Positions 1 to 64,000 of a stretch of DNA of 64,000 bases are shown here, piece by piece. The stretch covers positions 248,001-312,000 of the forward strand of contig NZ_VSJK01000002.1 in assembly GCF_008085915.1 (NCBI RefSeq). Direction: 5' to 3'. The notes under the pieces are model-generated. The model worked only from the letters and a program-made list of their open reading frames with translations, had not been told where the DNA came from and ran no database searches. Position numbers and translations under genes: made by a program. This stretch comes from Oceaniovalibus sp. ACAM 378 (GTDB lineage Bacteria; Pseudomonadota; Alphaproteobacteria; Rhodobacterales; Rhodobacteraceae). How positions within the stretch are numbered: position 1 is the stretch's first letter; each line of letters begins with the position of its first letter.

Positions 1-540
1 GCCGAGTTGGTGCATATGGTTGCCACTGCTGTGGCCTATGACGACGGGCCCATCGCGTTCCGCTTTCCCCGGGGCGAGGGCACTGGGGTGACGATGCCCG
101 AACGGGGCGTTCCTCTGGAGATCGGCAAAGGGCGGATGATCCGGCAGGGGTCGGGCGTTGCCATCCTGTCGTTCGGCACCCGGTTGTCCGAGGTCGAGAC
201 GGCCTGCGAATCGCTGGCGGCGCAGGGCATCACGCCCACCATCGCCGACGCAAGGTTTGCCAAGCCGCTGGACCGTGAGCTGATTCTGGCACTGGCGCGC
301 GATCATGAGGCGCTGATTACCATCGAGGAAGGTGCAATCGGCGGTTTTGGATCGCACGTTGCGCAACTGTTGGCCGAAGAGGGCGTCTTCGACGGTGGCT
401 TAAAATTCCGCTCCATGGTCTTGCCCGACACGTTTATCGATCAGGCATCTCCGGCTGACATGTATGCAATGGCCGGGCTGAACGCCGCAGATATCGAGCG
501 CAAGGTGTTGGACGTGGCTGGGGCAGGGACACCGGAATAA
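1..540 (+). CDS. dxs: 1-deoxy-D-xylulose-5-phosphate synthase, C-terminal part
   Basis: This is the last 179 codons of a gene that begins before the window. DXS condenses pyruvate and glyceraldehyde-3-phosphate using thiamine diphosphate, the first step of the MEP isoprenoid pathway, in the cytosol. The visible part is the end of the transketolase pyrimidine-binding domain (FRFPRGEG) and the transketolase C-terminal domain, with the DXS-type ending around [10 protein letters not shown] and MYAMAGL. Full-length family members are about 640 residues, so roughly the last quarter is present. A 7-bp inverted repeat (TACCGGA/TCCGGTA, 547-575) follows the stop but lacks a T-run, so it is at best a weak terminator. 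The identification is by motif recognition. Confidence 0.9.
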
Positions 541-641
541 GTGGGATACCGGACCGAGGATTTATTGCTCCGGTAATTTGGGCTCTTGCGAATGGCGCTG
601 AAGGTGCCATCTTTGGGCTGTATCGCCCGGGCGATTGAAAA

Positions 642-1520
642 TCAGGCCGGGCTCTGATCCTTGGAATTGTCCGCCAGCAGCGCAGCCAGCCCGGCGCGAT
701 AGTCGGGATAGAGCAATTGCACCCCCAGCGCGGTCTTGATGCGGGTATTATCCACCCGTTTGCTTTCGGCGTAGAAACTGCGCGCCATTTTCGACATTTC
801 GGCGGTTTCGAAAGGCTCGGCAGGGGGCACCGGCAGGCCCAACAGCCGTGCGGCGTGGGCGATCACGTCTTCAGGCGGGGCGGGATCGTCGTCACACAGG
901 TTATAGACGGCACTGGGATCGGGTCGGTCGATCGAGGCTGCCAAAACCCGGGCAATATCATCCACATGGATTCGGGAAAACACCTGCCCGGGTTTGATGA
1001 TCCGCCGTGCCGTGCCGTTTCTTACCTTGGCGAAGGGGCCGCGCCCGGGACCATAGATGCCAGCCAACCGGAAGATCATCAGCGGCAGGTCATTTGCGTC
1101 GGCCAATGCCCGCCATGCGGTTTCCGCCTGAACCCGTAACTGTCCCCGTTGGGTCGACGGTGTGAGCGGTGACGTTTCGTCCACCCAGCCACCGCCCTGA
1201 TCGCCATAAACGCCGGTGGTGGACAGATACCCGATCCAGCGCAGATTTTTCGCCTCCGCGATATCATCGGCAAGCGCGGCGAGCACCGGATCTCCGTCTT
1301 GACCGGGCGCGACCGACAGCAACAGGTGGGTTGCGGTGGACAGGGCGGGGCGCGGGTCTTCGCCGGGCCAGACCAGCGGGGCGATGCCGGTGTCCCGCAG
1401 GATCGCCACCTTGTCGGCGCTGCGGGTCGTGCCGGTGATCCGCCAGCCCTGTGGCAACAGCAGTCGGGCCAACGCTTGGGCGCAATAGCCCTGTCCGAAA
1501 CTGAGGAGATGCGGTGTCAT
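642..1520 (-). CDS. SDR-family NAD(P)-dependent epimerase-like protein
   Basis: A 292-residue extended/atypical short-chain dehydrogenase. The N-terminus has a modified Rossmann nucleotide motif (FGQGYCAQAL). STTGVYGD near residue 103 places the usual Ser and Tyr, and RLAGIYGPGR is typical of sugar-nucleotide epimerase relatives such as the YeeZ type. The canonical YxxxK lysine is not obvious: RVQAETAW occupies that stretch. The substrate is unknown. It converges on dxs with about 100 bp between them and has no partner on its own strand. Cytosolic, with no signal peptide or membrane segment seen. Confidence 0.75.
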   Translation of the reverse strand: MTPHLLSFGQGYCAQALARLLLPQGWRITGTTRSADKVAILRDTGIAPLVWPGEDPRPALSTATHLLLSVAPGQDGDPVLAALADDIAEAKNLRWIGYLSTTGVYGDQGGGWVDETSPLTPSTQRGQLRVQAETAWRALADANDLPLMIFRLAGIYGPGRGPFAKVRNGTARRIIKPGQVFSRIHVDDIARVLAASIDRPDPSAVYNLCDDDPAPPEDVIAHAARLLGLPVPPAEPFETAEMSKMARSFYAESKRVDNTRIKTALGVQLLYPDYRAGLAALLADNSKDQSPA

Positions 1521-2043
1521 GACGGGTAGCTAAGCTGCGAAGACGGCGGCATGCAACCCCGGAGGCCCCACCTGAAAGACGCTTTCCCGAGGATCGATTT
1601 GGCGGGCGGGGTGTACGGCTCGTCCGGGATGTCAGCGGCGCAGATGCGGGCCTAGTCGAGGGGCTGCAGATGCGGGTGTAGCAGGAGATGGCGCAGTTGT
1701 TGATCGCCGGCGCTCGAAAATCGTTCCGTCACCCACAAGACGTGATTCTAAAAGCTCGGTGGGATGATTGCGCGGGCCCGCCGGATCGAAAGCTTCGCCT
1801 GCGGAAATCTGAAGCTCCTAAAGTTGCGCGGATTTCTATTTGGCCTTCCGTGATTGCGTCAAATGCGCGCAGCACCGGGTGAAATCGGCGATTAATGCGG
1901 CGAGAACATCAATTTATGCCGCAAACAATGATGGTGCGAGAATGGTACGAGGGTCGTCCGTACATACAAATTCTAACGGTATGTGTTGCAACCTCAATTT
2001 TCTCCTTTAAGTTGAAATATGTCTTTTCTTAAAGAGAATCATC
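1521..2043. other. 523-bp intergenic region, no gene recognised
   Basis: This stretch separates the minus-strand SDR gene from the plus-strand response regulator. A 64-codon open frame around 1688-1882 has no recognisable domain and poor coding character, and was not called. The last 130 bp become AT-richer and probably hold the promoter of the downstream gene. No clear operator, tRNA or terminator was recognised. Confidence 0.5.
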
Positions 2044-3258
2044 ATGATCGTCGGATATATCATCGTCGGAAGCTTTTTGGGTATGTTCGCATTCGCGGCC
2101 GCTTGGTTGCTTGGCGCTTCGATGTGGATTGGATTGGCAAGCTATGCCGCGGTCGGGTCCCTGACCGTATTTGGTCTGGCCGGAATCCGGCTGGTCCTTG
2201 GGATGCAGGAGAAGGAAGAGATTCTCGATCGTCCCGAACAGACCGCCGTGCCTGCGCAGGCCAAACCAACGGCCCAGACTGCGCAATCATCGATGCGGAT
2301 ACTCGCGGTCGACGACGATCCCTTCATCCTTGAATTGCTGCCGATGATCACGGCGAAAAATGGCTTTACCCAGGTGACCTCTGCCGCGTCTGGAGCCAGC
2401 GCGCTGAGCATTCTCACTGACGATCCGGCCTTTGATTGTCTGCTGGTGGATATCAGCATGCCCGGGATGGACGGGATCGAGCTTTGCCGCCACATCCGCG
2501 CTCTTGAAGCTTATCGCACGACGCCGATCATCATGCTGACAGGCATGCGCGATCTGAAAAATATGGGCGATGCATTTCGCGCTGGCGCTACGGATTACGC
2601 GACCAAACCTTTCGACATCAAGGAACTGGGGACGCGGCTCAGGCTGGCGCAGGACGAGGTTACTCAGGCCCGGCTCAACACATCCATCCTCAAGCCGGGA
2701 CATATGCGGCATGAGAAGGTCTTTAGTCTGCCCGAGAATCTGCATCTTGATGGCGACGACAACCTTGTCGACCGCGCGATGTTGGTGAATTATCTCACCA
2801 GAATCGACGCGCGAGAGACAGCCTCGATCGAAGTTTTCGCGCTCAGAACCGAGCCGATGGATAAGATCTACGCACACGCATCCCCGCAGGAGTTTGCCGA
2901 GTTTCTTTCCGATGTGGCCGGGGCAGCAGGCACACAGTTTACCGATGAACACACATTGATGGCCTATGCCGAAAACGGCGATCTTCTGATCGTGACCCAG
3001 TCGGGGAACCGGTCTGACCAGATCGCCAAGGACCGGACCGCCACCGAGCGTAAAATCGAACAGGCCGTCAGTCTATGGCTGCCAGTGTTCGAGGCGAGGG
3101 GATTGCCGCAGATCACCGTGGCTATCGGTGGGCCGGTACGCCCGAATGCCGAACGTGCACAGCGCGCCGTAGTCGCCTTTGGCAATGCAATCGTATTGGC
3201 CGAACACCGCGGCTCGGGCAAAGATGGTTGGGGTCCGTCCCTGCGAATCTCAGTGTGA
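2044..3258 (+). CDS. Membrane-anchored response regulator with degenerate GGDEF-like output domain
   Basis: A 404-residue protein in three parts. Residues 1-54 form two hydrophobic helices joined by a short turn, so the protein should sit in the inner membrane. Residues 84-205 are a receiver domain with acidic cluster VDDD (90-92), phosphoacceptor Asp136 in LLVDISMPGMDG, and the KPFD lysine. Residues about 245-400 resemble a nucleotide-cyclase/GGDEF fold, but YAENGDLLIV stands where the GGDEF signature would be, so it is probably catalytically dead for cyclic-di-GMP synthesis. The same C-terminal domain occurs in the response regulator at 8416-9393. Membrane anchoring of a receiver protein is unusual. 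The receiver call is secure and the output-domain reading is inference. Confidence 0.85.
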   Translation: MIVGYIIVGSFLGMFAFAAAWLLGASMWIGLASYAAVGSLTVFGLAGIRLVLGMQEKEEILDRPEQTAVPAQAKPTAQTAQSSMRILAVDDDPFILELLPMITAKNGFTQVTSAASGASALSILTDDPAFDCLLVDISMPGMDGIELCRHIRALEAYRTTPIIMLTGMRDLKNMGDAFRAGATDYATKPFDIKELGTRLRLAQDEVTQARLNTSILKPGHMRHEKVFSLPENLHLDGDDNLVDRAMLVNYLTRIDARETASIEVFALRTEPMDKIYAHASPQEFAEFLSDVAGAAGTQFTDEHTLMAYAENGDLLIVTQSGNRSDQIAKDRTATERKIEQAVSLWLPVFEARGLPQITVAIGGPVRPNAERAQRAVVAFGNAIVLAEHRGSGKDGWGPSLRISV

Positions 3259-3623
3259 GCCTGCGACTCACGCGCGAATTGTATTTCGGAGTATTCGTTT
3301 CGCGGCAGCGTGCCCAGGGCGCGAGGCCGGTCTATCATTGATCCGCGCCGATACTTCTTTTCGTGCGCCCCGGATCTCTTGCAACAAGAGCAAAACAAGC
3401 CGATCATCTCGGTCAATCGCCTTTCGGCGGTGCGACGCGATGGGTGCACCGTTGGCTCATTTTGCGGCGCCACGCTGTCTTAGACTTGATGGCTTAGGTT
3501 TCTACGGAGTATATACTTTACTAGTAACGCCCAACCTATTGTGGGCCCGACCCGGCAATTCATTTTGAACACATCCCAGAACTGCAGATACCCGCTGCGA
3601 GAGCCGGGCGGGGTCAGCGACAT
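3259..3623. other. 365-bp intergenic region upstream of luxR
   Basis: No gene is supported here. It follows the stop of the membrane response regulator and carries the control region of the luxR-type gene, including two adjacent perfect 10-bp palindromes (3508-3527). An overlapping minus-strand frame of 169 codons is a shadow of the preceding gene. Confidence 0.5.
3508..3527. promoter_or_regulatory. Two abutting 10-bp palindromes upstream of luxR
   Basis: AGTATATACT (3508-3517) is followed directly by TTACTAGTAA (3518-3527). Each is its own reverse complement. They lie 96-115 bp before the luxR start, in an AT-rich patch where TATACT (3512-3517) could also serve as a -10 element. Neither matches the classic 20-bp lux box, so which regulator binds, if any, is unknown. 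Confidence 0.35.
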
Positions 3624-4241
3624 ATGAAACCAATTGACAGCCTCCTTGACGGCTATGAATTCGATGGGCTGGCCACGGCTGGGTATCACCTTGCCCTGCG
3701 CGTTGGCTTTGCCTTTCCCGAATTCGAGCGAAATTCGCTTCCGCAAGAGTGGATCGAAATCTACACCCGAGACGGGTTCATGATTTTCGATCCGGTGATC
3801 CGTTGGGTTTACGACACCTCCGGTCAAACCCGTTGGAGCGCTATCTTGCACGAAGACGATCGCGACGTTCTGAAAACAGCCGCGTTGTTCGGGCTTCGTT
3901 ATGGTGCCGCGATCAGCGTGATGCAGGACGACATGCCGGGGTTGCGCTCTTTCGGCTCCTTCGCCCGATCTGATCGCGAATTCGAGGATCACGAGCTGGA
4001 CATTTTGCACGCTGCGGTCGTTGAGCTGCATCAGGGTGTCGAGCCTGCGCGCGTCCTGACCAAGGCAGAAATCGGCACGCTCGGGATGCTGGCTTCTGGT
4101 CTCCAGTTGAAAGAAATCGCCCATCAATTGAGTATCAGCGAAAGCGCGGTAAAATTGCGCCTTTCGAACGCCAGGTCCAAGCTGGGCGCGCGCACCAATA
4201 CCCAAGCGGTTGGTGAAGCCAAAGAATATGGCTGGATTTGA
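3624..4241 (+). CDS. luxR: LuxR-family quorum-sensing transcriptional regulator
   Basis: 205 residues with the classic two-domain layout. The autoinducer-binding domain carries the conserved Trp43, Tyr47, Asp56-Pro57 and Trp61. A LuxR/FixJ-type helix-turn-helix occupies roughly residues 138-200, with LTKAEIGTLGMLASG followed by KEIAHQLSISESAVKLRL. It should bind an acyl-homoserine lactone and then control transcription. The acyl-homoserine lactone synthase gene starts 102 bp downstream on the same strand, the usual arrangement of a cognate pair. The ATG at 3624 gives the expected family length. Confidence 0.93.
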   Translation: MKPIDSLLDGYEFDGLATAGYHLALRVGFAFPEFERNSLPQEWIEIYTRDGFMIFDPVIRWVYDTSGQTRWSAILHEDDRDVLKTAALFGLRYGAAISVMQDDMPGLRSFGSFARSDREFEDHELDILHAAVVELHQGVEPARVLTKAEIGTLGMLASGLQLKEIAHQLSISESAVKLRLSNARSKLGARTNTQAVGEAKEYGWI

Positions 4242-4343
4242 GCGCCATTTCGACACACTAATGCCACGTACTCGCCCATAGCGGGAAGTCGGCTGCGTAA
4301 AGTTTGCGCGGCTCTAAAAACTCAGGCAACGTGAGCATAACAA

Positions 4344-4997
4344 ATGAAAAATCAAATCGTCGGAAAGATTTTCGATCTGTCAAATATGCATTTGCACGGA
4401 TCAGCGTTCTATGAATTCCTTACTTTACGTAAGCGATTCTTCGTCGATACGCTGGCCTGGGACATCCCGCACAATGACGAAGTCGAGATGGACCAGTACG
4501 ACAATCCCACTGCGGCCTATTCCGTTGTGATCATGAACGGGCGGCTTGTGGCGGGCGCGCGGGTGATGCGGTTTTCCGACAAATGGGGCACCCATGGGTG
4601 CATGCTTCAGGATGCGGCCGAGGGGCGCATCGACGGAATCCCGGCGGATCTTCTGCCAAACCCACAATCCTTCGCCAAAGCCTCGGAATGTACGCGCCTA
4701 GTCCTGTCGGACCAGATTGCCTCGCCCGAGGACCGTCAGGAATGTCTTGCCCTTGTGGTGCAGGGGCTTGTTGAACTGGCGATTCGTCAGGGGTCGGATG
4801 ATCTGGTGACGTTGACGGTCCCGGGGTTCCGCCGGTCATTGCGCAAACTTGGCTATGAGGTCGAGCAGGTGGGCGAGAAATACCGCAACAAGCATGACGG
4901 ACGGTCCTATGCGATCCTGGCGATGCCCGCGATCCATGCCACCAGCGCAGGGGCACAGGACGCAACGGTACAGATGCGGCGGCAAGCAAATGTTTGA
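4344..4997 (+). CDS. luxI: Acyl-homoserine lactone synthase
   Basis: 217 residues of the LuxI family, which makes N-acyl-homoserine lactones from S-adenosylmethionine and acyl-ACP in the cytosol. Conserved signatures are present in order: LRKRFFVDTLAW near residues 28-39 (Arg, Phe, Trp), DQYD (Asp pair) at about 50-53, VAGARVMR, and ASECTRLVL carrying the conserved Glu and Arg. The C-terminal tail is slightly longer than in many members and ends in a Gln/Arg-rich stretch. It directly follows the luxR-type gene and precedes a gene for an HTH-less LuxR-like protein. Acyl chain length cannot be read from sequence. Confidence 0.95.
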   Translation: MKNQIVGKIFDLSNMHLHGSAFYEFLTLRKRFFVDTLAWDIPHNDEVEMDQYDNPTAAYSVVIMNGRLVAGARVMRFSDKWGTHGCMLQDAAEGRIDGIPADLLPNPQSFAKASECTRLVLSDQIASPEDRQECLALVVQGLVELAIRQGSDDLVTLTVPGFRRSLRKLGYEVEQVGEKYRNKHDGRSYAILAMPAIHATSAGAQDATVQMRRQANV

Positions 4998-5183
4998 CAC
5001 AAGGCCGCTGGAAAGCTATCGATCTCATGCCTCAGAAAAAACGCTATCGACGACTACCTTGCTGTGGGCAAGAGGATTTGAGGGCGATGCAGCAGTTCAT
5101 CGACAAAACAGACGAACGCTACCTGGCACTGGATTTTTGGCTGCTGTTGACTCCGGCTGCCAATCTCAATCGACCTATTAAAC

Positions 5184-5204
5184 CCTTGCCAGCCCGAGGC
5201 AAGG
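5184..5204. terminator. Possible hairpin terminator after luxI
   Basis: CCTTGCC (5184-5190) and GGCAAGG (5198-5204) form a perfect 7-bp stem with a 7-nt loop, 187 bp after the luxI stop. No T-run follows, so termination is uncertain. A TTGACA hexamer (5206-5211) comes immediately after, with only a poor -10 match, so this may instead mark the control region of the next gene. Confidence 0.3.
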
Positions 5205-5293
5205 CTTGACAGCATCGACGTGGGTCCGCCTAGGTGGTAATTGTTTTTGTTCTGGCGTTTGCTAATCTGACAACCATGGGGCCAAGTCGCAGT

Positions 5294-5785
5294 ATGAATC
5301 TCACGGATCAGTTCAGATTATTGCTGACGCGGCTGAAGCAGCAAAGTCCCGATGGCTTTGCAGCCGCTTTTCAGGTTGTATTCGCGACCCCCAAATACCT
5401 GTTTCAAACCTATGATGATGCTTGGATGACATACTATTCCAAAATGGGGATAGTGATGAAGGACCCGGCTGTGAAATGGGGCTTTTCCAACGATGGGATC
5501 GCATCTTGGGATGAGCTTCAGAAATTCGACCAGCATGGCGTTTTCGACAAGGCGACCGAGTTTGGCCTGAACTTTTGGACGGTCATGGCGACTTCCGAAC
5601 ATGGCTCAAAAAGCATCGGCGCGTTCTCGCGGTCGGACCGGGATTTTACCAGCGCCGAACGCGAACAGATCTTCATCGATTTTCAAAGCCTGCATCTTCT
5701 GACCCTCCAGGGGCCGGAAACCGAGCCTGAGTTCGGCGAGATGCTGGTTGATCTGACGATCCAACACACCCATCCCAGCGCCTAA
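5294..5785 (+). CDS. LuxR-like autoinducer-binding-domain protein lacking the HTH
   Basis: 163 residues aligning along their whole length with the N-terminal ligand-binding half of the LuxR at 3624. Trp44, Tyr48, Asp57-Pro58 and Trp62 occupy equivalent positions, and GAFSRSDRDF matches GSFARSDREF. After residue about 120 the protein ends without any helix-turn-helix. The start at 5294 was chosen because it makes the N-termini co-linear; ATG 5276 or GTG 5234 are possible in-frame alternatives, and none has a clear ribosome-binding site. Truncated LuxR proteins of this kind are known to act as inhibitors (TrlR of Agrobacterium). It could also be a ligand sink or a signal-responsive partner of nearby proteins. 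Confidence 0.8.
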   Translation: MNLTDQFRLLLTRLKQQSPDGFAAAFQVVFATPKYLFQTYDDAWMTYYSKMGIVMKDPAVKWGFSNDGIASWDELQKFDQHGVFDKATEFGLNFWTVMATSEHGSKSIGAFSRSDRDFTSAEREQIFIDFQSLHLLTLQGPETEPEFGEMLVDLTIQHTHPSA

Positions 5786-6019
5786 GGCAGCGGTGCGTCG
5801 AATGGTGCCCGGTGCGTTCTGATGTGCGTCCCTAGACTATTGCGCAACCGGCAAGCGAAGTAGGGAAATCCCGTCGCCTTTTGGTTGATCATGGAACATG
5901 ACGGTGACATTGGCATTGGGTTTATACACATTGATGTAAAAATGGCGCTGAGGCGGGCTTGCGAGCCTTCGATTGTTGGTCATTGGCGCAGCCACTTATC
6001 GACGAGAAAGCATGGGTCC

Positions 6020-6415
6020 ATGAAAATACTTGCCATCGACGACGATTCGTCCGCTCTTGAAATCCTGAGCATGCTTGTCGCCCACGCGGGGTATTCGGAT
6101 ATTGAAACTGCGGCGAGTGCAGGGATCGCGTTGGAGCGGATTACCTCGGCCAGCAGGCCGTTTGAGTGTATTTTGCTTGATATTCAGATGCCAGTCATGG
6201 ATGGAATCGAGTTCTGTGATCTTCTGCGGCGTTTGCCCGGTTATGGTGATTGCCCGATCATCATGGTTACGGCGATGACCGACAAGCGGTACATGGATCA
6301 GGCCTATGCCGCCGGGGCAAGTGCATACGTCACCAAGCCGTTCGACGCGAATGGTCTTGCGGTGTGTCTGGCCGATGCCGCACGCAGGCTTGGGGACGCA
6401 CGCATGCACGGGTAG
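6020..6415 (+). CDS. Single-domain response regulator (CheY-like)
   Basis: 131 residues comprising only a receiver domain: acidic cluster at residues 7-9 (IDDD), phosphoacceptor Asp54 in ILLDIQMPVMDG, switch Thr in VTAM, and Lys106 in KPFD. No output domain follows. The start MKILAIDDD was chosen over an in-frame extension back to 5885 because it matches the normal receiver N-terminus. The histidine kinase gene begins 85 bp downstream on the same strand, so the two are likely co-expressed partners. It most resembles the receiver of the regulator at 8416-9393, suggesting local duplication. Confidence 0.9.
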   Translation: MKILAIDDDSSALEILSMLVAHAGYSDIETAASAGIALERITSASRPFECILLDIQMPVMDGIEFCDLLRRLPGYGDCPIIMVTAMTDKRYMDQAYAAGASAYVTKPFDANGLAVCLADAARRLGDARMHG

Positions 6416-6500
6416 GCTTGGCCTGCGTAGCGCCGACAGGGGCGGTGATGGTCTCGGGCGGTAAAGCTCGACGACTTGCGATGGTTTGAACGGAGTTTTC

Positions 6501-8342
6501 ATGAGTTCAGAGGTTAAATTGAACGATTCACCAATTATTAATGCGTTCAAGCGTATTCAGGTCGCGCTGATGATCGTCGGGCCGACGGGGCGGATCCTGC
6601 ATTGCAATCCGGCCGCCGACAGCCTGTTCGGCTATGACAGCGGCAAATTGGTGGGCCGTCCGGTCTTTGACGTGCTTGCGGTCACCTCGGTGGCCGAGCT
6701 TGGCGCCTATATCGAACCGCCGGCGATTGACGCGATCATCAAGGGCATCGCCGGACGGACCGCGAACGGCCAGAGGATCCTGCTTGGCGCGCAGATGACC
6801 GTGTGGACGGAGGCCGAAAACGGGCTTCAACATGCGCTGGTCCTGCGTGACATCGCCGATGAGGTAAGTGCCGAACGGCGGTCCCGCAGCGAGCTGGAGC
6901 GCGCCAACAATGCAATCGTCGGCGCAAAGATCGGCGTGTTCGACTATGTGCGCAAAACCGAGTCCGTGAACGTTTCCGATCTCTGGCGTGAGCTGCTGGG
7001 GGTCGATTCGGTTGACTCCGACGATTTGAAGCGCGAGTGGCTGTCAAAGGTGCATCCCGACGATCTTGACGCGGCACTGGAGTCGGTTCGACTCTGTCTC
7101 GAGGATCAATGCGAGCGGCACAGTTGTGAATACCGGTTGAGATCAAAGGACGATTCCCGCTGGCTCTGGATTCGAAGCGATATGTCGATTGCCGAACGCG
7201 ACAGGCAGGGGAACGTCAGTCGTCTGAGCGGCGCGATGACCGATATCACCGACCGCAAGGCGACCGAAACCGCGCTGCGCCGAAGCGAAGAACAGTTCAG
7301 ATCCGCCTTTCAGTCGACAACGATCGGAATGGCGATCGTCGGTTTCGATGGCAAATTTCTCCGGGTCAATCCCGCGCTCTGCGAGCTTTTCGGCTATTCC
7401 GAGCAGGATCTCGTGAACACCGACATTCAGGCGCTGACCCATAGCGAGGATCAGCAAGACACCGAAGCCCGGCTCGATCTGATCAAGGCCGGCGAGGCTT
7501 CTTCCTATCAGTTCGAAAAGCGGTATATCCGTGCCAATGGCGCCGTGATGTGGGGGTCGCTGAGCGTCGGCATCGTAAGGGATGACGAAGGCCGGCCCGA
7601 CCATATGGTGTCACAGATCGTCGACATGACCGAACAGCGGCGTCTGAACGAGTTGAAAAGCCAATTCGTGTCCACCGTCAGCCACGAGTTGCGCACCCCG
7701 CTGACGTCGATCCTCGGATCGCTGATGCTGTTGTCCTCGATGGATGACGAGCCGTTTTCCGATCAGGCGCAGCGCCTGTTGTTCATCGCCCAGCAAAACG
7801 GCGACCGGCTGCACGCCTTGATCAACGATGTTCTCGATTTCGAGAAGTTTTCCGCACAACAGATGCGCTTCGACCTCTCAACGCATCGGATCGTCACACT
7901 GGTCGAAGAGGCGATTCTGGCCAATCTGGCCTCGGGCGACAAGTTCGGCGTCCGGTTCGATATGGTCTGTCCGGATCGCACGCTGACCGGGGTGGTCGAT
8001 CCGCAGCGCTTTCAGCAGGTCATGACCAACCTGCTTTCCAACGCGGCCAAGTTCGCCCACACCGGCAGCACGGTCAGGGTGGCGGTGGAAGAGCAGGAAG
8101 ACGCCGTCCGGATCGCGGTCACCAGCGACGGCGAGAAAATCCCCGAGTCCTTCCGCGAGCATCTGTTCCAACCGTTTTCCCAGGCCGACTCGGCAACGAC
8201 CCGCGCCCGGGGCGGAACCGGTCTGGGGCTGGCGATCACAAAACAGATCGTCGAGCAGACCGGCGGCGCGATCGATTTTGACAGCACCGAGGGCGAGGGC
8301 ACAACCTTCTGGTTCACCGTCCCAAGCCCAAAACCCCAGTGA
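6501..8342 (+). CDS. Multi-PAS sensor histidine kinase
   Basis: 613 residues without obvious membrane segments, so probably cytosolic. Three PAS domains are inferred at about 13-120, 140-250 (with the PAC-like SGAMTDITDRK) and 265-380. The HisKA box STVSHELRTPL carries phosphoacceptor His395. The HATPase domain has an N box (MTNLLSNAAKF, 508-518) and G2 box GGTGLGLAI (571-579). The G1 region reads SDGEKIP instead of the usual DxGxGIP, a noticeable departure in the ATP lid. ATG 6501 follows a CGGAG ribosome-binding site. Neighbouring response regulators on both sides are likely phosphotransfer partners. Confidence 0.92.
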   Translation: MSSEVKLNDSPIINAFKRIQVALMIVGPTGRILHCNPAADSLFGYDSGKLVGRPVFDVLAVTSVAELGAYIEPPAIDAIIKGIAGRTANGQRILLGAQMTVWTEAENGLQHALVLRDIADEVSAERRSRSELERANNAIVGAKIGVFDYVRKTESVNVSDLWRELLGVDSVDSDDLKREWLSKVHPDDLDAALESVRLCLEDQCERHSCEYRLRSKDDSRWLWIRSDMSIAERDRQGNVSRLSGAMTDITDRKATETALRRSEEQFRSAFQSTTIGMAIVGFDGKFLRVNPALCELFGYSEQDLVNTDIQALTHSEDQQDTEARLDLIKAGEASSYQFEKRYIRANGAVMWGSLSVGIVRDDEGRPDHMVSQIVDMTEQRRLNELKSQFVSTVSHELRTPLTSILGSLMLLSSMDDEPFSDQAQRLLFIAQQNGDRLHALINDVLDFEKFSAQQMRFDLSTHRIVTLVEEAILANLASGDKFGVRFDMVCPDRTLTGVVDPQRFQQVMTNLLSNAAKFAHTGSTVRVAVEEQEDAVRIAVTSDGEKIPESFREHLFQPFSQADSATTRARGGTGLGLAITKQIVEQTGGAIDFDSTEGEGTTFWFTVPSPKPQ

Positions 8343-8415
8343 CGCGCTCGCAGCCAGTCAACCGAGCCAGCGCCGATTGTTTTAGGCGGGCCCGCACGAC
8401 CGAGGGATCAGTCTG

Positions 8416-9393
8416 CTAACCGGCAATCTTGCGAAAGCTCGTCGGTCGCGGCTCTTGCTGCTTTTTCGACCTTCGGTTTTCCGCCCGGGCAATGGCACGG
8501 TCGAACGTCTTGCGGATCCGATGGGTCTTGCTCGCACTGGGTCGGATCGGATTGCCGATGGAGATTTCAATATCAAGCGGGTCGCCGTTATCGTACTCGA
8601 TATTCTTCTCGTCCAGCAGGTCCTGAATTTCCCTTTCCAACCCGATGGATGGCTCCAGCGTCGCCTTGTTCGAGACCAGCACAAATGCACCGTTTCCGGC
8701 ATAGGCCATCATGTAACCGCTGGGTCCAAAGACATCATGCACGGTGTCGGCAAACTCGGTAAGCGCATAGGTGAATTCGTCACGCGACGCCCGCGCGAAG
8801 ATCATGTCGATCCGATCAATCTTGATGGCAAGCACCTGAGAACAGACCAGCCCGGACCGCGACAGTTGCAGGATATAGTTGGCCAGCGCCGCGTATTCGA
8901 TCAGCTCTTTAAAGCCGACGATCTGGATTTCATCGGATATGTCGAATGTCTTTTCCGGTTCATCCGCCACCGGGACGTCATTCTTTGGCGCAGCCAGTGC
9001 TGCAAGTTCGCGTCGCGCGCTGACGACTTCTTGCGCCATCCGCAGACGGGCACCCAGCTCGATGATGTCGATCGGTTTGGTCGCGTAATCCGTGGCACCG
9101 GCTTGGAATGCGCTGTCGATATAAGTTTTTTCGGTCATCGCCGTCAGCATGATGATCGGGGTTTTGCGATAGGTCGGCATTGCGCGAATTTGTTCGCACA
9201 GCTCGATTCCATCCATTCCCGGCATATTGATGTCGAGCAGCAGACATTCGAAATCCTCGTCGGCACTGTTCATCATTTCCAGAGCGACGTCACCCGACAA
9301 TGCGGTTTCAACTTTGCTATATCCGATCCTCGCGCAGATCATCGTGAGAAGTTCGAGAATAAAGTAGTCGTCATCAACAGCGAGAATCTTCAT
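8416..9393 (-). CDS. Response regulator with degenerate GGDEF-like output domain
   Basis: 325 residues. The N-terminal receiver has acidic residues at 7-9, phosphoacceptor Asp54 in LLLDINMPGMDG, and Lys106 in KPID. A linker of about 35 residues precedes a domain (about 150-315) with GGDEF-like landmarks: AIKIDRID for the metal-binding strand and ISIGNPIRP plus RAIARAENR for the C-terminal helix. However, YAGNGAFVLV replaces the GGDEF loop, so diguanylate cyclase activity is unlikely. The same domain is found in the membrane-anchored regulator at 2044. ATG 9393 is preferred over GTG 9399 because GAGGTG lies just upstream. The gene converges on the histidine kinase gene. Confidence 0.87.
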   Translation of the reverse strand: MKILAVDDDYFILELLTMICARIGYSKVETALSGDVALEMMNSADEDFECLLLDINMPGMDGIELCEQIRAMPTYRKTPIIMLTAMTEKTYIDSAFQAGATDYATKPIDIIELGARLRMAQEVVSARRELAALAAPKNDVPVADEPEKTFDISDEIQIVGFKELIEYAALANYILQLSRSGLVCSQVLAIKIDRIDMIFARASRDEFTYALTEFADTVHDVFGPSGYMMAYAGNGAFVLVSNKATLEPSIGLEREIQDLLDEKNIEYDNGDPLDIEISIGNPIRPSASKTHRIRKTFDRAIARAENRRSKKQQEPRPTSFRKIAG

Positions 9394-9899
9394 GAGCACC
9401 TCAGGAAAGTTGGTTTCGGCACTTACGCTACCGGACGGGAGAAAAAACTCGTCTCCGAGCCGTTAGAAACCCTTCCGGCCATTTCGGATTTCGGGCACGT
9501 TGAACTGTACGAGGTCGCGCGATCAATATATCATGCCACCTTGATTTCTCAAACAGCTATACCCTGGGTTGAATTTCGGCAAGATCCCGAACCGGTTCGG
9601 AGTCATATTTTCCCGCGTTATTCGGCGCTTGAGATCGCGCCTGATGGTGCAGAAACCAGTCTCGACAAAATCCACTGCCCTTTTTGGACATCTTATAATT
9701 CAGTATCGCGCCGAGATGCCCTTCGCCCGGTTTATCCCTGTGTCGATAGGTTCGATCCTTGATGGTGCGGAAGGGTAAAACAGGGATGTTGGGCAGTGGA
9801 TTGGAACGGCAATGGCGTATTAACCTGTCGGTTGGATCAGCCGATTCATGAGGGGCCGAATGAAAGCGACCCCGCTCAACTCAAGCGGTCGTTCTGATT
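9394..9899. other. 506-bp intergenic region between two minus-strand genes
   Basis: No gene or clear regulatory element was recognised. The part near 9394-9700 should carry the promoter of the response regulator gene. A long plus-strand open frame crossing this area is the antisense shadow of that gene and was not called. Confidence 0.5.
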
Positions 9900-11180
9900 T
9901 CATCCGTTGTCACTCAGGATCCGGCCAGCCAGATAGAGACTGCCACAGATAAGGATCCGTGCCTCGGCGTCGGTTGCCACGATGTCGCGGATCGCTTGTG
10001 CAACTGTCGATGCGGTGGTGGCCGAAATGCCGCATTGCTCTGCCGCTGCACGGGTCGTTTCGGCGGGCAGGGTGTTGGTTTCGCCCGGGATGTCGACGGC
10101 ATAGAGTCGGGCGGTGTGGGGGGCGATCGGGCGCAGAAATCCCGCGACGTCCTTGGTGTTCAACATGCCGCAGATCACATGCAGCTTTGGGCCCGGCATG
10201 GTGGCCAGCGTTGCAGCAACAGCCGCACCCGCCGCCGGGTTGTGCCCGCCATCAAGCCAGATCGGCGCGCCGCCTGCCAGATCAACCAGCGGCCCGTGCG
10301 AGAGCCGTTGCATCCGCGCGGGCCATTGGGCGTCGGTCACCGCCGCCTCGCAGGCCGCCGCATCAACTCCAAGGTAACGCAGGGCAGCCAAAGCAGTACC
10401 GGCATTGTCGAACTGATGCGGCCCCGCAAGGATCGGCGGTGGCAGGTCCAGCAGGCCGGTTTCATCCTGAAACACCAACCGCCCGTGTTCGCGGCCCACA
10501 TGCCAGTGCTGGCCATGGGCGATCAACGGCGCAGACAGGCGGGCGGCGATTTTTTCGATCACTTCCATCGCGCCATCGTCCTGCCGTGCCACGATGCAGG
10601 GCACGCCACGCTTGAGTATTCCGGCCTTTTCGCCGGCGATTTCGGCCAGAGTTTCGCCCAGATACTGCTGGTGATCGATGGACACCGGGGTGATCACGGT
10701 CAGGCGGGGTTGTTCCACCACGTTCGTTGCATCGAGCCGTCCGCCCAGCCCGACCTCAAGCAAGGTATAATCGGCAGGCGTGCGGGCAAAAGCCAGAAGA
10801 GCGGCACAGGTGGTGATCTCGAAATAGGTGATGTTGTCGTCACCGTTGACGCGGCGGCATTCGTCGAGCACCGCCGTCAGGTGATCTTCTTCGATCAATG
10901 TGCCCGCCAGCCGGATCCGTTCGTGGAATCGCGCCAGATGCGGCGAGGTATAGGCGTGCACGCGATGGCCCGCCTGTTCCAGCCCGGCACGGATCATCGC
11001 CTGTGTCGAACCCTTGCCGTTGGTACCTGCGATATGAATCACCGGCGGCAGATCCCGTTCGGGATGGCCCAGCCGGGCCAGCAGGCGCCACATCCGGTCC
11101 AGCGTCAGATCGATGATCTTGGGGTGCAGTGCCATCATCCGCGCCAGGATCGCGTCGGAACCCTGAGTTTCTGTCGTCAT
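9900..11180 (-). CDS. folC: Bifunctional folylpolyglutamate synthase / dihydrofolate synthase
   Basis: 426 residues of the Mur ligase-like FolC family. FolC adds glutamate to dihydropteroate and extends the polyglutamate tail of folates, in the cytosol with ATP. Motifs in order: P-loop GTNGKGST, AYTSPHLARF, the LLEVGLGGRLDATN stretch, and DGGHNPAA near the C-terminal domain. The ATG at 11180 was chosen over an upstream in-frame start (11228) because that extension overlaps the end of accD. The accD gene ends 22 bp upstream on the same strand, the familiar accD-folC operon. Confidence 0.95.
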   Translation of the reverse strand: MTTETQGSDAILARMMALHPKIIDLTLDRMWRLLARLGHPERDLPPVIHIAGTNGKGSTQAMIRAGLEQAGHRVHAYTSPHLARFHERIRLAGTLIEEDHLTAVLDECRRVNGDDNITYFEITTCAALLAFARTPADYTLLEVGLGGRLDATNVVEQPRLTVITPVSIDHQQYLGETLAEIAGEKAGILKRGVPCIVARQDDGAMEVIEKIAARLSAPLIAHGQHWHVGREHGRLVFQDETGLLDLPPPILAGPHQFDNAGTALAALRYLGVDAAACEAAVTDAQWPARMQRLSHGPLVDLAGGAPIWLDGGHNPAAGAAVAATLATMPGPKLHVICGMLNTKDVAGFLRPIAPHTARLYAVDIPGETNTLPAETTRAAAEQCGISATTASTVAQAIRDIVATDAEARILICGSLYLAGRILSDNG

Positions 11181-11202
11181 CGGATCATCCCCGCGCAGCG
11201 GA

Positions 11203-12144
11203 TCAGGGTTTCGGTGCCGGATCGGCAATTTCGGGCTCGGGCTCAGGCAGCGCCTCGACAGGTTCGGGTGCTGGCAATTCCCCGGCGACAGCGGGCGGCA
11301 GGCCCAGCATCATCCGCGTGATCGAGATCAGCTCGTCACGCAGTTTCAGACGCGATGTCACCCGGTCCAGCATGCCGTGGTCCAGCAGATATTCGGCGCG
11401 CTGGAACCCCTCGGGCAGTTTTTCGCGGATCGTCTGTTCGATCACCCGGGGACCGGCGAAACAGATCAGCGCGTTGGGCTCGGCGATATGCACGTCGCCC
11501 AGCATGGCATAGGACGCGGTGACGCCACCCGTCGTGGGGTGGGTCAGCACGACGATATAGGGCAGGCCCGCCTCTTTCAGCATGTCGACCGCAACGGTTG
11601 TACGGGGCATCTGCATCAGCGACAGGATACCTTCCTGCATACGCGCGCCACCAGCGGCGGAAAACAGGATCAGCGGGCGACGGGTTTCCACTGCCTTTTC
11701 GGCGGCGGCAACGATAGCGTTGCCCACATACATGCCCATCGACCCGGCCATGAAGCTAAAATCCTGTCCAGCCGCGACAATCGGGGTGCGCCCGATTTCA
11801 CCCATGGCGACCAGCATCGCCTCTTTCTCGCCGGTTTCCCTTTGAGCGGCCTTCATGCGGTCTGGATATTTCTTCTGATCGCGAAACTGGAGCGGATCGG
11901 CGGGCGGCGTGGGCACTGCGATTTCGCTGAATATTCCACCGTCGAACAGCGCTTCGAACCGGGCGCGGGGGGTGATCACCATGTGGTGATCGCAGTTCGA
12001 ACAGACATTCAGATTGTCGCTCAGCTCGCGGTGAAACAGCATGGTTCCGCATTCGGGACACTTGGTCCACAGGTTCTCGGGCACCTCGCGCCGTGAAAAC
12101 AGCGAGTTGATCTTGGGCCGGACATAGTTCGAGATCCAGTTCAT
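11203..12144 (-). CDS. accD: Acetyl-CoA carboxylase carboxyltransferase beta subunit
   Basis: 313 residues. AccD pairs with AccA to transfer carboxyl from biotin on AccB to acetyl-CoA, giving malonyl-CoA for fatty acid synthesis. The N-terminal zinc ribbon is visible as CPEC and CSNC (four Cys, residues about 28-50), followed by the carboxyltransferase core with [11 protein letters not shown] and [12 protein letters not shown]. The C-terminus carries a Pro/Glu-rich tail that varies between species. Start ATG 12144 (MNWISNYV) matches the family; the open frame extends further upstream without homology. Probably co-transcribed with folC. Confidence 0.97.
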
Positions 12145-12202
12145 CGTTGCCTCGTCTCTGCTGCGTTGGCGCTGACATAATCCCCGGGGGGCGGGAATGC
12201 AA

Positions 12203-13087
12203 TCAAGGGCGCAGCGCGCGACGCACCAGCATCCAAGCCACCAACAGCATCCCCATATCGCCAAACATCAGCAGACGCAGCGGCCCCGCGTCATCCACCG
12301 CATAGGGCGTGACGAACAGCGCCATTCCGGTGATCGTGCCCTTGGTGGCCAGAATCAGGATGGCGATGACATTGTTGGCAAAATGAAACCCCCAGGCGGC
12401 GCCCAGACTGCCGGTTTTCGCCGTCAGATCGCCCGCCGCCAGCCCGAACAGCGTGGCCGACACCACAACCAGCCAGACATTCACGCCCGCCGTTCCGGGA
12501 TCGTAATGCACAGCCCCAAAGGCCAGCGCGGGCAGCAAAAGCCAGACCAGAGGCGAAGCGAACCGCGCGCCCAACTGCTGCATCAGGTATCCCCGGAATA
12601 TCATCTCTTCGGCCCCGGTCTGAATCGCCACGCCGATCAGCGCGAGCGGCAGAAGCAGCAGCCAACGGGACGGTGCAAGGTTCAGTTCCGGCTGATACAT
12701 CGTCAACCACAACGCGATCCCGATGCCATAGACGGCAAGGACAATCCCCGCCGCTGCCGCGAAATCGCGCAGCACCCGCACCCGCGGCCCAAACAGCGAC
12801 GCCGCGCTGCGCCCATGGATCAACCAGACGGCCAGAACCGGTCCAAGAGCCATTCCGATAAATGTCGACAGCAGGATGAGAACGGCGCGCGGCGTGACCG
12901 GTCTGCTCAACTCGGTGGCGAAGATCAGCGCGCGGTCCACATCGCCAATCAGCCAGGCCGCCCCAAGCAGGCCACCGATCCACAGGAACGCACAGGCGAC
13001 GATCAGCACCACCCCCGGCACCAGCCGCCACAGCTGCGGCTTGCGGCGCGCGGACTGCACGTACCGCTCGAACGGGGTCTTTTTCAT
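12203..13087 (-). CDS. CPBP family intramembrane glutamic endopeptidase
   Basis: 294 residues with about eight hydrophobic helices. The CPBP (CAAX protease / bacteriocin-processing) motifs are all present: EExxxR as [10 protein letters not shown], FxxxH as FGAVHYDP, and the late GFHFANN with its His and Asn. These line the metal-independent or metal-assisted glutamate protease active site within the inner membrane. Start ATG 13087 is preceded by GGCAGGTG. The substrate is unknown; family members process prenylated proteins, membrane regulators or peptides. It is divergent from ilvD and 58 bp upstream of accD on the same strand. Confidence 0.9.
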
Positions 13088-13165
13088 TGCACCTGCCTGT
13101 TTTCGGCAAGCTATCCGTCGCCTCTGTGAGTGGCAATCTGTCTTGTGAAAATCCGCCTGCTCGCC

Positions 13166-13213
13166 TATGCCAAAGGCATGTGATGTAAGTATGCCGCAGG
13201 CATGTGATGTAAG
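13166..13213. repeat. Tandem duplication of a 24-bp unit containing a small dyad
   Basis: Two copies of a 24-bp unit abut (13166-13189 and 13190-13213). Each reads TATGCC, three variable bases (AAA or GCA), then GGCATGTGATGTAAG. Within each unit ATGCC and GGCAT form an inverted repeat around the variable triplet. The second copy ends inside the AAGGAG ribosome-binding site of ilvD. The pair occupies the divergent intergenic region between the CPBP protease gene and ilvD. Confidence 0.8.
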
Positions 13214-13224
13214 GAGAAACGACC

Positions 13225-14988
13225 GTGCTGAAAGGCAAGACCGACAAATCCCGACTGCCCTCGCGCCATGTGACCGAAGGACCGTCACGTGCGCCGCACC
13301 GTTCCTACTACTATGCCATGGGGCTGGATCAGGCGCAGATTGATCAGCCATTCGTCGGCGTTGCCACCTGCTGGAACGAGGCGGCACCTTGCAATATTTC
13401 GCTGAGCCGTCAGGCTCAGGCGGTCAAGTTGGGCGTCATGGCAGGCGGCGGCACGCCGCGCGAATTCACCACCATCACCGTGACCGACGGCATTGCCATG
13501 GGCCACGAGGGGATGCGTTCGTCGCTGGCATCGCGCGAAGCCATCGCCGACACCGTCGAGCTGACCATGCGCGGCCACTGCTATGACGCCATCGTCGGGC
13601 TGGCCGGGTGTGACAAATCCCTGCCGGGGATGATGATGGCGATGATCCGGCTGAACACACCGTCGGTCTTTGTCTATGGCGGGTCGATCCTGCCGGGCCG
13701 GGTGCCTTCAGGCGCCGACGTGCCCGAGGATTTCCTTAACCGCGACCTGACCGTGCAGGATATGTTCGAGGCGGTGGGCCGCCAGCAGAACGGCACCCTG
13801 TCCGAAGCTGCACTTGCCATTCTTGAGCGTGTAGCCTGCCCCAGCGCGGGCGCCTGCGGTGGCCAGTTCACCGCCAACACCATGGCCTGTGTGTCCGAGG
13901 CAATCGGGCTGGCCCTGCCCAATTCGTCCGGCGCACCCGCACCCTATGAATCCCGCGATCAGTATTCTGTCGCCTCGGGCGAGGCGGTGATGAGGCTGAT
14001 CGAACAGAATATCCGCGCCCGCGACATCGTGACCCGCAAGTCGTTGGAAAATGCGGCCCGGGTTGTTGCCTGCACCGGCGGATCGACCAACGCCGGTCTG
14101 CACCTCCCCGCCATGGCCCATGAAGCGGGGATCGATTTCTTCCTGGATGACGTCTGCGAGATCTTCCGCGACACGCCCTATTTCGTCGATCTGAAACCGG
14201 GCGGCGCCTATGTTGCCAAGGATTTGTACGAGGCGGGCGGTGTGCCCGTGGTGATGAAGGAATTGCGCAAGGCGGGTTTGATCCACGAGGATTGCATGAC
14301 CTGCACCGGCGAGGAAATGGGCGCGGTTCTGGATCGTATGGAGGGCGAGGCCGACGGCCGCGTCATTCACCCGGTTTCCAACCCGATCACGAAAACCGGC
14401 GGTGTCGTCGGGCTGAAAGGCAACCTTGCCCCCGAGGGCGCCATCGTCAAGGTGGCGGGCATGAGCCCCGAAGAACAGGTGTTCACCGGTCCGGCCCGCG
14501 TGTTCGAGTGCGAGGAAGACGCCTTTGAGGCCGTCAAGGCCCGCGCCTATAAAGAGGGCGAGGTTCTGGTGATCCGCAACGAAGGCCCGTCAGGTGGCCC
14601 TGGTATGCGCGAAATGCTGTCGACCACCGCCGCCCTGTCAGGACAGGGGATGGGCAAGAAGGTCGCGCTGATCACCGACGGGCGCTTCTCGGGCGCGACG
14701 CGGGGGTTCTGCATCGGCCATGTCGGCCCCGAGGCGGCTTATGGCGGGCCGATTGCCCTGCTGAAAGACGGTGACGTGATCACCATCGATGCGACAACGG
14801 GCGAACTCTCCGTCGCGCTGGACGATACCGAACTGGCGGCGCGCAAGGCGGCTTGGGGCGGGGCACGGCCCACCAACTATGCCAGCGGGGCGTTGTGGAA
14901 ATATGCGCAACTGGTCGGGCCAACATGGCAGGGCGCGGTCACCCATCCGGGCGCTGCCGTCGAAACCCATATCTATATGGATCTCTGA
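13225..14988 (+). CDS. ilvD: Dihydroxy-acid dehydratase
   Basis: 587 residues of the IlvD/Edd family. IlvD dehydrates 2,3-dihydroxy acids to 2-keto acids in branched-chain amino acid synthesis, using an iron-sulfur cluster. Cluster cysteines are visible at Cys56 (EAAPCNISL), Cys129 ([11 protein letters not shown]) and about Cys211 ([14 protein letters not shown]). [17 protein letters not shown] and [13 protein letters not shown] are diagnostic of IlvD rather than the sugar-acid dehydratase paralogue at 22279. It begins with GTG 13225 behind a perfect AAGGAG (13211-13216). The upstream 24-bp tandem repeat overlaps that ribosome-binding site. Confidence 0.96.
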
Positions 14989-15081
14989 GCCGTCGATGAT
15001 CGGCCCGTGTTACCCTGATCGCAATCTTTGCGTGTCACCCTTGCGTCGACATCGCGCAAGGAACGACAGAGCGGGCAAGGC

Positions 15082-15855
15082 ATGAAGGGCGGCTGGCGAC
15101 GGGCACTTGGCATCTGGTTCGACCGGCGGGCGCTGATCCGCTGGTCGCGGCTTGCCGATCAGGCGGGCGGGCTTAACCTTGCGCAGCTGCGCCGCCTGCG
15201 CAACAGGGCGGGCGCGTTGCAACGGCGGCTGAACCGGGTGATCCACACGGCAGACGGGCGGTTGGCCCTGCCACATATCGGCAGCGACGCGATCCAGAAA
15301 CCGCTTGGCACCGACTGGTCCTATCGCCCCGACCTTTGGCGCGGTCCGCTTCCGGCCATCGGTGAGGTCGCTGTCGAAAGTCGCACCCGGATCGGTGAGC
15401 AGGCGACGATATTCCACGACTGCCGGATTTCAGAACTGACCTTTCGCCAGTTGCGCAATACTCACGAAGACGATCTGGCACCCTTCGGTCTGCGGATGGA
15501 TGTGTTCCGGTTCGACGGGTCGTTCCTGTCGCTGGTCGTCGATCTGCCGGACGGGGCGGCGCAGGGGCTGCAAAAGCGCCATATACTCCAGCTTGATACC
15601 ATCGTCGAAATGGAAAAACCGTTGGAGATCTTTGTCCGTCTGAACGTGCGCCACGGGCCGAATACTGAACAGATCGTGCGCGAATTGCCCATTGGCCCGG
15701 GAACGCGGAGTGTGGAATTCGATCTGGCCTATACCCGGCTGAACGAAAAGCGGGTTGAAAAGGTCTGGATCGACCTGATCTTTGAAGACCCCGAGATGAA
15801 CCAGATCATCCTGCGCGATCTGACCGTCACCCGTCGCCCAAGGGCCGAGATGTGA
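15082..15855 (+). CDS. Conserved hypothetical protein (DUF6478-like)
   Basis: 257 residues, soluble, no signal peptide. The N-terminus is rich in Arg and Leu and probably helical (residues about 30-60). The middle carries PLGTDWSYRPDLWRGPL, then a beta-rich C-terminal half ending in a predicted helix. It reminds me of the Rhodobacterales family DUF6478, but this is from memory. ATG 15082 follows GGGCAAGG; the open frame extends upstream to 15028 without support. The next gene starts 13 bp downstream, so the two form an operon. No function is assigned. Confidence 0.75.
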   Translation: MKGGWRRALGIWFDRRALIRWSRLADQAGGLNLAQLRRLRNRAGALQRRLNRVIHTADGRLALPHIGSDAIQKPLGTDWSYRPDLWRGPLPAIGEVAVESRTRIGEQATIFHDCRISELTFRQLRNTHEDDLAPFGLRMDVFRFDGSFLSLVVDLPDGAAQGLQKRHILQLDTIVEMEKPLEIFVRLNVRHGPNTEQIVRELPIGPGTRSVEFDLAYTRLNEKRVEKVWIDLIFEDPEMNQIILRDLTVTRRPRAEM

Positions 15856-15868
15856 AAGGGAAACTGCC

Positions 15869-16252
15869 ATGTCAGACCTGAGCCTGACCGCCACATGTGC
15901 CCGAAACGGCATCTGGCAGGGGATCGTGACCCGCAACGGGCCCGAGGGCGAAACCCTGCCCGCGGTCGCCGTCACCCACCGCGAACAGCCGTTGGACGAT
16001 GTCACGCTCGACCCTGTCGAGGGGCAGGCCGGTCAGTGGACCTTGCGTGTGCCGATCCCCGCCCGGCTGTTGTCGGACGGGGTGCAGACCTTTCTGATCC
16101 GCGATGTGGCGACGGACGTTCAGCTTGGGTCGTTCTCGATCGCCATGGGAGACGCGTTGGGGCCCGAGATCCGCGCCGAGGTCGATTTACTGCGTGCCGA
16201 GCTGGATATGCTGAAACGCGCGTTCCGCCGTCACTGTCTGGAAACGGCCTGA
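15869..16252 (+). CDS. Small conserved hypothetical protein
   Basis: 127 residues following the preceding gene by 13 bp, with ribosome-binding site AAAGGGAAA. The first 90 residues look beta-rich, and the last 25 (around EIRAEVDLLRAELDMLKRAF) form a likely amphipathic helix or coiled coil that could mediate oligomerisation or partner binding. No catalytic motif is visible. Its tight linkage to the gene at 15082 suggests a shared function. Confidence 0.75.
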   Translation: MSDLSLTATCARNGIWQGIVTRNGPEGETLPAVAVTHREQPLDDVTLDPVEGQAGQWTLRVPIPARLLSDGVQTFLIRDVATDVQLGSFSIAMGDALGPEIRAEVDLLRAELDMLKRAFRRHCLETA

Positions 16253-16327
16253 GGCGGGCAGGGGGCCGATTACGCCGCGAACCCTGCACCTGTTGATCTG
16301 CCCTTTGTCCCTGCCAAACATGTCTGA

Positions 16328-19305
<2,978 letters not shown>

Positions 19306-19475
19306 GCGTTCACTTCCTTTTTCCCGAAGTCAGGCCCACAGGGCCAGCTGACATCGTTGCATATCACACCCGTGCCGCAGTTCGCTGCGCGGGTGCGCAG
19401 ACAGGCGGGTGACGCGCCAAGGTTCCATGGCGGTGCGGCCATTGTCCAGCCCCGGTGTCGCGTCGCCGGTCCGGT

Positions 19476-20978
19476 TCACATCGTCGCGCCGATCTGCCAG
19501 GGCACGAATTCATAGTCGCCCAGACCCTGTGCCTCGGATTTGCTCGCCTCGCCGCTGGCCACGCGCAGGATCATCTCATAGATCTCGCGCCCCTTCTCTT
19601 CCAGCGTCTTGCCGCCATCCAGCATTTCGCCGGCGTTCACATCCATATCCTCGGTCATCCGGGTGTACATTTCGGTGTTCGTCGCCACCTTGATCGTCGG
19701 TGAAGGCTTGGAGCCGAAAGCCGATCCGCGCCCCGTGGTGAAAACCACCACCTGACAGCCCCCGGCGATCTGCCCGGTGACCGACGCGGGGTCGTAGCCC
19801 GGCGAATCCATGAAGGTGAACCCTTTGGCCGTCACCGGCTCGGCATAACGGTACACCCCCATCAGGGGCGAAGTGCCGCCTTTGGCCGCCGCGCCCAGCG
19901 ATTTTTCGAGGATTGTCGTCAATCCGCCCTTCTTGTTTCCCGGGCTTGGGTTGTTGTCCATGCTGCCCTTGTTGCGGGCGGTATAATCCTCCCACCAGTG
20001 GATCAGCGAGATCAGTTTCTCGCCCGTGGCCCGGTCAATGGCGCGGCGGGTCAGCAGGTGCTCGGCGCCGTAAATCTCGGGCGTTTCCGCCAGAACGCCG
20101 GTGCCGCCCTGTGCCGCCAACAGATCACAGGCATATCCCAATGCGGGGTTGGCCGTGATCCCGCTCCAGGCGTCCGAGCCGCCGCATTGCAGCGCGACCT
20201 TCAATTCAGAGACCGGGCAGGGTTCGCGCACACATTCGTTGGCAATGGGCAGCATGACACGGACTTTTTCGATCCCCCGCTCGATCGTCTGGCGCAGCCC
20301 GGCAACGCCTTGAATGTTCATCGCCTGAAACAGCGGCCCCTGTTTCAGGCCCCATGCCTCGAGCAGCCAGTCGATCTGGTTCATCTCGCAGCCAAGCCCG
20401 ACCATCACCACGCCCGCATGGTTCGGGTGGCTCGCATAGCCCCACATCACGCGCTGCAATGCCTCGAATCCGTCACCGTCTCCGGCCATGCCGCAGCCGG
20501 TGCCGTGGACAAAGGCGACCACGCCGTCGACATTGGGAAATTGTGCCAGTTCCTCGGGGCCGAACGCATCGGCAATGCGGCGTGCGGCGGTGGCCGAACA
20601 GTTTACCGATGTGACGATGGCGATATAGTTGCGGGTGCCGACGCTGCCGTTTTCGCGCCGGTATCCCATGAAGGTGTCGCCACTTGCAGGTGTCACATGG
20701 CGCATATCGGTCGAAAATTCGTATTCCACCTCGGTATTGCGGAATTCGGTGTTCTGGGTGTGGACATGGGCGCCCTGCGCGATGTCTTCGGCGGCCAGCC
20801 CGATGAACTGTGCATATTTGCGAATCTGCTCACCCTTCGCGATTGCGCGGGTGGCGATCTTGTGGCCCGACGGGATCAGGCCTGCGGTCGTAAAGTTTTC
20901 TATCGCATGGCCCGCCGGCAGGCTGCGGGTGGCCGTCACGACGTTGTCGTCGGCGTCAAGGCGGATGAAATCGGTCAT
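19476..20978 (-). CDS. UxaA-family sugar-acid dehydratase (altronate/galactarate dehydratase-like)
   Basis: 500 residues. The N-terminal 90 residues form an SAF-type domain (PAGHAIENF, AKGEQIRKYAQFIG). The long C-terminal domain has the galactarate/altronate dehydratase signatures YRRENGSVGTRNYIA, VHGTGCGMAGDG, GLGCEMNQI, LQCGGSDAWSGITANPALG and FTTGRGSAFGSKPSPTIKVATN. These iron-dependent enzymes dehydrate aldonic or aldaric acids to 2-keto-3-deoxy acids. ATG 20978 begins MTDFIRL; an upstream frame extension to 21146 is unsupported. It is divergent from the sugar-acid block at 21447 and probably co-transcribed with the HIBADH-type gene. The precise substrate is unknown. Confidence 0.88.
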   Translation of the reverse strand: MTDFIRLDADDNVVTATRSLPAGHAIENFTTAGLIPSGHKIATRAIAKGEQIRKYAQFIGLAAEDIAQGAHVHTQNTEFRNTEVEYEFSTDMRHVTPASGDTFMGYRRENGSVGTRNYIAIVTSVNCSATAARRIADAFGPEELAQFPNVDGVVAFVHGTGCGMAGDGDGFEALQRVMWGYASHPNHAGVVMVGLGCEMNQIDWLLEAWGLKQGPLFQAMNIQGVAGLRQTIERGIEKVRVMLPIANECVREPCPVSELKVALQCGGSDAWSGITANPALGYACDLLAAQGGTGVLAETPEIYGAEHLLTRRAIDRATGEKLISLIHWWEDYTARNKGSMDNNPSPGNKKGGLTTILEKSLGAAAKGGTSPLMGVYRYAEPVTAKGFTFMDSPGYDPASVTGQIAGGCQVVVFTTGRGSAFGSKPSPTIKVATNTEMYTRMTEDMDVNAGEMLDGGKTLEEKGREIYEMILRVASGEASKSEAQGLGDYEFVPWQIGATM

Positions 20979-21446
20979 GGCGGTCTTTTCCTGGTGTCGG
21001 GTCTGACCCCGATAATGCGCGAATGGGCGCGTCCGGGGTCCAGCGGTGAATGTCGATGTGGCACCGGTGAGTCTTGGGCCGGTCCGGAGCGCGGGTCTTT
21101 CCCCATGCTGCGCCAGATGCGCGAGGCCTGCAAGACTGTACGGCAACGAGGGGCAGGTGATTATTCGATGTCAGTACGGGGTCAGTGCCGGGGCCAGCAC
21201 CGGGCCAGTACTGGGCCAGTACCGGGCTGGGCAGCATCGCGATGACCGTGCCGATATGCCGGTTCCGGCAGTGATGCGCGAAATTGCCCTTGATCCGCCG
21301 CTCTTCTCGGGACAGTACTATGGGGGTCGGGCGCGGAAGTCGCCCCGGTTTAACGATAACATCCCATCCTGTCCGCCCGGGATGCCGCGTTTACGGTGTG
21401 GCCAACGAACGGCGCGGAAAAGGATCGGCCTGCCGAGGATTGTCCC
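20979..21446. other. 468-bp divergent intergenic region with tandem repeats
   Basis: This region separates the minus-strand UxaA-type gene from the plus-strand SDR gene, so it should hold two opposed promoters. It contains a run of imperfect 11-bp repeats (21169-21223), annotated separately. No protein gene was recognised; the open frames here are extensions or shadows. Confidence 0.55.
21169..21223. repeat. Five imperfect 11-bp tandem repeats
   Basis: Five consecutive 11-bp units, the last two reading GGGCCAGTACT and GGGCCAGTACC, earlier ones drifting (GGTCAGTGCCG, TGTCAGTACGG). Unit length equals about one turn of DNA, so a repeated site would face the same side of the helix. The array lies in the divergent intergenic region of the sugar-acid genes, about 220 bp upstream of the SDR start. 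It may be a multimeric binding site or simple slippage. Confidence 0.6.
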
Positions 21447-22193
21447 ATGTCAGCACCCAGATTGAAGGGCAAGCGCGCGCTTGTCACCGCCGCAGGTCAG
21501 GGGATCGGCCGAGCCTCGGTTATCGCCATGGCCGAAGAAGGCGCCCATGTTTTCGCCACCGACGTGAACGAGGCGGCGTTGGCCGAACTTGCTTCGCTGG
21601 GGCACGGCAATATCGAAACCTTTGTTCTGGATGCCTGCAGCGATGAATCTGTTGCCGCCGGTGTGGAACGTGCGCAGCCCGACGTATTGTTCAACTGTGC
21701 GGGATTCGTGCATTCGGGCACCGTGCTGGATTGCACCGACGCCGATTGGGATTTCGCCTTTGACCTGAACGTCCGGTCCCAGTGGCGCACGATCCGCAAC
21801 GCGCTGCCCGGCATGCTGGAGCGTGGCACCGGTTCGATCATCAACATGTCTTCGGCCTGTTCATCGATCATCGGCGCGCCGAACCGTTTCATCTATGGCA
21901 CCACCAAGGCGGCGGTCATCGGGCTGACGAAATCGGTGGCAATCGAATATATCACCAAGGGCATCCGCTGTAACTGCATCTGCCCCGGCACGGTCGAATC
22001 GCCGTCGCTGCATGAGCGCCTGAGGGCGACCGGCGATTACGAGGCGGCGATGAAAGCCTTTGTCGCGCGTCAGCCCATGGGCCGCATCGCCAAGGCCGAG
22101 GAAATCGCCGCGCTGGTCGTGTATCTTGCCAGCGACGAAAGCGGGTTCACCACCGGACAGCCACACGCGATCGACGGCGGCTGGTCCGGCTGA
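21447..22193 (+). CDS. SDR-family oxidoreductase (2-keto-3-deoxy-L-fuconate dehydrogenase-like)
   Basis: 248 residues, a classical short-chain dehydrogenase: TAAGQGIGRASV for cofactor binding near residue 14, FNCAG for the NAG motif, catalytic Ser in INMSSACSS, and YGTTK for the YxxxK pair, followed by CPGTVESPS. The neighbouring IlvD/Edd-type dehydratase and FAH-family hydrolase match the non-phosphorylative L-fucose/L-rhamnose route, in which an SDR oxidises 2-keto-3-deoxy-L-fuconate. That specific role is inference from gene context. ATG 21447 (MSAPRLKGK) matches SDR starts; an in-frame extension to 21396 is unsupported. Confidence 0.85.
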   Translation: MSAPRLKGKRALVTAAGQGIGRASVIAMAEEGAHVFATDVNEAALAELASLGHGNIETFVLDACSDESVAAGVERAQPDVLFNCAGFVHSGTVLDCTDADWDFAFDLNVRSQWRTIRNALPGMLERGTGSIINMSSACSSIIGAPNRFIYGTTKAAVIGLTKSVAIEYITKGIRCNCICPGTVESPSLHERLRATGDYEAAMKAFVARQPMGRIAKAEEIAALVVYLASDESGFTTGQPHAIDGGWSG

Positions 22194-22278
22194 GAACGCC
22201 CCATCGGGGGGCGCTCGAAATATCAAGGAATAGGATGAGGGTGACGCGTCAGGCCGATCCCCGGGGGAGAGTTACGGA

Positions 22279-24063
22279 ATGGCCAAGACACCGAAATTGA
22301 GATCACAGCTCTGGTTCAACAATCCGGAAAATCCGGAAATGACCGCGCTGTATCTGGAGCGTTACCTGAACTATGGCCTGACTCGGGCCGAATTGCAGGG
22401 TGGCAAGCCGATCATCGGCATCGCCCAGACCGGCAGCGATCTTTCGCCCTGCAATCGCCACCACATCGAACTCTCCAAGCGCGTGCGCGACGGGGTGATC
22501 GCGGCAGGCGGCACGGTGATCGAAATTCCGGTGCATCCGATTCAGGAAACCGGCAAGCGGCCCACCGCTTCGCTGGATCGCAATCTGGCCTATCTGTCGC
22601 TGGTCGAAACACTGCACGGCTATCCGATTGACGGTGTGGTGCTGAACATCGGTTGCGACAAGACCACTCCGGCGCTGCTGATGGCGGCGGCAACGGTGAA
22701 CATTCCGGCAATCGCCCTGTCGGTCGGGCCGATGCTGAACGGCTGGTTCAACGGTGAACGCACCGGCAGCGGCACGATTGTCTGGAAGGCGCGTGAAATG
22801 CTGGCCGAGGGCAAGATCGACGATGACGGGTTCATGGAACTTGTCGCGTCGTCGGCCCCGTCTGTCGGATATTGCAACACCATGGGCACAGCGACGACGA
22901 TGAACTCGCTGGCCGAGGCTCTGGGCATGCAACTGCCCGGTTCGGCAGCGATTCCGGCACCCTACCGCGAGCGCGGTCAGATCAGCTATGAGACCGGCAA
23001 GCGCATCGTGGAAATGGTGCATGAGGATCTGAAACCCTCGGATATCATGACGCGTGAGGCGTTCGAGAACGCCGTGGTCGTCAACTCGGCGATCGGCGGG
23101 AGCACGAACGCGCCGATCCACCTGAACGGCGTGGCGCGTCATTTGGGCGTGGAACTGGACAATGACGATTGGCAAAAGCTGGGCCACAAGGTGCCGCTGT
23201 TGGTGAACCTGCAACCGGCGGGCAAATATCTGGGCGAGGATTATCACCGCGCCGGCGGTGTGCCTGCCGTGGTGGGCGAATTGCTCAAGGCCGGGTTGCT
23301 GCCCCATCCGGATGCGATGACAGTGAACGGCAAGACCATGGCCGAGAACTGCGAACACGTGCGGACCAGCAACGCCGACGTCATCATGTCGGTCGCAAGT
23401 CCGATGCTGGCCGAGGCCGGGTTCGTCAATTTCAAAGGCAACCTGTTCGACAGTGCGATCATGAAAACCAGCGTGATTTCCGATGAATTCCGCAACCGGT
23501 ATCTTTCCAACCCTGACGACCCGGAAGCCTTTGAAGGCCGCGCCATCGTGTTTGAAGGGCCCGAGGATTTCCACGCAAGGATCGACGACGAAAGCCTGAA
23601 CATCGATGAAAATTGCATCCTGATCATGCGGGGGGCAGGGCCGATCGGATACCCGGGAGCCGCCGAAGTGGTGAACATGCGCCCGCCCGCCTATCTGTTG
23701 AAAAAGGACATTCACGCGTTGCCCTGCATCGGTGACGGGCGGCAATCGGGCACGTCAGGGTCACCTTCGATCCTGAACGCATCGCCCGAGGCTGCGGCGG
23801 GGGGCGGTCTGGCGCTGGTGGCGACGGGTGACATGCTGCGCATCGATCTGCGCAAATGCACAGCCGACATGCTGGTCGACGATGCCGAACTGGAAAAGCG
23901 CCGCGCGGCGCTGCCCGAACATCCCTTTACCCCCGAAAGCCAGACGCCCTGGCAGGAAATATTCCGCGAGCGGGTCGAGCCTTTGTCCAAGGGCATGACC
24001 CTGCGTGGTGCCGACCAATATCGCGACATCGCCCACAAAGGCGTGCCCCGCGATAACCACTGA
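22279..24063 (+). CDS. IlvD/Edd-family sugar-acid dehydratase (arabinonate/xylonate type)
   Basis: 594 residues. It aligns with the pentonate dehydratase branch of the IlvD/Edd family, not with IlvD itself: [10 protein letters not shown] and [13 protein letters not shown] are typical of L-arabinonate and D-xylonate dehydratases. Candidate [2Fe-2S] cysteines are Cys58, Cys126 (NIGCDKTTP) and Cys199 (GYCNTMGTA). Further signatures are [12 protein letters not shown] and [16 protein letters not shown]. It would convert an aldonic acid to its 2-keto-3-deoxy derivative. It lies 85 bp after the SDR gene and 81 bp before the FAH-family gene, within one likely operon. Confidence 0.9.
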
Positions 24064-24144
24064 TAAATACACTGAAATTTGCACTGACACGGGCGCTGAG
24101 ACCGGCTGACACCGGGCAGCGCGCCGAACAAAAGGGAGAAGACA

Positions 24145-24993
24145 ATGAAACTTTGCCGCTTTGGAGAGCCGGGCCAGGAACGCCCCGGAATGATCGATCA
24201 CAATGGCGATCTGCGTGACCTTTCAGAGGAAATCACCGATATTGCCAATGAGGCGCTTTCGGACAAATCGCTGGAAATTCTGGCCAAACTCGATCCCATG
24301 GCACTGCCAAAGGTCGAAGGCCATCCACGCTTTGGCCCCTGTGTCGGCGGGATCGGCAAATTTATCTGCATCGGTTTGAACTATTCCGACCATGCTGCGG
24401 AATCCGGCATGGCCGTGCCGAAACATCCCGTGGTCTTCATGAAGGCGACAAGCGCTGTCGTGGGACCGAACGATGACGTCTATATGCCGCGTGGATCGAC
24501 CAGCACGGACTGGGAGGTCGAGCTGGGCGTCGTGATCGGCAAGAAGGCGAAATACGTCTCCGAAGCGGACGCGCTGGACTATGTTGCCGGGTATTGCGTG
24601 ATCAACGACGTGTCCGAACGGCATTTCCAGAACAACCTGTCGGGCAACTGGACCAAGGGCAAATCCTGCGACACCTTCGGCCCCACAGGTCCCTGGCTGG
24701 TCACCCGCGATGAGCTGGGCGATCCGCAGAACCTGTCGATGTGGCTGGACGTGAACGGCGAGCGCCGCCAGACCGGCAACACCAACACGATGATCTTTAC
24801 CGTGGCCGAGATCATCAGCCACCTGTCCGGGCTGATGACACTGCATCCAGGTGACGTGATCTCCACCGGCACACCTCCCGGCGTCGGCATGGGCATGAAG
24901 CCCGAGCCGGTCTATCTGAAAAAAGGCGACACAATAGCGCTTTCGATTCAGGGTCTGGGCGAGCAACATCAAGCGGTTAAAGAAGACGCATGA
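24145..24993 (+). CDS. FAH-family hydrolase (2,4-diketo-3-deoxy-sugar-acid hydrolase-like)
   Basis: 282 residues of the fumarylacetoacetate hydrolase family. Metal-ligand acidic residues are visible in DWEVELGVVIG and INDVSERHFQ, with FICIGLNYSDHAAESG before and STGTPPGVGMGMKP after. Homologues in this position of sugar-acid operons split 2,4-diketo-3-deoxy-L-fuconate or -rhamnonate into pyruvate and lactate; others are ureidoglycolate lyases or acylpyruvases. The gene context (dehydratase, SDR) favours the sugar route. The ribosome-binding site AAGGGAGAAG precedes the ATG. The stop codon overlaps the next start by 4 bp (ATGA), indicating translational coupling. Confidence 0.88.
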   Translation: MKLCRFGEPGQERPGMIDHNGDLRDLSEEITDIANEALSDKSLEILAKLDPMALPKVEGHPRFGPCVGGIGKFICIGLNYSDHAAESGMAVPKHPVVFMKATSAVVGPNDDVYMPRGSTSTDWEVELGVVIGKKAKYVSEADALDYVAGYCVINDVSERHFQNNLSGNWTKGKSCDTFGPTGPWLVTRDELGDPQNLSMWLDVNGERRQTGNTNTMIFTVAEIISHLSGLMTLHPGDVISTGTPPGVGMGMKPEPVYLKKGDTIALSIQGLGEQHQAVKEDA

Positions 24994-25943
24994 AACCTGG
25001 CTTGCTTCAAATCGGCAGTGTCACTCAGCGTATGATGGATCGGCTCAGCACCGAGTTCACCGTGCATCAACTGAGTGAAATCGCCGACCTGACGACATTT
25101 CTGGCTGAACAGGGGTCGTCAATCACCGCCGTTGCAACCAACGGTCATGATGGTCTGAAACCGCAGATGATGGCGGGTATGCCAAACCTTGGCGCCGTGG
25201 CGTGCAACGGTGTCGGATACGATGCCGTTGATACCGCCGCCTGTGTGGCGCGGGGGATCAAGGTGTCGCACACACCGAACGTGCTGAACGACGATGTGGC
25301 GAATACGGCGATCCTGCTGCTGTTGGCCACGTCACGCGAACTGGTGTTCAATGACGCCTATGTGCGCGCCGGACGCTGGGCAAAGGAAGGCAGCACGCCC
25401 CTGACCCGCAGCGTCGAGGGCAAGACCTTTGGCATCCTTGGCTTGGGGCGGATCGGCGAGCGGATCGCCGAAAAGCTGGCCATGTTCAACGGCACGGTCG
25501 TCTATCACTCGCGCAACAAGAAGGACGTTGCGTACCGGTATTACGACAGCCTGACCAAAATGGCGCAGGACGTCGATTATCTGATTGTCATCACCCCCGG
25601 CGGTGCTGCGACAGACAAACTGGTCAACCGCGAAGTGATCGAGGCCTTGGGCCCGCAAGGCACGCTGATCAACGTTGCGCGCGGCTCTGTGGTGGACGAG
25701 CCAGAGCTGGTTTCGGCCCTCACCGACGGGCGGTTGGGCTGGGCCGGGCTGGACGTGTTCGAGAAAGAACCGCAGGTACCTGCGGCGCTCTTTGGGCTGG
25801 ATAACGTCACCCTTCTGCCGCATGTGGCCAGCGCCACGGTCGAGACCCGGCAGGCGATGGGCGATCTGGTCTGCGACAACCTGAGCCAGTTTCTGAAGGA
25901 CGGGACAATCCTTACCCCGGTCCCGGAATGCGCCCACCTTTGA
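24990..25943 (+). CDS. D-isomer-specific 2-hydroxyacid dehydrogenase
   Basis: 317 residues of the glyoxylate/hydroxypyruvate reductase group. The cofactor motif is GILGLGRIGERIA (about residue 146). Catalytic residues lie in order in INVARGSVVDE (Arg), DVFEKEP (Glu) and LPHVASAT (His). It overlaps the upstream hydrolase gene by 4 bp, so its substrate is likely a 2-keto acid made by the pathway or a side product. A strong terminator follows 24 bp after the stop, marking the operon end. Confidence 0.9.
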   Translation: MKPGLLQIGSVTQRMMDRLSTEFTVHQLSEIADLTTFLAEQGSSITAVATNGHDGLKPQMMAGMPNLGAVACNGVGYDAVDTAACVARGIKVSHTPNVLNDDVANTAILLLLATSRELVFNDAYVRAGRWAKEGSTPLTRSVEGKTFGILGLGRIGERIAEKLAMFNGTVVYHSRNKKDVAYRYYDSLTKMAQDVDYLIVITPGGAATDKLVNREVIEALGPQGTLINVARGSVVDEPELVSALTDGRLGWAGLDVFEKEPQVPAALFGLDNVTLLPHVASATVETRQAMGDLVCDNLSQFLKDGTILTPVPECAHL

Positions 25944-25967
25944 CGGGCAAGCCATTGTGAACCACCG

Positions 25968-25995
25968 AAACCGCGCCGCACCCCGGCGCGGTTTT
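25968..25995 (+). terminator. Rho-independent terminator of the sugar-acid operon
   Basis: AAACCGCGCCG (25968-25978) pairs perfectly with CGGCGCGGTTT (25984-25994) around a 5-nt loop, and the right arm runs into TTTTG. The 11-bp GC-rich stem plus T-run is a textbook intrinsic terminator for the 2-hydroxyacid dehydrogenase transcript. Confidence 0.85.
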
Positions 25996-26116
25996 GCGTT
26001 TCCTCATCCTGCATGATGCGGCCGGAACCGTGATATTGTCGCTGCCGCACCGCAATCCTGCCCGAATGTCCTGCCATCCAAGATATTCATGGGGTCAAGG
26101 ATTCGAGGACACGAAG

Positions 26117-27022
26117 ATGGACAGACTGACCGAGATGGAGGCCTTTGCCACCGTAGTTGATCAGGGTGGCTTCACGGACGCTGCGAAAAAGATGGGAATT
26201 TCGAAATCTGCCGTTTCGAAACATGTCTCATCGCTTGAGGCGCGGCTTGGCGCGCGCCTGTTGAACCGCACGACCCGCCGGGTCAGCCCGACCGAGATCG
26301 GCCTTGCCTATTACGACCGCGCCCGCCGGGTGCTGAACGACGCGGGCGAGGCGGATTCGCTGGTCACCGCCATGCAATCGGCGCCTTCGGGGCTTTTGCG
26401 GATCAGTGTCGCCACCGATTTCGGGGTCAATCACCTGTCCCCTATTCTGGGCGACTTCCTGTCAGAGTTCCCGGACATCACCGTGAACATGGTGCTGAAC
26501 AACCGCTATGTCGAACTGATTTCCGAAGGCTTCGACATCGCCGTGCGGATCGGTGAACTGGAAGACAGCAGCCTGCGTGCGCGCAAGCTGACCGATACGA
26601 CAAAGCGTATGATCGCCAGCCCCGCCTATTTCAAGAAATATGGTCAGCCCCAGAAGATCGACGATCTGAACGAGCACAAGCTTTTGCATTACTCCAGCCA
26701 ATCCAACGGCGCGGTGTGGAAACTGACCGCGCCCTCGGGCGAAAAGCGGCAGGTGCGGACCGCAGGCTGGCTTTCGGTGAATGACGGGCAAAGCCTGCTG
26801 AATGCGGCAATTTCCGGTCTGGGCATCGCTTATCTGCCCAGTTTTCTTTATTCTGACGCGCTGACACGCGGCGTGGTGCAAGAGGCGATTCCTGATTTGC
26901 CGATTGAAACCCAAGGCATCTATGCGGTCTATCCGCCGGGCCGTTTCACGCAGCCCAAGGTGCGCGCCTTCATCGATTTTCTGGTGCATGCCTTTGCCGA
27001 CAAGGGCCCCGATACCTGGTGA
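26117..27022 (+). CDS. LysR-family transcriptional regulator
   Basis: 301 residues. The N-terminal winged helix-turn-helix is clear (residues 1-60: FTDAAKKMGISKSAVSKHVSSLE then RLLNRTTRR), followed by the periplasmic-binding-like effector domain (about 90-295). Start ATG 26117 is preceded by GAGGAC. It lies just downstream of the sugar-acid operon, in the same direction but beyond a terminator, and may regulate that operon. Its helix and effector domain resemble the CrgA/DsdC-like LysR group. The effector is unknown. Confidence 0.9.
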   Translation: MDRLTEMEAFATVVDQGGFTDAAKKMGISKSAVSKHVSSLEARLGARLLNRTTRRVSPTEIGLAYYDRARRVLNDAGEADSLVTAMQSAPSGLLRISVATDFGVNHLSPILGDFLSEFPDITVNMVLNNRYVELISEGFDIAVRIGELEDSSLRARKLTDTTKRMIASPAYFKKYGQPQKIDDLNEHKLLHYSSQSNGAVWKLTAPSGEKRQVRTAGWLSVNDGQSLLNAAISGLGIAYLPSFLYSDALTRGVVQEAIPDLPIETQGIYAVYPPGRFTQPKVRAFIDFLVHAFADKGPDTW

Positions 27023-27034
27023 GGCATCGCGGCG

Positions 27035-27973
27035 TCATTCGTTCAGGATGACCTCAACCCGCCGGTTTGCCAGCCGTCCGTCTTCGGAGTCGTTGCTGGC
27101 CCGGGGCGAGAGATGTCCGACACCTTCCGATGTCAGCCGGGCCGCCGAAACTCCGTGATCGCGGATCAGCGCCCGGCGCACGGAATCCGCGCGGCGGCGG
27201 GACAGGTTGATGTTGCCGGCAGGAGACCCTTCGGCATCGGTATGGCCAACCAGCGTAACGTTGCGACCGGGATGTTCGGTCAGAAAAGTTGCCAGCGCGC
27301 CCAGAGACGGCGCATCACTTCGCTCCAGATCGGCGCTGCCTGTGGCGAATTGCAGATCATCCAGCGGGGCGCGTCCGGTTTCCGACAGACCAGTCAGAAA
27401 AACGCCTTCCACTGGCAAGCCAACACCCGGCGTCAGCGCGAACCCGGCCGATTTGGTCGACGTCACTATCGGTTTGGGCGCCGCAGCGCCACCAACCTGT
27501 GTCAGTTGCACGAAACCCGCACCGGGCGAACGGCTCACCATCAGGGATACAGCCTCTCCGGTATCGCTTTCGGCCATGAGATAGTGAAAATCGCCCAGAT
27601 CGACATGCATTTCAGGTTCGCCCAGCACATCGGCCTTGAACCGGAAGTCATAGCCGCCACAGACCACGTCACGACATTCAAATATCACATCGAAGCCTTC
27701 GTCCTGCAACTGCTGGCGCAGGGGGGCAGCGATCTGAATTGTTGTCAGCGGAATTTCGGGCAGACGCCATGCCTGTCGCATGACCTGACCTTCAATCGTG
27801 CGGGTGCGTACCGTGTCGCCATCGAAGGCCGCGACCGGCAGGTTGACACGCCCGCCCGGCGTCGCCCGCTCGACCGTTTTGGTCACCGGCCCGGGAAAGG
27901 CCAGTGTCAGCGCCGCGGCGGCGTTGGGGCCAAGTGCAAGAGCCAAGGCGAGGAGAGCGATGCGAACTGTCAT
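27035..27973 (-). CDS. OmpA-family outer membrane / peptidoglycan-binding protein
   Basis: 312 residues with an N-terminal signal peptide (hydrophobic stretch ending near ANAAAAL, cleavage about residue 21). The C-terminal 110 residues form an OmpA-like peptidoglycan-binding domain: LQFATGSADLER, VTLVGHTDAEGS, NLSRRRADSVRRAL and NRRVEVIL. The region between is a beta-rich domain with one likely disulfide (CRDVVCGG). It should sit in the periplasm, anchored to the cell wall. It converges on the LysR gene and overlaps the upstream AhpD-like gene by 4 bp (coupled translation). Confidence 0.9.
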   Translation of the reverse strand: MTVRIALLALALALGPNAAAALTLAFPGPVTKTVERATPGGRVNLPVAAFDGDTVRTRTIEGQVMRQAWRLPEIPLTTIQIAAPLRQQLQDEGFDVIFECRDVVCGGYDFRFKADVLGEPEMHVDLGDFHYLMAESDTGEAVSLMVSRSPGAGFVQLTQVGGAAAPKPIVTSTKSAGFALTPGVGLPVEGVFLTGLSETGRAPLDDLQFATGSADLERSDAPSLGALATFLTEHPGRNVTLVGHTDAEGSPAGNINLSRRRADSVRRALIRDHGVSAARLTSEGVGHLSPRASNDSEDGRLANRRVEVILNE

Positions 27974-28539
27974 CTATATGAAGCGTGATACCCGTCATTT
28001 GGTTTCATTTCGGTTGCCGTGGCAACGCGATTTGTCATGTTGAAGAACCCGACGACCGAGGCGATGTCCCAAATCTCTCGTTCGCTGAATCCCGCATTCC
28101 GCAGGGCAGCACGATCATTCTCCCCAACATTGTGGCAAAATTCGGTCAGCTTTGCGGCAAAGCCCAGCATGGCGGATTGTCGCGCATCCAGATCGGCAAT
28201 CCGCCAGTTCATCACCAATTGTTCGCCCAGCAGCGGATTGCCCGACAATTGCCTTACCGCCGCGCCATGGGCCACAAGGCAATAATAACAGCGATTCACC
28301 GACGATACGACCACCGCAATCATCTCGCGTTCCAGCTTGCTCAGCCCTGAATCGGCCAACATCAGATCGTTATAAAGCGCGGTGAAAGTGTTCAGCTTGT
28401 CGATATCAAAGGCATGGGCGCGCAGTACATTAGGCACCATGCCCAGCTTTTCCTGACAGACGTCAAAGTACTTTTGCGTCGCCGGAGGCAGTGGATCGAC
28501 CATGGGCAGGTTCAGGGCGGTGGGGGCGTCATCGGGCAT
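27970..28539 (-). CDS. Peroxidase-related protein, AhpD/carboxymuconolactone decarboxylase family
   Basis: 189 residues, all-helical fold expected. The redox CxxC motif appears in NRCYYCLVAHGAAVRQ with the following His, as in AhpD-like alkylhydroperoxidases. FFNMTNRVATATEM near the C-terminus is shared with uncharacterised peroxidase-related enzymes. It likely reduces hydroperoxides in the cytosol, but the natural substrate and reductant are unknown. It is the second-to-last gene of a tightly packed minus-strand operon: 3 bp after the GNAT gene, and overlapping the OmpA-family gene. Confidence 0.87.
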   Translation of the reverse strand: MPDDAPTALNLPMVDPLPPATQKYFDVCQEKLGMVPNVLRAHAFDIDKLNTFTALYNDLMLADSGLSKLEREMIAVVVSSVNRCYYCLVAHGAAVRQLSGNPLLGEQLVMNWRIADLDARQSAMLGFAAKLTEFCHNVGENDRAALRNAGFSEREIWDIASVVGFFNMTNRVATATEMKPNDGYHASYR

Positions 28540-28542
28540 TCG

Positions 28543-29259
28543 TCACTCCTTGATCCGGTAATGATATCGCGAAACCGTGGTCAGCCCCATCGATTCGTAC
28601 AGGCTGTTCGCCGCCAGGTTGGATTCAGTCACTGCCAGCGCCATGGTCTGCGCCCCTCTTGCGGCGGCCCAATGGGCGGCGGCCAGCATCATGTTGCGTG
28701 CGGTGCCCAGCCGGCGAGCCGTATCGCGCACCTCGAAGGCATGCACCACGGCAGTGTCGCCCGACAGTGCGACAAACCCCACGCCCGCCGGTTTGTTTGC
28801 TGAACGGCCAAACAGCCCGGTTTTCGCGCCGGCCACACGCTCCATCACCGCGATACGGTCCGGGCCGATACCGCCTTCGGCCCAGATGTCGCGCATGATC
28901 TGCAACGGCTCCCAGACGGTAAAGGCCGATACAGGGGGCGGATGTTGGTGCAGCAGCACGGCAAGCGGGCAGGTGCGGATCAATGTCGGATCACTCAGTC
29001 GATACCCCCGCTCTGCCAGCAACGCGTCCAGAGGACCGGATGCGCCGCGCAGGGTGAACAGGCAGGGCTGGCCAAGTGCCGTCATTGCCTGCTCGGCGGC
29101 CGCAATATCTTCGGCGCTCGCGTCTTCGGATGCTTCGGCCGCTGTCACCCGCTTGCCGCCGTCCCGCCCCTCGCGAATCTTCCAGGGAGGCAGGGAGAAC
29201 TGCCGCGCGGCGGGCCAGGTGGCATCCAGCGCGGCAAACAGCGGCGCGGGGTCACTCAC
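28543..29259 (-). CDS. GNAT-family N-acetyltransferase
   Basis: 238 residues. The C-terminal half carries the acetyl-CoA binding pattern VRDTARRLGTARNMMLAA (related to the RxxGxG/A loop) and ending ESNLAANSLYESMGLTTVSRYHYRI, the usual GNAT finish. The N-terminal half is divergent. The acceptor substrate is unknown. The start overlaps the stop of the CinA-like gene by 4 bp (ATGA), and the AhpD-like gene follows after 3 bp, so four genes form one operon. Confidence 0.85.
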   Translation of the reverse strand: MSDPAPLFAALDATWPAARQFSLPPWKIREGRDGGKRVTAAEASEDASAEDIAAAEQAMTALGQPCLFTLRGASGPLDALLAERGYRLSDPTLIRTCPLAVLLHQHPPPVSAFTVWEPLQIMRDIWAEGGIGPDRIAVMERVAGAKTGLFGRSANKPAGVGFVALSGDTAVVHAFEVRDTARRLGTARNMMLAAAHWAAARGAQTMALAVTESNLAANSLYESMGLTTVSRYHYRIKE

Positions 29260-29987
29260 ACCGGGGTGCCCGGAAAAATCGCCACCAGCCGCGCCATTGC
29301 TTCGGTCACGCGTGCGCCGTCCTGCCCGCGGATCACGACATTCGCGCCATAAGCGCCGTCTCGCTGGAACGGATAGGAACCCATGGAGAGATCCGCAAAT
29401 TCCGCCGCCAGTTCGCCCAGCGGCCCGGCAATATCGCCTTCGCCCCGGTCGATGCGCAGGCTCTGGCTCAGCACCGGTGCGCCGCCGGTCAATGTGGGCA
29501 GGACGGTTGCGACCATCGCCTGAAACACGGCCGGAACGCCCGCCATGACATGCACGTTGCCAATCGTAAAACCGGGCGCAACCGACACCGGATTTTCGAT
29601 CAGGCTGGCGGAATCGGGGATGCGCGCCATGCGCAGCCGGGCGTCGTTCAGCTCGGTTCCCTGCCGCTTGTAATGCGCGCTCAGCAGCGCAACTGCATCG
29701 GCCCGCACATCGATGGTGTCACCGAACGCGGCGGCGATGCAATCGGCGGTAATGTCGTCATGGGTGGGGCCGATGCCGCCCGAGGTAAAGACGTGATCGA
29801 ACCCGTCTTTAAGCGCGATCACTGCCGCAACGATGGCGTCATGGTCATCACTGACGATGCGCACTTCATTCAGGTCGATCCCCTGTTTTGTCAGTTCGCC
29901 CGCCAGAAAATGCATGTTCGCATCCCGGGTGCGCCCCGAAAGGATTTCGTCGCCGATGACCAGCATCGCGGCGGTTGGATTGGTCAT
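29256..29987 (-). CDS. Molybdopterin-binding / CinA-like domain protein
   Basis: 243 residues, the N-terminal MoCF-biosynthesis (CinA/MogA-like) domain: LVIGDEILSGRTRDAN at the start, TSGGIGPTHDDIT in the middle, and VHVMAGVPAVFQAM later. It lacks the C-terminal CinA amidohydrolase domain, as is common for the stand-alone form. Suggested roles are ADP-ribose or nicotinamide-related nucleotide repair, but this is not established for this form. First gene of the four-gene minus-strand operon; divergent from sfsA. Confidence 0.88.
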   Translation of the reverse strand: MTNPTAAMLVIGDEILSGRTRDANMHFLAGELTKQGIDLNEVRIVSDDHDAIVAAVIALKDGFDHVFTSGGIGPTHDDITADCIAAAFGDTIDVRADAVALLSAHYKRQGTELNDARLRMARIPDSASLIENPVSVAPGFTIGNVHVMAGVPAVFQAMVATVLPTLTGGAPVLSQSLRIDRGEGDIAGPLGELAAEFADLSMGSYPFQRDGAYGANVVIRGQDGARVTEAMARLVAIFPGTPV

Positions 29988-30176
29988 GGCGAAGCCCTTT
30001 TTACTGCCTATCGCGCAGATTTAACCTGTGCGGAGAGGCGAGACCAGAGTGTTGGCCGCGATCATGTCGAATTCTGCGATCACTCTCGCGCAGACGCCCC
30101 CTGTCACGCGACAGATGCTGCCGCGATGGCAGCTCGCGCCCTGTCCGAGGCGGACGGGACATGGTATCGCCCGGCC

Positions 30177-30899
30177 ATGCAATTCTATGCTCCTCTTGTG
30201 CCCGGTCGCCTGATCCGTCGCTGGAACCGTTTCCTGTGCGAAGCTGTGCTGGATACCGGCGAAATCGTGCGCGCTCACTGTCCGAATCCGGGTGCGATGC
30301 TGGGGTTGAAAGACCCCGGCCTGCGCGTCTGGCTGGAGCCGAACGACGACCCGAAGCGCAAGCTGCGGTATGGCTGGCGGTTGGTCGAATTTGACGATGG
30401 CCATTGGGCCGGGATCGACACCGCCGTCCCGAACCGCGTGGTTGGCGACGCTCTGCGCATCCGGGAGATTCCCGAACTGGCGGGGTATTCTGCGGTTCGC
30501 CCCGAAGTGAAATACGGCACCAACAGCCGTGTCGATTTCCTGTTGAGTGAACCGGGGCTGCCTGACGCCTATGTCGAGGTGAAGAATGTTCACCTGTTGC
30601 GCAGTGGCACATTGGCCGAATTTCCAGACTGTGTGACGGTGCGCGGCGCCAAACACCTGCGCGAACTGTCGGCCATGGTCGTCTCAGGGCACCGCGCGGT
30701 GATGCTGTATCTGGTGCAGCGCACGGATTGCACCGCCATGACCATGGCGGCCGATCTTGACCCCGGCTATGCCGCTGCCGCCGTTCAGGCGCGCAATGCC
30801 GGGGTTGAAATGCTGTGTTACGACACAGCGATAGACGTGCAAGGCGTGACGCTGCGCCATGCCCTGCCGGTTCAGGTCTCAACTGCCTATTCGGCATAG
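30177..30899 (+). CDS. sfsA: Sugar fermentation stimulation protein homologue
   Basis: 240 residues, the usual SfsA length. Recognised by RWNRFLCEAVLDTGE and AHCPNPGAMLGL near the N-terminus, SRVDFLLSE and AYVEVKNVHLL in the middle (a nuclease-like fold with Asp, Glu and Lys), and ELSAMVVSGHRAVMLYLVQR. SfsA binds DNA in E. coli and may be a nuclease; its physiological role is poorly defined. ATG 30177 (MQFYAPLVPGRL) was chosen; a long upstream open frame is an extension across the divergent region and the CinA-like gene. Confidence 0.93.
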   Translation: MQFYAPLVPGRLIRRWNRFLCEAVLDTGEIVRAHCPNPGAMLGLKDPGLRVWLEPNDDPKRKLRYGWRLVEFDDGHWAGIDTAVPNRVVGDALRIREIPELAGYSAVRPEVKYGTNSRVDFLLSEPGLPDAYVEVKNVHLLRSGTLAEFPDCVTVRGAKHLRELSAMVVSGHRAVMLYLVQRTDCTAMTMAADLDPGYAAAAVQARNAGVEMLCYDTAIDVQGVTLRHALPVQVSTAYSA

Positions 30900-31180
30900 A
30901 TCACTCCAAACGCCGAAACATCCCGACTTGAATCGCAGATGAAACCGTCAAGACTGACGGCCACGTCATAAGTTATGCGTCGCATGGGAAAACCTCTGCA
31001 AAAACAGTGAACTTACCGTCGGTCTGGCGGCGTGTTGAACTGTACAAAGGTTATTCGATCACCGGATCCACTCCTGCTGATACCATCCAAGATACCATTT
31101 CGACCAACAACCGGGCAACCCGGCATCTGGCCAAACGCGCCGTCCTGTCCTATTTAGCCATCAAGAAACAGGAGAGTTCC

Positions 31181-32008
31181 GTGGATGAAACCAATCGTGG
31201 CCGTCTGACCAAGGACGGTATCCGTATCTATGAAACCGGCGATTTCGCCGGCATGCACACCGCCGGTGCGCTGGCCGCCCGTATTCTGGACGACATCACA
31301 CCGCAGATCGTGCCCGGTCAGACCACCGCCGAGCTGGATCGCCTGATCACCGAATGGGTGAGCGCGGCAGGTGCCGTGTCGGCGACGATCGGATACAAGG
31401 GATACCGCCACGCCTCATGTATCAGCGTCAATCATGTGGTCTGCCACGGCATTCCGGGTGACAAGGTGCTGAAGGACGGTGATATCCTGAACATTGACGT
31501 CACCGTGATTGTCGATGGCTGGTTTGGCGACACCTCGCGGATGTATGTGGCCGGAAAACCCTCGCGCAAAGCCGAGCGTTTGATGCAAGTCACCCATGAC
31601 GCGCTGATGCTGGGGATCGAGGCGGTGAAGCCGGGCAATACCTTTGGTGATATCGGCCACGCGATTCAGGCCTATGCCGAAGGGCAGCGGATGTCGGTGG
31701 TACGCGATTTCTGCGGTCACGGGCTTGGCCGGGTGTTTCATGCGCCGCCCAACGTGTTGCACTATGGCAGGCCGGGTACGGGGGCGGTGCTTGAGGAAGG
31801 CATGTTGTTTACCATTGAGCCGATGATCAACCTCGGACGTCCGGAAACCAAGGTCCTGGCCGACGACTGGACAGCCGTGACGCGCGACAAGTCGCTGTCG
31901 GCGCAGTTTGAACATTCGGTCGGTGTGACGGCGGATGGGTTCGAGATTTTCACCCTGTCGCCGGGTGACATGTTTTATCCGAAAAGCAAGGATGCGCACA
32001 ACGCGTGA
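31181..32008 (+). CDS. map: Type I methionine aminopeptidase
   Basis: 275 residues. Metal ligands of the pita-bread fold are visible in order: Asp in ILNIDVTV, Asp in FGDTSRM, His in FCGHGLGR, Glu in FTIEPMI, and Glu in QFEHSVGV. It removes the initiator methionine from nascent proteins in the cytosol. The start is GTG 31181, preceded by AGGAG (31170-31174); the open frame continues upstream to 31007 without homology. The 281 bp between sfsA and this start carries no recognised gene. A weak 6-bp hairpin (32020-32043) lies between it and the convergent C45 peptidase gene. Confidence 0.96.
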   Translation: MDETNRGRLTKDGIRIYETGDFAGMHTAGALAARILDDITPQIVPGQTTAELDRLITEWVSAAGAVSATIGYKGYRHASCISVNHVVCHGIPGDKVLKDGDILNIDVTVIVDGWFGDTSRMYVAGKPSRKAERLMQVTHDALMLGIEAVKPGNTFGDIGHAIQAYAEGQRMSVVRDFCGHGLGRVFHAPPNVLHYGRPGTGAVLEEGMLFTIEPMINLGRPETKVLADDWTAVTRDKSLSAQFEHSVGVTADGFEIFTLSPGDMFYPKSKDAHNA

Positions 32009-32072
32009 CAGGATGCGGGAAGGGGGCACGGTTTGCGCCCCTTTCCAACTATACATTCCGTTGCGCCCGGTT

Positions 32073-33215
32073 TCATGCCGCCCGCGTTTTCCCGGGCAGA
32101 TAACTGGCGATGTCGCGACCACAGCCATTGGCATAATCCCTTGCGACCGCTTTCCAGTCTATGGTCGCGGCAAGCGACCAGTCGGGGCCAGTGTGATCCG
32201 CACCGAGATACTTCACCGCAACGGGGTGTGCGTCTTTGTGGGCATAATCCACCCGGCGCTGACCTTCGACAAAGGCATCCAGCGCCTGATCCCATCTTTC
32301 GTCACAGATCGTCAGGCCCAATGACCGGGCCTTGGGATCATATTCAGCGGTGAACAGGGTGCCGAAGCCTTCGGAATATCGATCCTGAATCAATGGCCGT
32401 GCAAGAAACTGGCGGTGCAGATTGCGCGGGCTGGTCCGCATGCCGCTCAGATGGGCGTGGCGTTCGAAACTGCGGGTGAAGGCGGGCCGGTCGGCGCGCT
32501 CGGGGCCGCTTTGATGGTTCGTCGCGATGGCTTTTGGCATCCGCCGTGCACCGCCGCCCGGCAACATCTCGATCCCTGCGGTGGCGCCTGATGCGTCGGC
32601 AAGAACGAGATTATACGCCATATGCGACGGCACGCGGTCCAGAACGGTGACCGCCTGATCGACGCTGGTGCAGGTTTCCAGCACATAGCGCAGGATCGTG
32701 GTGATGCCGAACCCTTCGCTGGTTTCTGAACGCCCGCCATAGGCAAGCGCGATGCTGAGCCCCGCATCGTTGATTCCGTCGGACAGGCCCCACAGAAATT
32801 CCACCATTCCCATCACCGCGCGGCCTGACCATTCGCTGCGCAGCAACAGACCCTCGTTCAATTCTGGCGACAGGTCATAATTGCGCACAAGGCGCACGTC
32901 GTTTCCCTGCGCAAGAGCGGCCAGAGAACACCCGCCCAGATAGGTCGGCGGGCACCATGTTGACAGAAAACGCGCCGCCCGGTCCGATCCGCCCGCGATT
33001 GCGACCAGCCGGTCATAGACCCCGACCAGTTCAGGCATGTGGCGCTGCAGGGCCGCCCGGCAATCTTTGCGGGAGGGTCCATGGTCGCCGCCACGACCGA
33101 CGAACCATGCCTCATAGGCGGGCCAGGACCGCTGCCAGCGCGCCGCCCATTTCGGCCCGGGGGCGGGTTCGTTTACGGCATCGAAGGTCAGCTCCAAACT
33201 GCCCATCTCAGACAT
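32073..33215 (-). CDS. C45-family autoproteolytic acyltransferase/hydrolase
   Basis: 380 residues of the acyl-CoA:6-aminopenicillanic acid acyltransferase-like group of Ntn hydrolases. The candidate nucleophile Cys lies in LGGCSLAALAQGNDV, with VRNYDLSPEL after it, as in C45 members that self-cleave before the Cys. FLWGLSDGINDAGLSIA and the ATNHQSG stretch match the family. It should hydrolyse an amide or transfer acyl groups; the substrate is unknown. ATG 33215 overlaps the stop of the esterase gene by 8 bp, and ATG 33206 is an alternative. Last gene of the CopG-esterase-C45 operon. Confidence 0.85.
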   Translation of the reverse strand: MSEMGSLELTFDAVNEPAPGPKWAARWQRSWPAYEAWFVGRGGDHGPSRKDCRAALQRHMPELVGVYDRLVAIAGGSDRAARFLSTWCPPTYLGGCSLAALAQGNDVRLVRNYDLSPELNEGLLLRSEWSGRAVMGMVEFLWGLSDGINDAGLSIALAYGGRSETSEGFGITTILRYVLETCTSVDQAVTVLDRVPSHMAYNLVLADASGATAGIEMLPGGGARRMPKAIATNHQSGPERADRPAFTRSFERHAHLSGMRTSPRNLHRQFLARPLIQDRYSEGFGTLFTAEYDPKARSLGLTICDERWDQALDAFVEGQRRVDYAHKDAHPVAVKYLGADHTGPDWSLAATIDWKAVARDYANGCGRDIASYLPGKTRAA

Positions 33216-34341
33216 TCCTGTCTGTTGTTTCAAAGAAAAACCGGATCATTTCGGCGCTGGCATCGGGGCCCTTGGCATCGGTGTAAGACCCCTGAGGACG
33301 TCCGCCCGACCATGCGTGGCCCAACCCGTCAATGATCCAGTGTTCAACGGCGGTTGCGCCATCGGGCGTCGATGTGATCTTGCGGGCAAAGCTGCGCCCC
33401 GAGGCGGTGCCGCTTTCTTCGGTGTGGATCGTCTGGGCCGCGCTGCGATCTGTGGCGTTTCGCGCAATCCTGTCACCGTTGGCGGGATGCACAGTTGCAT
33501 CGGCTGTGCCGTGAAAGACGATTGTGGGTGTCGGCTTTCCATCGGTCGTATTGGCGGAAGTGTCCGACCCGTTGCCCGCCATGGCTGCAAAGGCCGAGGG
33601 CACGTCCTTGGCGGCGCCGAAGGGCAGGCCGGAGTGGGCGCCGACGGCGGCGAATACATCCGGATAGGTCTGCCCAAGGATCACCGCCATGGCCGCACCG
33701 GCGGACAGGCCGGCAACAAAGGTTCGGTCTGCGGCGACTTCATGTTCGATCATCGCCTTGCGGGTCATCTCGGCCAGAATTGCCGGTTCGCCCCTATCAC
33801 GCCGCTGATCGCCCCGGCTGAACCAGTTCCAGCAGGATTGCGCATTGTCGCCGCGTGTTTGCTGCGGATAGATCACCACGAAACCATGTTGTTCCGCCAA
33901 GGCGTTCATCCCGGTTCCGGCTGCAAAATCGCCGGGGTTCTGGGTGCAGCCGTGCAGCATGACGACGATGCCGGTGACGCCCTGTGATGCGGTCGAGGGG
34001 ACATAGGTGAGGTTGGCCCGGCTGCCTGCCGCGCAAGTGAACTGCGATTGCTGGAATGTCGCGCCGTCGGGGATGTCGGCGTCTTGTGTGCCCATACCGA
34101 ACGTGCCCGTCCCTGATGTTGCGGTGCCTGATGTGCCGGTGCCAAGAGGCAGTTGAAAGCGGGCCAGCATATCCTGCATGTCGGGCAGTCCGGACGCAAA
34201 ATCGCCTGCCGGTTTGTCACCGCCGGGCATCAACCCATGCTGTGCAAGGGTCCGTTGGACCAGTTCGTTGGCAGCATTGATGCGCGCGGTGCGTGCGTCA
34301 TCCTTCGCGGGGCGCTTTGCACCTGCGTTGAAGTTAATCAT
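33208..34341 (-). CDS. PHB-depolymerase-type alpha/beta-hydrolase (LpqC family esterase)
   Basis: 377 residues. Catalytic Ser in AGLSAGAAMA, Asp in FHGTADATVHP, His in DGLGHAWSGG, with the oxyanion region VVMLHGCTQNPGDFA. This is the esterase PHB depolymerase family, which acts on polyhydroxybutyrate or on feruloyl/acetyl esters. A low-complexity Gly/Thr linker (about residues 67-85, GTGTSGTATSGTGTFGMGT) separates a helical N-terminal region. No signal peptide is apparent, so an intracellular role is likely. Preceded by a CopG-like gene (29 bp) and overlapping the C45 peptidase gene. Confidence 0.87.
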   Translation of the reverse strand: MINFNAGAKRPAKDDARTARINAANELVQRTLAQHGLMPGGDKPAGDFASGLPDMQDMLARFQLPLGTGTSGTATSGTGTFGMGTQDADIPDGATFQQSQFTCAAGSRANLTYVPSTASQGVTGIVVMLHGCTQNPGDFAAGTGMNALAEQHGFVVIYPQQTRGDNAQSCWNWFSRGDQRRDRGEPAILAEMTRKAMIEHEVAADRTFVAGLSAGAAMAVILGQTYPDVFAAVGAHSGLPFGAAKDVPSAFAAMAGNGSDTSANTTDGKPTPTIVFHGTADATVHPANGDRIARNATDRSAAQTIHTEESGTASGRSFARKITSTPDGATAVEHWIIDGLGHAWSGGRPQGSYTDAKGPDASAEMIRFFFETTDRNV

Positions 34342-34370
34342 TGTTTCGTCCTTTTCGGTGCGCGCGCGTC

Positions 34371-34787
34371 TTACTGAATGCGGTCAGCAAGCGCCTTTTT
34401 GATTTCCGGACTGGCCTGCAAGGCTCCCAACACGGTGATCGAGCCAATGGTTGCAAGCGCGAGGTCCGACGTAACGTCAGAGGCGATCCGCGCCAGCCCG
34501 ACGACCTTTACATGCAGCATCTCGCCAGCGTCCTTGATGGACTCGAGATCGGCGACAGAGTAATCGCGCAGGCCCAGTTCCATGGTGTGCCGTTCGATTG
34601 ACTTGCTGACCGCCTCGACATGGCTGCCAATCTGGTTGCGGATCGCGGTGCGGATGAAATCACTGCGGTTGGAATAGAATCCCTCCTGCACCAGCAGATC
34701 GATTCGCCCCAGATCGACATATCCAAGGTTGATCGTGATTTTTTCACTGTCCGGCATCTTGTCGCGAATGTTTCTGATGTTGCTCAT
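34371..34787 (-). CDS. CopG/ribbon-helix-helix family regulator
   Basis: 138 residues. The N-terminal 45 residues fit a ribbon-helix-helix DNA-binding domain: EKITINLGYVDLGRIDLLV as strand and first helix, then SNRSDFIRTAIRNQI. The longer C-terminal half is helical and may oligomerise or sense a ligand. ATG 34787 is preceded by GGAG; upstream in-frame ATGs exist (34793, 34841). It heads the operon with the PHB-depolymerase-like and C45 genes and probably autoregulates them. It is divergent from dnaE2. Confidence 0.85.
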   Translation of the reverse strand: MSNIRNIRDKMPDSEKITINLGYVDLGRIDLLVQEGFYSNRSDFIRTAIRNQIGSHVEAVSKSIERHTMELGLRDYSVADLESIKDAGEMLHVKVVGLARIASDVTSDLALATIGSITVLGALQASPEIKKALADRIQ

Positions 34788-34873
34788 CTGCATTTCTCCA
34801 TCTGTGTGGATGGTATATGGATGGTTATTGGTCGTGCGCAAGGCCCAATCGACATTTTCAGGACTCCAAATCA

Positions 34874-34888
34874 GAACAAAACGTGAAT
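34874..34888 (+). promoter_or_regulatory. Candidate LexA (SOS) box upstream of dnaE2
   Basis: GAACAAAACGTGAAT fits GAAC-N7-GAAC, the reverse complement of the alphaproteobacterial LexA site GTTC-N7-GTTC, with a single final mismatch. It overlaps a possible -10 element TATACT (34888-34893) and lies about 130 bp upstream of the dnaE2 start. dnaE2 genes are typically LexA-regulated, so placement fits. Confidence 0.6.
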
Positions 34889-35020
34889 ATACTGATCCTG
34901 CAACAATCGGTGGGCAGTCATGCGGCGTGGTGAACTACGAAAACTTTCTGAACCGTCGGCAAGGATGCCCCGCCGTGGGGTGATCTTCCTGTCCTGCTGT
35001 TCGATCCTGCCGGGGGGAGC

Positions 35021-37882
35021 ATGAGGGGTTTTGCCGAATTGTCGGCCATGTCGAACTTTACCTTTCTGACCGGCGGGTCCCACCCCGAGGAATATGTCGA
35101 ACGTGCCGCCCTGCTGGGCCTGCCCGCCATCGCCATCGCAGACGAGAATACCGTGGCCGGAATCGTGCGGGGCCATACCCGCCTGCGCGAGATTGCCCGG
35201 CAGGTGGCGCTGCGCCGCAGTTGTGATCCGATCGGTCCGCCGTGCCCGGATCACCTGCCGCGTCCGCCCGGGGTGGATGTGCTTTGCGTGCCCCGGCTGC
35301 TTCCGGCGGCGCGCATCGTGCTGGAGTGCGGGTTTACCGTGACGATGATCCCGCGTGACCGTATCGCATGGGGGCGGATGTGCCGGTTGCTGACCCTTGG
35401 CCGGTTGCGGGCAAACAAGGGGCGTTGTCTGCTGCATATGGACGATCTGATCGCCCAGGGTGAAGGGTCGGAACTGCTGGTGCATCCCACCGGCGATACA
35501 AGCGCCTTGCGGCGGCTGATCCGGCGGTACGGCGCGGCGGTGTCGCTGCTGATGGCGCCCGGATACGACGGGCAGGACGCCACCCGGTTCGCCGCACTGA
35601 CCCGGCAGGCGCGCGATCTGGGGGCAGGGCTGATGGCAAGTGCCTTGCCACGGATGCATCACGGTGCGCGGCGGCGGCTGACCGATGTGCTGACCGCGAT
35701 CCGCATCGGGGTGCGGGTCGACAGGTTGGGCCGGGCGGCCATGGCCAATGCCGAGCAGCGTTTGCGCGGACCGCAGGAAATGGCGCGGCTGTTCGCGGAT
35801 CACCCCGAGGTACTGGCTCGCAGCATCGATATCGCCAACCGCTGCACCTTTTCACTGGATGAGTTGCGCTATGAGTATCCATCCGAACTGACCGGCAAAG
35901 AAACCGCGGCGCAGCGGCTGGCGCGATTGGCCCATGTGGGGCTGAACTGGCGATACCCGGGCGGCGCGACCGACAAGGTGCGCGGGATGCTGGCCCATGA
36001 ACTGACCCTGATCGCCAAGTTGAAATACGAACCCTATTTCCTGACCGTGCATGACATCGTTGCCTTTGCCCGGTCGCGCGGCATCCTGTGTCAGGGGCGC
36101 GGATCGGCGGCCAATTCGGTGGTGTGCTATGCGCTGGGCGTAACCTCGGTCAGCCCGGAAATCGGCACGATGGTGTTCGAACGCTTTGTGTCCGAGGCGC
36201 GGGATGAACCGCCTGATATCGACGTGGATTTCGAACATGAACGCCGCGAGGAAGTGATTCAGCACATCTATGAACGCTATGGTCGCCACCGTGCCGGACT
36301 CTGCGCCACCGTGATCCACTATCGCGGCAAACGCGCGGTCCGCGAGGTGGGGCGGGCCATGGGCCTGTCCGAAGATACGCTGGGCGCGCTGTCGTCACAG
36401 CTCTGGGGGTTCTTTTCAACCAGCGGGGTTGAGGATAAGCGGATGCGCGAAATCGGGCTGGACCCCTCTGATCCGCGCCTTGCCCGGACGATGCAGCTGA
36501 TCGAAGAGATCATTGGCTTCCCCCGCCATCTGTCCCAGCATGTGGGCGGGTTCATCATCACCGAAGGGCGGCTGGACGAGTTGGTGCCGGTGGAAAACGC
36601 CTCGATGGAGGATCGCACCGTCATCTGCTGGGACAAGGACGACATCGATTCGCTGGGGATACTCAAGGTCGATGTGCTGGCGCTGGGCATGCTGACCTGT
36701 ATTCGCAAGGCGTTCACCCTGTTGGAAATGCATCACCGGCTGGATTACGATCTGGCCACCCTGCCGGCCGAGGATCCGGCGGTTTACGACATGTTGTGCC
36801 GGGCGGATTCGCTGGGGGTGTTTCAGGTGGAATCCCGCGCGCAGATGAATTTCCTGCCGCGGATGAAGCCGCGCACATTTTACGATCTGGTGATCGAGGT
36901 GGCGATCATCCGGCCCGGGCCGATTCAGGGCGATATGCTGCATCCCTATCTGCGACGGCGCAACGGCGAAGAGGCGGTGACCTTTCCATCCGACGAGCTG
37001 GGCGCGGTGCTGGGCAAGACTCTGGGCGTGCCGCTGTTTCAGGAGCAGGCGATGCAGATCGCCATCGTCGGCGCCGGATTCACACCGGAACAGGCCGACC
37101 GGTTGCGCCGCTCGCTTGCGACGTTCAAAAAACACGGCAACGTCTCCGAATTCCGCGGGCTGTTCCTGCGCGGCATGGCGGCCAAAGGGTATGAGGCCGA
37201 TTTTTCCGAACGCTGTTTCAACCAGATCGAGGGCTTCGGCAGCTATGGCTTTCCCGAATCCCACGCGGCCAGTTTCGCGTTTCTGGTCTATGCTTCGGCC
37301 TGGATCAAATGCCATCATCCGGGCATCTTTGCCTGTGCGCTGCTGAATTCACAGCCCATGGGGTTCTATGCCCCTTCGCAGATCCTGCGCGATGCCCGCG
37401 ACCATGGGGTGATGGTGCTGCCGGTCTGCATCAACGCCAGTTTTCGGGAAAATGTGATGGAGACCGACGGCAAGGGCGGGCTGGCGCTGCGGCTGGGGTT
37501 CCGGCAGATCAAGGCGCTGCGGGCGGACGAATCGACCTGGATCGCCGCCGCCCGGGGCAACGGGTATCACAGCGTCCATGACGTCTGGCGCAAGGCCGGG
37601 ATCACGCCCCCGGTGCTGCGGGTGCTGGCCGAGGCGGATGTGTTCGCCACCCTGGGCCTGTCCCGCCGCGAGGCAATCTGGGAGGCGAAAGGCATCGGCG
37701 GTGCCGCCCCCCTGCCGCTGTTCGCCGGTGACATGGACGGCGAGGGGATCGTAGAGCCTGCAGCACATCTGCCGCAGATGGCCGAAAGCGAAGAGGTGGT
37801 CGAGGATTTCGTGTCGATGCGCCTGACTCTGCGGGCGCATCCAATCAGTTTCCTGCGGCCCCGTCTGACACCGGCGGCATGA
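35021..37882 (+). CDS. dnaE2: Error-prone DNA polymerase DnaE2 (ImuC), lacking the C-terminal OB domain
   Basis: 953 residues of the DnaE2 branch of C-family polymerases, which carries out mutagenic translesion synthesis. The PHP domain begins at residue about 5 (ELSAMSNFTFLTGGSHPEEYV region). Polymerase aspartates are present in PPDIDVDFEHERREEV and LGILKVDVLALGML, and GQGRGSAANSVVCYALGV and HLSQHVGGFIIT are typical. The protein stops right after LTLRAHPISFLR, whereas family members normally continue for some 100 residues or more through an OB-fold, so the C-terminus is missing. No imuA or imuB is adjacent. ATG 35021 follows GGGGGAG. Confidence 0.92.
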   Translation: MRGFAELSAMSNFTFLTGGSHPEEYVERAALLGLPAIAIADENTVAGIVRGHTRLREIARQVALRRSCDPIGPPCPDHLPRPPGVDVLCVPRLLPAARIVLECGFTVTMIPRDRIAWGRMCRLLTLGRLRANKGRCLLHMDDLIAQGEGSELLVHPTGDTSALRRLIRRYGAAVSLLMAPGYDGQDATRFAALTRQARDLGAGLMASALPRMHHGARRRLTDVLTAIRIGVRVDRLGRAAMANAEQRLRGPQEMARLFADHPEVLARSIDIANRCTFSLDELRYEYPSELTGKETAAQRLARLAHVGLNWRYPGGATDKVRGMLAHELTLIAKLKYEPYFLTVHDIVAFARSRGILCQGRGSAANSVVCYALGVTSVSPEIGTMVFERFVSEARDEPPDIDVDFEHERREEVIQHIYERYGRHRAGLCATVIHYRGKRAVREVGRAMGLSEDTLGALSSQLWGFFSTSGVEDKRMREIGLDPSDPRLARTMQLIEEIIGFPRHLSQHVGGFIITEGRLDELVPVENASMEDRTVICWDKDDIDSLGILKVDVLALGMLTCIRKAFTLLEMHHRLDYDLATLPAEDPAVYDMLCRADSLGVFQVESRAQMNFLPRMKPRTFYDLVIEVAIIRPGPIQGDMLHPYLRRRNGEEAVTFPSDELGAVLGKTLGVPLFQEQAMQIAIVGAGFTPEQADRLRRSLATFKKHGNVSEFRGLFLRGMAAKGYEADFSERCFNQIEGFGSYGFPESHAASFAFLVYASAWIKCHHPGIFACALLNSQPMGFYAPSQILRDARDHGVMVLPVCINASFRENVMETDGKGGLALRLGFRQIKALRADESTWIAAARGNGYHSVHDVWRKAGITPPVLRVLAEADVFATLGLSRREAIWEAKGIGGAAPLPLFAGDMDGEGIVEPAAHLPQMAESEEVVEDFVSMRLTLRAHPISFLRPRLTPAA

Positions 37883-37914
37883 TCGTCCGCCGGCTCATCA
37901 GGCAGAGCGCGCCG

Positions 37915-38517
37915 TCAGTCCGGCTTGGTCGCCTGCATTGCCGGGCGCAGGGCGAAGGTTTCGTACCATTTCGCCAGAGCATCGTTGCCAATGCGCCAAT
38001 CGCGTGCCTCATGGCGGAAATCGAGGTAGCCCAGCGCGCAGCCGATCGAAATCTGGCCCATATCAAGCGGACCGTTCAGATGGCTCATCCAGCGGGTGTT
38101 GACGGCCCCGATGGCGCGGGCGACCTTGCCCCATTGCGCTTCGATCCAGTCGTCGGACTGTTTCTCAACGGGGCGGATACGGCGCTCATAGATCATCAGA
38201 ACGGCGGCATCCATGATCGCATCCGCCGTCGCCTCAAGTGTCAGCGTGTCCCAGATCCGCGATTCGGGGTACAGTTTACCGCCCGCCCGCGCGTCCAGAT
38301 AACGGCAGATCACCCGGCTGTCATACAGCGCCGGGCCGTCGGGCCGGGTCAGCGCCGGGATCTTGCCGGTGGGATTGTGAGCCAGGATTTCGGGAGCGGA
38401 ATTGACCGGCGTCGTGGCCACCGCCAGAAATTCGACATCGCCGGTCTGTCCGGTCTCGTGAAGGGTCACAACCACCTTGCGCACGAAGGGCGAGGCGGGA
38501 GAGTGGAAAAGTTGCAT
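37915..38517 (-). CDS. Glutathione S-transferase family protein
   Basis: 200 residues. The thioredoxin-like N-terminal domain starts with MQLFHSPASPFVRKVVV, where Ser/Pro replace the CxxC of thioredoxins, and contains NPTGKIPAL and YDSRVICRYLD, the cis-Pro and glutathione-contact regions. The C-terminal 110 residues are helical, ending with DFRHEARDWRIGNDALAKWYE. It likely conjugates or reduces an electrophile with glutathione; the substrate is unknown. Start ATG 38517 was chosen at the conserved GST beginning. It converges on dnaE2 (32 bp apart), and lies downstream of mtaB on the same strand. Confidence 0.92.
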   Translation of the reverse strand: MQLFHSPASPFVRKVVVTLHETGQTGDVEFLAVATTPVNSAPEILAHNPTGKIPALTRPDGPALYDSRVICRYLDARAGGKLYPESRIWDTLTLEATADAIMDAAVLMIYERRIRPVEKQSDDWIEAQWGKVARAIGAVNTRWMSHLNGPLDMGQISIGCALGYLDFRHEARDWRIGNDALAKWYETFALRPAMQATKPD

Positions 38518-38702
38518 ATTTCGGGGCTCCATCAAAGGCGGGCAGGGCCGGCAGGCCAAACGGATTCCGGCAGAACAGGTCGGTACAATCTAGGCCGGGT
38601 CATTGTCACTGTCCATCAGCGCTGCGCGAAACGTGGCACGCTGATCGATCTTCTGCGCTGCCATCCGTGCTGCGAAAGGGAGGGTGGCACCAAGTGCAAC
38701 GC

Positions 38703-39962
38703 TCAGGCCAGAAGCGCGGTTTCCGAATGGCCGGTGATCGTGGCTTTCACGAGGTCGCCCACCGGACGATCCGCATCGAACGTCACCTCGGTGAACTGTT
38801 CCGTTCGCCCCATCCGGGCCGATTCCATCAGGATGCTGTGCGCCCGTCCGACCTGCCCGGCCAAATGCCGCGCGACCCCATGCGCCCCCGCAGCGCGCAG
38901 GCGGGCCGCCCGGTCCTTGATCGCCGCACCGTCCACCGCAGGCATCCGCGCCGCAGGTGTGCCCTGTCGCGCGGAATAGGGAAAGACGTGCAGCCATGTC
39001 AGATCGCAGTCCTGCACCAGCGCCAGCGAGGCGGCAAAGTGCTCTTCGGTTTCGGTGGGGAAACCGGCGATGATGTCGGCACCAAACACCATGTCGGGGC
39101 GCAACCGCCGCGCCTCCTGGCAAAAGGCGATGGCGTCGTCGCGCAGATGGCGCCTCTTCATCCGTTTCAGGATCAGATCGTGACCGTGCTGCAAGGACAA
39201 GTGCAGGTGCGGCATCAGGCGGGGTTCGGTTGCAATGGCGGCCATCAGGTCGGGATCGGCCTCGATCGAATCAATCGACGATATCCGCAGGCGCGGCAGA
39301 TCGGGCACCAGCCGCAGAATGCGCAGCACCAGATTGCCAAGCCGCGGCGTGCCCGGAAGATCGCCACCCCATGAGGTGAGATCGACGCCGGTCAGCACGA
39401 CCTCGTTATAGCCACGCTGGACCAGCCTTTTGATCTGATCCACCACGACTCCGGCGGGGACCGAACGCGAATTACCGCGCCCAAAGGGGATGATGCAGAA
39501 GGTACAGCGGTGATCACAGCCGTTTTGCACCTGTACATAGGCGCGCGATCTTGTGCCGAATCCGTCAATCAGGTGTCCGGCGGTTTCCGTGACTGACATG
39601 ATGTCATCAACCTGCACCCGTTCGGTGCCCAGCTCAGCACCGATATTCTCCCATGTGCCCGGCTGCATCTTTTCGGTGTTGCCGATCACATGGTCGACTT
39701 CAGGCATTTTTGCGAATGTCTCAGGCTCGGTCTGGGCGGCGCAGCCGGTGACGATCAGCGTGGCGTCGGGGTGGGCGCGGCGCAGCTTGCGGATTTCCTG
39801 CCGCGCCTTTCTGACCGCCTCGGCGGTCACCGCGCAGGTGTTGACGATCACCGTGTTTTCCACCCCGGCGGCGGCGGTAAGCTCGCGCATCGCTTCGGTT
39901 TCATAGGTGTTCAGCCGGCACCCCAGCGTGGCAAAGACCGGCGGTTTGTGCGGAGCGTTCAT
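38703..39962 (-). CDS. mtaB: tRNA (t6A37) methylthiotransferase
   Basis: 419 residues. The MiaB-type N-terminal domain has its cluster cysteines in [14 protein letters not shown] and VTGCAAQ. The radical SAM core has [15 protein letters not shown] (CxxxCxxC), and the TRAM-like C-terminal region is at about residues 360-419. MtaB adds a methylthio group to N6-threonylcarbamoyladenosine 37 in tRNAs reading ANN codons. The start overlaps the dapF stop by 4 bp (ATGA), the common dapF-mtaB arrangement in Alphaproteobacteria. Confidence 0.95.
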
Positions 39963-40798
39963 GTCAGTTGCGCCAGAAAGGCCGAGGTCAGTTCGGCGGT
40001 GAAAACATGCGCCGAGGGGCCGGTCATCCACACCCCGTCGTCGCGCCAGTCGATGTGCAGCGTCCCGCCGTCCAGATCAACCCGCACCGCCCGCCCGGTC
40101 AGCCCGCGCCGCGCCGCAGCCACCGCCACCGCGCAGGACGACGATCCCGAAGCCAGCGTGTGCCCGACGCCGCGCTCCCAGACCCGACAACGCAGATGGT
40201 CGGTTCCAATAAGCTGTGCCACCTGCACATTGGTGCGTTGCGGAAACAGCGGGTGATTCTCGTGCGCGCGGCCAAAGGCGTCCAGATCAACCGCCGCCAC
40301 ATCGGGGACGAAAAATGTACAATGCGGATTGCCCATCCCGGTGGCCACCGGATCGCCATCAATCGGCAGGTGCAGCGTGTCCATTGCCGAGGCAAGCGGA
40401 ACGTCGCGCCAATCGGTCAGCGGTGCCCCCATGTTGACCGAAGTGATGCCGTTGCCCTGATCCCGGGCCAACAGAACCCCGCGTTCCGTGCGCAGGGTCA
40501 GTTCCCCGGCCCCCGCTTCGTCCATCAGGTGGCGCGCGATACAGCGGGTGGCGTTGCCACAGGCCCCGGCGGTGCTGCCGTCAGCGTTCCAGAACCTCAG
40601 AGACACATTCACCTCAGGGTCGGTTTCAATCTCTGCCAACTGATCGAATCCCACGCCGCGGTGCCGGTCGCCCAGCGCCCTTGCCAGCGCAGCCGTGACC
40701 GGCGCGCCGCCGGTGCGGCGGTCGATCACGACGAAATCGTTGCCTAGGCCATGAAATTTCATGAACCGCAGCGGCACTGTCGGTTGTCCTGTCTGCAT
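39959..40798 (-). CDS. dapF: Diaminopimelate epimerase, second catalytic Cys replaced by Ser
   Basis: 279 residues. DapF interconverts LL- and meso-diaminopimelate for lysine and peptidoglycan synthesis. [14 protein letters not shown] opens the fold, [16 protein letters not shown] holds the first catalytic Cys80, and GNPHCTFFV lies in the middle. Where most DapF proteins have ACGTGAC around the second Cys, this one reads [12 protein letters not shown], placing Ser217 at the catalytic position. Whether Cys222 or the Ser substitutes is unclear. The start is uncertain: 40798 gives the usual length, with 40810 or 40762 as options. Coupled to mtaB; the tRNA-Lys gene lies divergently upstream. Confidence 0.88.
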
Positions 40799-40853
40799 GT
40801 GGCGGCTCATACCGCGACTTCGAACCATTTGAAAGGGTTCTGCCGATTTCTGC

Positions 40854-40882
40854 TTGACCCCAAATTCTCCTGCGACTAGCAA
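40854..40882 (+). promoter_or_regulatory. Likely sigma-70 promoter of tRNA-Lys
   Basis: TTGACC (40854-40859) followed after 17 bp by TAGCAA (40877-40882), about 11 bp before the tRNA. A strong -35 and weaker -10 is common for alphaproteobacterial stable-RNA promoters. Confidence 0.5.
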
Positions 40883-40892
40883 GCGCTCCAGT

Positions 40893-40968
40893 GGGCCTGT
40901 AGCTCAGTTGGTAGAGCAACTGACTTTTAATCAGTAGGTCTCGGGTTCGACCCCCGACGGGCTCACCA
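40893..40968 (+). tRNA. tRNA-Lys (anticodon TTT)
   Basis: 76 nt including an encoded CCA end. The acceptor stem GGGCCTG pairs with CGGGCTC (two G:U pairs), the D stem GCTC/GAGC, the anticodon stem ACTGA/TCAGT around the loop CTTTTAA, and the T stem TCGGG/CCCGA around TTCGACC. The anticodon at the loop centre is TTT, reading lysine AAA/AAG. The discriminator base is A. Divergent from dapF. Confidence 0.97.
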
Positions 40969-41324
40969 TTTTAATTCAGCGATTTGCGATTCTTGCGGAT
41001 ACCGTGCCAAGGGCACACCCCGTACACGGAGATGTCCTGACTCCTGCCTGCCCTGCACCGGATCGGCGATGCCGTCACAAGTGCAATTCTGGCAAAGGTC
41101 AGGCCGGGAGCCCCGTGATGATCTTGCCTCGGGCTTCCCAAGCGAATCGCAGGGCCAAGCATCCTTCGGTTTTCGGAAATTGATCGCCGCGCCTGCCGCG
41201 GCGCGGCTATTGCAAAGTCGCCACCGGTTATGGCGAAGATGTCGGCGGCGGATGTGGATGCCATGGAAGAAAAAGGTCAAATCCCTTGGCGGCAGCGTGC
41301 ATTCCCGGCGTCGGCGTCGAATGT

Positions 41325-41530
41325 GGCCGGGCAAGCGCGGCGCACCTTGGGTCAGGATCATGCCCAGAGGTTGCGGCAGATCGCCGGTGACGGTCAGCGG
41401 GGCGATGGAAAAGCCGCAGTTGCCGTTGATGATCGTGGAGACTCCCTGATTAACCATGCAATCCATCGCGGGATCGCTGAAAACCGGTTTTTCATGGTGC
41501 ACATGGGGGTCGATTAAGCCGGGTGCCGTG
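41325..41530 (-). pseudogene. Remnant of a D-aminoacylase-type amidohydrolase
   Basis: On the minus strand, translation gives LIDPHVHHEKP then VNQGVSTIINGNCGFSIAPL, matching the early metal-binding region of N-acyl-D-amino-acid deacylases (PGFIDxHxH, later QGVTTxxxGNCG). No start codon with the normal N-terminal beta strands precedes it, and after about LGMILTQGAP the frame turns into Arg-rich nonsense. Only about 60-70 of an expected 480 residues remain. The whole 40969-41579 interval between tRNA-Lys and the LacI gene otherwise holds nothing recognisable and looks like decaying sequence. Confidence 0.7.
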
Positions 41531-41579
41531 CTGAAGCGACGTGACCGGGTGCAGGGTCATCCGCAGCGCGGTTCGCCGG

Positions 41580-42569
41580 TCATTGTGGGGCGGGACCGGT
41601 TGAAACCCGTGTCACAAGATGCGCGGCGATGCTGTAGTCCGGGGCGGTCGGTGTGCCGTCGTCCGATAGCATCCCGATCAGGTATTGCGCCCCGGTTCGG
41701 CCTATCGCCTCGCGGGGTTGGTGGATCGTGGTCAGGGACGGGTTGAACCGGTCGGCGAATTCGATGTCGTCAAATCCGACAACACTGACATCGCCCGGCA
41801 CGTCAAACCCAAGGCGGATCGCTTCGGAGATGAACCCGATGGCGCATTCGTCCGAGGCACAGAAGACACCTGTCGGGCGACGGTCAAGAGCGGCCCAGCG
41901 ATGCGCCGCCCGGGCACCGGATTCCATGGTGAAATCGCCCTCGAATACTGCCGAGTCGATCCCGGCATCGCCGACGGCCTTCAGAAAACCATCGCGCCGG
42001 GTGGTCGCCAGAACATTGCCCTCGGGCCCCTCGATATGCAGCAGATTGCGATGGCCCAACCCGGCAAGATGTTCAACGGCAAGACCGGCCGCAGCCGAAT
42101 TGTCGACCGTCAGGACCGGCGCATCATAGGCCGCGTTCCATTCGCAGAGTTGGATCACCGGCAGACGCCAACCATTGACCAATTCGGGGTCAAGCCCGCC
42201 GTCCAGCAGGATAATTCCGTCGGCCCGCCCGTCATGCCCAAGGGTCGCCAGCTTTTCGCGACCGATGCGGCTGTCCGAAATCTGAACGATCAGCCCCGCC
42301 GCGCTTGCCTCTTCCTGAATGGCCGCGAAAATCCGGCTGAAAAACGTGTTCGACAGGTTGGGCGCAAGGATCAGGATCGAACCCGCACGGCGCTGGCGCA
42401 GGTCCCGCGCAGCCGCGTTGATCCGGTAACCGGTGGCGCGAACCGCCTTCAACACCTTCTCTCGGGTATCTTTGCCCACCCGCTCAGGCGTGGACAGGGC
42501 CCGGCTGACCGTGGCCGTCGAAACGCCCGCAATGGCGGCGACATCCGAGATGCGAATTTTAGGTGTCAT
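41580..42569 (-). CDS. LacI-family transcriptional regulator
   Basis: 329 residues. The N-terminal helix-turn-helix and hinge are canonical (IRISDVAAIAGVSTATVSRAL, then RVGKDTREKVLKAVRATGY), followed by a periplasmic-binding-protein-like sugar domain (LILAPNLSNTFFSRIF, GIILLDGG, VVGFDDIEFADRFNPSLTTIHQP). It is divergently transcribed from the seven-gene sugar operon at 42695. Two identical 12-bp palindromes GTAATCGATTAC in the shared intergenic region are its probable operators, so it should repress that operon until a sugar ligand binds. The ligand is unknown. Confidence 0.95.
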   Translation of the reverse strand: MTPKIRISDVAAIAGVSTATVSRALSTPERVGKDTREKVLKAVRATGYRINAAARDLRQRRAGSILILAPNLSNTFFSRIFAAIQEEASAAGLIVQISDSRIGREKLATLGHDGRADGIILLDGGLDPELVNGWRLPVIQLCEWNAAYDAPVLTVDNSAAAGLAVEHLAGLGHRNLLHIEGPEGNVLATTRRDGFLKAVGDAGIDSAVFEGDFTMESGARAAHRWAALDRRPTGVFCASDECAIGFISEAIRLGFDVPGDVSVVGFDDIEFADRFNPSLTTIHQPREAIGRTGAQYLIGMLSDDGTPTAPDYSIAAHLVTRVSTGPAPQ

Positions 42570-42593
42570 CAGGCTTCCGCAATTTAGTTGCGC

Positions 42594-42605
42594 GTAATCG
42601 ATTAC
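42594..42605. promoter_or_regulatory. LacI-family operator 1
   Basis: GTAATCGATTAC, a perfect 12-bp palindrome with the central CG typical of LacI-family operators. It lies 25 bp upstream of the LacI start and just upstream of the proposed -35 of the sugar operon. An identical copy is centred 44 bp away. Confidence 0.85.
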
Positions 42606-42609
42606 AAAT

Positions 42610-42637
42610 TTGTATTGATTTCAATATACGGTATGAT
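42610..42637 (+). promoter_or_regulatory. Probable promoter of the sugar operon
   Basis: TTGTAT (42610-42615), a 16-bp spacer, then TATGAT (42632-42637). It is bracketed exactly by the two palindromic operators, so operator 2 would cover the transcription start. Confidence 0.6.
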
Positions 42638-42649
42638 GTAATCGATTAC
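42638..42649. promoter_or_regulatory. LacI-family operator 2
   Basis: A second perfect GTAATCGATTAC, abutting the proposed -10 and covering the expected transcription start of the downstream operon. The 44-bp centre-to-centre distance (about four helical turns) would allow two dimers on one DNA face or a small loop. Confidence 0.85.
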
Positions 42650-42694
42650 TAGACATCGGCGATCAAACGCTATGCCGATGTGAAGGGGGGACAG

Positions 42695-43747
42695 ATGAAA
42701 ACGATGAAGGGCCCGGCGCTTTTCCTTGCGCAGTTCGCAAGTGACGAGGCACCGTTCAACAGTTGGCAGGGGATCACCGAATGGGCCGCCGCGTGTGGCT
42801 ATGTCGGTGTTCAGCTTCCCAGCTGGGACGAAAGGCTGTTCGACCTCGCGAAGGCCGCGTCTTCAAAAGATTACTGCGACGAAATCATTGGGGTTGCCGC
42901 GCAGAATGCCATCGTGGTGACCGAGCTTTCGGCCCACCTGCAAGGCCAGTTGGTCGCGGTTCATCCCGCCTATGACATTGCCTTTGACGGCTTTGCGACT
43001 GCTTCGGTCCGGGGCGATCCGGCGGCGCGACAGGCCTGGGCGGTCCATCAGGTGGGGCTGGCGATCAAGGCATCGCGCAACATGGGGCTGACCGCGCTGG
43101 GGACATTTTCCGGCGCGTTGGCCTGGCCTTACCTCTATCCATGGCCGCAACGCCCTGCAGGTCTGGTGGAGGCCGCGTTTGACGAGCTGGCAAAGCGCTG
43201 GCACCCGCTTTTGGATCAAGCCGGGGAGAACGGCATCGATCTTTGCTATGAGATCCATCCCGGCGAAGATCTGCATGACGGCGTGACATTCGAGATGTTT
43301 CTGGAACGGGTCGACGGGCATGAGCGGGCCAAGATGCTGTACGATCCGTCGCATTATGTTCTGCAATGTCTCGATTATCTCGACAACATCGACATCTACG
43401 GCGAACGGATCGGGATGTTTCACGTCAAGGACGCCGAATTCAACCCGACGGGGCGGCAGGGTGTCTATGGCGGCTTTCAGCCTTGGGTGGATCGCGCCGG
43501 ACGGTTCCGCAGCCTTGGCGACGGGCAGGTCGATTTCGGTGCGGTGTTCTCAAAACTCACCGCCATCGGGTTTGACGGCTGGGCGGTAGTTGAATGGGAA
43601 TGCTGCCTGAAACACCCCGAAGACGGCGCCCGCGAAGGCGCCGCCTTTGTACGCGATCACATCATCCGTGTGACGGACAAGGCATTTGACGATTTCGCAG
43701 ACGGCGGGGTCGATCAAGCCGCAAACCTTAAAATGCTGGGGATTTGA
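42695..43747 (+). CDS. Sugar phosphate isomerase/epimerase family protein (xylose isomerase-like TIM barrel)
   Basis: 350 residues. AP endonuclease 2/xylose isomerase-like barrel with likely metal ligands in DLCYEIHPGEDLHDG (Glu, His), MLYDPSHYVLQ (Asp, His), MFHVKDAEFNP (His, Lys, Asp) and VVEWECC (Glu). The exact reaction (isomerase, epimerase or ketose-acid conversion) is unclear. Start ATG 42695 follows GGGGGG. First gene of the LacI-controlled operon; the oxidoreductase starts 3 bp after its stop. Confidence 0.88.
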   Translation: MKTMKGPALFLAQFASDEAPFNSWQGITEWAAACGYVGVQLPSWDERLFDLAKAASSKDYCDEIIGVAAQNAIVVTELSAHLQGQLVAVHPAYDIAFDGFATASVRGDPAARQAWAVHQVGLAIKASRNMGLTALGTFSGALAWPYLYPWPQRPAGLVEAAFDELAKRWHPLLDQAGENGIDLCYEIHPGEDLHDGVTFEMFLERVDGHERAKMLYDPSHYVLQCLDYLDNIDIYGERIGMFHVKDAEFNPTGRQGVYGGFQPWVDRAGRFRSLGDGQVDFGAVFSKLTAIGFDGWAVVEWECCLKHPEDGAREGAAFVRDHIIRVTDKAFDDFADGGVDQAANLKMLGI

Positions 43748-43750
43748 ACG

Positions 43751-44872
43751 ATGGAACCAGTCAGGCTTGGCATGGTCGGCGGTGGCACCGGGGCGTTTAT
43801 CGGCGCGGTGCACCGGATCGCGGCGCGGATGGACGGGCATTTCACCCTTGTCGCGGGCGCGCTGTCCTCTGATCCGGATCGGTCGCGCGAAAGTACCGTG
43901 GCGCTTGGGCTGGATCCGGCACGCAGCTATGACAGCTTTGCCGAAATGGCCGAGGCCGAGTCACAGCGCGAGGACGGGATCGAGGCGGTTTCCATTGTCA
44001 CGCCAAACCACCTGCACGCACCCGCTGCGACCGAGTTTCTCAAGCGCGGCATTCACGTCATCTGTGACAAACCCCTGACGGCGACATTGCCCGAGGCCGA
44101 GGCTTTGGAGCAGGCCGCGCGCGCCAGCAGCGCACAGTTCATCCTGACCCATAATTACACCGGCTATCCGATGGTCAGACAGGCCCGTGCGATGGTGGCG
44201 CGGGGCGATCTTGGACAGTTGCGGCTGGTGCATGTGGCATATCTTCAGAACTGGATGACCGAAGCGGTTGAGGCGCAGGGCAGCAAACAGGCCGAATGGC
44301 GCACTGATCCGGCCCGTGCCGGTGCAGGTGGTGCGCTTGGCGATATTGGCACCCATGCCCACAACCTTGCCGGGTTCATCACCGGACAGCAGGTTGAAAG
44401 CCTTGCCGCCGATATTCAGAGCTTTGTTCCGGGCCGTAAACTGGATGACAACGCCCATGTGCTGTTGCGCTTTGCCGGGGGTATGCGCGGAACGCTGATG
44501 TGCAGCCAGATTGCGCCGGGGCAGGAAAACGGCCTGTCGGTCAAAGTGTTCGGCGACAAGGGCGGTCTGGAATGGTTTCAGGAGCACCCGAACGAATTGT
44601 GGTTCACCCCCCATGGTGAGCCTACACGCCGGCTGTCGCGTATGGGGGCCGGTGCGGAACAGGTGGCAATCGACGCCTCGCGCGTCCCGCCGGGCCATCC
44701 CGAAGGATATCTCGAGGCCTTCGCCAACATCTATGCCGATACCGCCGCCATGCTCCGCTCGGGCGTAAGCGATGCCGTCTTGCCCGGCATTGCGGATGGG
44801 ATCGCAGGGATGCGTTTCGTCACCGCCTGTGTGGCGTCGTCAGAAAATAACAGCGCGTGGACACAGCCATGA
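43751..44872 (+). CDS. Gfo/Idh/MocA-family oxidoreductase
   Basis: 373 residues. The N-terminal Rossmann fold has GMVGGGTGAFIG, then VSIVTPNHLHAP and HVICDKPLTAT, a variant of the EKP motif with Asp for Glu. The C-terminal alpha/beta domain contains GGALGDIGTHAHNLAGF, giving the DxxxH catalytic pair. It likely oxidises a sugar or inositol hydroxyl with NAD(P)+. Its stop overlaps the next start by 4 bp. With flanking isomerase-like barrels, it resembles inositol or rare-sugar catabolic clusters. Confidence 0.92.
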   Translation: MEPVRLGMVGGGTGAFIGAVHRIAARMDGHFTLVAGALSSDPDRSRESTVALGLDPARSYDSFAEMAEAESQREDGIEAVSIVTPNHLHAPAATEFLKRGIHVICDKPLTATLPEAEALEQAARASSAQFILTHNYTGYPMVRQARAMVARGDLGQLRLVHVAYLQNWMTEAVEAQGSKQAEWRTDPARAGAGGALGDIGTHAHNLAGFITGQQVESLAADIQSFVPGRKLDDNAHVLLRFAGGMRGTLMCSQIAPGQENGLSVKVFGDKGGLEWFQEHPNELWFTPHGEPTRRLSRMGAGAEQVAIDASRVPPGHPEGYLEAFANIYADTAAMLRSGVSDAVLPGIADGIAGMRFVTACVASSENNSAWTQP

Positions 44873-45717
44873 AGCTTGGGATCAATCTTCTTTGTCTCGG
44901 CGGCCATATCGATGAATCGACGCTGCCGCATCTCGAGCGGATTGCCGAATGCGGCTATGATCATGTGGAAGTGCCAGTAATGCACGGCACGCCGGATCAT
45001 TTCGAATGGCTGGGCAAACGGCTTGCCGATCTGGGCCTTGGTCGCGCGCAAACTTCGATTATCCCCGACCCGGACGCAAACCCGCTTTCCGCCGATCCCG
45101 ACAACCGCAAACGGGGCCGGGCGCATCTGGACTGGATTCAGGATTGCGCCGAGGCGCTGGGGTCAGAAACCATCGGCGGACCGTTTCATGCGCCAATCGG
45201 GTATTTCACCGGTATCGGGCCGACAAATGACGAGATCGCTCGGGGTGCCGAGGCGCACCATGCCATGGCCGAGCGCGCGGCGCGCAACGGATATCGCCTT
45301 GCGCTGGAACCGCTGAACCGGTTCGAAACCTATTTCCTGAACACGATGGAGCAGGCCACCACCTACGCAAAGGCAGTGGATCACCCCGCTTTTGGCATCA
45401 TGTACGACACATTTCACGCCAATATCGAGGAACAGGATCAGGGCGCGGCGATTGCGGCGCTGGGCGACAAGATGCACGTGCTGCATATTTCCGAGAATGA
45501 CCGTGGCATTCCCGGGCGCGGTCAGATCGATTTTGCTGCCGTCTTTGCTGTCGTCAAGCAACAGGGTTTCGATGGTCCTGTCGTGCTGGAAGCCTTCGGC
45601 GCGGGCGTGCCGGAACTGGCTGCGGCCACGCGGGTCTGGCGGCCGCTGTTTCCCGATTTCGATACTTTGTTTACTGAATCCCACGATTTCATCCGCAACG
45701 CATGGGCCGCCGCATGA
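44869..45717 (+). CDS. D-tagatose/allulose 3-epimerase-like sugar epimerase
   Basis: 282 residues, the second xylose-isomerase-like barrel in the operon. ALEPLNRFETYFLNT corresponds to the Glu-containing signature of ketose 3-epimerases. Other metal ligands lie in GIMYDTFHANIEE (Asp, His), LHISENDRGIPG (His) and VVLEAFG (Glu). It would epimerise a ketose at C3 or act on hydroxypyruvate-type substrates; family calls vary. Translationally coupled at both ends: ATGA overlaps with the oxidoreductase gene and with the ABC ATPase gene. Confidence 0.88.
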   Translation: MKLGINLLCLGGHIDESTLPHLERIAECGYDHVEVPVMHGTPDHFEWLGKRLADLGLGRAQTSIIPDPDANPLSADPDNRKRGRAHLDWIQDCAEALGSETIGGPFHAPIGYFTGIGPTNDEIARGAEAHHAMAERAARNGYRLALEPLNRFETYFLNTMEQATTYAKAVDHPAFGIMYDTFHANIEEQDQGAAIAALGDKMHVLHISENDRGIPGRGQIDFAAVFAVVKQQGFDGPVVLEAFGAGVPELAAATRVWRPLFPDFDTLFTESHDFIRNAWAAA

Positions 45718-47225
45718 GCACTCCGGTCATCGAGATGCAGGCAATCACCAAGGTGTTTCCGGGCGTGAAGGCGCTGTCCGACGTCAGTTTTGACGTGCGC
45801 GCAGGCGAGGTGCAGGCGCTTGTCGGTGAAAACGGTGCCGGAAAATCGACGCTGATCAAAATCCTCTCGGGGGTCTATCAGGCGGATGGCGGCGAGGTGC
45901 GGTTGGCGGGTAAGCCGGTGCATTTCACCCATCCCGTGCAGTCACTGCTTGCCGGAATATCGGTGATCTATCAGGAGTTTTCGCTGCTGCCCGAACGGAC
46001 CGTTGCGCAGAACCTGTTTCTGGGCCGCGAACCGCGTGGGCGTTTCGGATTGATCGACGAGGCGGCAATGCGTCGTGAAACCCGCCGGGTGCTTGATCTT
46101 TTTTCGTCCGGTGCGCGGATCGATCCGGACAGATTGGTCGGCGAACTTGATGTTGCCACCCAGCAGATGGTCGAGATTGCCAAGGCGGTGTCGCTGGATG
46201 CGCAGGTGATCGTCATGGACGAACCGACCGCCGCCCTGAACGATACCGAATGTGCCGAGCTTTTCGAAACCGTGGACAGGCTGCGGGAACGCGGCGCTGC
46301 GATTATCTATATCACCCACCGGATGCGCGAAATTACCCGTCTGGCGGATCGCGTGACCGTTTTGAAAGACGGCGAAGTGGCCGCGCGGTTCGATCATGTT
46401 CCCGAACCGGACGCCATCGTGCGCGCCATGGTGGGGCGCGACATCGCCGATTTCTATGCGCGTGAGGCAACCGAGGCGGAACTGGGCGCGCCGGTGTTGA
46501 CCGTGACGGGCGGTGGAAATGCCCGACTGAAGGATATCGCCCTGACGGTCCGCGCCGGTGAAATCGTCGGGCTTGCGGGGATTCAGGGTGCAGGCCGCGT
46601 GGCCCTTGCCATGGCCCTGTTCGGCGAAGAGCCGTTTACCGAAGGCGAAGTGGTGCTTGACGGTAAACCCGCCCGTTTTCGCTCGGCGCGCGAGGCGATC
46701 ATCGCAGGCATCGGCCTGTTGCCCGGCGACCGCAAGAAGGAAGGGCTCGTTCTGATGCAGTCGGTGCGCGACAACGGCATGCTGACGCCGCGCGCCTTTG
46801 CGCCGCTTTGGGCCAGCCACAAGCGCAATGCGAATGCCGATCTCACACGGATCGACGATCTGCTGGATCGGATGGATATCCGCGCGGCCTCCTATGATCA
46901 GGAAATCCGCGGGCTTTCGGGCGGCAACCAGCAAAAGGCCATCGTCGCTCGCTGGCTGTCGATGAACCCCAAGCTGCTGATCTTTATCGAACCGACGCGG
47001 GGCATCGACGTGAATGCCAAGGCGGGGATCTATCACCTGATGCGCGATCTTGCCCGCGAAGGTGCGGGGATCTTGATGATTTCCTCCGACCTGCCCGAAG
47101 TGATTGGTGCCGCTGACCGTATCGTGGTGATGCAGGCGGGGCGGATCACCGCCGAATTCCCGCGCGGCGCGTCCGAGCGCGATATCATGCACGCCGCCAC
47201 CGACGACGCAAAGGACGCAGCATGA
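45714..47225 (+). CDS. Sugar ABC transporter ATP-binding protein (RbsA/MglA type)
   Basis: 503 residues with two fused nucleotide-binding domains, as in carbohydrate uptake transporter family 2. Domain 1: Walker A GENGAGKST, signature replaced by LDVATQQMVEIAKA, Walker B VIVMDEPTAAL. Domain 2: degenerate Walker A GIQGAGRVALA, intact signature LSGGNQQKAIVARWL, and FIEPTRGIDVNAK. This asymmetry is normal for RbsA-type proteins. It energises sugar import with the two downstream permeases. ATG 45714 overlaps the upstream stop. Confidence 0.96.
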   Translation: MSTPVIEMQAITKVFPGVKALSDVSFDVRAGEVQALVGENGAGKSTLIKILSGVYQADGGEVRLAGKPVHFTHPVQSLLAGISVIYQEFSLLPERTVAQNLFLGREPRGRFGLIDEAAMRRETRRVLDLFSSGARIDPDRLVGELDVATQQMVEIAKAVSLDAQVIVMDEPTAALNDTECAELFETVDRLRERGAAIIYITHRMREITRLADRVTVLKDGEVAARFDHVPEPDAIVRAMVGRDIADFYAREATEAELGAPVLTVTGGGNARLKDIALTVRAGEIVGLAGIQGAGRVALAMALFGEEPFTEGEVVLDGKPARFRSAREAIIAGIGLLPGDRKKEGLVLMQSVRDNGMLTPRAFAPLWASHKRNANADLTRIDDLLDRMDIRAASYDQEIRGLSGGNQQKAIVARWLSMNPKLLIFIEPTRGIDVNAKAGIYHLMRDLAREGAGILMISSDLPEVIGAADRIVVMQAGRITAEFPRGASERDIMHAATDDAKDAA

Positions 47226-48208
47226 GCGCGCCCGAGGGTATCCGCCCGGTCAAACCCGGGTTTCGTTTTGAAAAGTGGGCCCCCGTGATCCTGCTGGCCC
47301 TTGCATCGGTGCTCTACATCGCAATCGCGGTGGCGACGGACCAGACCCAGTATCTGTCGCTGGAAAACCTGATCGCGATTCTTGGCCGTTCCATCGCGCT
47401 GGGCATCACCGCCATCGGTCAGACATTCGTGATCCTTGTGGCCTCAATCGATCTGAGCGTCGCCAGCCTGATTTCGGCCACAGCGGTGCTTGCTTCGGTC
47501 GTGATGGATGGCTCACCGGCGATGATCCTTCCTGCCATCGTCGCCGCCCTTGTCCTTGGCGGATTTGTCGGAGTTCTTAACGGGCTGGTCGTGACCGGGC
47601 TGAAGGTCAATCCGCTGATCGCGACGCTGGGGATGAGCCTGATAATCCAGGGTTGCCTGTCGGCCTTTGTGTCGAATTTCGCGGGTTCGGTGCCGCCCGA
47701 GTTTCAGATCTTTGCCTACGGGCAAATCGCGGGGGTGCCGTTTGCGTTGGTGTTTCTGGTGCTGCTGGCCATTGCCGCCTGGGGGATGCTGCGGTTTACC
47801 AAACTCGGGTCCGATATCTATGCTGTCGGCGGCAACGAAGAAGCGGCGCGTTTTGCCGGGATCAAGACCGGGCGCGTCGTTGTTCTGGCCCATGTGATCT
47901 GTTCGCTCTGTGCCACGGTTGCCGGTCTGTACCTTGCCAGCCGGTTGCGGTCTGGCGCGCCCTGGATCGGGGCCGACGGGGTTTATGACCTTGAAAGCAT
48001 CGCGGTCGTCGTGATCGGCGGCACGGTTCTGGCTGGAGGGCGCGGCGGAGTCTGGGGCACGATGGCGGGTATGATGATCTTTTCGCTCATCGACTCGGTC
48101 TTCAACATTGCCGGGGTCGACAGTTTTGCCAAACAGGTCATGCGCGGGGTGATCATCATCGCGGCTGTCGCCTTTTATGCCCTTCGCTCAAAAAGGATCG
48201 TCGCATGA
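47222..48208 (+). CDS. Sugar ABC transporter permease (RbsC type) 1
   Basis: 328 residues, about 8-10 membrane helices. Signatures: VASIDLSVASLISATAV, LKVNPLIATLGMSLI, YAVGGNEEAARFAGIK and VIGGTVLAGGRGGVWGT, all typical of the BPD_transp_2 family. Overlaps the ATPase gene and the second permease gene by 4 bp each. Having two different RbsC-like permeases implies a heterodimeric membrane channel. Confidence 0.95.
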   Translation: MSAPEGIRPVKPGFRFEKWAPVILLALASVLYIAIAVATDQTQYLSLENLIAILGRSIALGITAIGQTFVILVASIDLSVASLISATAVLASVVMDGSPAMILPAIVAALVLGGFVGVLNGLVVTGLKVNPLIATLGMSLIIQGCLSAFVSNFAGSVPPEFQIFAYGQIAGVPFALVFLVLLAIAAWGMLRFTKLGSDIYAVGGNEEAARFAGIKTGRVVVLAHVICSLCATVAGLYLASRLRSGAPWIGADGVYDLESIAVVVIGGTVLAGGRGGVWGTMAGMMIFSLIDSVFNIAGVDSFAKQVMRGVIIIAAVAFYALRSKRIVA

Positions 48209-49203
48209 CCGGCAAGGCAACAACCCCGTCCGCAACGTCATCGGCGCGCCGGTCGCGCAAACCGTTTGACTTCAATCCCGTCTGGGGATTGCTGGCGGTG
48301 CTGATTGTCGGGATCGTTTTCATGAACCCGGGGTTCATCGAGCCGACGGGCTATATGAACTTCCTCAAACGCGCGGCACCTCTGGCGATTCTTGCGGCGG
48401 GTCAGGTCTTTGTGATCGTTTCGGGCGGGTTCGATCTGTCGGTCGGGTCGCTGATCAGCCTTGTGGTGGTCGGCGCGTCGATGCTGACCAACAATGATCC
48501 CGCGGCGACCTATTGGGTCATCCCGCTGATGCTGGCGATGGGGCTGGGCATTGGGGCGATCAATGGAATGGTCGTCTGCTTCCTGCGGGTGCCATCGCTG
48601 ATTGCCACCCTTGGCATGATGATCACGCTGAACGGTGTGGCCTTCATGTGGTCAGGTGGTGCGCCGCGCGGATACCTCCCCGATTCGTTCCGGTTTTTCG
48701 GGCGCGAGTTGATTCGTGATGTGCCGCTGGTGCGGTTTATTCCGATCTCGGTGATCGTGCTCGTGGTGATTGGTGGACTGCTTGCCTGGGCGATGCACCG
48801 GACCAATCTGGGCCGTCTTCTGCATGCCATCGGTGACAACCCTCTGGCCGCGCGACTGGGCGGCGTGCCGGTCAATCGTGTGCGGATCGCCGCTTTCATG
48901 ATCTCGGGGCTGTCGGCGGCTGTTGCGGGGATCTTGCTGGGTGGCTTTGCCGGTGTGTCGACCGATGTGGGCACCGGATACGAGTTGCAGGCGATCACCG
49001 CCGCCGTTCTGGGCGGTGCGCAGCTTTTGGGTGGGCGCGGCTCTGTGCCCGCTGCCATCGGTGGGGCGCTGGCGCTGACTGCCATCTTCACCCTTTTGAA
49101 CTTCCTCGGCCTGCCGCAACCCGTCCGGCAGGTGGTGCAAGGTCTTATCCTGATCGCAGCCGTCGCGCTTGCGATGCACCGAAGGACACGGACGGGAACC
49201 TGA
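48205..49203 (+). CDS. Sugar ABC transporter permease (RbsC type) 2
   Basis: 332 residues, homologous to the preceding permease: VSGGFDLSVGSLISLVVV, RVPSLIATLGMMITLNG, AIGDNPLAARLGGV and VLGGAQLLGGRGSVPA. The N-terminal 25 residues are Ser/Arg-rich and cytosolic. It should pair with permease 1. The binding-protein gene follows after 50 bp with its own strong ribosome-binding site. Confidence 0.95.
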   Translation: MTGKATTPSATSSARRSRKPFDFNPVWGLLAVLIVGIVFMNPGFIEPTGYMNFLKRAAPLAILAAGQVFVIVSGGFDLSVGSLISLVVVGASMLTNNDPAATYWVIPLMLAMGLGIGAINGMVVCFLRVPSLIATLGMMITLNGVAFMWSGGAPRGYLPDSFRFFGRELIRDVPLVRFIPISVIVLVVIGGLLAWAMHRTNLGRLLHAIGDNPLAARLGGVPVNRVRIAAFMISGLSAAVAGILLGGFAGVSTDVGTGYELQAITAAVLGGAQLLGGRGSVPAAIGGALALTAIFTLLNFLGLPQPVRQVVQGLILIAAVALAMHRRTRTGT

Positions 49204-49253
49204 CAGGCGCCAGGAGCAAGCGCCCATGAACACACCCCAAAGGGAGGAAACCC

Positions 49254-50381
49254 ATGAAACAGGTCATCTTGACGACCACGGCTGCAACCGCGCTGGCGCT
49301 TTGCCTGAGCCCGGTGAATGCCCAGAATTTCAACGATCCGGATGAGTTTGCCAAACAGCAAGAGCAACTGTCCGCCCCACCCAACGGTCCCGAAGGCCAG
49401 CCCTGGCTGCAGTATATCGGCGACAGCATGACCACAGCCCCCGGTCTGGGCGGCGGAGAGCCGGCGACCGTCTGCTTTTCCAACGCAGCGGTAAACAACC
49501 CCTGGCGCGTGGTCGGCTTTACCAACATGACCGAAGAGGCAAAGCTGCACGACTCCATCGGCGAATTCATCCACGTGGATGCCGAAGGGTCGGACGACAA
49601 GCAGATCGCCGACATCAATGACCTGATCGCGGGCGGCAAATGCGATGTGATGATCGTATCGCCCAACACGACCGCAGCTTTGACGCCCGCCGTTGAAAAG
49701 GCTTGCGCCGCGATGCCGGTCATTGTGTTTGACCGTGGCGTGAATACGGATTGCCCGGTGACTTTCGTGCATCCGGTCGGCGGTTATGGTTTTGGCATTC
49801 AGGGCGCCGAGTTCATCAAAGGCAATGTGGACGAAGGTTCCAACGTGCTGATGCTCCGCATCTTGCCGGGTGTCGACGTGCTGGAAACCCGCTATTCCGC
49901 CGGACGTCGCATTCTTGACGAAGCCGGAATGAATGTCGTCGGGGTCGAATTCACCGATGGTGACAATGCCAAGACCAAATCCATCGTCGAAGACTATCTC
50001 ATGCGCGGCAAGATCGATGCCGTCTGGATGGATGCCGGCGCCACCGCCGTTGCCGCGATCGAGGCCTTCGAGGATTCGGGTTTTGAAATCCCCGTATTCG
50101 TCGGCGAAGATCAGCAGGATTTCCTGCGCAAGTGGCAGGACGAAGGCATGACGGCCATCGCGCCGACCTATCCGACCTATCAGTGGCGCACGGCTGTGAT
50201 CGCCGCCGCGCGGGTCATCGAAGGTGGCGAAGTCCCGGCGCCCGAGTGGGTTCTGCCGCAACCGGCAATCACTCAGGACACTCTGGCAGAATTCGCGAAT
50301 CCGGCCATGCCGCCGCTGCACTATTCCATGTGTGGCTGCGAAAGCATGGACAACTACCCCCAGGCATGGGGCGCAAAGTAA
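49254..50381 (+). CDS. Sugar ABC transporter substrate-binding protein
   Basis: 375 residues with a signal peptide (cleavage about residue 23, PVNAQ). Periplasmic-binding-protein type 1 fold of the RbsB class: VVGFTNMTEE, DIIN-type stretch IADINDLIAGGKCDVMIVSP, and VFDRGVNTDCPVTFV. Several cysteines (in VEKACAAM, TDCPV, SMCGCES) could form disulfides in the periplasm. AGGGAGGAA precedes the ATG, consistent with higher expression than the permeases. The bound sugar cannot be deduced. Confidence 0.94.
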   Translation: MKQVILTTTAATALALCLSPVNAQNFNDPDEFAKQQEQLSAPPNGPEGQPWLQYIGDSMTTAPGLGGGEPATVCFSNAAVNNPWRVVGFTNMTEEAKLHDSIGEFIHVDAEGSDDKQIADINDLIAGGKCDVMIVSPNTTAALTPAVEKACAAMPVIVFDRGVNTDCPVTFVHPVGGYGFGIQGAEFIKGNVDEGSNVLMLRILPGVDVLETRYSAGRRILDEAGMNVVGVEFTDGDNAKTKSIVEDYLMRGKIDAVWMDAGATAVAAIEAFEDSGFEIPVFVGEDQQDFLRKWQDEGMTAIAPTYPTYQWRTAVIAAARVIEGGEVPAPEWVLPQPAITQDTLAEFANPAMPPLHYSMCGCESMDNYPQAWGAK

Positions 50382-50417
50382 GGCTCACCCGGCAGGGGCA
50401 ACCCGGCTGAAACGGTG

Positions 50418-50442
50418 CGGGCGGCAGTATCACTGCCGCCCG
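50418..50442 (+). terminator. Hairpin terminator of the sugar operon
   Basis: CGGGCGGCAGT (50418-50428) and ACTGCCGCCCG (50432-50442) form a perfect 11-bp stem with a 3-nt loop, 37 bp after the binding-protein stop. Only a short TT follows, so termination may need help, but the position fits the operon end. Confidence 0.7.
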
Positions 50443-50482
50443 TTCCGCATTCTGAATTACCGGATACTTTGACGGAACCCTG

Positions 50483-50709
50483 TCAGGTGCCGTCGATCAC
50501 CTGTTCGAAATCCTCAGCCCGGGCAAAGGCGGTGGTTGCCGAACGTCCGAACTTTGTCGGCTGGCCAACAGAAAGCTGTGCGCAGACCGCTGCATTGCGG
50601 CCTTTTTCACGGCAATCTTGGACGGGTCAAAATCCATCACCCTGCCGTCAGTGTCGATTCCTGAACATCCGAGAAACGCGAAATCATTGCAGTTGCCGGG
50701 ACTGAACAC
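50483..50709 (-). pseudogene. Frameshifted 3' remnant of a DeoR-family regulator
   Basis: The minus strand first encodes DFAFLGCSGIDTDG, DFDPSKIAVKKAAM and SFLLA, the C-terminal sensor-domain pattern of DeoR-family sugar regulators. Around 50570 the frame breaks; a different frame then continues with TKFGRSATTAFARAEDFEQ to a stop at 50483-50485. About 75 of roughly 250 residues remain and no helix-turn-helix is left. It lies beside the sugar operon end and may be what is left of a former regulator of that or another sugar locus. Confidence 0.75.
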
Positions 50710-51489
50710 TTAAAAAAGCAGAGATGGCGCGGCGTTCAAGCGTTGCGCCACTTTGTGAACGGAAGGAATGGCCCGGTATTCGGGTGATTCGTGCAAATGG
50801 CGATTCGAGCGAACATTCGTAAATCCCTTAAAAATAAGTTAAAAAACTGAATTGTTTGTTTGAATCTTTTCGGCGCTCGCGCCGGTATTTCGCCCCTAGG
50901 TTGAATTGATGATCCGTTAACGCTGGTGACCCAAGGTCAGCTTACCGGATATCGGCAATACGGGAAGTAACACGATGATCGCGGCGGCACGTTCCTGTTC
51001 CAATCGCCGTCGCAATGGTCATCGCCCTTCGAAAGCTGTGTCCTGTACCAAAGTCAGACTTGCTGCTTTGCAGGCTGGCACACGTTCTGTCCGCTTTTGG
51101 TCCATTCATTGCGGGCGTGTTGACAGTGACGTCCATCGGGAGGCCCGATTTCACGGGCAATACGGCATTTCCGCCGTGCCCCGGTGCTCCGGCTGTCCGT
51201 CCCGACCGGACGGGCAGCCGATAACTTCCCGGCAAAGCCACAGTCACGCCGAATTCCGTAATCCCGTGCGGACGGGCGCGATGTGACGGTCTTGCCGGGC
51301 AAGGAAAGCTGGCACCCTTCCCAGGGCCTCCCCGCCGATGCGCCATTGCGCGGGCAGGGTGTCGGCCACCTTGCACCGAATCGCACACCTGCTACTGTTT
51401 TTATTGGGTTGGACCGGACGGCCCGCACCGGGCGACCGCCAGCCCCGTGGAACAGGATTGGTGCGATAGAGGTGGCGGAACAAACGCGG
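50710..51489. other. 780-bp region upstream of the SARP-like gene, no gene recognised
   Basis: An AT-rich patch (50815-50870) stands out from the GC-rich background and holds a TTAA-N7-TTAA motif. Between 50940 and 51489 several short frames are open on both strands, but none has a recognisable domain. The SARP reading frame itself is open back to GTG 51283, so the true start could lie upstream of the one chosen. Confidence 0.5.
50828..50842 (+). promoter_or_regulatory. CtrA-consensus-like site
   Basis: TTAA, seven bases, TTAA (50828-50842) matches the core CtrA motif TTAA-N7-TTAA(C). It lies in an AT-rich patch, where chance matches are more frequent, and more than 400 bp from the earliest possible start of the SARP-like gene, so its role is speculative. 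Confidence 0.35.
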
Positions 51490-53223
51490 ATGACCCCCGA
51501 ACGTTCTCCGGGCGGTCTCGTTTACCTTCTGGGGCCGCTGCGGGTGCAGACGGCCGATGGGCGCGATTGCACGCCTGCCGGAGTGTTGCGCAAGGCGCTG
51601 TTTGCGGTTCTGGCCCTGTCCGAGCGCGGCAGCCGGTCACGGGTGACTCTGCAGGATATGTTCTGGGGCGCGCACCCGGGTGCACGCGCCGCCGGTTCGT
51701 TGCGGACGGCTTTGTCGACACTGAAATCCGAACTGGCGCCACTGGGCGATGACATCCTGCGGATTGATCCGCAATCGGTCAGCCTGAACTGCGCGGCTTT
51801 GTGGATTGACACGGTTGCCTATCGCAATCAAGAGGTCCCGTTGCCGGGATCAGGGCGGATGCCCGACCTGCTGGAAGGGATCGATCTGGGGGGCGCCGAT
51901 CGCGAAGTCTTCGAAGACTGGCTGCGTGTGGAGCGCAGCGCATGGGATGATTTCGTCGATCAGGCCGAAACCGTACCCGTCCGCCCAAAGCTGCCGGCCG
52001 AGGTTACGAAACATCACGTCATCACACCGGATCAAGAGCCCCGGGTGCAGGTAAAACTGCCAGAGGCGCGGATTGGACTGGGGTTGCTGATGGTGGTCGG
52101 TGACGGGATCACCCCAAATCTGGAACAGCAATGCGACGACGTGCTGGATGCCATCGGCGCCAGCGCCCGAGAGTTGTGCGGCGCCGACATCTATGACTAT
52201 CGCGACGGTATCCGCCATGGTTTTACCGATCCGGCCGGGCGGGGGGCCGCGCATCTGTTGCAGCTTCATGTCCGCACGCAGGGTGAAAGCGTCCGATTGA
52301 CCCTGAAAGTGATCGAGACCGCGACCCGGCGCTCGCTTTGGGATCAACGGGTCGTCTGTGACAGCGCCGAAATGGTTGAGGTGCACGAGCCGAAGGTGGC
52401 TGAATTCATCAGCCGGGCCATCGAACAACTGGCGGTCAGCATCCTGCCCAACGCCGACCTGTCGCGCAGCGCTCTGCACGCGCCCTATCAATCGCTGAAC
52501 ATGATGTTCACCCTGTCACCGGATGCGCTGGAGCGGGCCGGGCTGTTGTTGCAGTCGGCCTGGGACGAAACCGGTGATCCGGTGCATCTGGGCCTGCTGT
52601 GTTATCTTGAGACCTTCCATGTGGGCGAAAGCTGGGGCCATGCCGTCGCGCGCAGTGCCGATGTGACCGCGCTGACCCGGGAAGGTCTGAATGCCGGAGC
52701 GTTCAACGGATTGTTTCTGACGACGGCGGGCTATGCGCTGTTTTATCTCACGGACGAAAACGAACTGGCGGGCGATCTGCTGACCCGTGCGGTCGAAGTC
52801 GCACCGGCACAGGCGTTGGCCTGGGATCATCTGGCGCTGTTCCAGAACGCGCGGGGCAATCACGCCGCTGCCCGTCTTGCCGCCGGGCGGGCGATGGCGC
52901 TGGGTCGGTTCAGCCCGCTGCGCTATGCCTATGACACCACATTGTCGATGGTGGCCCATGCCGAGGGCGATCTGGACGCCGCCGTGCAATATGGCCGCCG
53001 TGCGCTGGCGCGAAAGCCAGAGTTTTCGGCCGCGCTGCGCTATGTGACCGCCGGGCTGGGTCTGATGGGGCGGCGGGCCGAGGCTGAACAGATGGCACAG
53101 CGTATTCTGCGGCTGGACCCGGACTTTACCACCCTTCGCAGTACTCAGGGATTGCTGAAACTGGCGAATGCCGGTGTGCCCGAAGAATTGCGAAAGGGTT
53201 TGATAATGGCCGGATTGCCGTAA
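51490..53223 (+). CDS. SARP-like transcriptional regulator with TPR-type C-terminus
   Basis: 577 residues. The first 105 residues look like the winged-helix DNA-binding domain of SARP/OmpR-type activators: VYLLGPLRVQTADG, GVLRKALFAVLALSERG, and AAGSLRTALSTLKSEL for the recognition helix. A central domain (about 180-310) resembles the alpha/beta domain found in CadC- or adenylate-cyclase-type regulators. The C-terminal 250 residues are helical and TPR-like (AWDHLALFQNARGNHAAARLA; DLDAAVQYGRRALARKP). The start is uncertain: ATG 51490 sits right before the DNA-binding domain, and GTG 51472 or 51283 are alternatives. The PAP2/haloperoxidase gene follows 29 bp downstream, so it may be autoregulated and control that gene. 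Confidence 0.75.
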   Translation: MTPERSPGGLVYLLGPLRVQTADGRDCTPAGVLRKALFAVLALSERGSRSRVTLQDMFWGAHPGARAAGSLRTALSTLKSELAPLGDDILRIDPQSVSLNCAALWIDTVAYRNQEVPLPGSGRMPDLLEGIDLGGADREVFEDWLRVERSAWDDFVDQAETVPVRPKLPAEVTKHHVITPDQEPRVQVKLPEARIGLGLLMVVGDGITPNLEQQCDDVLDAIGASARELCGADIYDYRDGIRHGFTDPAGRGAAHLLQLHVRTQGESVRLTLKVIETATRRSLWDQRVVCDSAEMVEVHEPKVAEFISRAIEQLAVSILPNADLSRSALHAPYQSLNMMFTLSPDALERAGLLLQSAWDETGDPVHLGLLCYLETFHVGESWGHAVARSADVTALTREGLNAGAFNGLFLTTAGYALFYLTDENELAGDLLTRAVEVAPAQALAWDHLALFQNARGNHAAARLAAGRAMALGRFSPLRYAYDTTLSMVAHAEGDLDAAVQYGRRALARKPEFSAALRYVTAGLGLMGRRAEAEQMAQRILRLDPDFTTLRSTQGLLKLANAGVPEELRKGLIMAGLP

Positions 53224-53252
53224 GGTAAGACCACAATGGAAACGGGGAGTGA

Positions 53253-54242
53253 ATGACCATGACCGAAACCAGAGATTTTGACCTTTCGATCCTGCAACGC
53301 TGGAGGTTGCGGGTTCGGGCCGACACAATCACGCTGGATTCGGTTCCGGCCATGGCCGATGCGCCAATCGGGCAAATGGGGGCGACGCAACCCGGCGCTG
53401 CACAGATGACCGCCTCGCAATTGGCCCTGTCACGCAGCGCGGCGGCATCGCCCCTGTCGTTCATGGGAGTGCTGAACCGCGGCAACCGTGGAAATCGGGG
53501 CAACCGTGGCAACAGAGGGAATCGTGGGAATCGTGGGAACCGGGGCAACAGGGGCAATCGCGGCAACCGGGGAAGCAGCGATTCATTGGATGCCGCGTTC
53601 TACAGCATGCTTGCCCCCTGGCAGGAGCGTGAAAAGCTGCACGATCTGCGCCCGCTCTGGATCGACTTGCCGCTGGCCCCACCGCCGTCGCGCGCCGAAC
53701 TCCGCACTGAAATTCCACATATGTTCAAACTTCAGGCCGCGCTGAAAACCGAGGCCGAGGCGGGCCGCCGCGACGAAATCCTGACCGAGCGTGATCTTGA
53801 ACTGTCGTCCTATCTTGCCCCCTTGGGGATCAACGGCGACACCGGGTTTCACCAGACCATGCGCCTGTTCGTGTTGGTTGCGGGCCTGTGTGAAGAAATC
53901 GGGTTGCGCTACAAGGATCGGTGGCACGCGATCCGGCCCAACATGCTGGAGCCGTCGCTGCGTCCGTTCATCCCGAACCCCGCGCATCCGTCCTATCCTT
54001 CGAACCATGCGTTCCAATCGATGGCCATCGCGCAGATCTTCGCCCGCGCGGTGCCCGAACACCCGGGCAACCCCGAACTGTTCCGTCGCGCAATGCGGAT
54101 CGCGCACAACCGCGAATGGGCCGGAATACATTTTCCGTCCGATACCCGTGCGGGGTTCGATCTGGCGCGGCTGTTCCTGCCGGTGCTGGAACAGGTGGTT
54201 GCAGAACAGATGATCCGAACCAGCGAAGAATGGCGCGACTGA
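53253..54242 (+). CDS. PAP2/vanadium-haloperoxidase superfamily protein with Asn-Arg-Gly repeats
   Basis: 329 residues, no signal peptide or clear membrane helix. Residues 75-107 are eleven perfect NRG tripeptides. The C-terminal half carries the acid phosphatase/haloperoxidase triad of motifs: Lys221 with Arg228-Pro229 (KDRWHAIRP), PSNH at 249-252 (Gly of the usual PSGH replaced by Asn), and Arg287, His293 and Asp297 (REWAGIHFPSD). These residues bind phosphate or vanadate. The soluble form, helical lead-in and PSNH fit vanadium-dependent haloperoxidase relatives, but phosphatase activity is equally possible. ATG 53259 is an alternative start nearer optimal spacing from GGGGAG. Next gene 14 bp downstream. 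Confidence 0.82.
   Translation: MTMTETRDFDLSILQRWRLRVRADTITLDSVPAMADAPIGQMGATQPGAAQMTASQLALSRSAAASPLSFMGVLNRGNRGNRGNRGNRGNRGNRGNRGNRGNRGNRGSSDSLDAAFYSMLAPWQEREKLHDLRPLWIDLPLAPPPSRAELRTEIPHMFKLQAALKTEAEAGRRDEILTERDLELSSYLAPLGINGDTGFHQTMRLFVLVAGLCEEIGLRYKDRWHAIRPNMLEPSLRPFIPNPAHPSYPSNHAFQSMAIAQIFARAVPEHPGNPELFRRAMRIAHNREWAGIHFPSDTRAGFDLARLFLPVLEQVVAEQMIRTSEEWRD
53475..53573 (+). repeat. Eleven tandem 9-bp units encoding Asn-Arg-Gly
   Basis: 99 bp of in-frame 9-bp units, each Asn-Arg-Gly with no amino-acid deviation. Codons vary: Asn uses AAC and AAT; Arg uses CGC, CGT, CGG, AGA and AGG; Gly uses GGC, GGA and GGG. Synonymous drift with an invariant peptide suggests selection on the protein and not a fresh slippage expansion. 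Confidence 0.95.
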
Positions 54243-54256
54243 AAGAGGGCACAGAT

Positions 54257-55750
54257 ATGACAAGCACAACCGGGAATTCCGCAGGGAGCGAGCCGCGCCA
54301 CGGCGGCAGCTATCCCGAGTATCACGCGCTCTGGCATCTTGAGAGGTTGGGCGTCGTCACCGATCTTCACCGATTTGCCAGTCCCGATGCCTGGAATGCG
54401 GTTCAAAGCGGCGGGCGCAAGACCCGGGTGGCGCTGATCGACACGTCGGTCGACTGGACCCACCCCTGTCTTGCCCCCGCGATCGACCGGGCGCGGATGA
54501 TCGATCTCGCGGCGCGCGATTTCGGCGTTTTCACTGTGCCACAAGACGATTTGACCGGGGCTGAGGCTCCGGCGCGGGCCGAAGTGATCGCCGCGGCCGC
54601 CGCCGGGGCGGGGCAGGGCGATGCCCTGCGCGACCGGTTCCTACGCGATCTGGGGCGGGCGCATGAGACACAGGACGGTTACCGCGCGGCGGCGTCCAGC
54701 GCGTTTTCGGGTCATGGCACTTCGATGGCCGGGCTGATCGGCGCGCGTCCGGTTGATAACGTCTGGCTGCACCGTCCAGCGCGCCTGTCGCCCGATCCAC
54801 GCGAGGCGGGTGAAACCGGTGCCGCGCTGCCCTATGCCGGGATCGATCCGTTCTGCGAGATTGTGCCGATTTCGACATCCGCCCTGCCGTTCCCGGACCA
54901 AATGTGCGCCGCGCTGATCTATGCTGATCTGATCGGCGCGGATGTGATTGCGTTCGCCGCCTCGATTCCCGACCCGACTTTGGCCGGGGTGGCCATGGTC
55001 GACGCCGAGCCGCCAGCCACTGGCAAGGTGCCGGCCGGCCAGACTGCCATGGGGGACGAGGCGTTGCCGTCCGATCCGGACTTGCTGACGCGCTGGACCG
55101 AACTGAAGGCGCTGATCCTTGATGTGTCCCAGCGTCGGCTGATCCTTTGTGCGGCAGGCAATGCGGCGGATGGGATGCTGTCCTATCCGGCCAATCTGGC
55201 AGCGGACGACAATGGTATCGTTGCCGTGGGTGCCTGTACTTCGGATGGGAGGCGCGCCGGATATTCCGCTGGCGGGGACAGCCATCATCCGGTGACGTTG
55301 TTCGCGCTGTCGGGGGACGGGCCGGTGGCCGATCGCGATCTTTACCGGCTGGACCCGTTCGCGGAGCTGCCCGGCACCGATGCGCGCCGGCTGTTTGACC
55401 GGGCAGGCGCACAGATGATGGCCGTCGAAACCCTGATCTCGACAGATGTGGCGGGGCGTCCGGGGTATTCCACCTCGCCCTATGCAAAGGTCTGGCGCGA
55501 CACGCCGGGGCCGGATGGCGCGCCGGTGGCCTATGAGTTCACCAGCTTCTTTTGCGAATTCTCGGGCACCTCGGCGGCAACCGCTGTGGCGACGGGCCTG
55601 ATCGCGTTAGGGTTTTCTACCGGGCGATTAACTCGCGCGACTGCGCCGTCGGAAATCAAGGCCGCGCTGGTCGGCGGGCGGGATTACGACGGGGAAAAGG
55701 GCGAACCGGCGCTGACATGGCGCAACATGGGCGCTGATTCGGGCGGCTGA
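54257..55750 (+). CDS. S8-family subtilisin-like serine protease
   Basis: 497 residues. Complete catalytic set: Asp62 (ALIDTSVDW), His153 (SGHGTSMAGL), oxyanion Asn302 (CAAGNAADG) and Ser439 (FSGTSAATAVATG). There is no signal peptide and no obvious I9 propeptide, so it is probably cytosolic. An insertion of about 90 residues separates the Asp and His motifs. Start ATG 54257 follows GAAAGAGGG; the open frame extends upstream inside the PAP2 gene. With 14 bp to that gene, co-translation is likely. Cytosolic S8 proteases of this size occur in RiPP maturation and in regulated-cleavage systems; the substrate is unknown, and a repeat-bearing neighbour is an obvious candidate. Confidence 0.9.
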   Translation: MTSTTGNSAGSEPRHGGSYPEYHALWHLERLGVVTDLHRFASPDAWNAVQSGGRKTRVALIDTSVDWTHPCLAPAIDRARMIDLAARDFGVFTVPQDDLTGAEAPARAEVIAAAAAGAGQGDALRDRFLRDLGRAHETQDGYRAAASSAFSGHGTSMAGLIGARPVDNVWLHRPARLSPDPREAGETGAALPYAGIDPFCEIVPISTSALPFPDQMCAALIYADLIGADVIAFAASIPDPTLAGVAMVDAEPPATGKVPAGQTAMGDEALPSDPDLLTRWTELKALILDVSQRRLILCAAGNAADGMLSYPANLAADDNGIVAVGACTSDGRRAGYSAGGDSHHPVTLFALSGDGPVADRDLYRLDPFAELPGTDARRLFDRAGAQMMAVETLISTDVAGRPGYSTSPYAKVWRDTPGPDGAPVAYEFTSFFCEFSGTSAATAVATGLIALGFSTGRLTRATAPSEIKAALVGGRDYDGEKGEPALTWRNMGADSGG

Positions 55751-55886
55751 CCACAACCCATGGGGCCTTGTGGGTTTGCTGCAACGCCCCGGGTTTCCAG
55801 CCGCAACCGGTGCCTGAATAATAGGCGGAAAGATGCTCGTCTGCTAAGTTGCTATCAATAATAAACGATTGGCAGGTTTGAGCAGG

Positions 55887-56981
55887 ATGGCGGGCTTTGT
55901 AGGCACGTTCGTCGTTTCCTGGTCGCAAACAGAGATAGACGGTTTGGCGGGGGCACCGATTTCGGCCCTCGATGTCGGTGTCACTTGGCGCTGGCAGGGG
56001 TCACCCGTGCGGGTAGACGGTCCGAATGACGTTCTTGTTCTGAACGGCCCGGAAGGCGAAGCGGAAATGCGCAAACGCGCAGCGCGGACGGTGCGCCGTC
56101 TGGTTGGCCCGGCTCTGGCGCCGCAGCACAGCCATGATGTGGATCGCGACGAACCGATGTTCGACCGGTTCTTCATTGTCACCGACGGGCGCGATTCCTA
56201 TCCGATCACGTTGATCGATCTGGCTGAAACCGCGCGCCCCTTGCTGCTGTTTCTTGGGCGGATGCCGCCCTCCAACTGCGATCTGTGGGTCACCCAATGT
56301 CTGGAGAACAGTGACGGCGTGAACCGCAGCACCGAGCAGCCGACCGGTGTGATCTGTTTCACCGAAGGCACGCTGTTGCGTACCCCCAAGGGGAACCGGG
56401 CGGTCGAAACGCTCATCCCCGGCGATATGATCGATACCCGGGATGGCGGTGTCCAGCCGGTGCAGTGGGTAGGCCACAGACATCTGTCGGGGGCGCGGAT
56501 GTTCGCATTGCCCGAACTGCGCCCGATCCGGATCCGTACCGATGCGCTTGGGTTGCACCGTCCGTCACCCGACCTGATCGTTTCGCCCCGCCACCGGATT
56601 CTTGTGCGTGGCGACATGGCGCAGGCGCTGTTCAACACCTCCGAGGTGCTGGTGACCGCCGCGGATATGGTGAACGACCGGACCATCGCCCAGGTTCACG
56701 GCGTGCGCAGGGTGACCTATTATCACATCATGCTGGCCGCACATCACGTGGTCTGGGCCAACGGTGTGGCCACCGAAAGCTTTCACCCCGGCCACACCAG
56801 TCTTGAAACGATCCCCGGCGATCAGCGCGACGGGCTTTTTGCCGCCGACCCAAGGCTGCGCGACGATCCGCAGGCCTTCGGCGATCCGGCGCGGCGGATG
56901 CTGACCACATCCGAGGCGGCGATCCTGATGCATGAGGCGCGCGGTCGTTCGCGACAGCTCCATCGGACGATCGGCGGCTGA
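55887..56981 (+). CDS. Hint-domain (Hedgehog/intein-type) protein
   Basis: 364 residues. The N-terminal 150 residues are an unfamiliar domain. A Hint_2-type domain starts at Cys157 in [16 protein letters not shown], continues with ALIPGD-like [22 protein letters not shown] and ends near [17 protein letters not shown]. Such domains share the fold of self-splicing inteins and Hedgehog, with the first Cys as nucleophile; in Rhodobacterales they are frequent but their activity is mostly untested. ATG 55887 (GAGCAGG directly before) was chosen; TTG 55869 is an alternative. It lies 136 bp after the S8 protease gene on the same strand, so operon membership is possible but less certain. Confidence 0.85.
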
Positions 56982-56986
56982 TCCCC

Positions 56987-57014
56987 TTGACACTGGCGGT
57001 CACAAGGGTAAGAC
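56987..57014 (+). promoter_or_regulatory. Probable rpsD promoter
   Basis: A perfect TTGACA -35 (56987-56992) and TAAGAC -10 (57009-57014) with a 16-bp spacer, giving a leader of about 120 nt before rpsD. It starts 6 bp after the stop of the Hint-domain gene. Confidence 0.55.
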
Positions 57015-57144
57015 GCCTGCCTGTGCCTTGCCTAGGGCACGATTTATTGGTGTTGGTGGCCCCCGCAAGGGGATGCCTGTCGGGGTTACCCCAAAGGACA
57101 ACGCCCTTCCTGCCCGCAAGGGCCGCAAAGAAGGAGATCAGACG

Positions 57145-57765
57145 GTGACCAAACGCACCTCTGCCAAGTACAAAATTGACCGCCGCATGGGCGAAAACAT
57201 CTGGGGCCGTCCGAAGTCCCCGGTGAACCGCCGTGAATATGGCCCCGGCCAGCACGGCCAGCGCCGCAAGGGCAAGGTTTCCGACTTTGGCCTGCAGCTG
57301 CGCGCCAAGCAGAAATTGAAGGGTTATTACGGCGACCTGACCGAAAAGCAGTTCAAGGGTATCTTCGTGGCTGCCGAGCGGGTTCGCGGCGACACCGGCG
57401 AGAACCTGATCGGCCTGCTCGAGCGTCGCCTTGACGCAGTGGTCTATCGCGCGAAATTCGTCGCCACCGTCTTTGCCGCCCGCCAGTTCGTCAACCACGG
57501 TCATGTCACCGTGAACGGCCAGCGCGTGAACATTCCGTCCTATCGCGTGAAAGAAGGCGATCTGATCGAAGTGCGCCAGAAGTCCAAGCAACTGGCCGTT
57601 GTGCTGGAAGCTGTCGGTCTGGCCGAACGTGACGTGCCCGATTATATCGAGGTCGACCACTCCAAGATGACCTGCACTTTCGTGCGGATCCCGGGTCTGG
57701 GCGACGTGCCCTATCCGGTGCAGATGGAACCGAATCTGGTTATCGAATACTACGCCCAGAACTGA
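57145..57765 (+). CDS. rpsD: 30S ribosomal protein S4
   Basis: 206 residues, the normal bacterial length. [19 protein letters not shown] at the start, then the S4 RNA-binding fold [15 protein letters not shown] and [20 protein letters not shown]4 nucleates 30S assembly on 16S rRNA. Start GTG 57145 is preceded by AAGGAG (57131-57136). A stable intrinsic terminator follows, so it is monocistronic here. Confidence 0.97.
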
Positions 57766-57792
57766 TTTTTCTGCGCTACCCATACAGTTACC

Positions 57793-57824
57793 AAAGCCGT
57801 CGCAGGAAACTGCGGCGGCTTTTT
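57793..57824 (+). terminator. Rho-independent terminator of rpsD
   Basis: AAAGCCGTCGCAG (57793-57805), GAAA loop, CTGCGGCGGCTTT (57810-57822) with one G:T pair, then a T-run. A 13-bp stem with a GNRA tetraloop and U-tail. Confidence 0.9.
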
Positions 57825-57872
57825 GCGTTTTTCCTTGGCTTCTCACGGATCAAAAACGCCGGGCGGTGCGCG

Positions 57873-57890
57873 ATTTCATCTATCTGTCAC
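57873..57890 (+). promoter_or_regulatory. Pho box upstream of phnD
   Basis: ATTTCATCTATCTGTCAC matches the 18-bp PhoB consensus CTGTCATAAATCTGTCAC at 14 positions, with a complete second half CTGTCAC. It ends 42 bp before the phnD start, a normal distance for an activator site. Confidence 0.7.
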
Positions 57891-57932
57891 ATAACTTTGC
57901 CACTAGCGTTTGGACAACAAGGAGGAAACACC

Positions 57933-58907
57933 ATGCAAATCAACACTACATTCTTGTCCGGCGCCGCGATCGGCCTTGCGCTGTTCCTTGCCGCGCCCGC
58001 CCTTGCGCAGGATTGCGAACGCGGCACGCTTGACGAACGGTTCTGCGATGTCGACGGTGATCTGATTGCAGACGTGCCCACCGATCCGGCACAACTGCTC
58101 GACCCCGACACATTGATTTTTGCCTATACGCCAGTTGAAGATCCCGCCGTTTACAAGACGGCATGGGAGGATTTCCTGACCCACCTTGAAACCGAAACCG
58201 GCAAGAAGATCGTGTTTTTCCCGGTGCAGAACAACGCCGCCCAGATCGAGGCGATGCGTTCCGGTCGCCTGCACATTGCCGGCTTCAACACCGGTTCAAA
58301 CCCGCTGGCCGTAAACTGTGCCGGCTTCCGTCCGTTCACCATCATGGCCGCCGAAGACGGCGCCTTCGGCTATGAGATGGAGATCATCACCTACCCCGGG
58401 TCGGGCATCGAAAAGATGGAAGACATCAAGGGCAAGAAGCTTGCCTTTACCGCCCCCACCTCGAACTCGGGGTTCAAGGCACCCAGTGCCATCCTCAAGG
58501 CGGACTATGATCTGGAGGCCGACCGGGACTTTGAACCGGTATTTTCGGGCAAGCACGACAATTCGATCCTTGGCGTGGCGAACAAGGATTATCCGGCGGC
58601 CGCCATCGCCAATACCGTCCTGACCCGGATGATCGGCCGCGACGTGGTCAAGGCCGATCAGATCGTATCACTGTACAAATCCGAGACCTTTCCGACCACG
58701 GGATACGGTGTCGTGTACAACCTCGCGCCCGAATTGCAGGACAAGATCCGCAACGCGTTCTTTTCATTCGAATGGGCAGGCTCGACCCTGGAAGAAGAGT
58801 TCGGCAAGGGCGGCGAGGCCAAGTTCATCGAAATCAACTATAAGGATTTCTGGAACGTGATCCGCAAGATCGATGCGGCCAATGATGTCAGCTATTCCTG
58901 CGGATAA
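57933..58907 (+). CDS. phnD: Phosphonate/phosphite ABC transporter substrate-binding protein
   Basis: 324 residues with a signal peptide (cleavage after APALAQ, residue about 25). PhnD-type fold: [19 protein letters not shown], a substrate-loop region [17 protein letters not shown], and the [13 protein letters not shown] stretch that contacts the phosphonate group in family members. Cysteines in QDCERG and RFCDVDG near the mature N-terminus and VNCAG/YSCG may pair. AAGGAGG precedes the ATG. A Pho box lies upstream, and phnC, phnE, phnE follow. Confidence 0.92.
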
Positions 58908-58984
58908 GCGGGCTGTGCGGTGGCCCTGCGGGGCCTCCGCGCCATTTTGACATGCACGAAAACACACCCGGCCAAGGGGGCTCC

Positions 58985-59773
58985 ATGCTGCGGCTTGAAA
59001 AGCTGGTGAAAACCTACAAGACCGGTGATCAGGCGTTGAAATCGGTGGATCTGGAGATCCCCGAAGGTCAGGTTCTGGCGCTGATCGGGCCTTCGGGCGC
59101 GGGCAAATCCACCCTGATCCGGTGCATCAACCGTCTGGTGGAACCGACCTCGGGCAAGATTTATCTCGGCGGAACCGAACTGACCACTCTGTCCCAAGGC
59201 GCATTGCGACGCGAGCGGCGGCGGATGGGGATGATCTTTCAGGAATATGCGCTGGTCGAACGTCTGACGGTGATGGAAAATGTTCTGTCCGGGCGGTTGG
59301 GCTATGTCGGGTTCTGGCGCAGCTTCCTGCGCCGTTTTCCGCAATCTGACGTGGACGAGGCGTTTCGACTGCTCGACCGTGTCGGGTTGGCCCATATGGC
59401 TGACAAACGCGCCGACGAACTTTCGGGTGGGCAACGCCAAAGGGTGGGAATCTGCCGGGCGCTGATTCAGAATCCGGCGCTGTTGCTGGTCGACGAGCCG
59501 ACGGCATCGCTTGACCCCAAGACCAGCCGGCAGATCATGCGGCTGATCTGCGAGTTGTGCCGCGAACGCGGACTTGCGGCGATCATCAACATTCATGACG
59601 TGGCGCTGGCGCAGATGTTCGTTCAGCGGGTGATCGGACTGCGATTGGGTGCCGTCGAATTCGACGGCCCGCCTGACGCCCTGACACCCGATGTTCTGAC
59701 CACGATCTATGGCGAAGAGGACTGGGAAGCCACCATCGCCAAGGTCGAGGACGACGAGGACGAGGCCGCCTGA
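58985..59773 (+). CDS. phnC: Phosphonate/phosphite ABC transporter ATP-binding protein
   Basis: 262 residues. Walker [11 protein letters not shown]-loop [12 protein letters not shown], signature [15 protein letters not shown], Walker [13 protein letters not shown], switch His in NIHDVALA. PhnC-type specifics include [15 protein letters not shown]-terminal acidic tail (VEDDEDEAA) is unusual but short. ATG 58985 was chosen because AAGGGGG precedes it; an upstream ATG at 58952 has no ribosome-binding site. The stop overlaps the first permease start by 1 bp. Confidence 0.94.
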
Positions 59774-60609
59774 TGAGCAATCCGACCTCCCCCAGCCCCG
59801 ACACAGAACTGGCCACACTGCTGGGCAAACCCTGGCGCAAACCGCCGTTCATTAAACGTGCGGGCCTGCGCTGGATGCTGATCCTCGGTTTCGCCGCCTA
59901 TCTGATCGCGGCGGTCCTGACGATCGAGGTCAACTGGTCGCGGGTCTATGACGGGCTTGAACGGGGCAAGCAGTTCGTGCTGGCCTTCGCCAGCCCGGAT
60001 TTCACCACCCGGTCCAGCGATATCTGGGGAGGGATGCTGGAAAGCATCATCATGACCGTGGTCGCCTCGGTCGTTGGCATTGCGATTTCGATTCCCATCG
60101 CGCTCGGTGCGGCACGCAACATTGCGCCGCTGCCGGTCTATGTGACTTGTCGGGCGATCATCGCGATCAGTCGGTCGCTGCAGGAAATCATCGTCGCGAT
60201 CCTGCTGGTTGCGATCTTTGGTTTCGGACCGCTGGCCGGGTTCCTGACCCTGTCCTTTGCGACCATCGGTTTCCTGAGCAAACTTCTGGCCGAAGACATC
60301 GAAAGCATGGACAAGGTTCAATCCGAAGCGGTCCGCGCCAGCGGCGCGCGCTGGTTGCAATGGATCAACTATGGCGTGCAGCCGCAGGTGATGCCCCGGC
60401 TGATCGGGTTGGCGATATATCGTATCGACATCAATTTTCGCGAAAGTGCAATTCTGGGTCTGGTTGGGGCGGGCGGCATCGGCGCCACCCTGAACACCGC
60501 CTTTGACCGGTATGAATACGATACCGCGGCCGCGATCCTGCTGATCATCATCGTGATCGTGATGGCGATGGAATATCTGTCGGGCGTGATCCGCGCGAGG
60601 GTCCAGTAA
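59773..60609 (+). CDS. phnE: Phosphonate/phosphite ABC transporter permease 1
   Basis: 278 residues, about six membrane helices. The inner-membrane EAA loop reads SEAVRASGARWLQWINYGV, with the ATPase-contact Gly, and AILGLVGAGGIGATL follows as in PhnE. The N-terminus (about 30 residues) is cytosolic and Pro/Lys-rich. Overlaps phnC and the second permease by single bases (TGATG and TAATG), giving tight coupling. No C-P lyase genes follow within the window, so the imported compound may be a phosphonate, phosphite or phosphate. Confidence 0.93.
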   Translation: MSNPTSPSPDTELATLLGKPWRKPPFIKRAGLRWMLILGFAAYLIAAVLTIEVNWSRVYDGLERGKQFVLAFASPDFTTRSSDIWGGMLESIIMTVVASVVGIAISIPIALGAARNIAPLPVYVTCRAIIAISRSLQEIIVAILLVAIFGFGPLAGFLTLSFATIGFLSKLLAEDIESMDKVQSEAVRASGARWLQWINYGVQPQVMPRLIGLAIYRIDINFRESAILGLVGAGGIGATLNTAFDRYEYDTAAAILLIIIVIVMAMEYLSGVIRARVQ

Positions 60610-61424
60610 TGCCGGTGTCCGAACGCGAAGGTCAGACACTGTGGAAGCGGCGCAGTGGTCGGGAAAGCCTGTTCCACTGGATCCTGTGGCTGATCGGAAT
60701 CACCATCTTTGCCCTGTGCTGGCAACGGATTTCGGCGGTCACCACATGGTATTTCGTTTGGGACGCACCAACCATCGCGGGCGATATCTGGTCGCGCGCC
60801 ACACCGCCCAAATGGGAGTATATCACCCAACTGGGCCGCCCGATCTGGGACACGCTGAACATCGCGACTCTGGGCACGATCATCGCGCTGATATTGGCAA
60901 TTCCGGTGGCATTTCTGGCCGCGCGCAACACCACGCCTTCGGTCCTTCTGATCCGGCCGATCGCGCTGCTGATCATCGTCGCAACCCGGTCGATCAATGC
61001 TCTGATCTGGGCGCTGTTGCTGATCGCGATCATTGGGCCGGGCGTGTTTGCCGGGGTGGTGGCCATCGCGATCCGGTCGATCGGGTTCTGCGCCAAGCTG
61101 TTGTATGAGGCGATCGAGGAGATCGACGAATCCCAGGTCGAGGCGATTACCGCCACCGGCGCGTCCCGGTGGCAGGTCATGGCTTACGGCATCGTGCCGC
61201 AGATTCTGCCCGCTCTTGCCGGGATCGCCGTGTTCCGCTGGGATATCAACATCCGCGAATCGACGGTTCTGGGGCTGGTTGGCGCCGGGGGGATCGGATT
61301 GCAGCTTTCTTCGTCGCTGAACGTGCTGGCGTGGCCGCAGGTGTCGCTGATCCTGCTGGTGATTCTGGCGGCGGTGGTGATCTCGGAATGGGTGTCGGCC
61401 AAGGTGCGTGGCGCGATCATCTGA
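60609..61424 (+). CDS. phnE: Phosphonate/phosphite ABC transporter permease 2
   Basis: 271 residues, paralogous to the preceding permease. The EAA loop is VEAITATGASRWQVMAYGI and the terminal signature TVLGLVGAGGIGLQL. The two would form a heterodimeric channel in the inner membrane, as in other phnCDEE operons. Confidence 0.93.
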   Translation: MPVSEREGQTLWKRRSGRESLFHWILWLIGITIFALCWQRISAVTTWYFVWDAPTIAGDIWSRATPPKWEYITQLGRPIWDTLNIATLGTIIALILAIPVAFLAARNTTPSVLLIRPIALLIIVATRSINALIWALLLIAIIGPGVFAGVVAIAIRSIGFCAKLLYEAIEEIDESQVEAITATGASRWQVMAYGIVPQILPALAGIAVFRWDINIRESTVLGLVGAGGIGLQLSSSLNVLAWPQVSLILLVILAAVVISEWVSAKVRGAII

Positions 61425-61533
61425 CAGCATGCCGGGGCGGGCGATATGTCGAAATCATTTGCCAGACTGCGCATGGCTTCCTAACCTTTGACGACAAATC
61501 TGTAGCAAACAGATGGTCCAGGGAGGGACAGAC

Positions 61534-62556
61534 ATGATTTCGATCAAGACATTTCTCGGCGCATCGGTGCTGGCGTTTGCAGCGGCAGGCACGGCGCAGG
61601 CTGCCAAGCTGACGTTTTATTGCTCGGCACAAGAGGACTGGTGCCAATTGATGGCGAACAGTTTTCAGGACGCCACTGGAATCGATGTCGCGATGACGCG
61701 CAAATCATCGGGCGAGACGTTTGCCCAGATCAAGGCCGAGTCGGCAAACCCCAAGGGCGATGTCTGGTGGGGCGGCACAGGCGATCCGCATCTTCAGGCC
61801 GCCGAAGAGGGGCTGACGGCGGAATATATCTCGCCCATGCGCGACCAGTTGCATCCTTGGGCAATTTCACAGGCGGAAAGTGCGGGCAACCGGACAATCG
61901 GCATCTATTCCGGCGCTCTGGGCTATGGTTACAACAGCGATCTGCTGGCGGCGAACAACCTGCCAGAGCCGGCCTGCTGGGAGGATCTGCTCAAGCCTGA
62001 ATATAAAGGCCATGTGCAGATGGCGAACCCGAATTCATCGGGCACCGCCTATACCACGCTGGCCACGATGGTGCAGCTGTTCGGCGAAGAAGGCGGGTTC
62101 GACTTCATGAAAGGTCTGCACGCCAATATCAACCAGTACACGAAATCCGGATCGGCACCGATCAAGGCGGCGGGCTTGGGCGAGAACACCATCGGAATCG
62201 TTTTCCTGCACGACGCCGTGGCACAGGCCGTTGCCGGTTTCCCGATCAAGGTCGTCGCGCCCTGCGAAGGCACCGGATACGAGATCGGATCGATGTCCAT
62301 CATCGATGGCTCACGCAACATGGACGAGGCAAAACAGTTCTATGACTGGGCGCTGAGTGCCGAGGCGCAAAATCTGGCGTTGCAGGTCAATGCGTTTCAG
62401 GTGCCGTCGAACAAGGGGGCCGAAACATCGCCAAAGGCACCCGACATGTCGCAGATCAAGCTGATCGATTACGACTTCAAGACCTATGGATCGTCCGACG
62501 AACGGGGGCGGCTGCTGAAGAAATGGGATGATGAGGTCTCGGTGCTGCCCCAATAG
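61534..62556 (+). CDS. FbpA/FutA-type ABC transporter substrate-binding protein
   Basis: 340 residues with a signal peptide (cleavage about residue 23, TAQAAK). The type 2 periplasmic-binding fold of the ferric-iron/2-aminoethylphosphonate group: LTFYCSAQEDW, DVWWGGTGDPHLQAAEEGL, GIYSGALGYGYNSDLL, and HVQMANPNSSGTAYT. The paired Tyr-Tyr typical of iron-binding FbpA proteins was not found. Relatives in marine alphaproteobacteria (AepX) bind 2-aminoethylphosphonate. With the Pho box and phnCDEE genes nearby, a phosphonate role is as plausible as iron. GGGAGGG precedes ATG 61534. The permease gene begins within its stop codon (TAGTG). Confidence 0.85.
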   Translation: MISIKTFLGASVLAFAAAGTAQAAKLTFYCSAQEDWCQLMANSFQDATGIDVAMTRKSSGETFAQIKAESANPKGDVWWGGTGDPHLQAAEEGLTAEYISPMRDQLHPWAISQAESAGNRTIGIYSGALGYGYNSDLLAANNLPEPACWEDLLKPEYKGHVQMANPNSSGTAYTTLATMVQLFGEEGGFDFMKGLHANINQYTKSGSAPIKAAGLGENTIGIVFLHDAVAQAVAGFPIKVVAPCEGTGYEIGSMSIIDGSRNMDEAKQFYDWALSAEAQNLALQVNAFQVPSNKGAETSPKAPDMSQIKLIDYDFKTYGSSDERGRLLKKWDDEVSVLPQ

Positions 62557-64000
62557 TGGCGTTGCGCCGATCCGCTTCCGCTCCGGTGGCGCATCCGGTC
62601 CTGATCTTCTGGATTTTGGTCGGATGCGTCGGTTTTCTGCTTCTGCCTTGGTACGGGATCGAGGATTTCTTTGAATTCGGCTGGTTGTCAGACGGATATC
62701 CCTTTGACACCGATCTCGCTCCGGCGGCGTTTCTGCTGGCGCAGGGCGAAAAGCCCTGGCTTGCACCGCTGATCCTGCCGCTGCTGATGCCTCTGGCGGT
62801 GTTGCGGCGACCCAAAAGTGACCCATTGCACGCAAGAATTCTGATTGTGGCGGGGGCGTTCGGCTTTGGCTGGATGATCTTGCAAGGGTTCGCCATCGGG
62901 ATCCGCGGCTGGAATTTCGACCTCGCCGCATCGGTGTTCGGCGATCTGGAAGACCGGCAGTTCGGAATGGGCTATGGGGCGCTGCTGTGTGCGTCGTCAT
63001 TCCTGTTCGTCTTTGCGCAGGGAATTGCCGCACGGGGTGCGATCAATGGCGATGTTTTCGTCGTCGGGTCGATCACCGGAATTATCACCATCGTCAGCAT
63101 TTTTGTGTTCTTCCCCATCGCCAAAATGCTGACGGCTGCCTTTGTCACCCAGGACGGCGGATATTCGGTCAGCGTCTTCCTGGCGAAATTCCTCGACAAC
63201 CGGTTGTGGGGGCTTGGCTGTCTGTCGGGCGGGCGGTGCGGGGTGGCGTGGAATTCGCTGTTTCTCGCCGTTCTGGTGGCATTTTTCACCACCGCTCTGG
63301 GGCTGGTCTTTGCGCTGGTCGTCACCCGTTCGGGGTTTCGTTACAAACGCGTGCTCAGGGCGCTGACCGTGCTGCCGATCATCACGCCACCCTTTGTCAT
63401 CGGGCTGGCGCTAATCCTTTTGTTCGGGCTGTCGGGCTCGGTGACGGTTTTCGTCTCCGATGCCCTCGGCGTGCAGCCGACGCGCTGGCTGTACGGGATG
63501 CCCGGCATTCTGATCGCCCAGACCCTCGCCTTTACCCCGATCGCCTTTCTGGTGCTGATCGGCGTGGTCGAAGGCGTGTCGCCCTCGATGGAGGAAGCGG
63601 CCCAGACCCTGCGCGCCTCCAAGTGGCAGGTGTTCCGCACCGTGTCGCTGCCGTTGATGCGGCCCGGTCTGGCCAATGCATTTCTGCTGGGCTTCATCGA
63701 AAGCATGGCCGACTTTGGCAATCCTCTGGTGCTTGGCGGGAATTTCGACGTGCTGTCGACCGAGATCTTCTTTGCCATCGTTGGCGCGCAATACGATCAG
63801 GGCAAGGCAGCCGTGTTGGCGATGGTGCTGCTGTTCTTCACCCTTGGCGCGTTCTATGCTCAGCGGTTCTGGCTGGGCCGGAAAAGTTACACCACCGTGT
63901 CGGGCAAGGGGGACAGCGGGGTGCACCCGCATATGCCCCGCGCTTTGGCGGTGCCCGTGATGGCCGTCGCGGCGGTCTGGGCGGTCTTTACCGTCGTCGT
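62556..64000 (+). CDS. Fused ABC transporter permease, 3' end outside the window
   Basis: At least 481 codons, open to the end of the window. Starts with GTG 62556 sharing the G of the preceding TAG, so translation is coupled. The first 220 residues contain about six hydrophobic segments and no permease signature. Then a FbpB-like permease half appears: VLPIITPPFVIGLALIL, the EAA loop MEEAAQTLRASKWQVFR, and SLPLMRPGLANAFLLGF. A second half is presumably beyond the edge. The long hydrophobic N-terminal extension is notable. It should form the membrane channel for the binding protein at 61534. Confidence 0.88.
   Translation, partial: MALRRSASAPVAHPVLIFWILVGCVGFLLLPWYGIEDFFEFGWLSDGYPFDTDLAPAAFLLAQGEKPWLAPLILPLLMPLAVLRRPKSDPLHARILIVAGAFGFGWMILQGFAIGIRGWNFDLAASVFGDLEDRQFGMGYGALLCASSFLFVFAQGIAARGAINGDVFVVGSITGIITIVSIFVFFPIAKMLTAAFVTQDGGYSVSVFLAKFLDNRLWGLGCLSGGRCGVAWNSLFLAVLVAFFTTALGLVFALVVTRSGFRYKRVLRALTVLPIITPPFVIGLALILLFGLSGSVTVFVSDALGVQPTRWLYGMPGILIAQTLAFTPIAFLVLIGVVEGVSPSMEEAAQTLRASKWQVFRTVSLPLMRPGLANAFLLGFIESMADFGNPLVLGGNFDVLSTEIFFAIVGAQYDQGKAAVLAMVLLFFTLGAFYAQRFWLGRKSYTTVSGKGDSGVHPHMPRALAVPVMAVAAVWAVFTVV

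Follow-up and report, generated by a model that had tools for sequence, protein, structure and literature searches.

A regulator, a repeat-bearing PAP2-fold enzyme and a protease make up a conserved and apparently undescribed three-gene cassette in bacteria

Class A non-specific acid phosphatases, such as those of Pseudomonas aeruginosa (7f17 and 7f18), PhoC and PhoN, have the fold and active-site motifs of the PAP2 enzyme described here and are its best matches in both sequence and structure. Compared with them, however, the cassette enzyme adds an N-terminal tandem repeat, a conserved partner protease and a regulator. Vanadium haloperoxidases (3w36, 4cit and 1qi9) share their active-site architecture and residues with PAP2 phosphatases; they are remote fold matches of our enzyme, they match a second group of PAP2 proteins in sequence and our enzyme more weakly, and their solved proteins are larger. 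We know of no repeat or cassette for these haloperoxidases. Intracellular and RiPP-maturation subtilisins (PatA/PatG, NisP, EpiP) are closest to the cassette S8 protease by sequence and structure and share its fold and triad, but the cassette protease of type S8-A adjoins a repeat-bearing PAP2 gene (25 of 27 genomes) and has no precursor peptide gene. SARP-family regulators (BagI/FevR) bear a weak N-terminal likeness to the cassette regulator, which unlike them has no Pfam BTAD or Trans_reg_C match and is partnered by the other two genes. The RRNPP systems of Firmicutes, e.g. PlcR-PapR and Rap-Phr, couple TPR regulators to peptides and resemble the cassette in that a regulator with TPRs has a protease and a possible source of peptides as its neighbours; however, no separate secreted pro-peptide was seen in the cassette, whose candidate peptide would be part of the enzyme.

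The window, i.e. the whole analysed stretch of 64,000 nucleotides from Oceaniovalibus sp. ACAM 378, was noted to hold, at positions 51,490 to 56,981, four same-strand genes with gaps of 29 bp and 14 bp between the first three, and the coordinates bear this out, with all four on the plus strand. The first gene of the cassette (51490..53223, +) encodes a SARP-like regulator of 577 aa with a C-terminal TPR region, the second (53253..54242, +) the repeat-bearing enzyme of 329 aa with PAP2 or class A acid phosphatase fold, and the third (54257..55750, +) an S8 subtilisin-type protease of 497 aa. After another 136 bp comes the gene of a 364-aa protein (55887..56981, +) that matches Pfam Hint_2 at 7e-55 and lies outside the cassette. 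Reading the sequences revealed no apparent signal peptide in the window proteins, the PAP2 enzyme included, in which it differs from class A acid phosphatases. None of the four proteins matched a PADLOC model at E≤1, and the reading as a known anti-phage defence system was rejected. The window regulator matches mainly TPR models in Pfam, all below their cut-offs, and has a weak NCBIfam match to BagI_FevR (E 0.029). The “SARP” label is due to this match and to the public names of homologues, which are “SARP family transcriptional regulator” in six records and “hypothetical protein” in two. At E≤1, the window regulator matches neither Pfam BTAD nor Trans_reg_C, and two Rhizobium homologues match neither of them at E≤0.1.

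Among 390 sampled Rhodobacterales genomes, 27 encode an S8 relative, and in 25 of these (the window genome counted) it adjoins a close PAP2 relative. Of 80 database loci, 79 have the protease after the PAP2 gene and 77 have the regulator before it; moreover, a regulator homologue was present in all 29 other stretches L062–L090. Of the 390 genomes, 167 encode a PAP2 relative at E≤1e-3, although some of these may be PAP2 proteins of another sort; each of the 20 weaker matches inspected carries the regulator. The reciprocal search from the regulator, whose profile also matches cyclase/TPR proteins, gave 20 stretches, of which 13 had no PAP2 gene and seven had one; these seven all possess a tandem repeat and a protease. 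Thus, PAP2 and S8 homologues are usually linked over many genera rather than scattered, and the joint system of the original prediction stands for the regulator, the PAP2 enzyme and the protease. It does not stand for the Hint protein, which we rejected as a member since its gene was found, among loci L062–L188, only in L062, L131 and L133, with L062 and L133 seemingly the same contig, judging by length. The trio represents a conserved cassette, apparently without description: no published account of the set was found in the open-licence literature (titles and abstract starts, mostly strict word combinations). It occurs in many genera of marine and soil bacteria and looks common in Rhodobacterales, and its presence in the well-studied Rhizobium johnstonii 3841 makes the system open to direct testing.

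The PAP2 protein matches Pfam PAP2 (2.8e-7) over residues 208–315 (53874..54197, +), with the motifs K-X6-RP, PSNH and R-X5-H-X3-D. The catalytic positions are invariant in an alignment of 60 sequences including the window and also across alignments A1, A2 and A4, where the third letter of PSxH is N, G or A. The AlphaFold model (mean pLDDT 81) has its closest structural matches among acid phosphatases (E 1e-8, TMt about 0.7), and vanadium enzymes are clearly weaker (E 7e-4 or worse); by sequence, acid phosphatases come first for the window group and vanadium enzymes are absent at E≤0.01. The predicted fold is closer to acid phosphatases than to haloperoxidases, and the earlier haloperoxidase reading is not favoured.

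The eleven NRG copies that had been noticed in this protein are exact and cover residues 75–107 (53475..53573, +). The tract far exceeds chance, as the top score was 5 in 3,100 shuffled N-termini and a tract was called at a score of at least 9. Its codons are scrambled. Its model confidence is low, and we read it as probably disordered. The coding pattern of NRGNRGNRG had no second match in the genome assembly of the window, and no second NRG protein of the same genome was found as a binding partner. Nearly all PAP2 proteins of the cassette carry such an N-terminal repeat, mostly 5–17 identical units of 2–4 residues, and the unit itself varies freely, with 39 distinct ones. NR and NK, both without Gly, are the commonest. 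In a count of 155 loci, made after those with identical PAP2 ends were dropped, the repeat is present in 120 of the 127 with a regulator found and in two of the 28 without, both on cut contigs. The 28 consist of 25 PAP2 genes of another kind (≤1,500 bases on each side) together with L107, L109 and L154. In L142 and L185, the regulator is present and the tracts are no better than shuffles. L223, removed as a duplicate of control L210, matches the regulator profile at 4e-14 and bears no tract; we read this match as another protein, the neighbour being AraC-like by eye.

In protein, the repeats are near-perfect, with only 8 of 1,244 units imperfect, although the tracts were picked for their repetitiveness. 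In DNA, adjacent copies differ at 790 nucleotides when one tract is taken for each of the 39 units, more than the 686 expected when the copy order is permuted (sd 15, maximum 745 of 5,000) or the 618 expected with codons sampled from the tract's own gene (sd 21, maximum 695 of 2,000). A protein repeat kept near-perfect over DNA copies that diverge beyond chance places the selection at the protein level. Known principles do not easily account for a near-perfect repeat whose letters may change between lineages while its DNA is prevented from becoming repetitive. Two simple roles were rejected. PF01391 scored 25.8 bits against the window PAP2, below its cut-off of 27.2, and Gly-X-Y is not family-wide, many units having no Gly, so a collagen-like function does not hold. 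Likewise, polycation binding fails as a general role because units may be acidic, neutral or hydrophobic.

As to the third gene, the S8 protein of the window matches Pfam Peptidase_S8 (1e-18), and its triad, which had been predicted to be intact, is complete: Asp62, His153 and Ser439 are present together with the oxyanion Asn302, and all four are invariant in an alignment of 40 sequences including the window. Over the loci, four protease lineages occupy this slot, namely two S8 types (S8-A and S8-B), papain C1 (3 loci) and glutamic A4/G1 (5 loci). Asp/His/Asn/Ser is found in 31 of 31 aligned S8-B proteins, 34 having been found and L185, L300 and L306 left out of the alignment. A protease match lies within the stretch in 115 of the 120 loci that combine repeat and regulator (81 S8-A, 26 S8-B, 5 A4/G1 and 3 C1), a count that includes L269, which has the ARD unit and whose sole S8 match is weak (8e-7) and located beyond the regulator. 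L135 and L180, which have no protease, are stretches that reach contig ends. In L087 and L088, the S8 domain is naturally fused into the same protein as PAP2. That unrelated protease classes fill one slot suggests that what is conserved is proteolysis as such. At matched PAP2 distance, a changed unit was not clearly accompanied by faster divergence of the protease, which was larger in two distance bins and slightly smaller in the third, and no clear co-divergence of the unit with the regulator emerged either.

Taken together, we tentatively propose, with a probability of roughly 0.4, that the cassette is self-contained and that the tract is a handle cut by the partner protease. The protease would recognise and cut the disordered N-terminal tract, its presumed substrate, and this cleavage may alter the activity or location of the enzyme, so that the putative phosphatase would be freed, relocated or switched; the regulator would govern the PAP2 and protease genes. 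The earlier suggestion that the protease might trim the repeat-bearing protein fits this evidence. Several observations count against this model, among them the unclear relation between unit change and protease divergence, the displaced weak S8 match of L269, the shuffle-like tracts of L142 and L185 and cassette genes on opposite strands. The NR unit is constant over many genera, the high copy number is unaccounted for by a switch for which a single cleavage site would suffice, and L184, with the same ARD unit as L269, has a tract and no protease found. The cassette may reveal either a new form of proteolytic control over an enzyme or a new system for producing peptides.

The latter possibility, in which the tract is a multi-copy precursor carried on the enzyme and the protease frees many short, identical peptides, modified in some lineages, much as in RiPPs or multi-copy pheromone precursors, seems unlikely to us, although many identical copies and a hypervariable unit within a conserved protein do resemble a core peptide. 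The RiPP-maturation proteases PatG, NisP, PagA and EpiP hold ranks 1, 2, 4 and 6 among the structural matches of the window S8 model, but ordinary subtilisins score nearly as high. In Rhizobium/Neorhizobium loci, where the tract is (Asn-Lys)n, genes for an aKG-HExxH peptide beta-hydroxylase and an E1-like ThiF protein come after the trio, and related HEXXH enzymes are described as hydroxylating consecutive Gln residues (PMC12636437). However, BLAST over the loci found the HExxH gene only in L162, L167 and L168, all with NK tracts, and the match in L266, also an NK locus, is below the cut-off. Furthermore, no chemistry is shared by units such as GVS, GGF, NR and AQ, the unit stays the same over many genera where pheromones change fast, and neither a RiPP precursor (leader plus core) nor a modification enzyme was recognised in the window cassette. 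An extended version, in which an interchangeable protease cuts lineage-specific peptides from the phosphatase, the TPR region of the regulator reads them, and the unit drifts as sender, cutter and reader co-evolve, is quite unlikely; if true, Gram-negative bacteria would possess regulatory cassettes of a new, peptide-based class.

It is also doubtful that the tract has a purely physical role, with simple sequence of any unit serving as a shield or stop for an unfolding protease or as a multivalent self-assembly segment. This agrees with the low model confidence and with units that are basic, acidic, neutral, aromatic or glycine-rich, but swaps should then be tolerated, against the rarity of imperfect units even in tracts picked as repetitive, and such a role does not account for a dedicated protease whose class changes. 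Very unlikely is a haloperoxidase system, in which PAP2 as a vanadium enzyme matured by the protease halogenates or oxidises a target. The shared active-site residues speak for it, as do animal-type haem peroxidase genes near seven loci and the second PAP2 group, whose profile matches vanadium bromoperoxidase 1qi9 (7.5e-11) besides acid phosphatase 7f17 (2.3e-21); the sequence and structure rankings of the window group given above speak against it. Finally, functionless microsatellites arising by replication slippage can hardly be credited. Copy number does vary (7–8 in eight Rhizobium-type loci and 6–16 in NR loci), but the similarity of adjacent DNA copies falls short of what a random order or the codon usage would predict, which contradicts slippage, Ser codons AGY and TCN are mixed within 8 of the 11 Ser-containing tracts, and 26 of the 28 PAP2 loci without a regulator found are tract-less.

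With regard to the surroundings, one weak phage record was present among the matches, and six viral contigs with distant PAP2 genes had no regulator or protease match in the stretches examined; a phage origin was rejected on these grounds. The next downstream genes, scanned where they lie on the same strand (44 genes, with 47 on the opposite strand left out), share no common family and no exporter, which also counts against peptide production. A single operon is not universal, as some S8-B genes and regulators lie on the opposite strand. Clustering of the upstream genes gave, outside the trio, clusters of at most 16 loci.

Four plus-strand genes lie in the window as the original prediction placed them, and ORF coordinates and Pfam agree: a regulator at 51490-53223 (an ORF), a PAP2-domain protein at 53253-54242 (Pfam PAP2 above cut-off), an S8 protease at 54257-55750 (Peptidase_S8 above cut-off) and a Hint-domain protein at 55887-56981 (Hint_2 above cut-off). 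The tract of 11 NRG units in the PAP2 protein is indeed present, error-free, at residues 75-107. The main Pfam matches of the regulator are TPR models under their cut-offs, so the name "SARP-like" rests on a weak NCBIfam similarity to a SARP-type model and on six public records in which a homologue carries the SARP name; two other records read "hypothetical protein". Defence-system models gave no match for the four proteins. By eye, the Hint gene is followed by what we take to be a ribosomal-protein-S4-like gene, and the ORF list has genes of a sugar-type ABC transporter upstream (45702-50381; ATPase, two permeases, binding protein) and of a phosphonate-type one downstream (57897-61424; binding protein, ATPase, two permeases). 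A link of the latter to the phosphatase is speculative.

The first three genes stay together as a system, as had been proposed. Among 390 genomes drawn from the order Rhodobacterales, 27 contain S8 relatives, and a close PAP2 relative adjoins in 25 of them, the window's own genome counted; the remaining two (G160, G341) are weak matches. Regulator homologues are present in all 29 of the stretches L062-L090, which were chosen around PAP2 matches. We also scanned the PAP2-core alignment against one genome per species (84,980 species) and obtained 221 relatives. Among the best 80 of these 221, which overlap partly with the 390-genome sample, an S8 gene follows in 79, the exception being a contig end, and a regulator precedes in 77. 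Two of the other three are contig starts, and the third, L154 (Aminobacter sp. AP02, 5629-6576), has no regulator match, a degenerate or imperfect tract and no K-X6-RP match, and is apparently a decaying cassette. Judging by record titles, the loci come from many genera of Rhodobacterales, from Aminobacter, Mesorhizobium, Rhizobium, Phyllobacterium and Microvirga, and from a few others. The Hint gene, predicted to be a fourth member, drops out, being present among L062-L188 in L062, L131 and L133 only. No family unites the 44 same-strand genes that come next downstream, the two most frequent families appearing twice each. Upstream, certain genes are shared by as many as 16 loci.

Nearly every cassette PAP2 protein carries a tandem repeat, and its unit differs between members. 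Units of the close PAP2 group are NR, NRG, NRD, NK, SK, SR, TK, GR, AR, AQ, AM and LHKG/LHKS. A second PAP2 group, first seen as weaker matches in the 390-genome PAP2 search, also lies beside the regulator in all 20 weaker matches examined (L089, L090, L171-L188), with units at the protein start including GVS, NHQ, NNS, QSL, HAE, NAQ, GPQ, VQG, GKM, GAS, GGF, NSF and QTQ. Searching reciprocally from the regulator gave 20 stretches, 7 of which contain PAP2 genes, each with repeat and protease, and added NSQ, TGW, GGGA and NGR; the 13 stretches without a PAP2 gene are mostly weaker or cyclase/TPR-type matches. In total, 155 distinct PAP2 loci were scored, and repeats scoring at least 9 were found in 120 of 127 loci with the regulator in the stretch examined versus 2 of 28 without it there, both of the latter being cut contigs. 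Five of the seven lower-scoring regulator loci have short or mixed tracts (for example LHKS/LHKG, AMAMAMAM, HGQHGQHGQ) above 5, the maximum in shuffled N-termini. The tracts of L142 and L185 score 3; in L185 (5810-8621) the tract is just HAKHAK and matches to the distant S8-B type are split over several reading frames, perhaps because the cassette is decaying or the sequence is faulty. Tracts scoring at least 9 comprise 39 distinct units. On a FastTree tree of PAP2 cores, the 47 unit labels require at least 49 changes, versus at least 99 in 100 label shuffles; thus units are stable within clades yet often changed.

At the protein level the tracts are nearly perfect, with 8 imperfect units in 1,244 across 122 tracts, counted from first to last perfect unit in tracts picked for repetitiveness, which favours perfection. 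Their codons are scrambled. With one tract per unit (39 units, longest available), neighbouring copies show 790 nucleotide differences versus 686 (sd 15, maximum 745 of 5,000) under permuted copy order and 618 (sd 21, maximum 695 of 2,000) when codons are taken from elsewhere in the gene. Of 344 neighbour comparisons, 11 are identical, versus 22.6 (minimum 8) and 40.2 (minimum 20), respectively. The direction is the same in 108 tracts, a larger set whose members are less independent. Most simply, the protein tract is under purifying selection, and DNA forms unable to slip have survived. Recent slippage as the source of the repeats predicts the opposite of this divergence and is very unlikely.

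The third gene is proteolytic, and its family varies among four types, tracking the PAP2 clade: the window-type S8-A, S8-B, papain-type C1 and the glutamic peptidase A4/G1. S8-B passes the Pfam S8 cut-off in L090 and L176 and falls just below it in L261; all 31 aligned sequences contain Asp, His, Asn and Ser, and gene orientation varies in this group. C1 enzymes were found in L089 (Pfam above cut-off), L174 (slightly below) and L171 (by similarity), with Cys and His identified by visual inspection of the alignment. A4/G1 enzymes were found in five loci, L253-L256 and L265, three of them through Pfam and two through profile matches. In L087 and L088, PAP2 and S8 form a single Pfam-confirmed protein with, by eye, a Tat-like start. 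Overall, 115 of the 120 loci with repeat and regulator have a protease match within the stretch examined, a count that does not require adjacency; none was found in the stretch examined for L184, and in L269 a weak S8 match lies beyond the regulator on the far side. By sequence the window S8 is nearest to intracellular subtilisins. Its model is subtilisin-like in general, with the RiPP-maturation proteases PatG, NisP, PagA and EpiP among the top ranks by small margins.

In the AlphaFold model of the window PAP2 protein (mean pLDDT 81), the helical core is predicted with confidence and the tract is not. Acid phosphatases are the nearest structural matches, followed by vanadium enzymes at E 7e-4 or worse, and sequence search agrees on acid phosphatases; the second PAP2 group matches both by sequence. 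PAP2 catalytic residues are invariant in the alignments, which indicates that catalysis matters.

We tentatively propose, with a probability of about 0.42, a protease-substrate cassette, in which the tract would be a handle recognised by the neighbouring protease and cleavage would change the state or location of the phosphatase. The proposal would account for the interchangeability of protease classes, for units that vary while matching their own protease, and for the retained active sites of both enzymes. It gives no reason for the high copy number of units. In a comparison at matched PAP2 distance, protease divergence accompanying a change of unit was larger in two distance bins and slightly smaller in the third. 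Copy number would be accounted for if the tract were instead a source of peptides released by the protease, which we consider unlikely. This alternative is favoured by genes for a peptide beta-hydroxylase (NCBIfam name aKG-HExxH-type peptide beta-hydroxylase) and an E1-like protein that stand behind the trio in Rhizobium-type loci, but they were seen in that lineage only. Enzymes of the aKG-HExxH type are reported to hydroxylate consecutive Gln residues (PMC12636437).

The genes of the trio all fall into known superfamilies and are named one by one in public records. In an open-access library we found no report of the gene combination, of a near-perfect repeat free in its unit, or of protease replacement in the third position.

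Several further genes were seen near cassettes. Some NR-type cassettes (L066, 13065-16475, and related loci) are preceded by three kinds of gene: one for another S8 protease of a different kind, in 16 loci; one read by eye as a LuxR-like regulator, in 13; and one for a small protein that contains Cys and is acidic, then basic, in 9. Seven loci whose cassettes differ in repeat unit (L063, L125, L128, L169, L084, L081, L175) have animal-type haem peroxidase genes nearby, and the first three of these also have a further C1-type peptidase gene. The PAP2 gene of L199 (Rhizobium johnstonii 3841 pRL12, about 7554-8585) seems to be annotated with too late a start (7773), and an in-frame upstream start would supply the usual N-terminal part.
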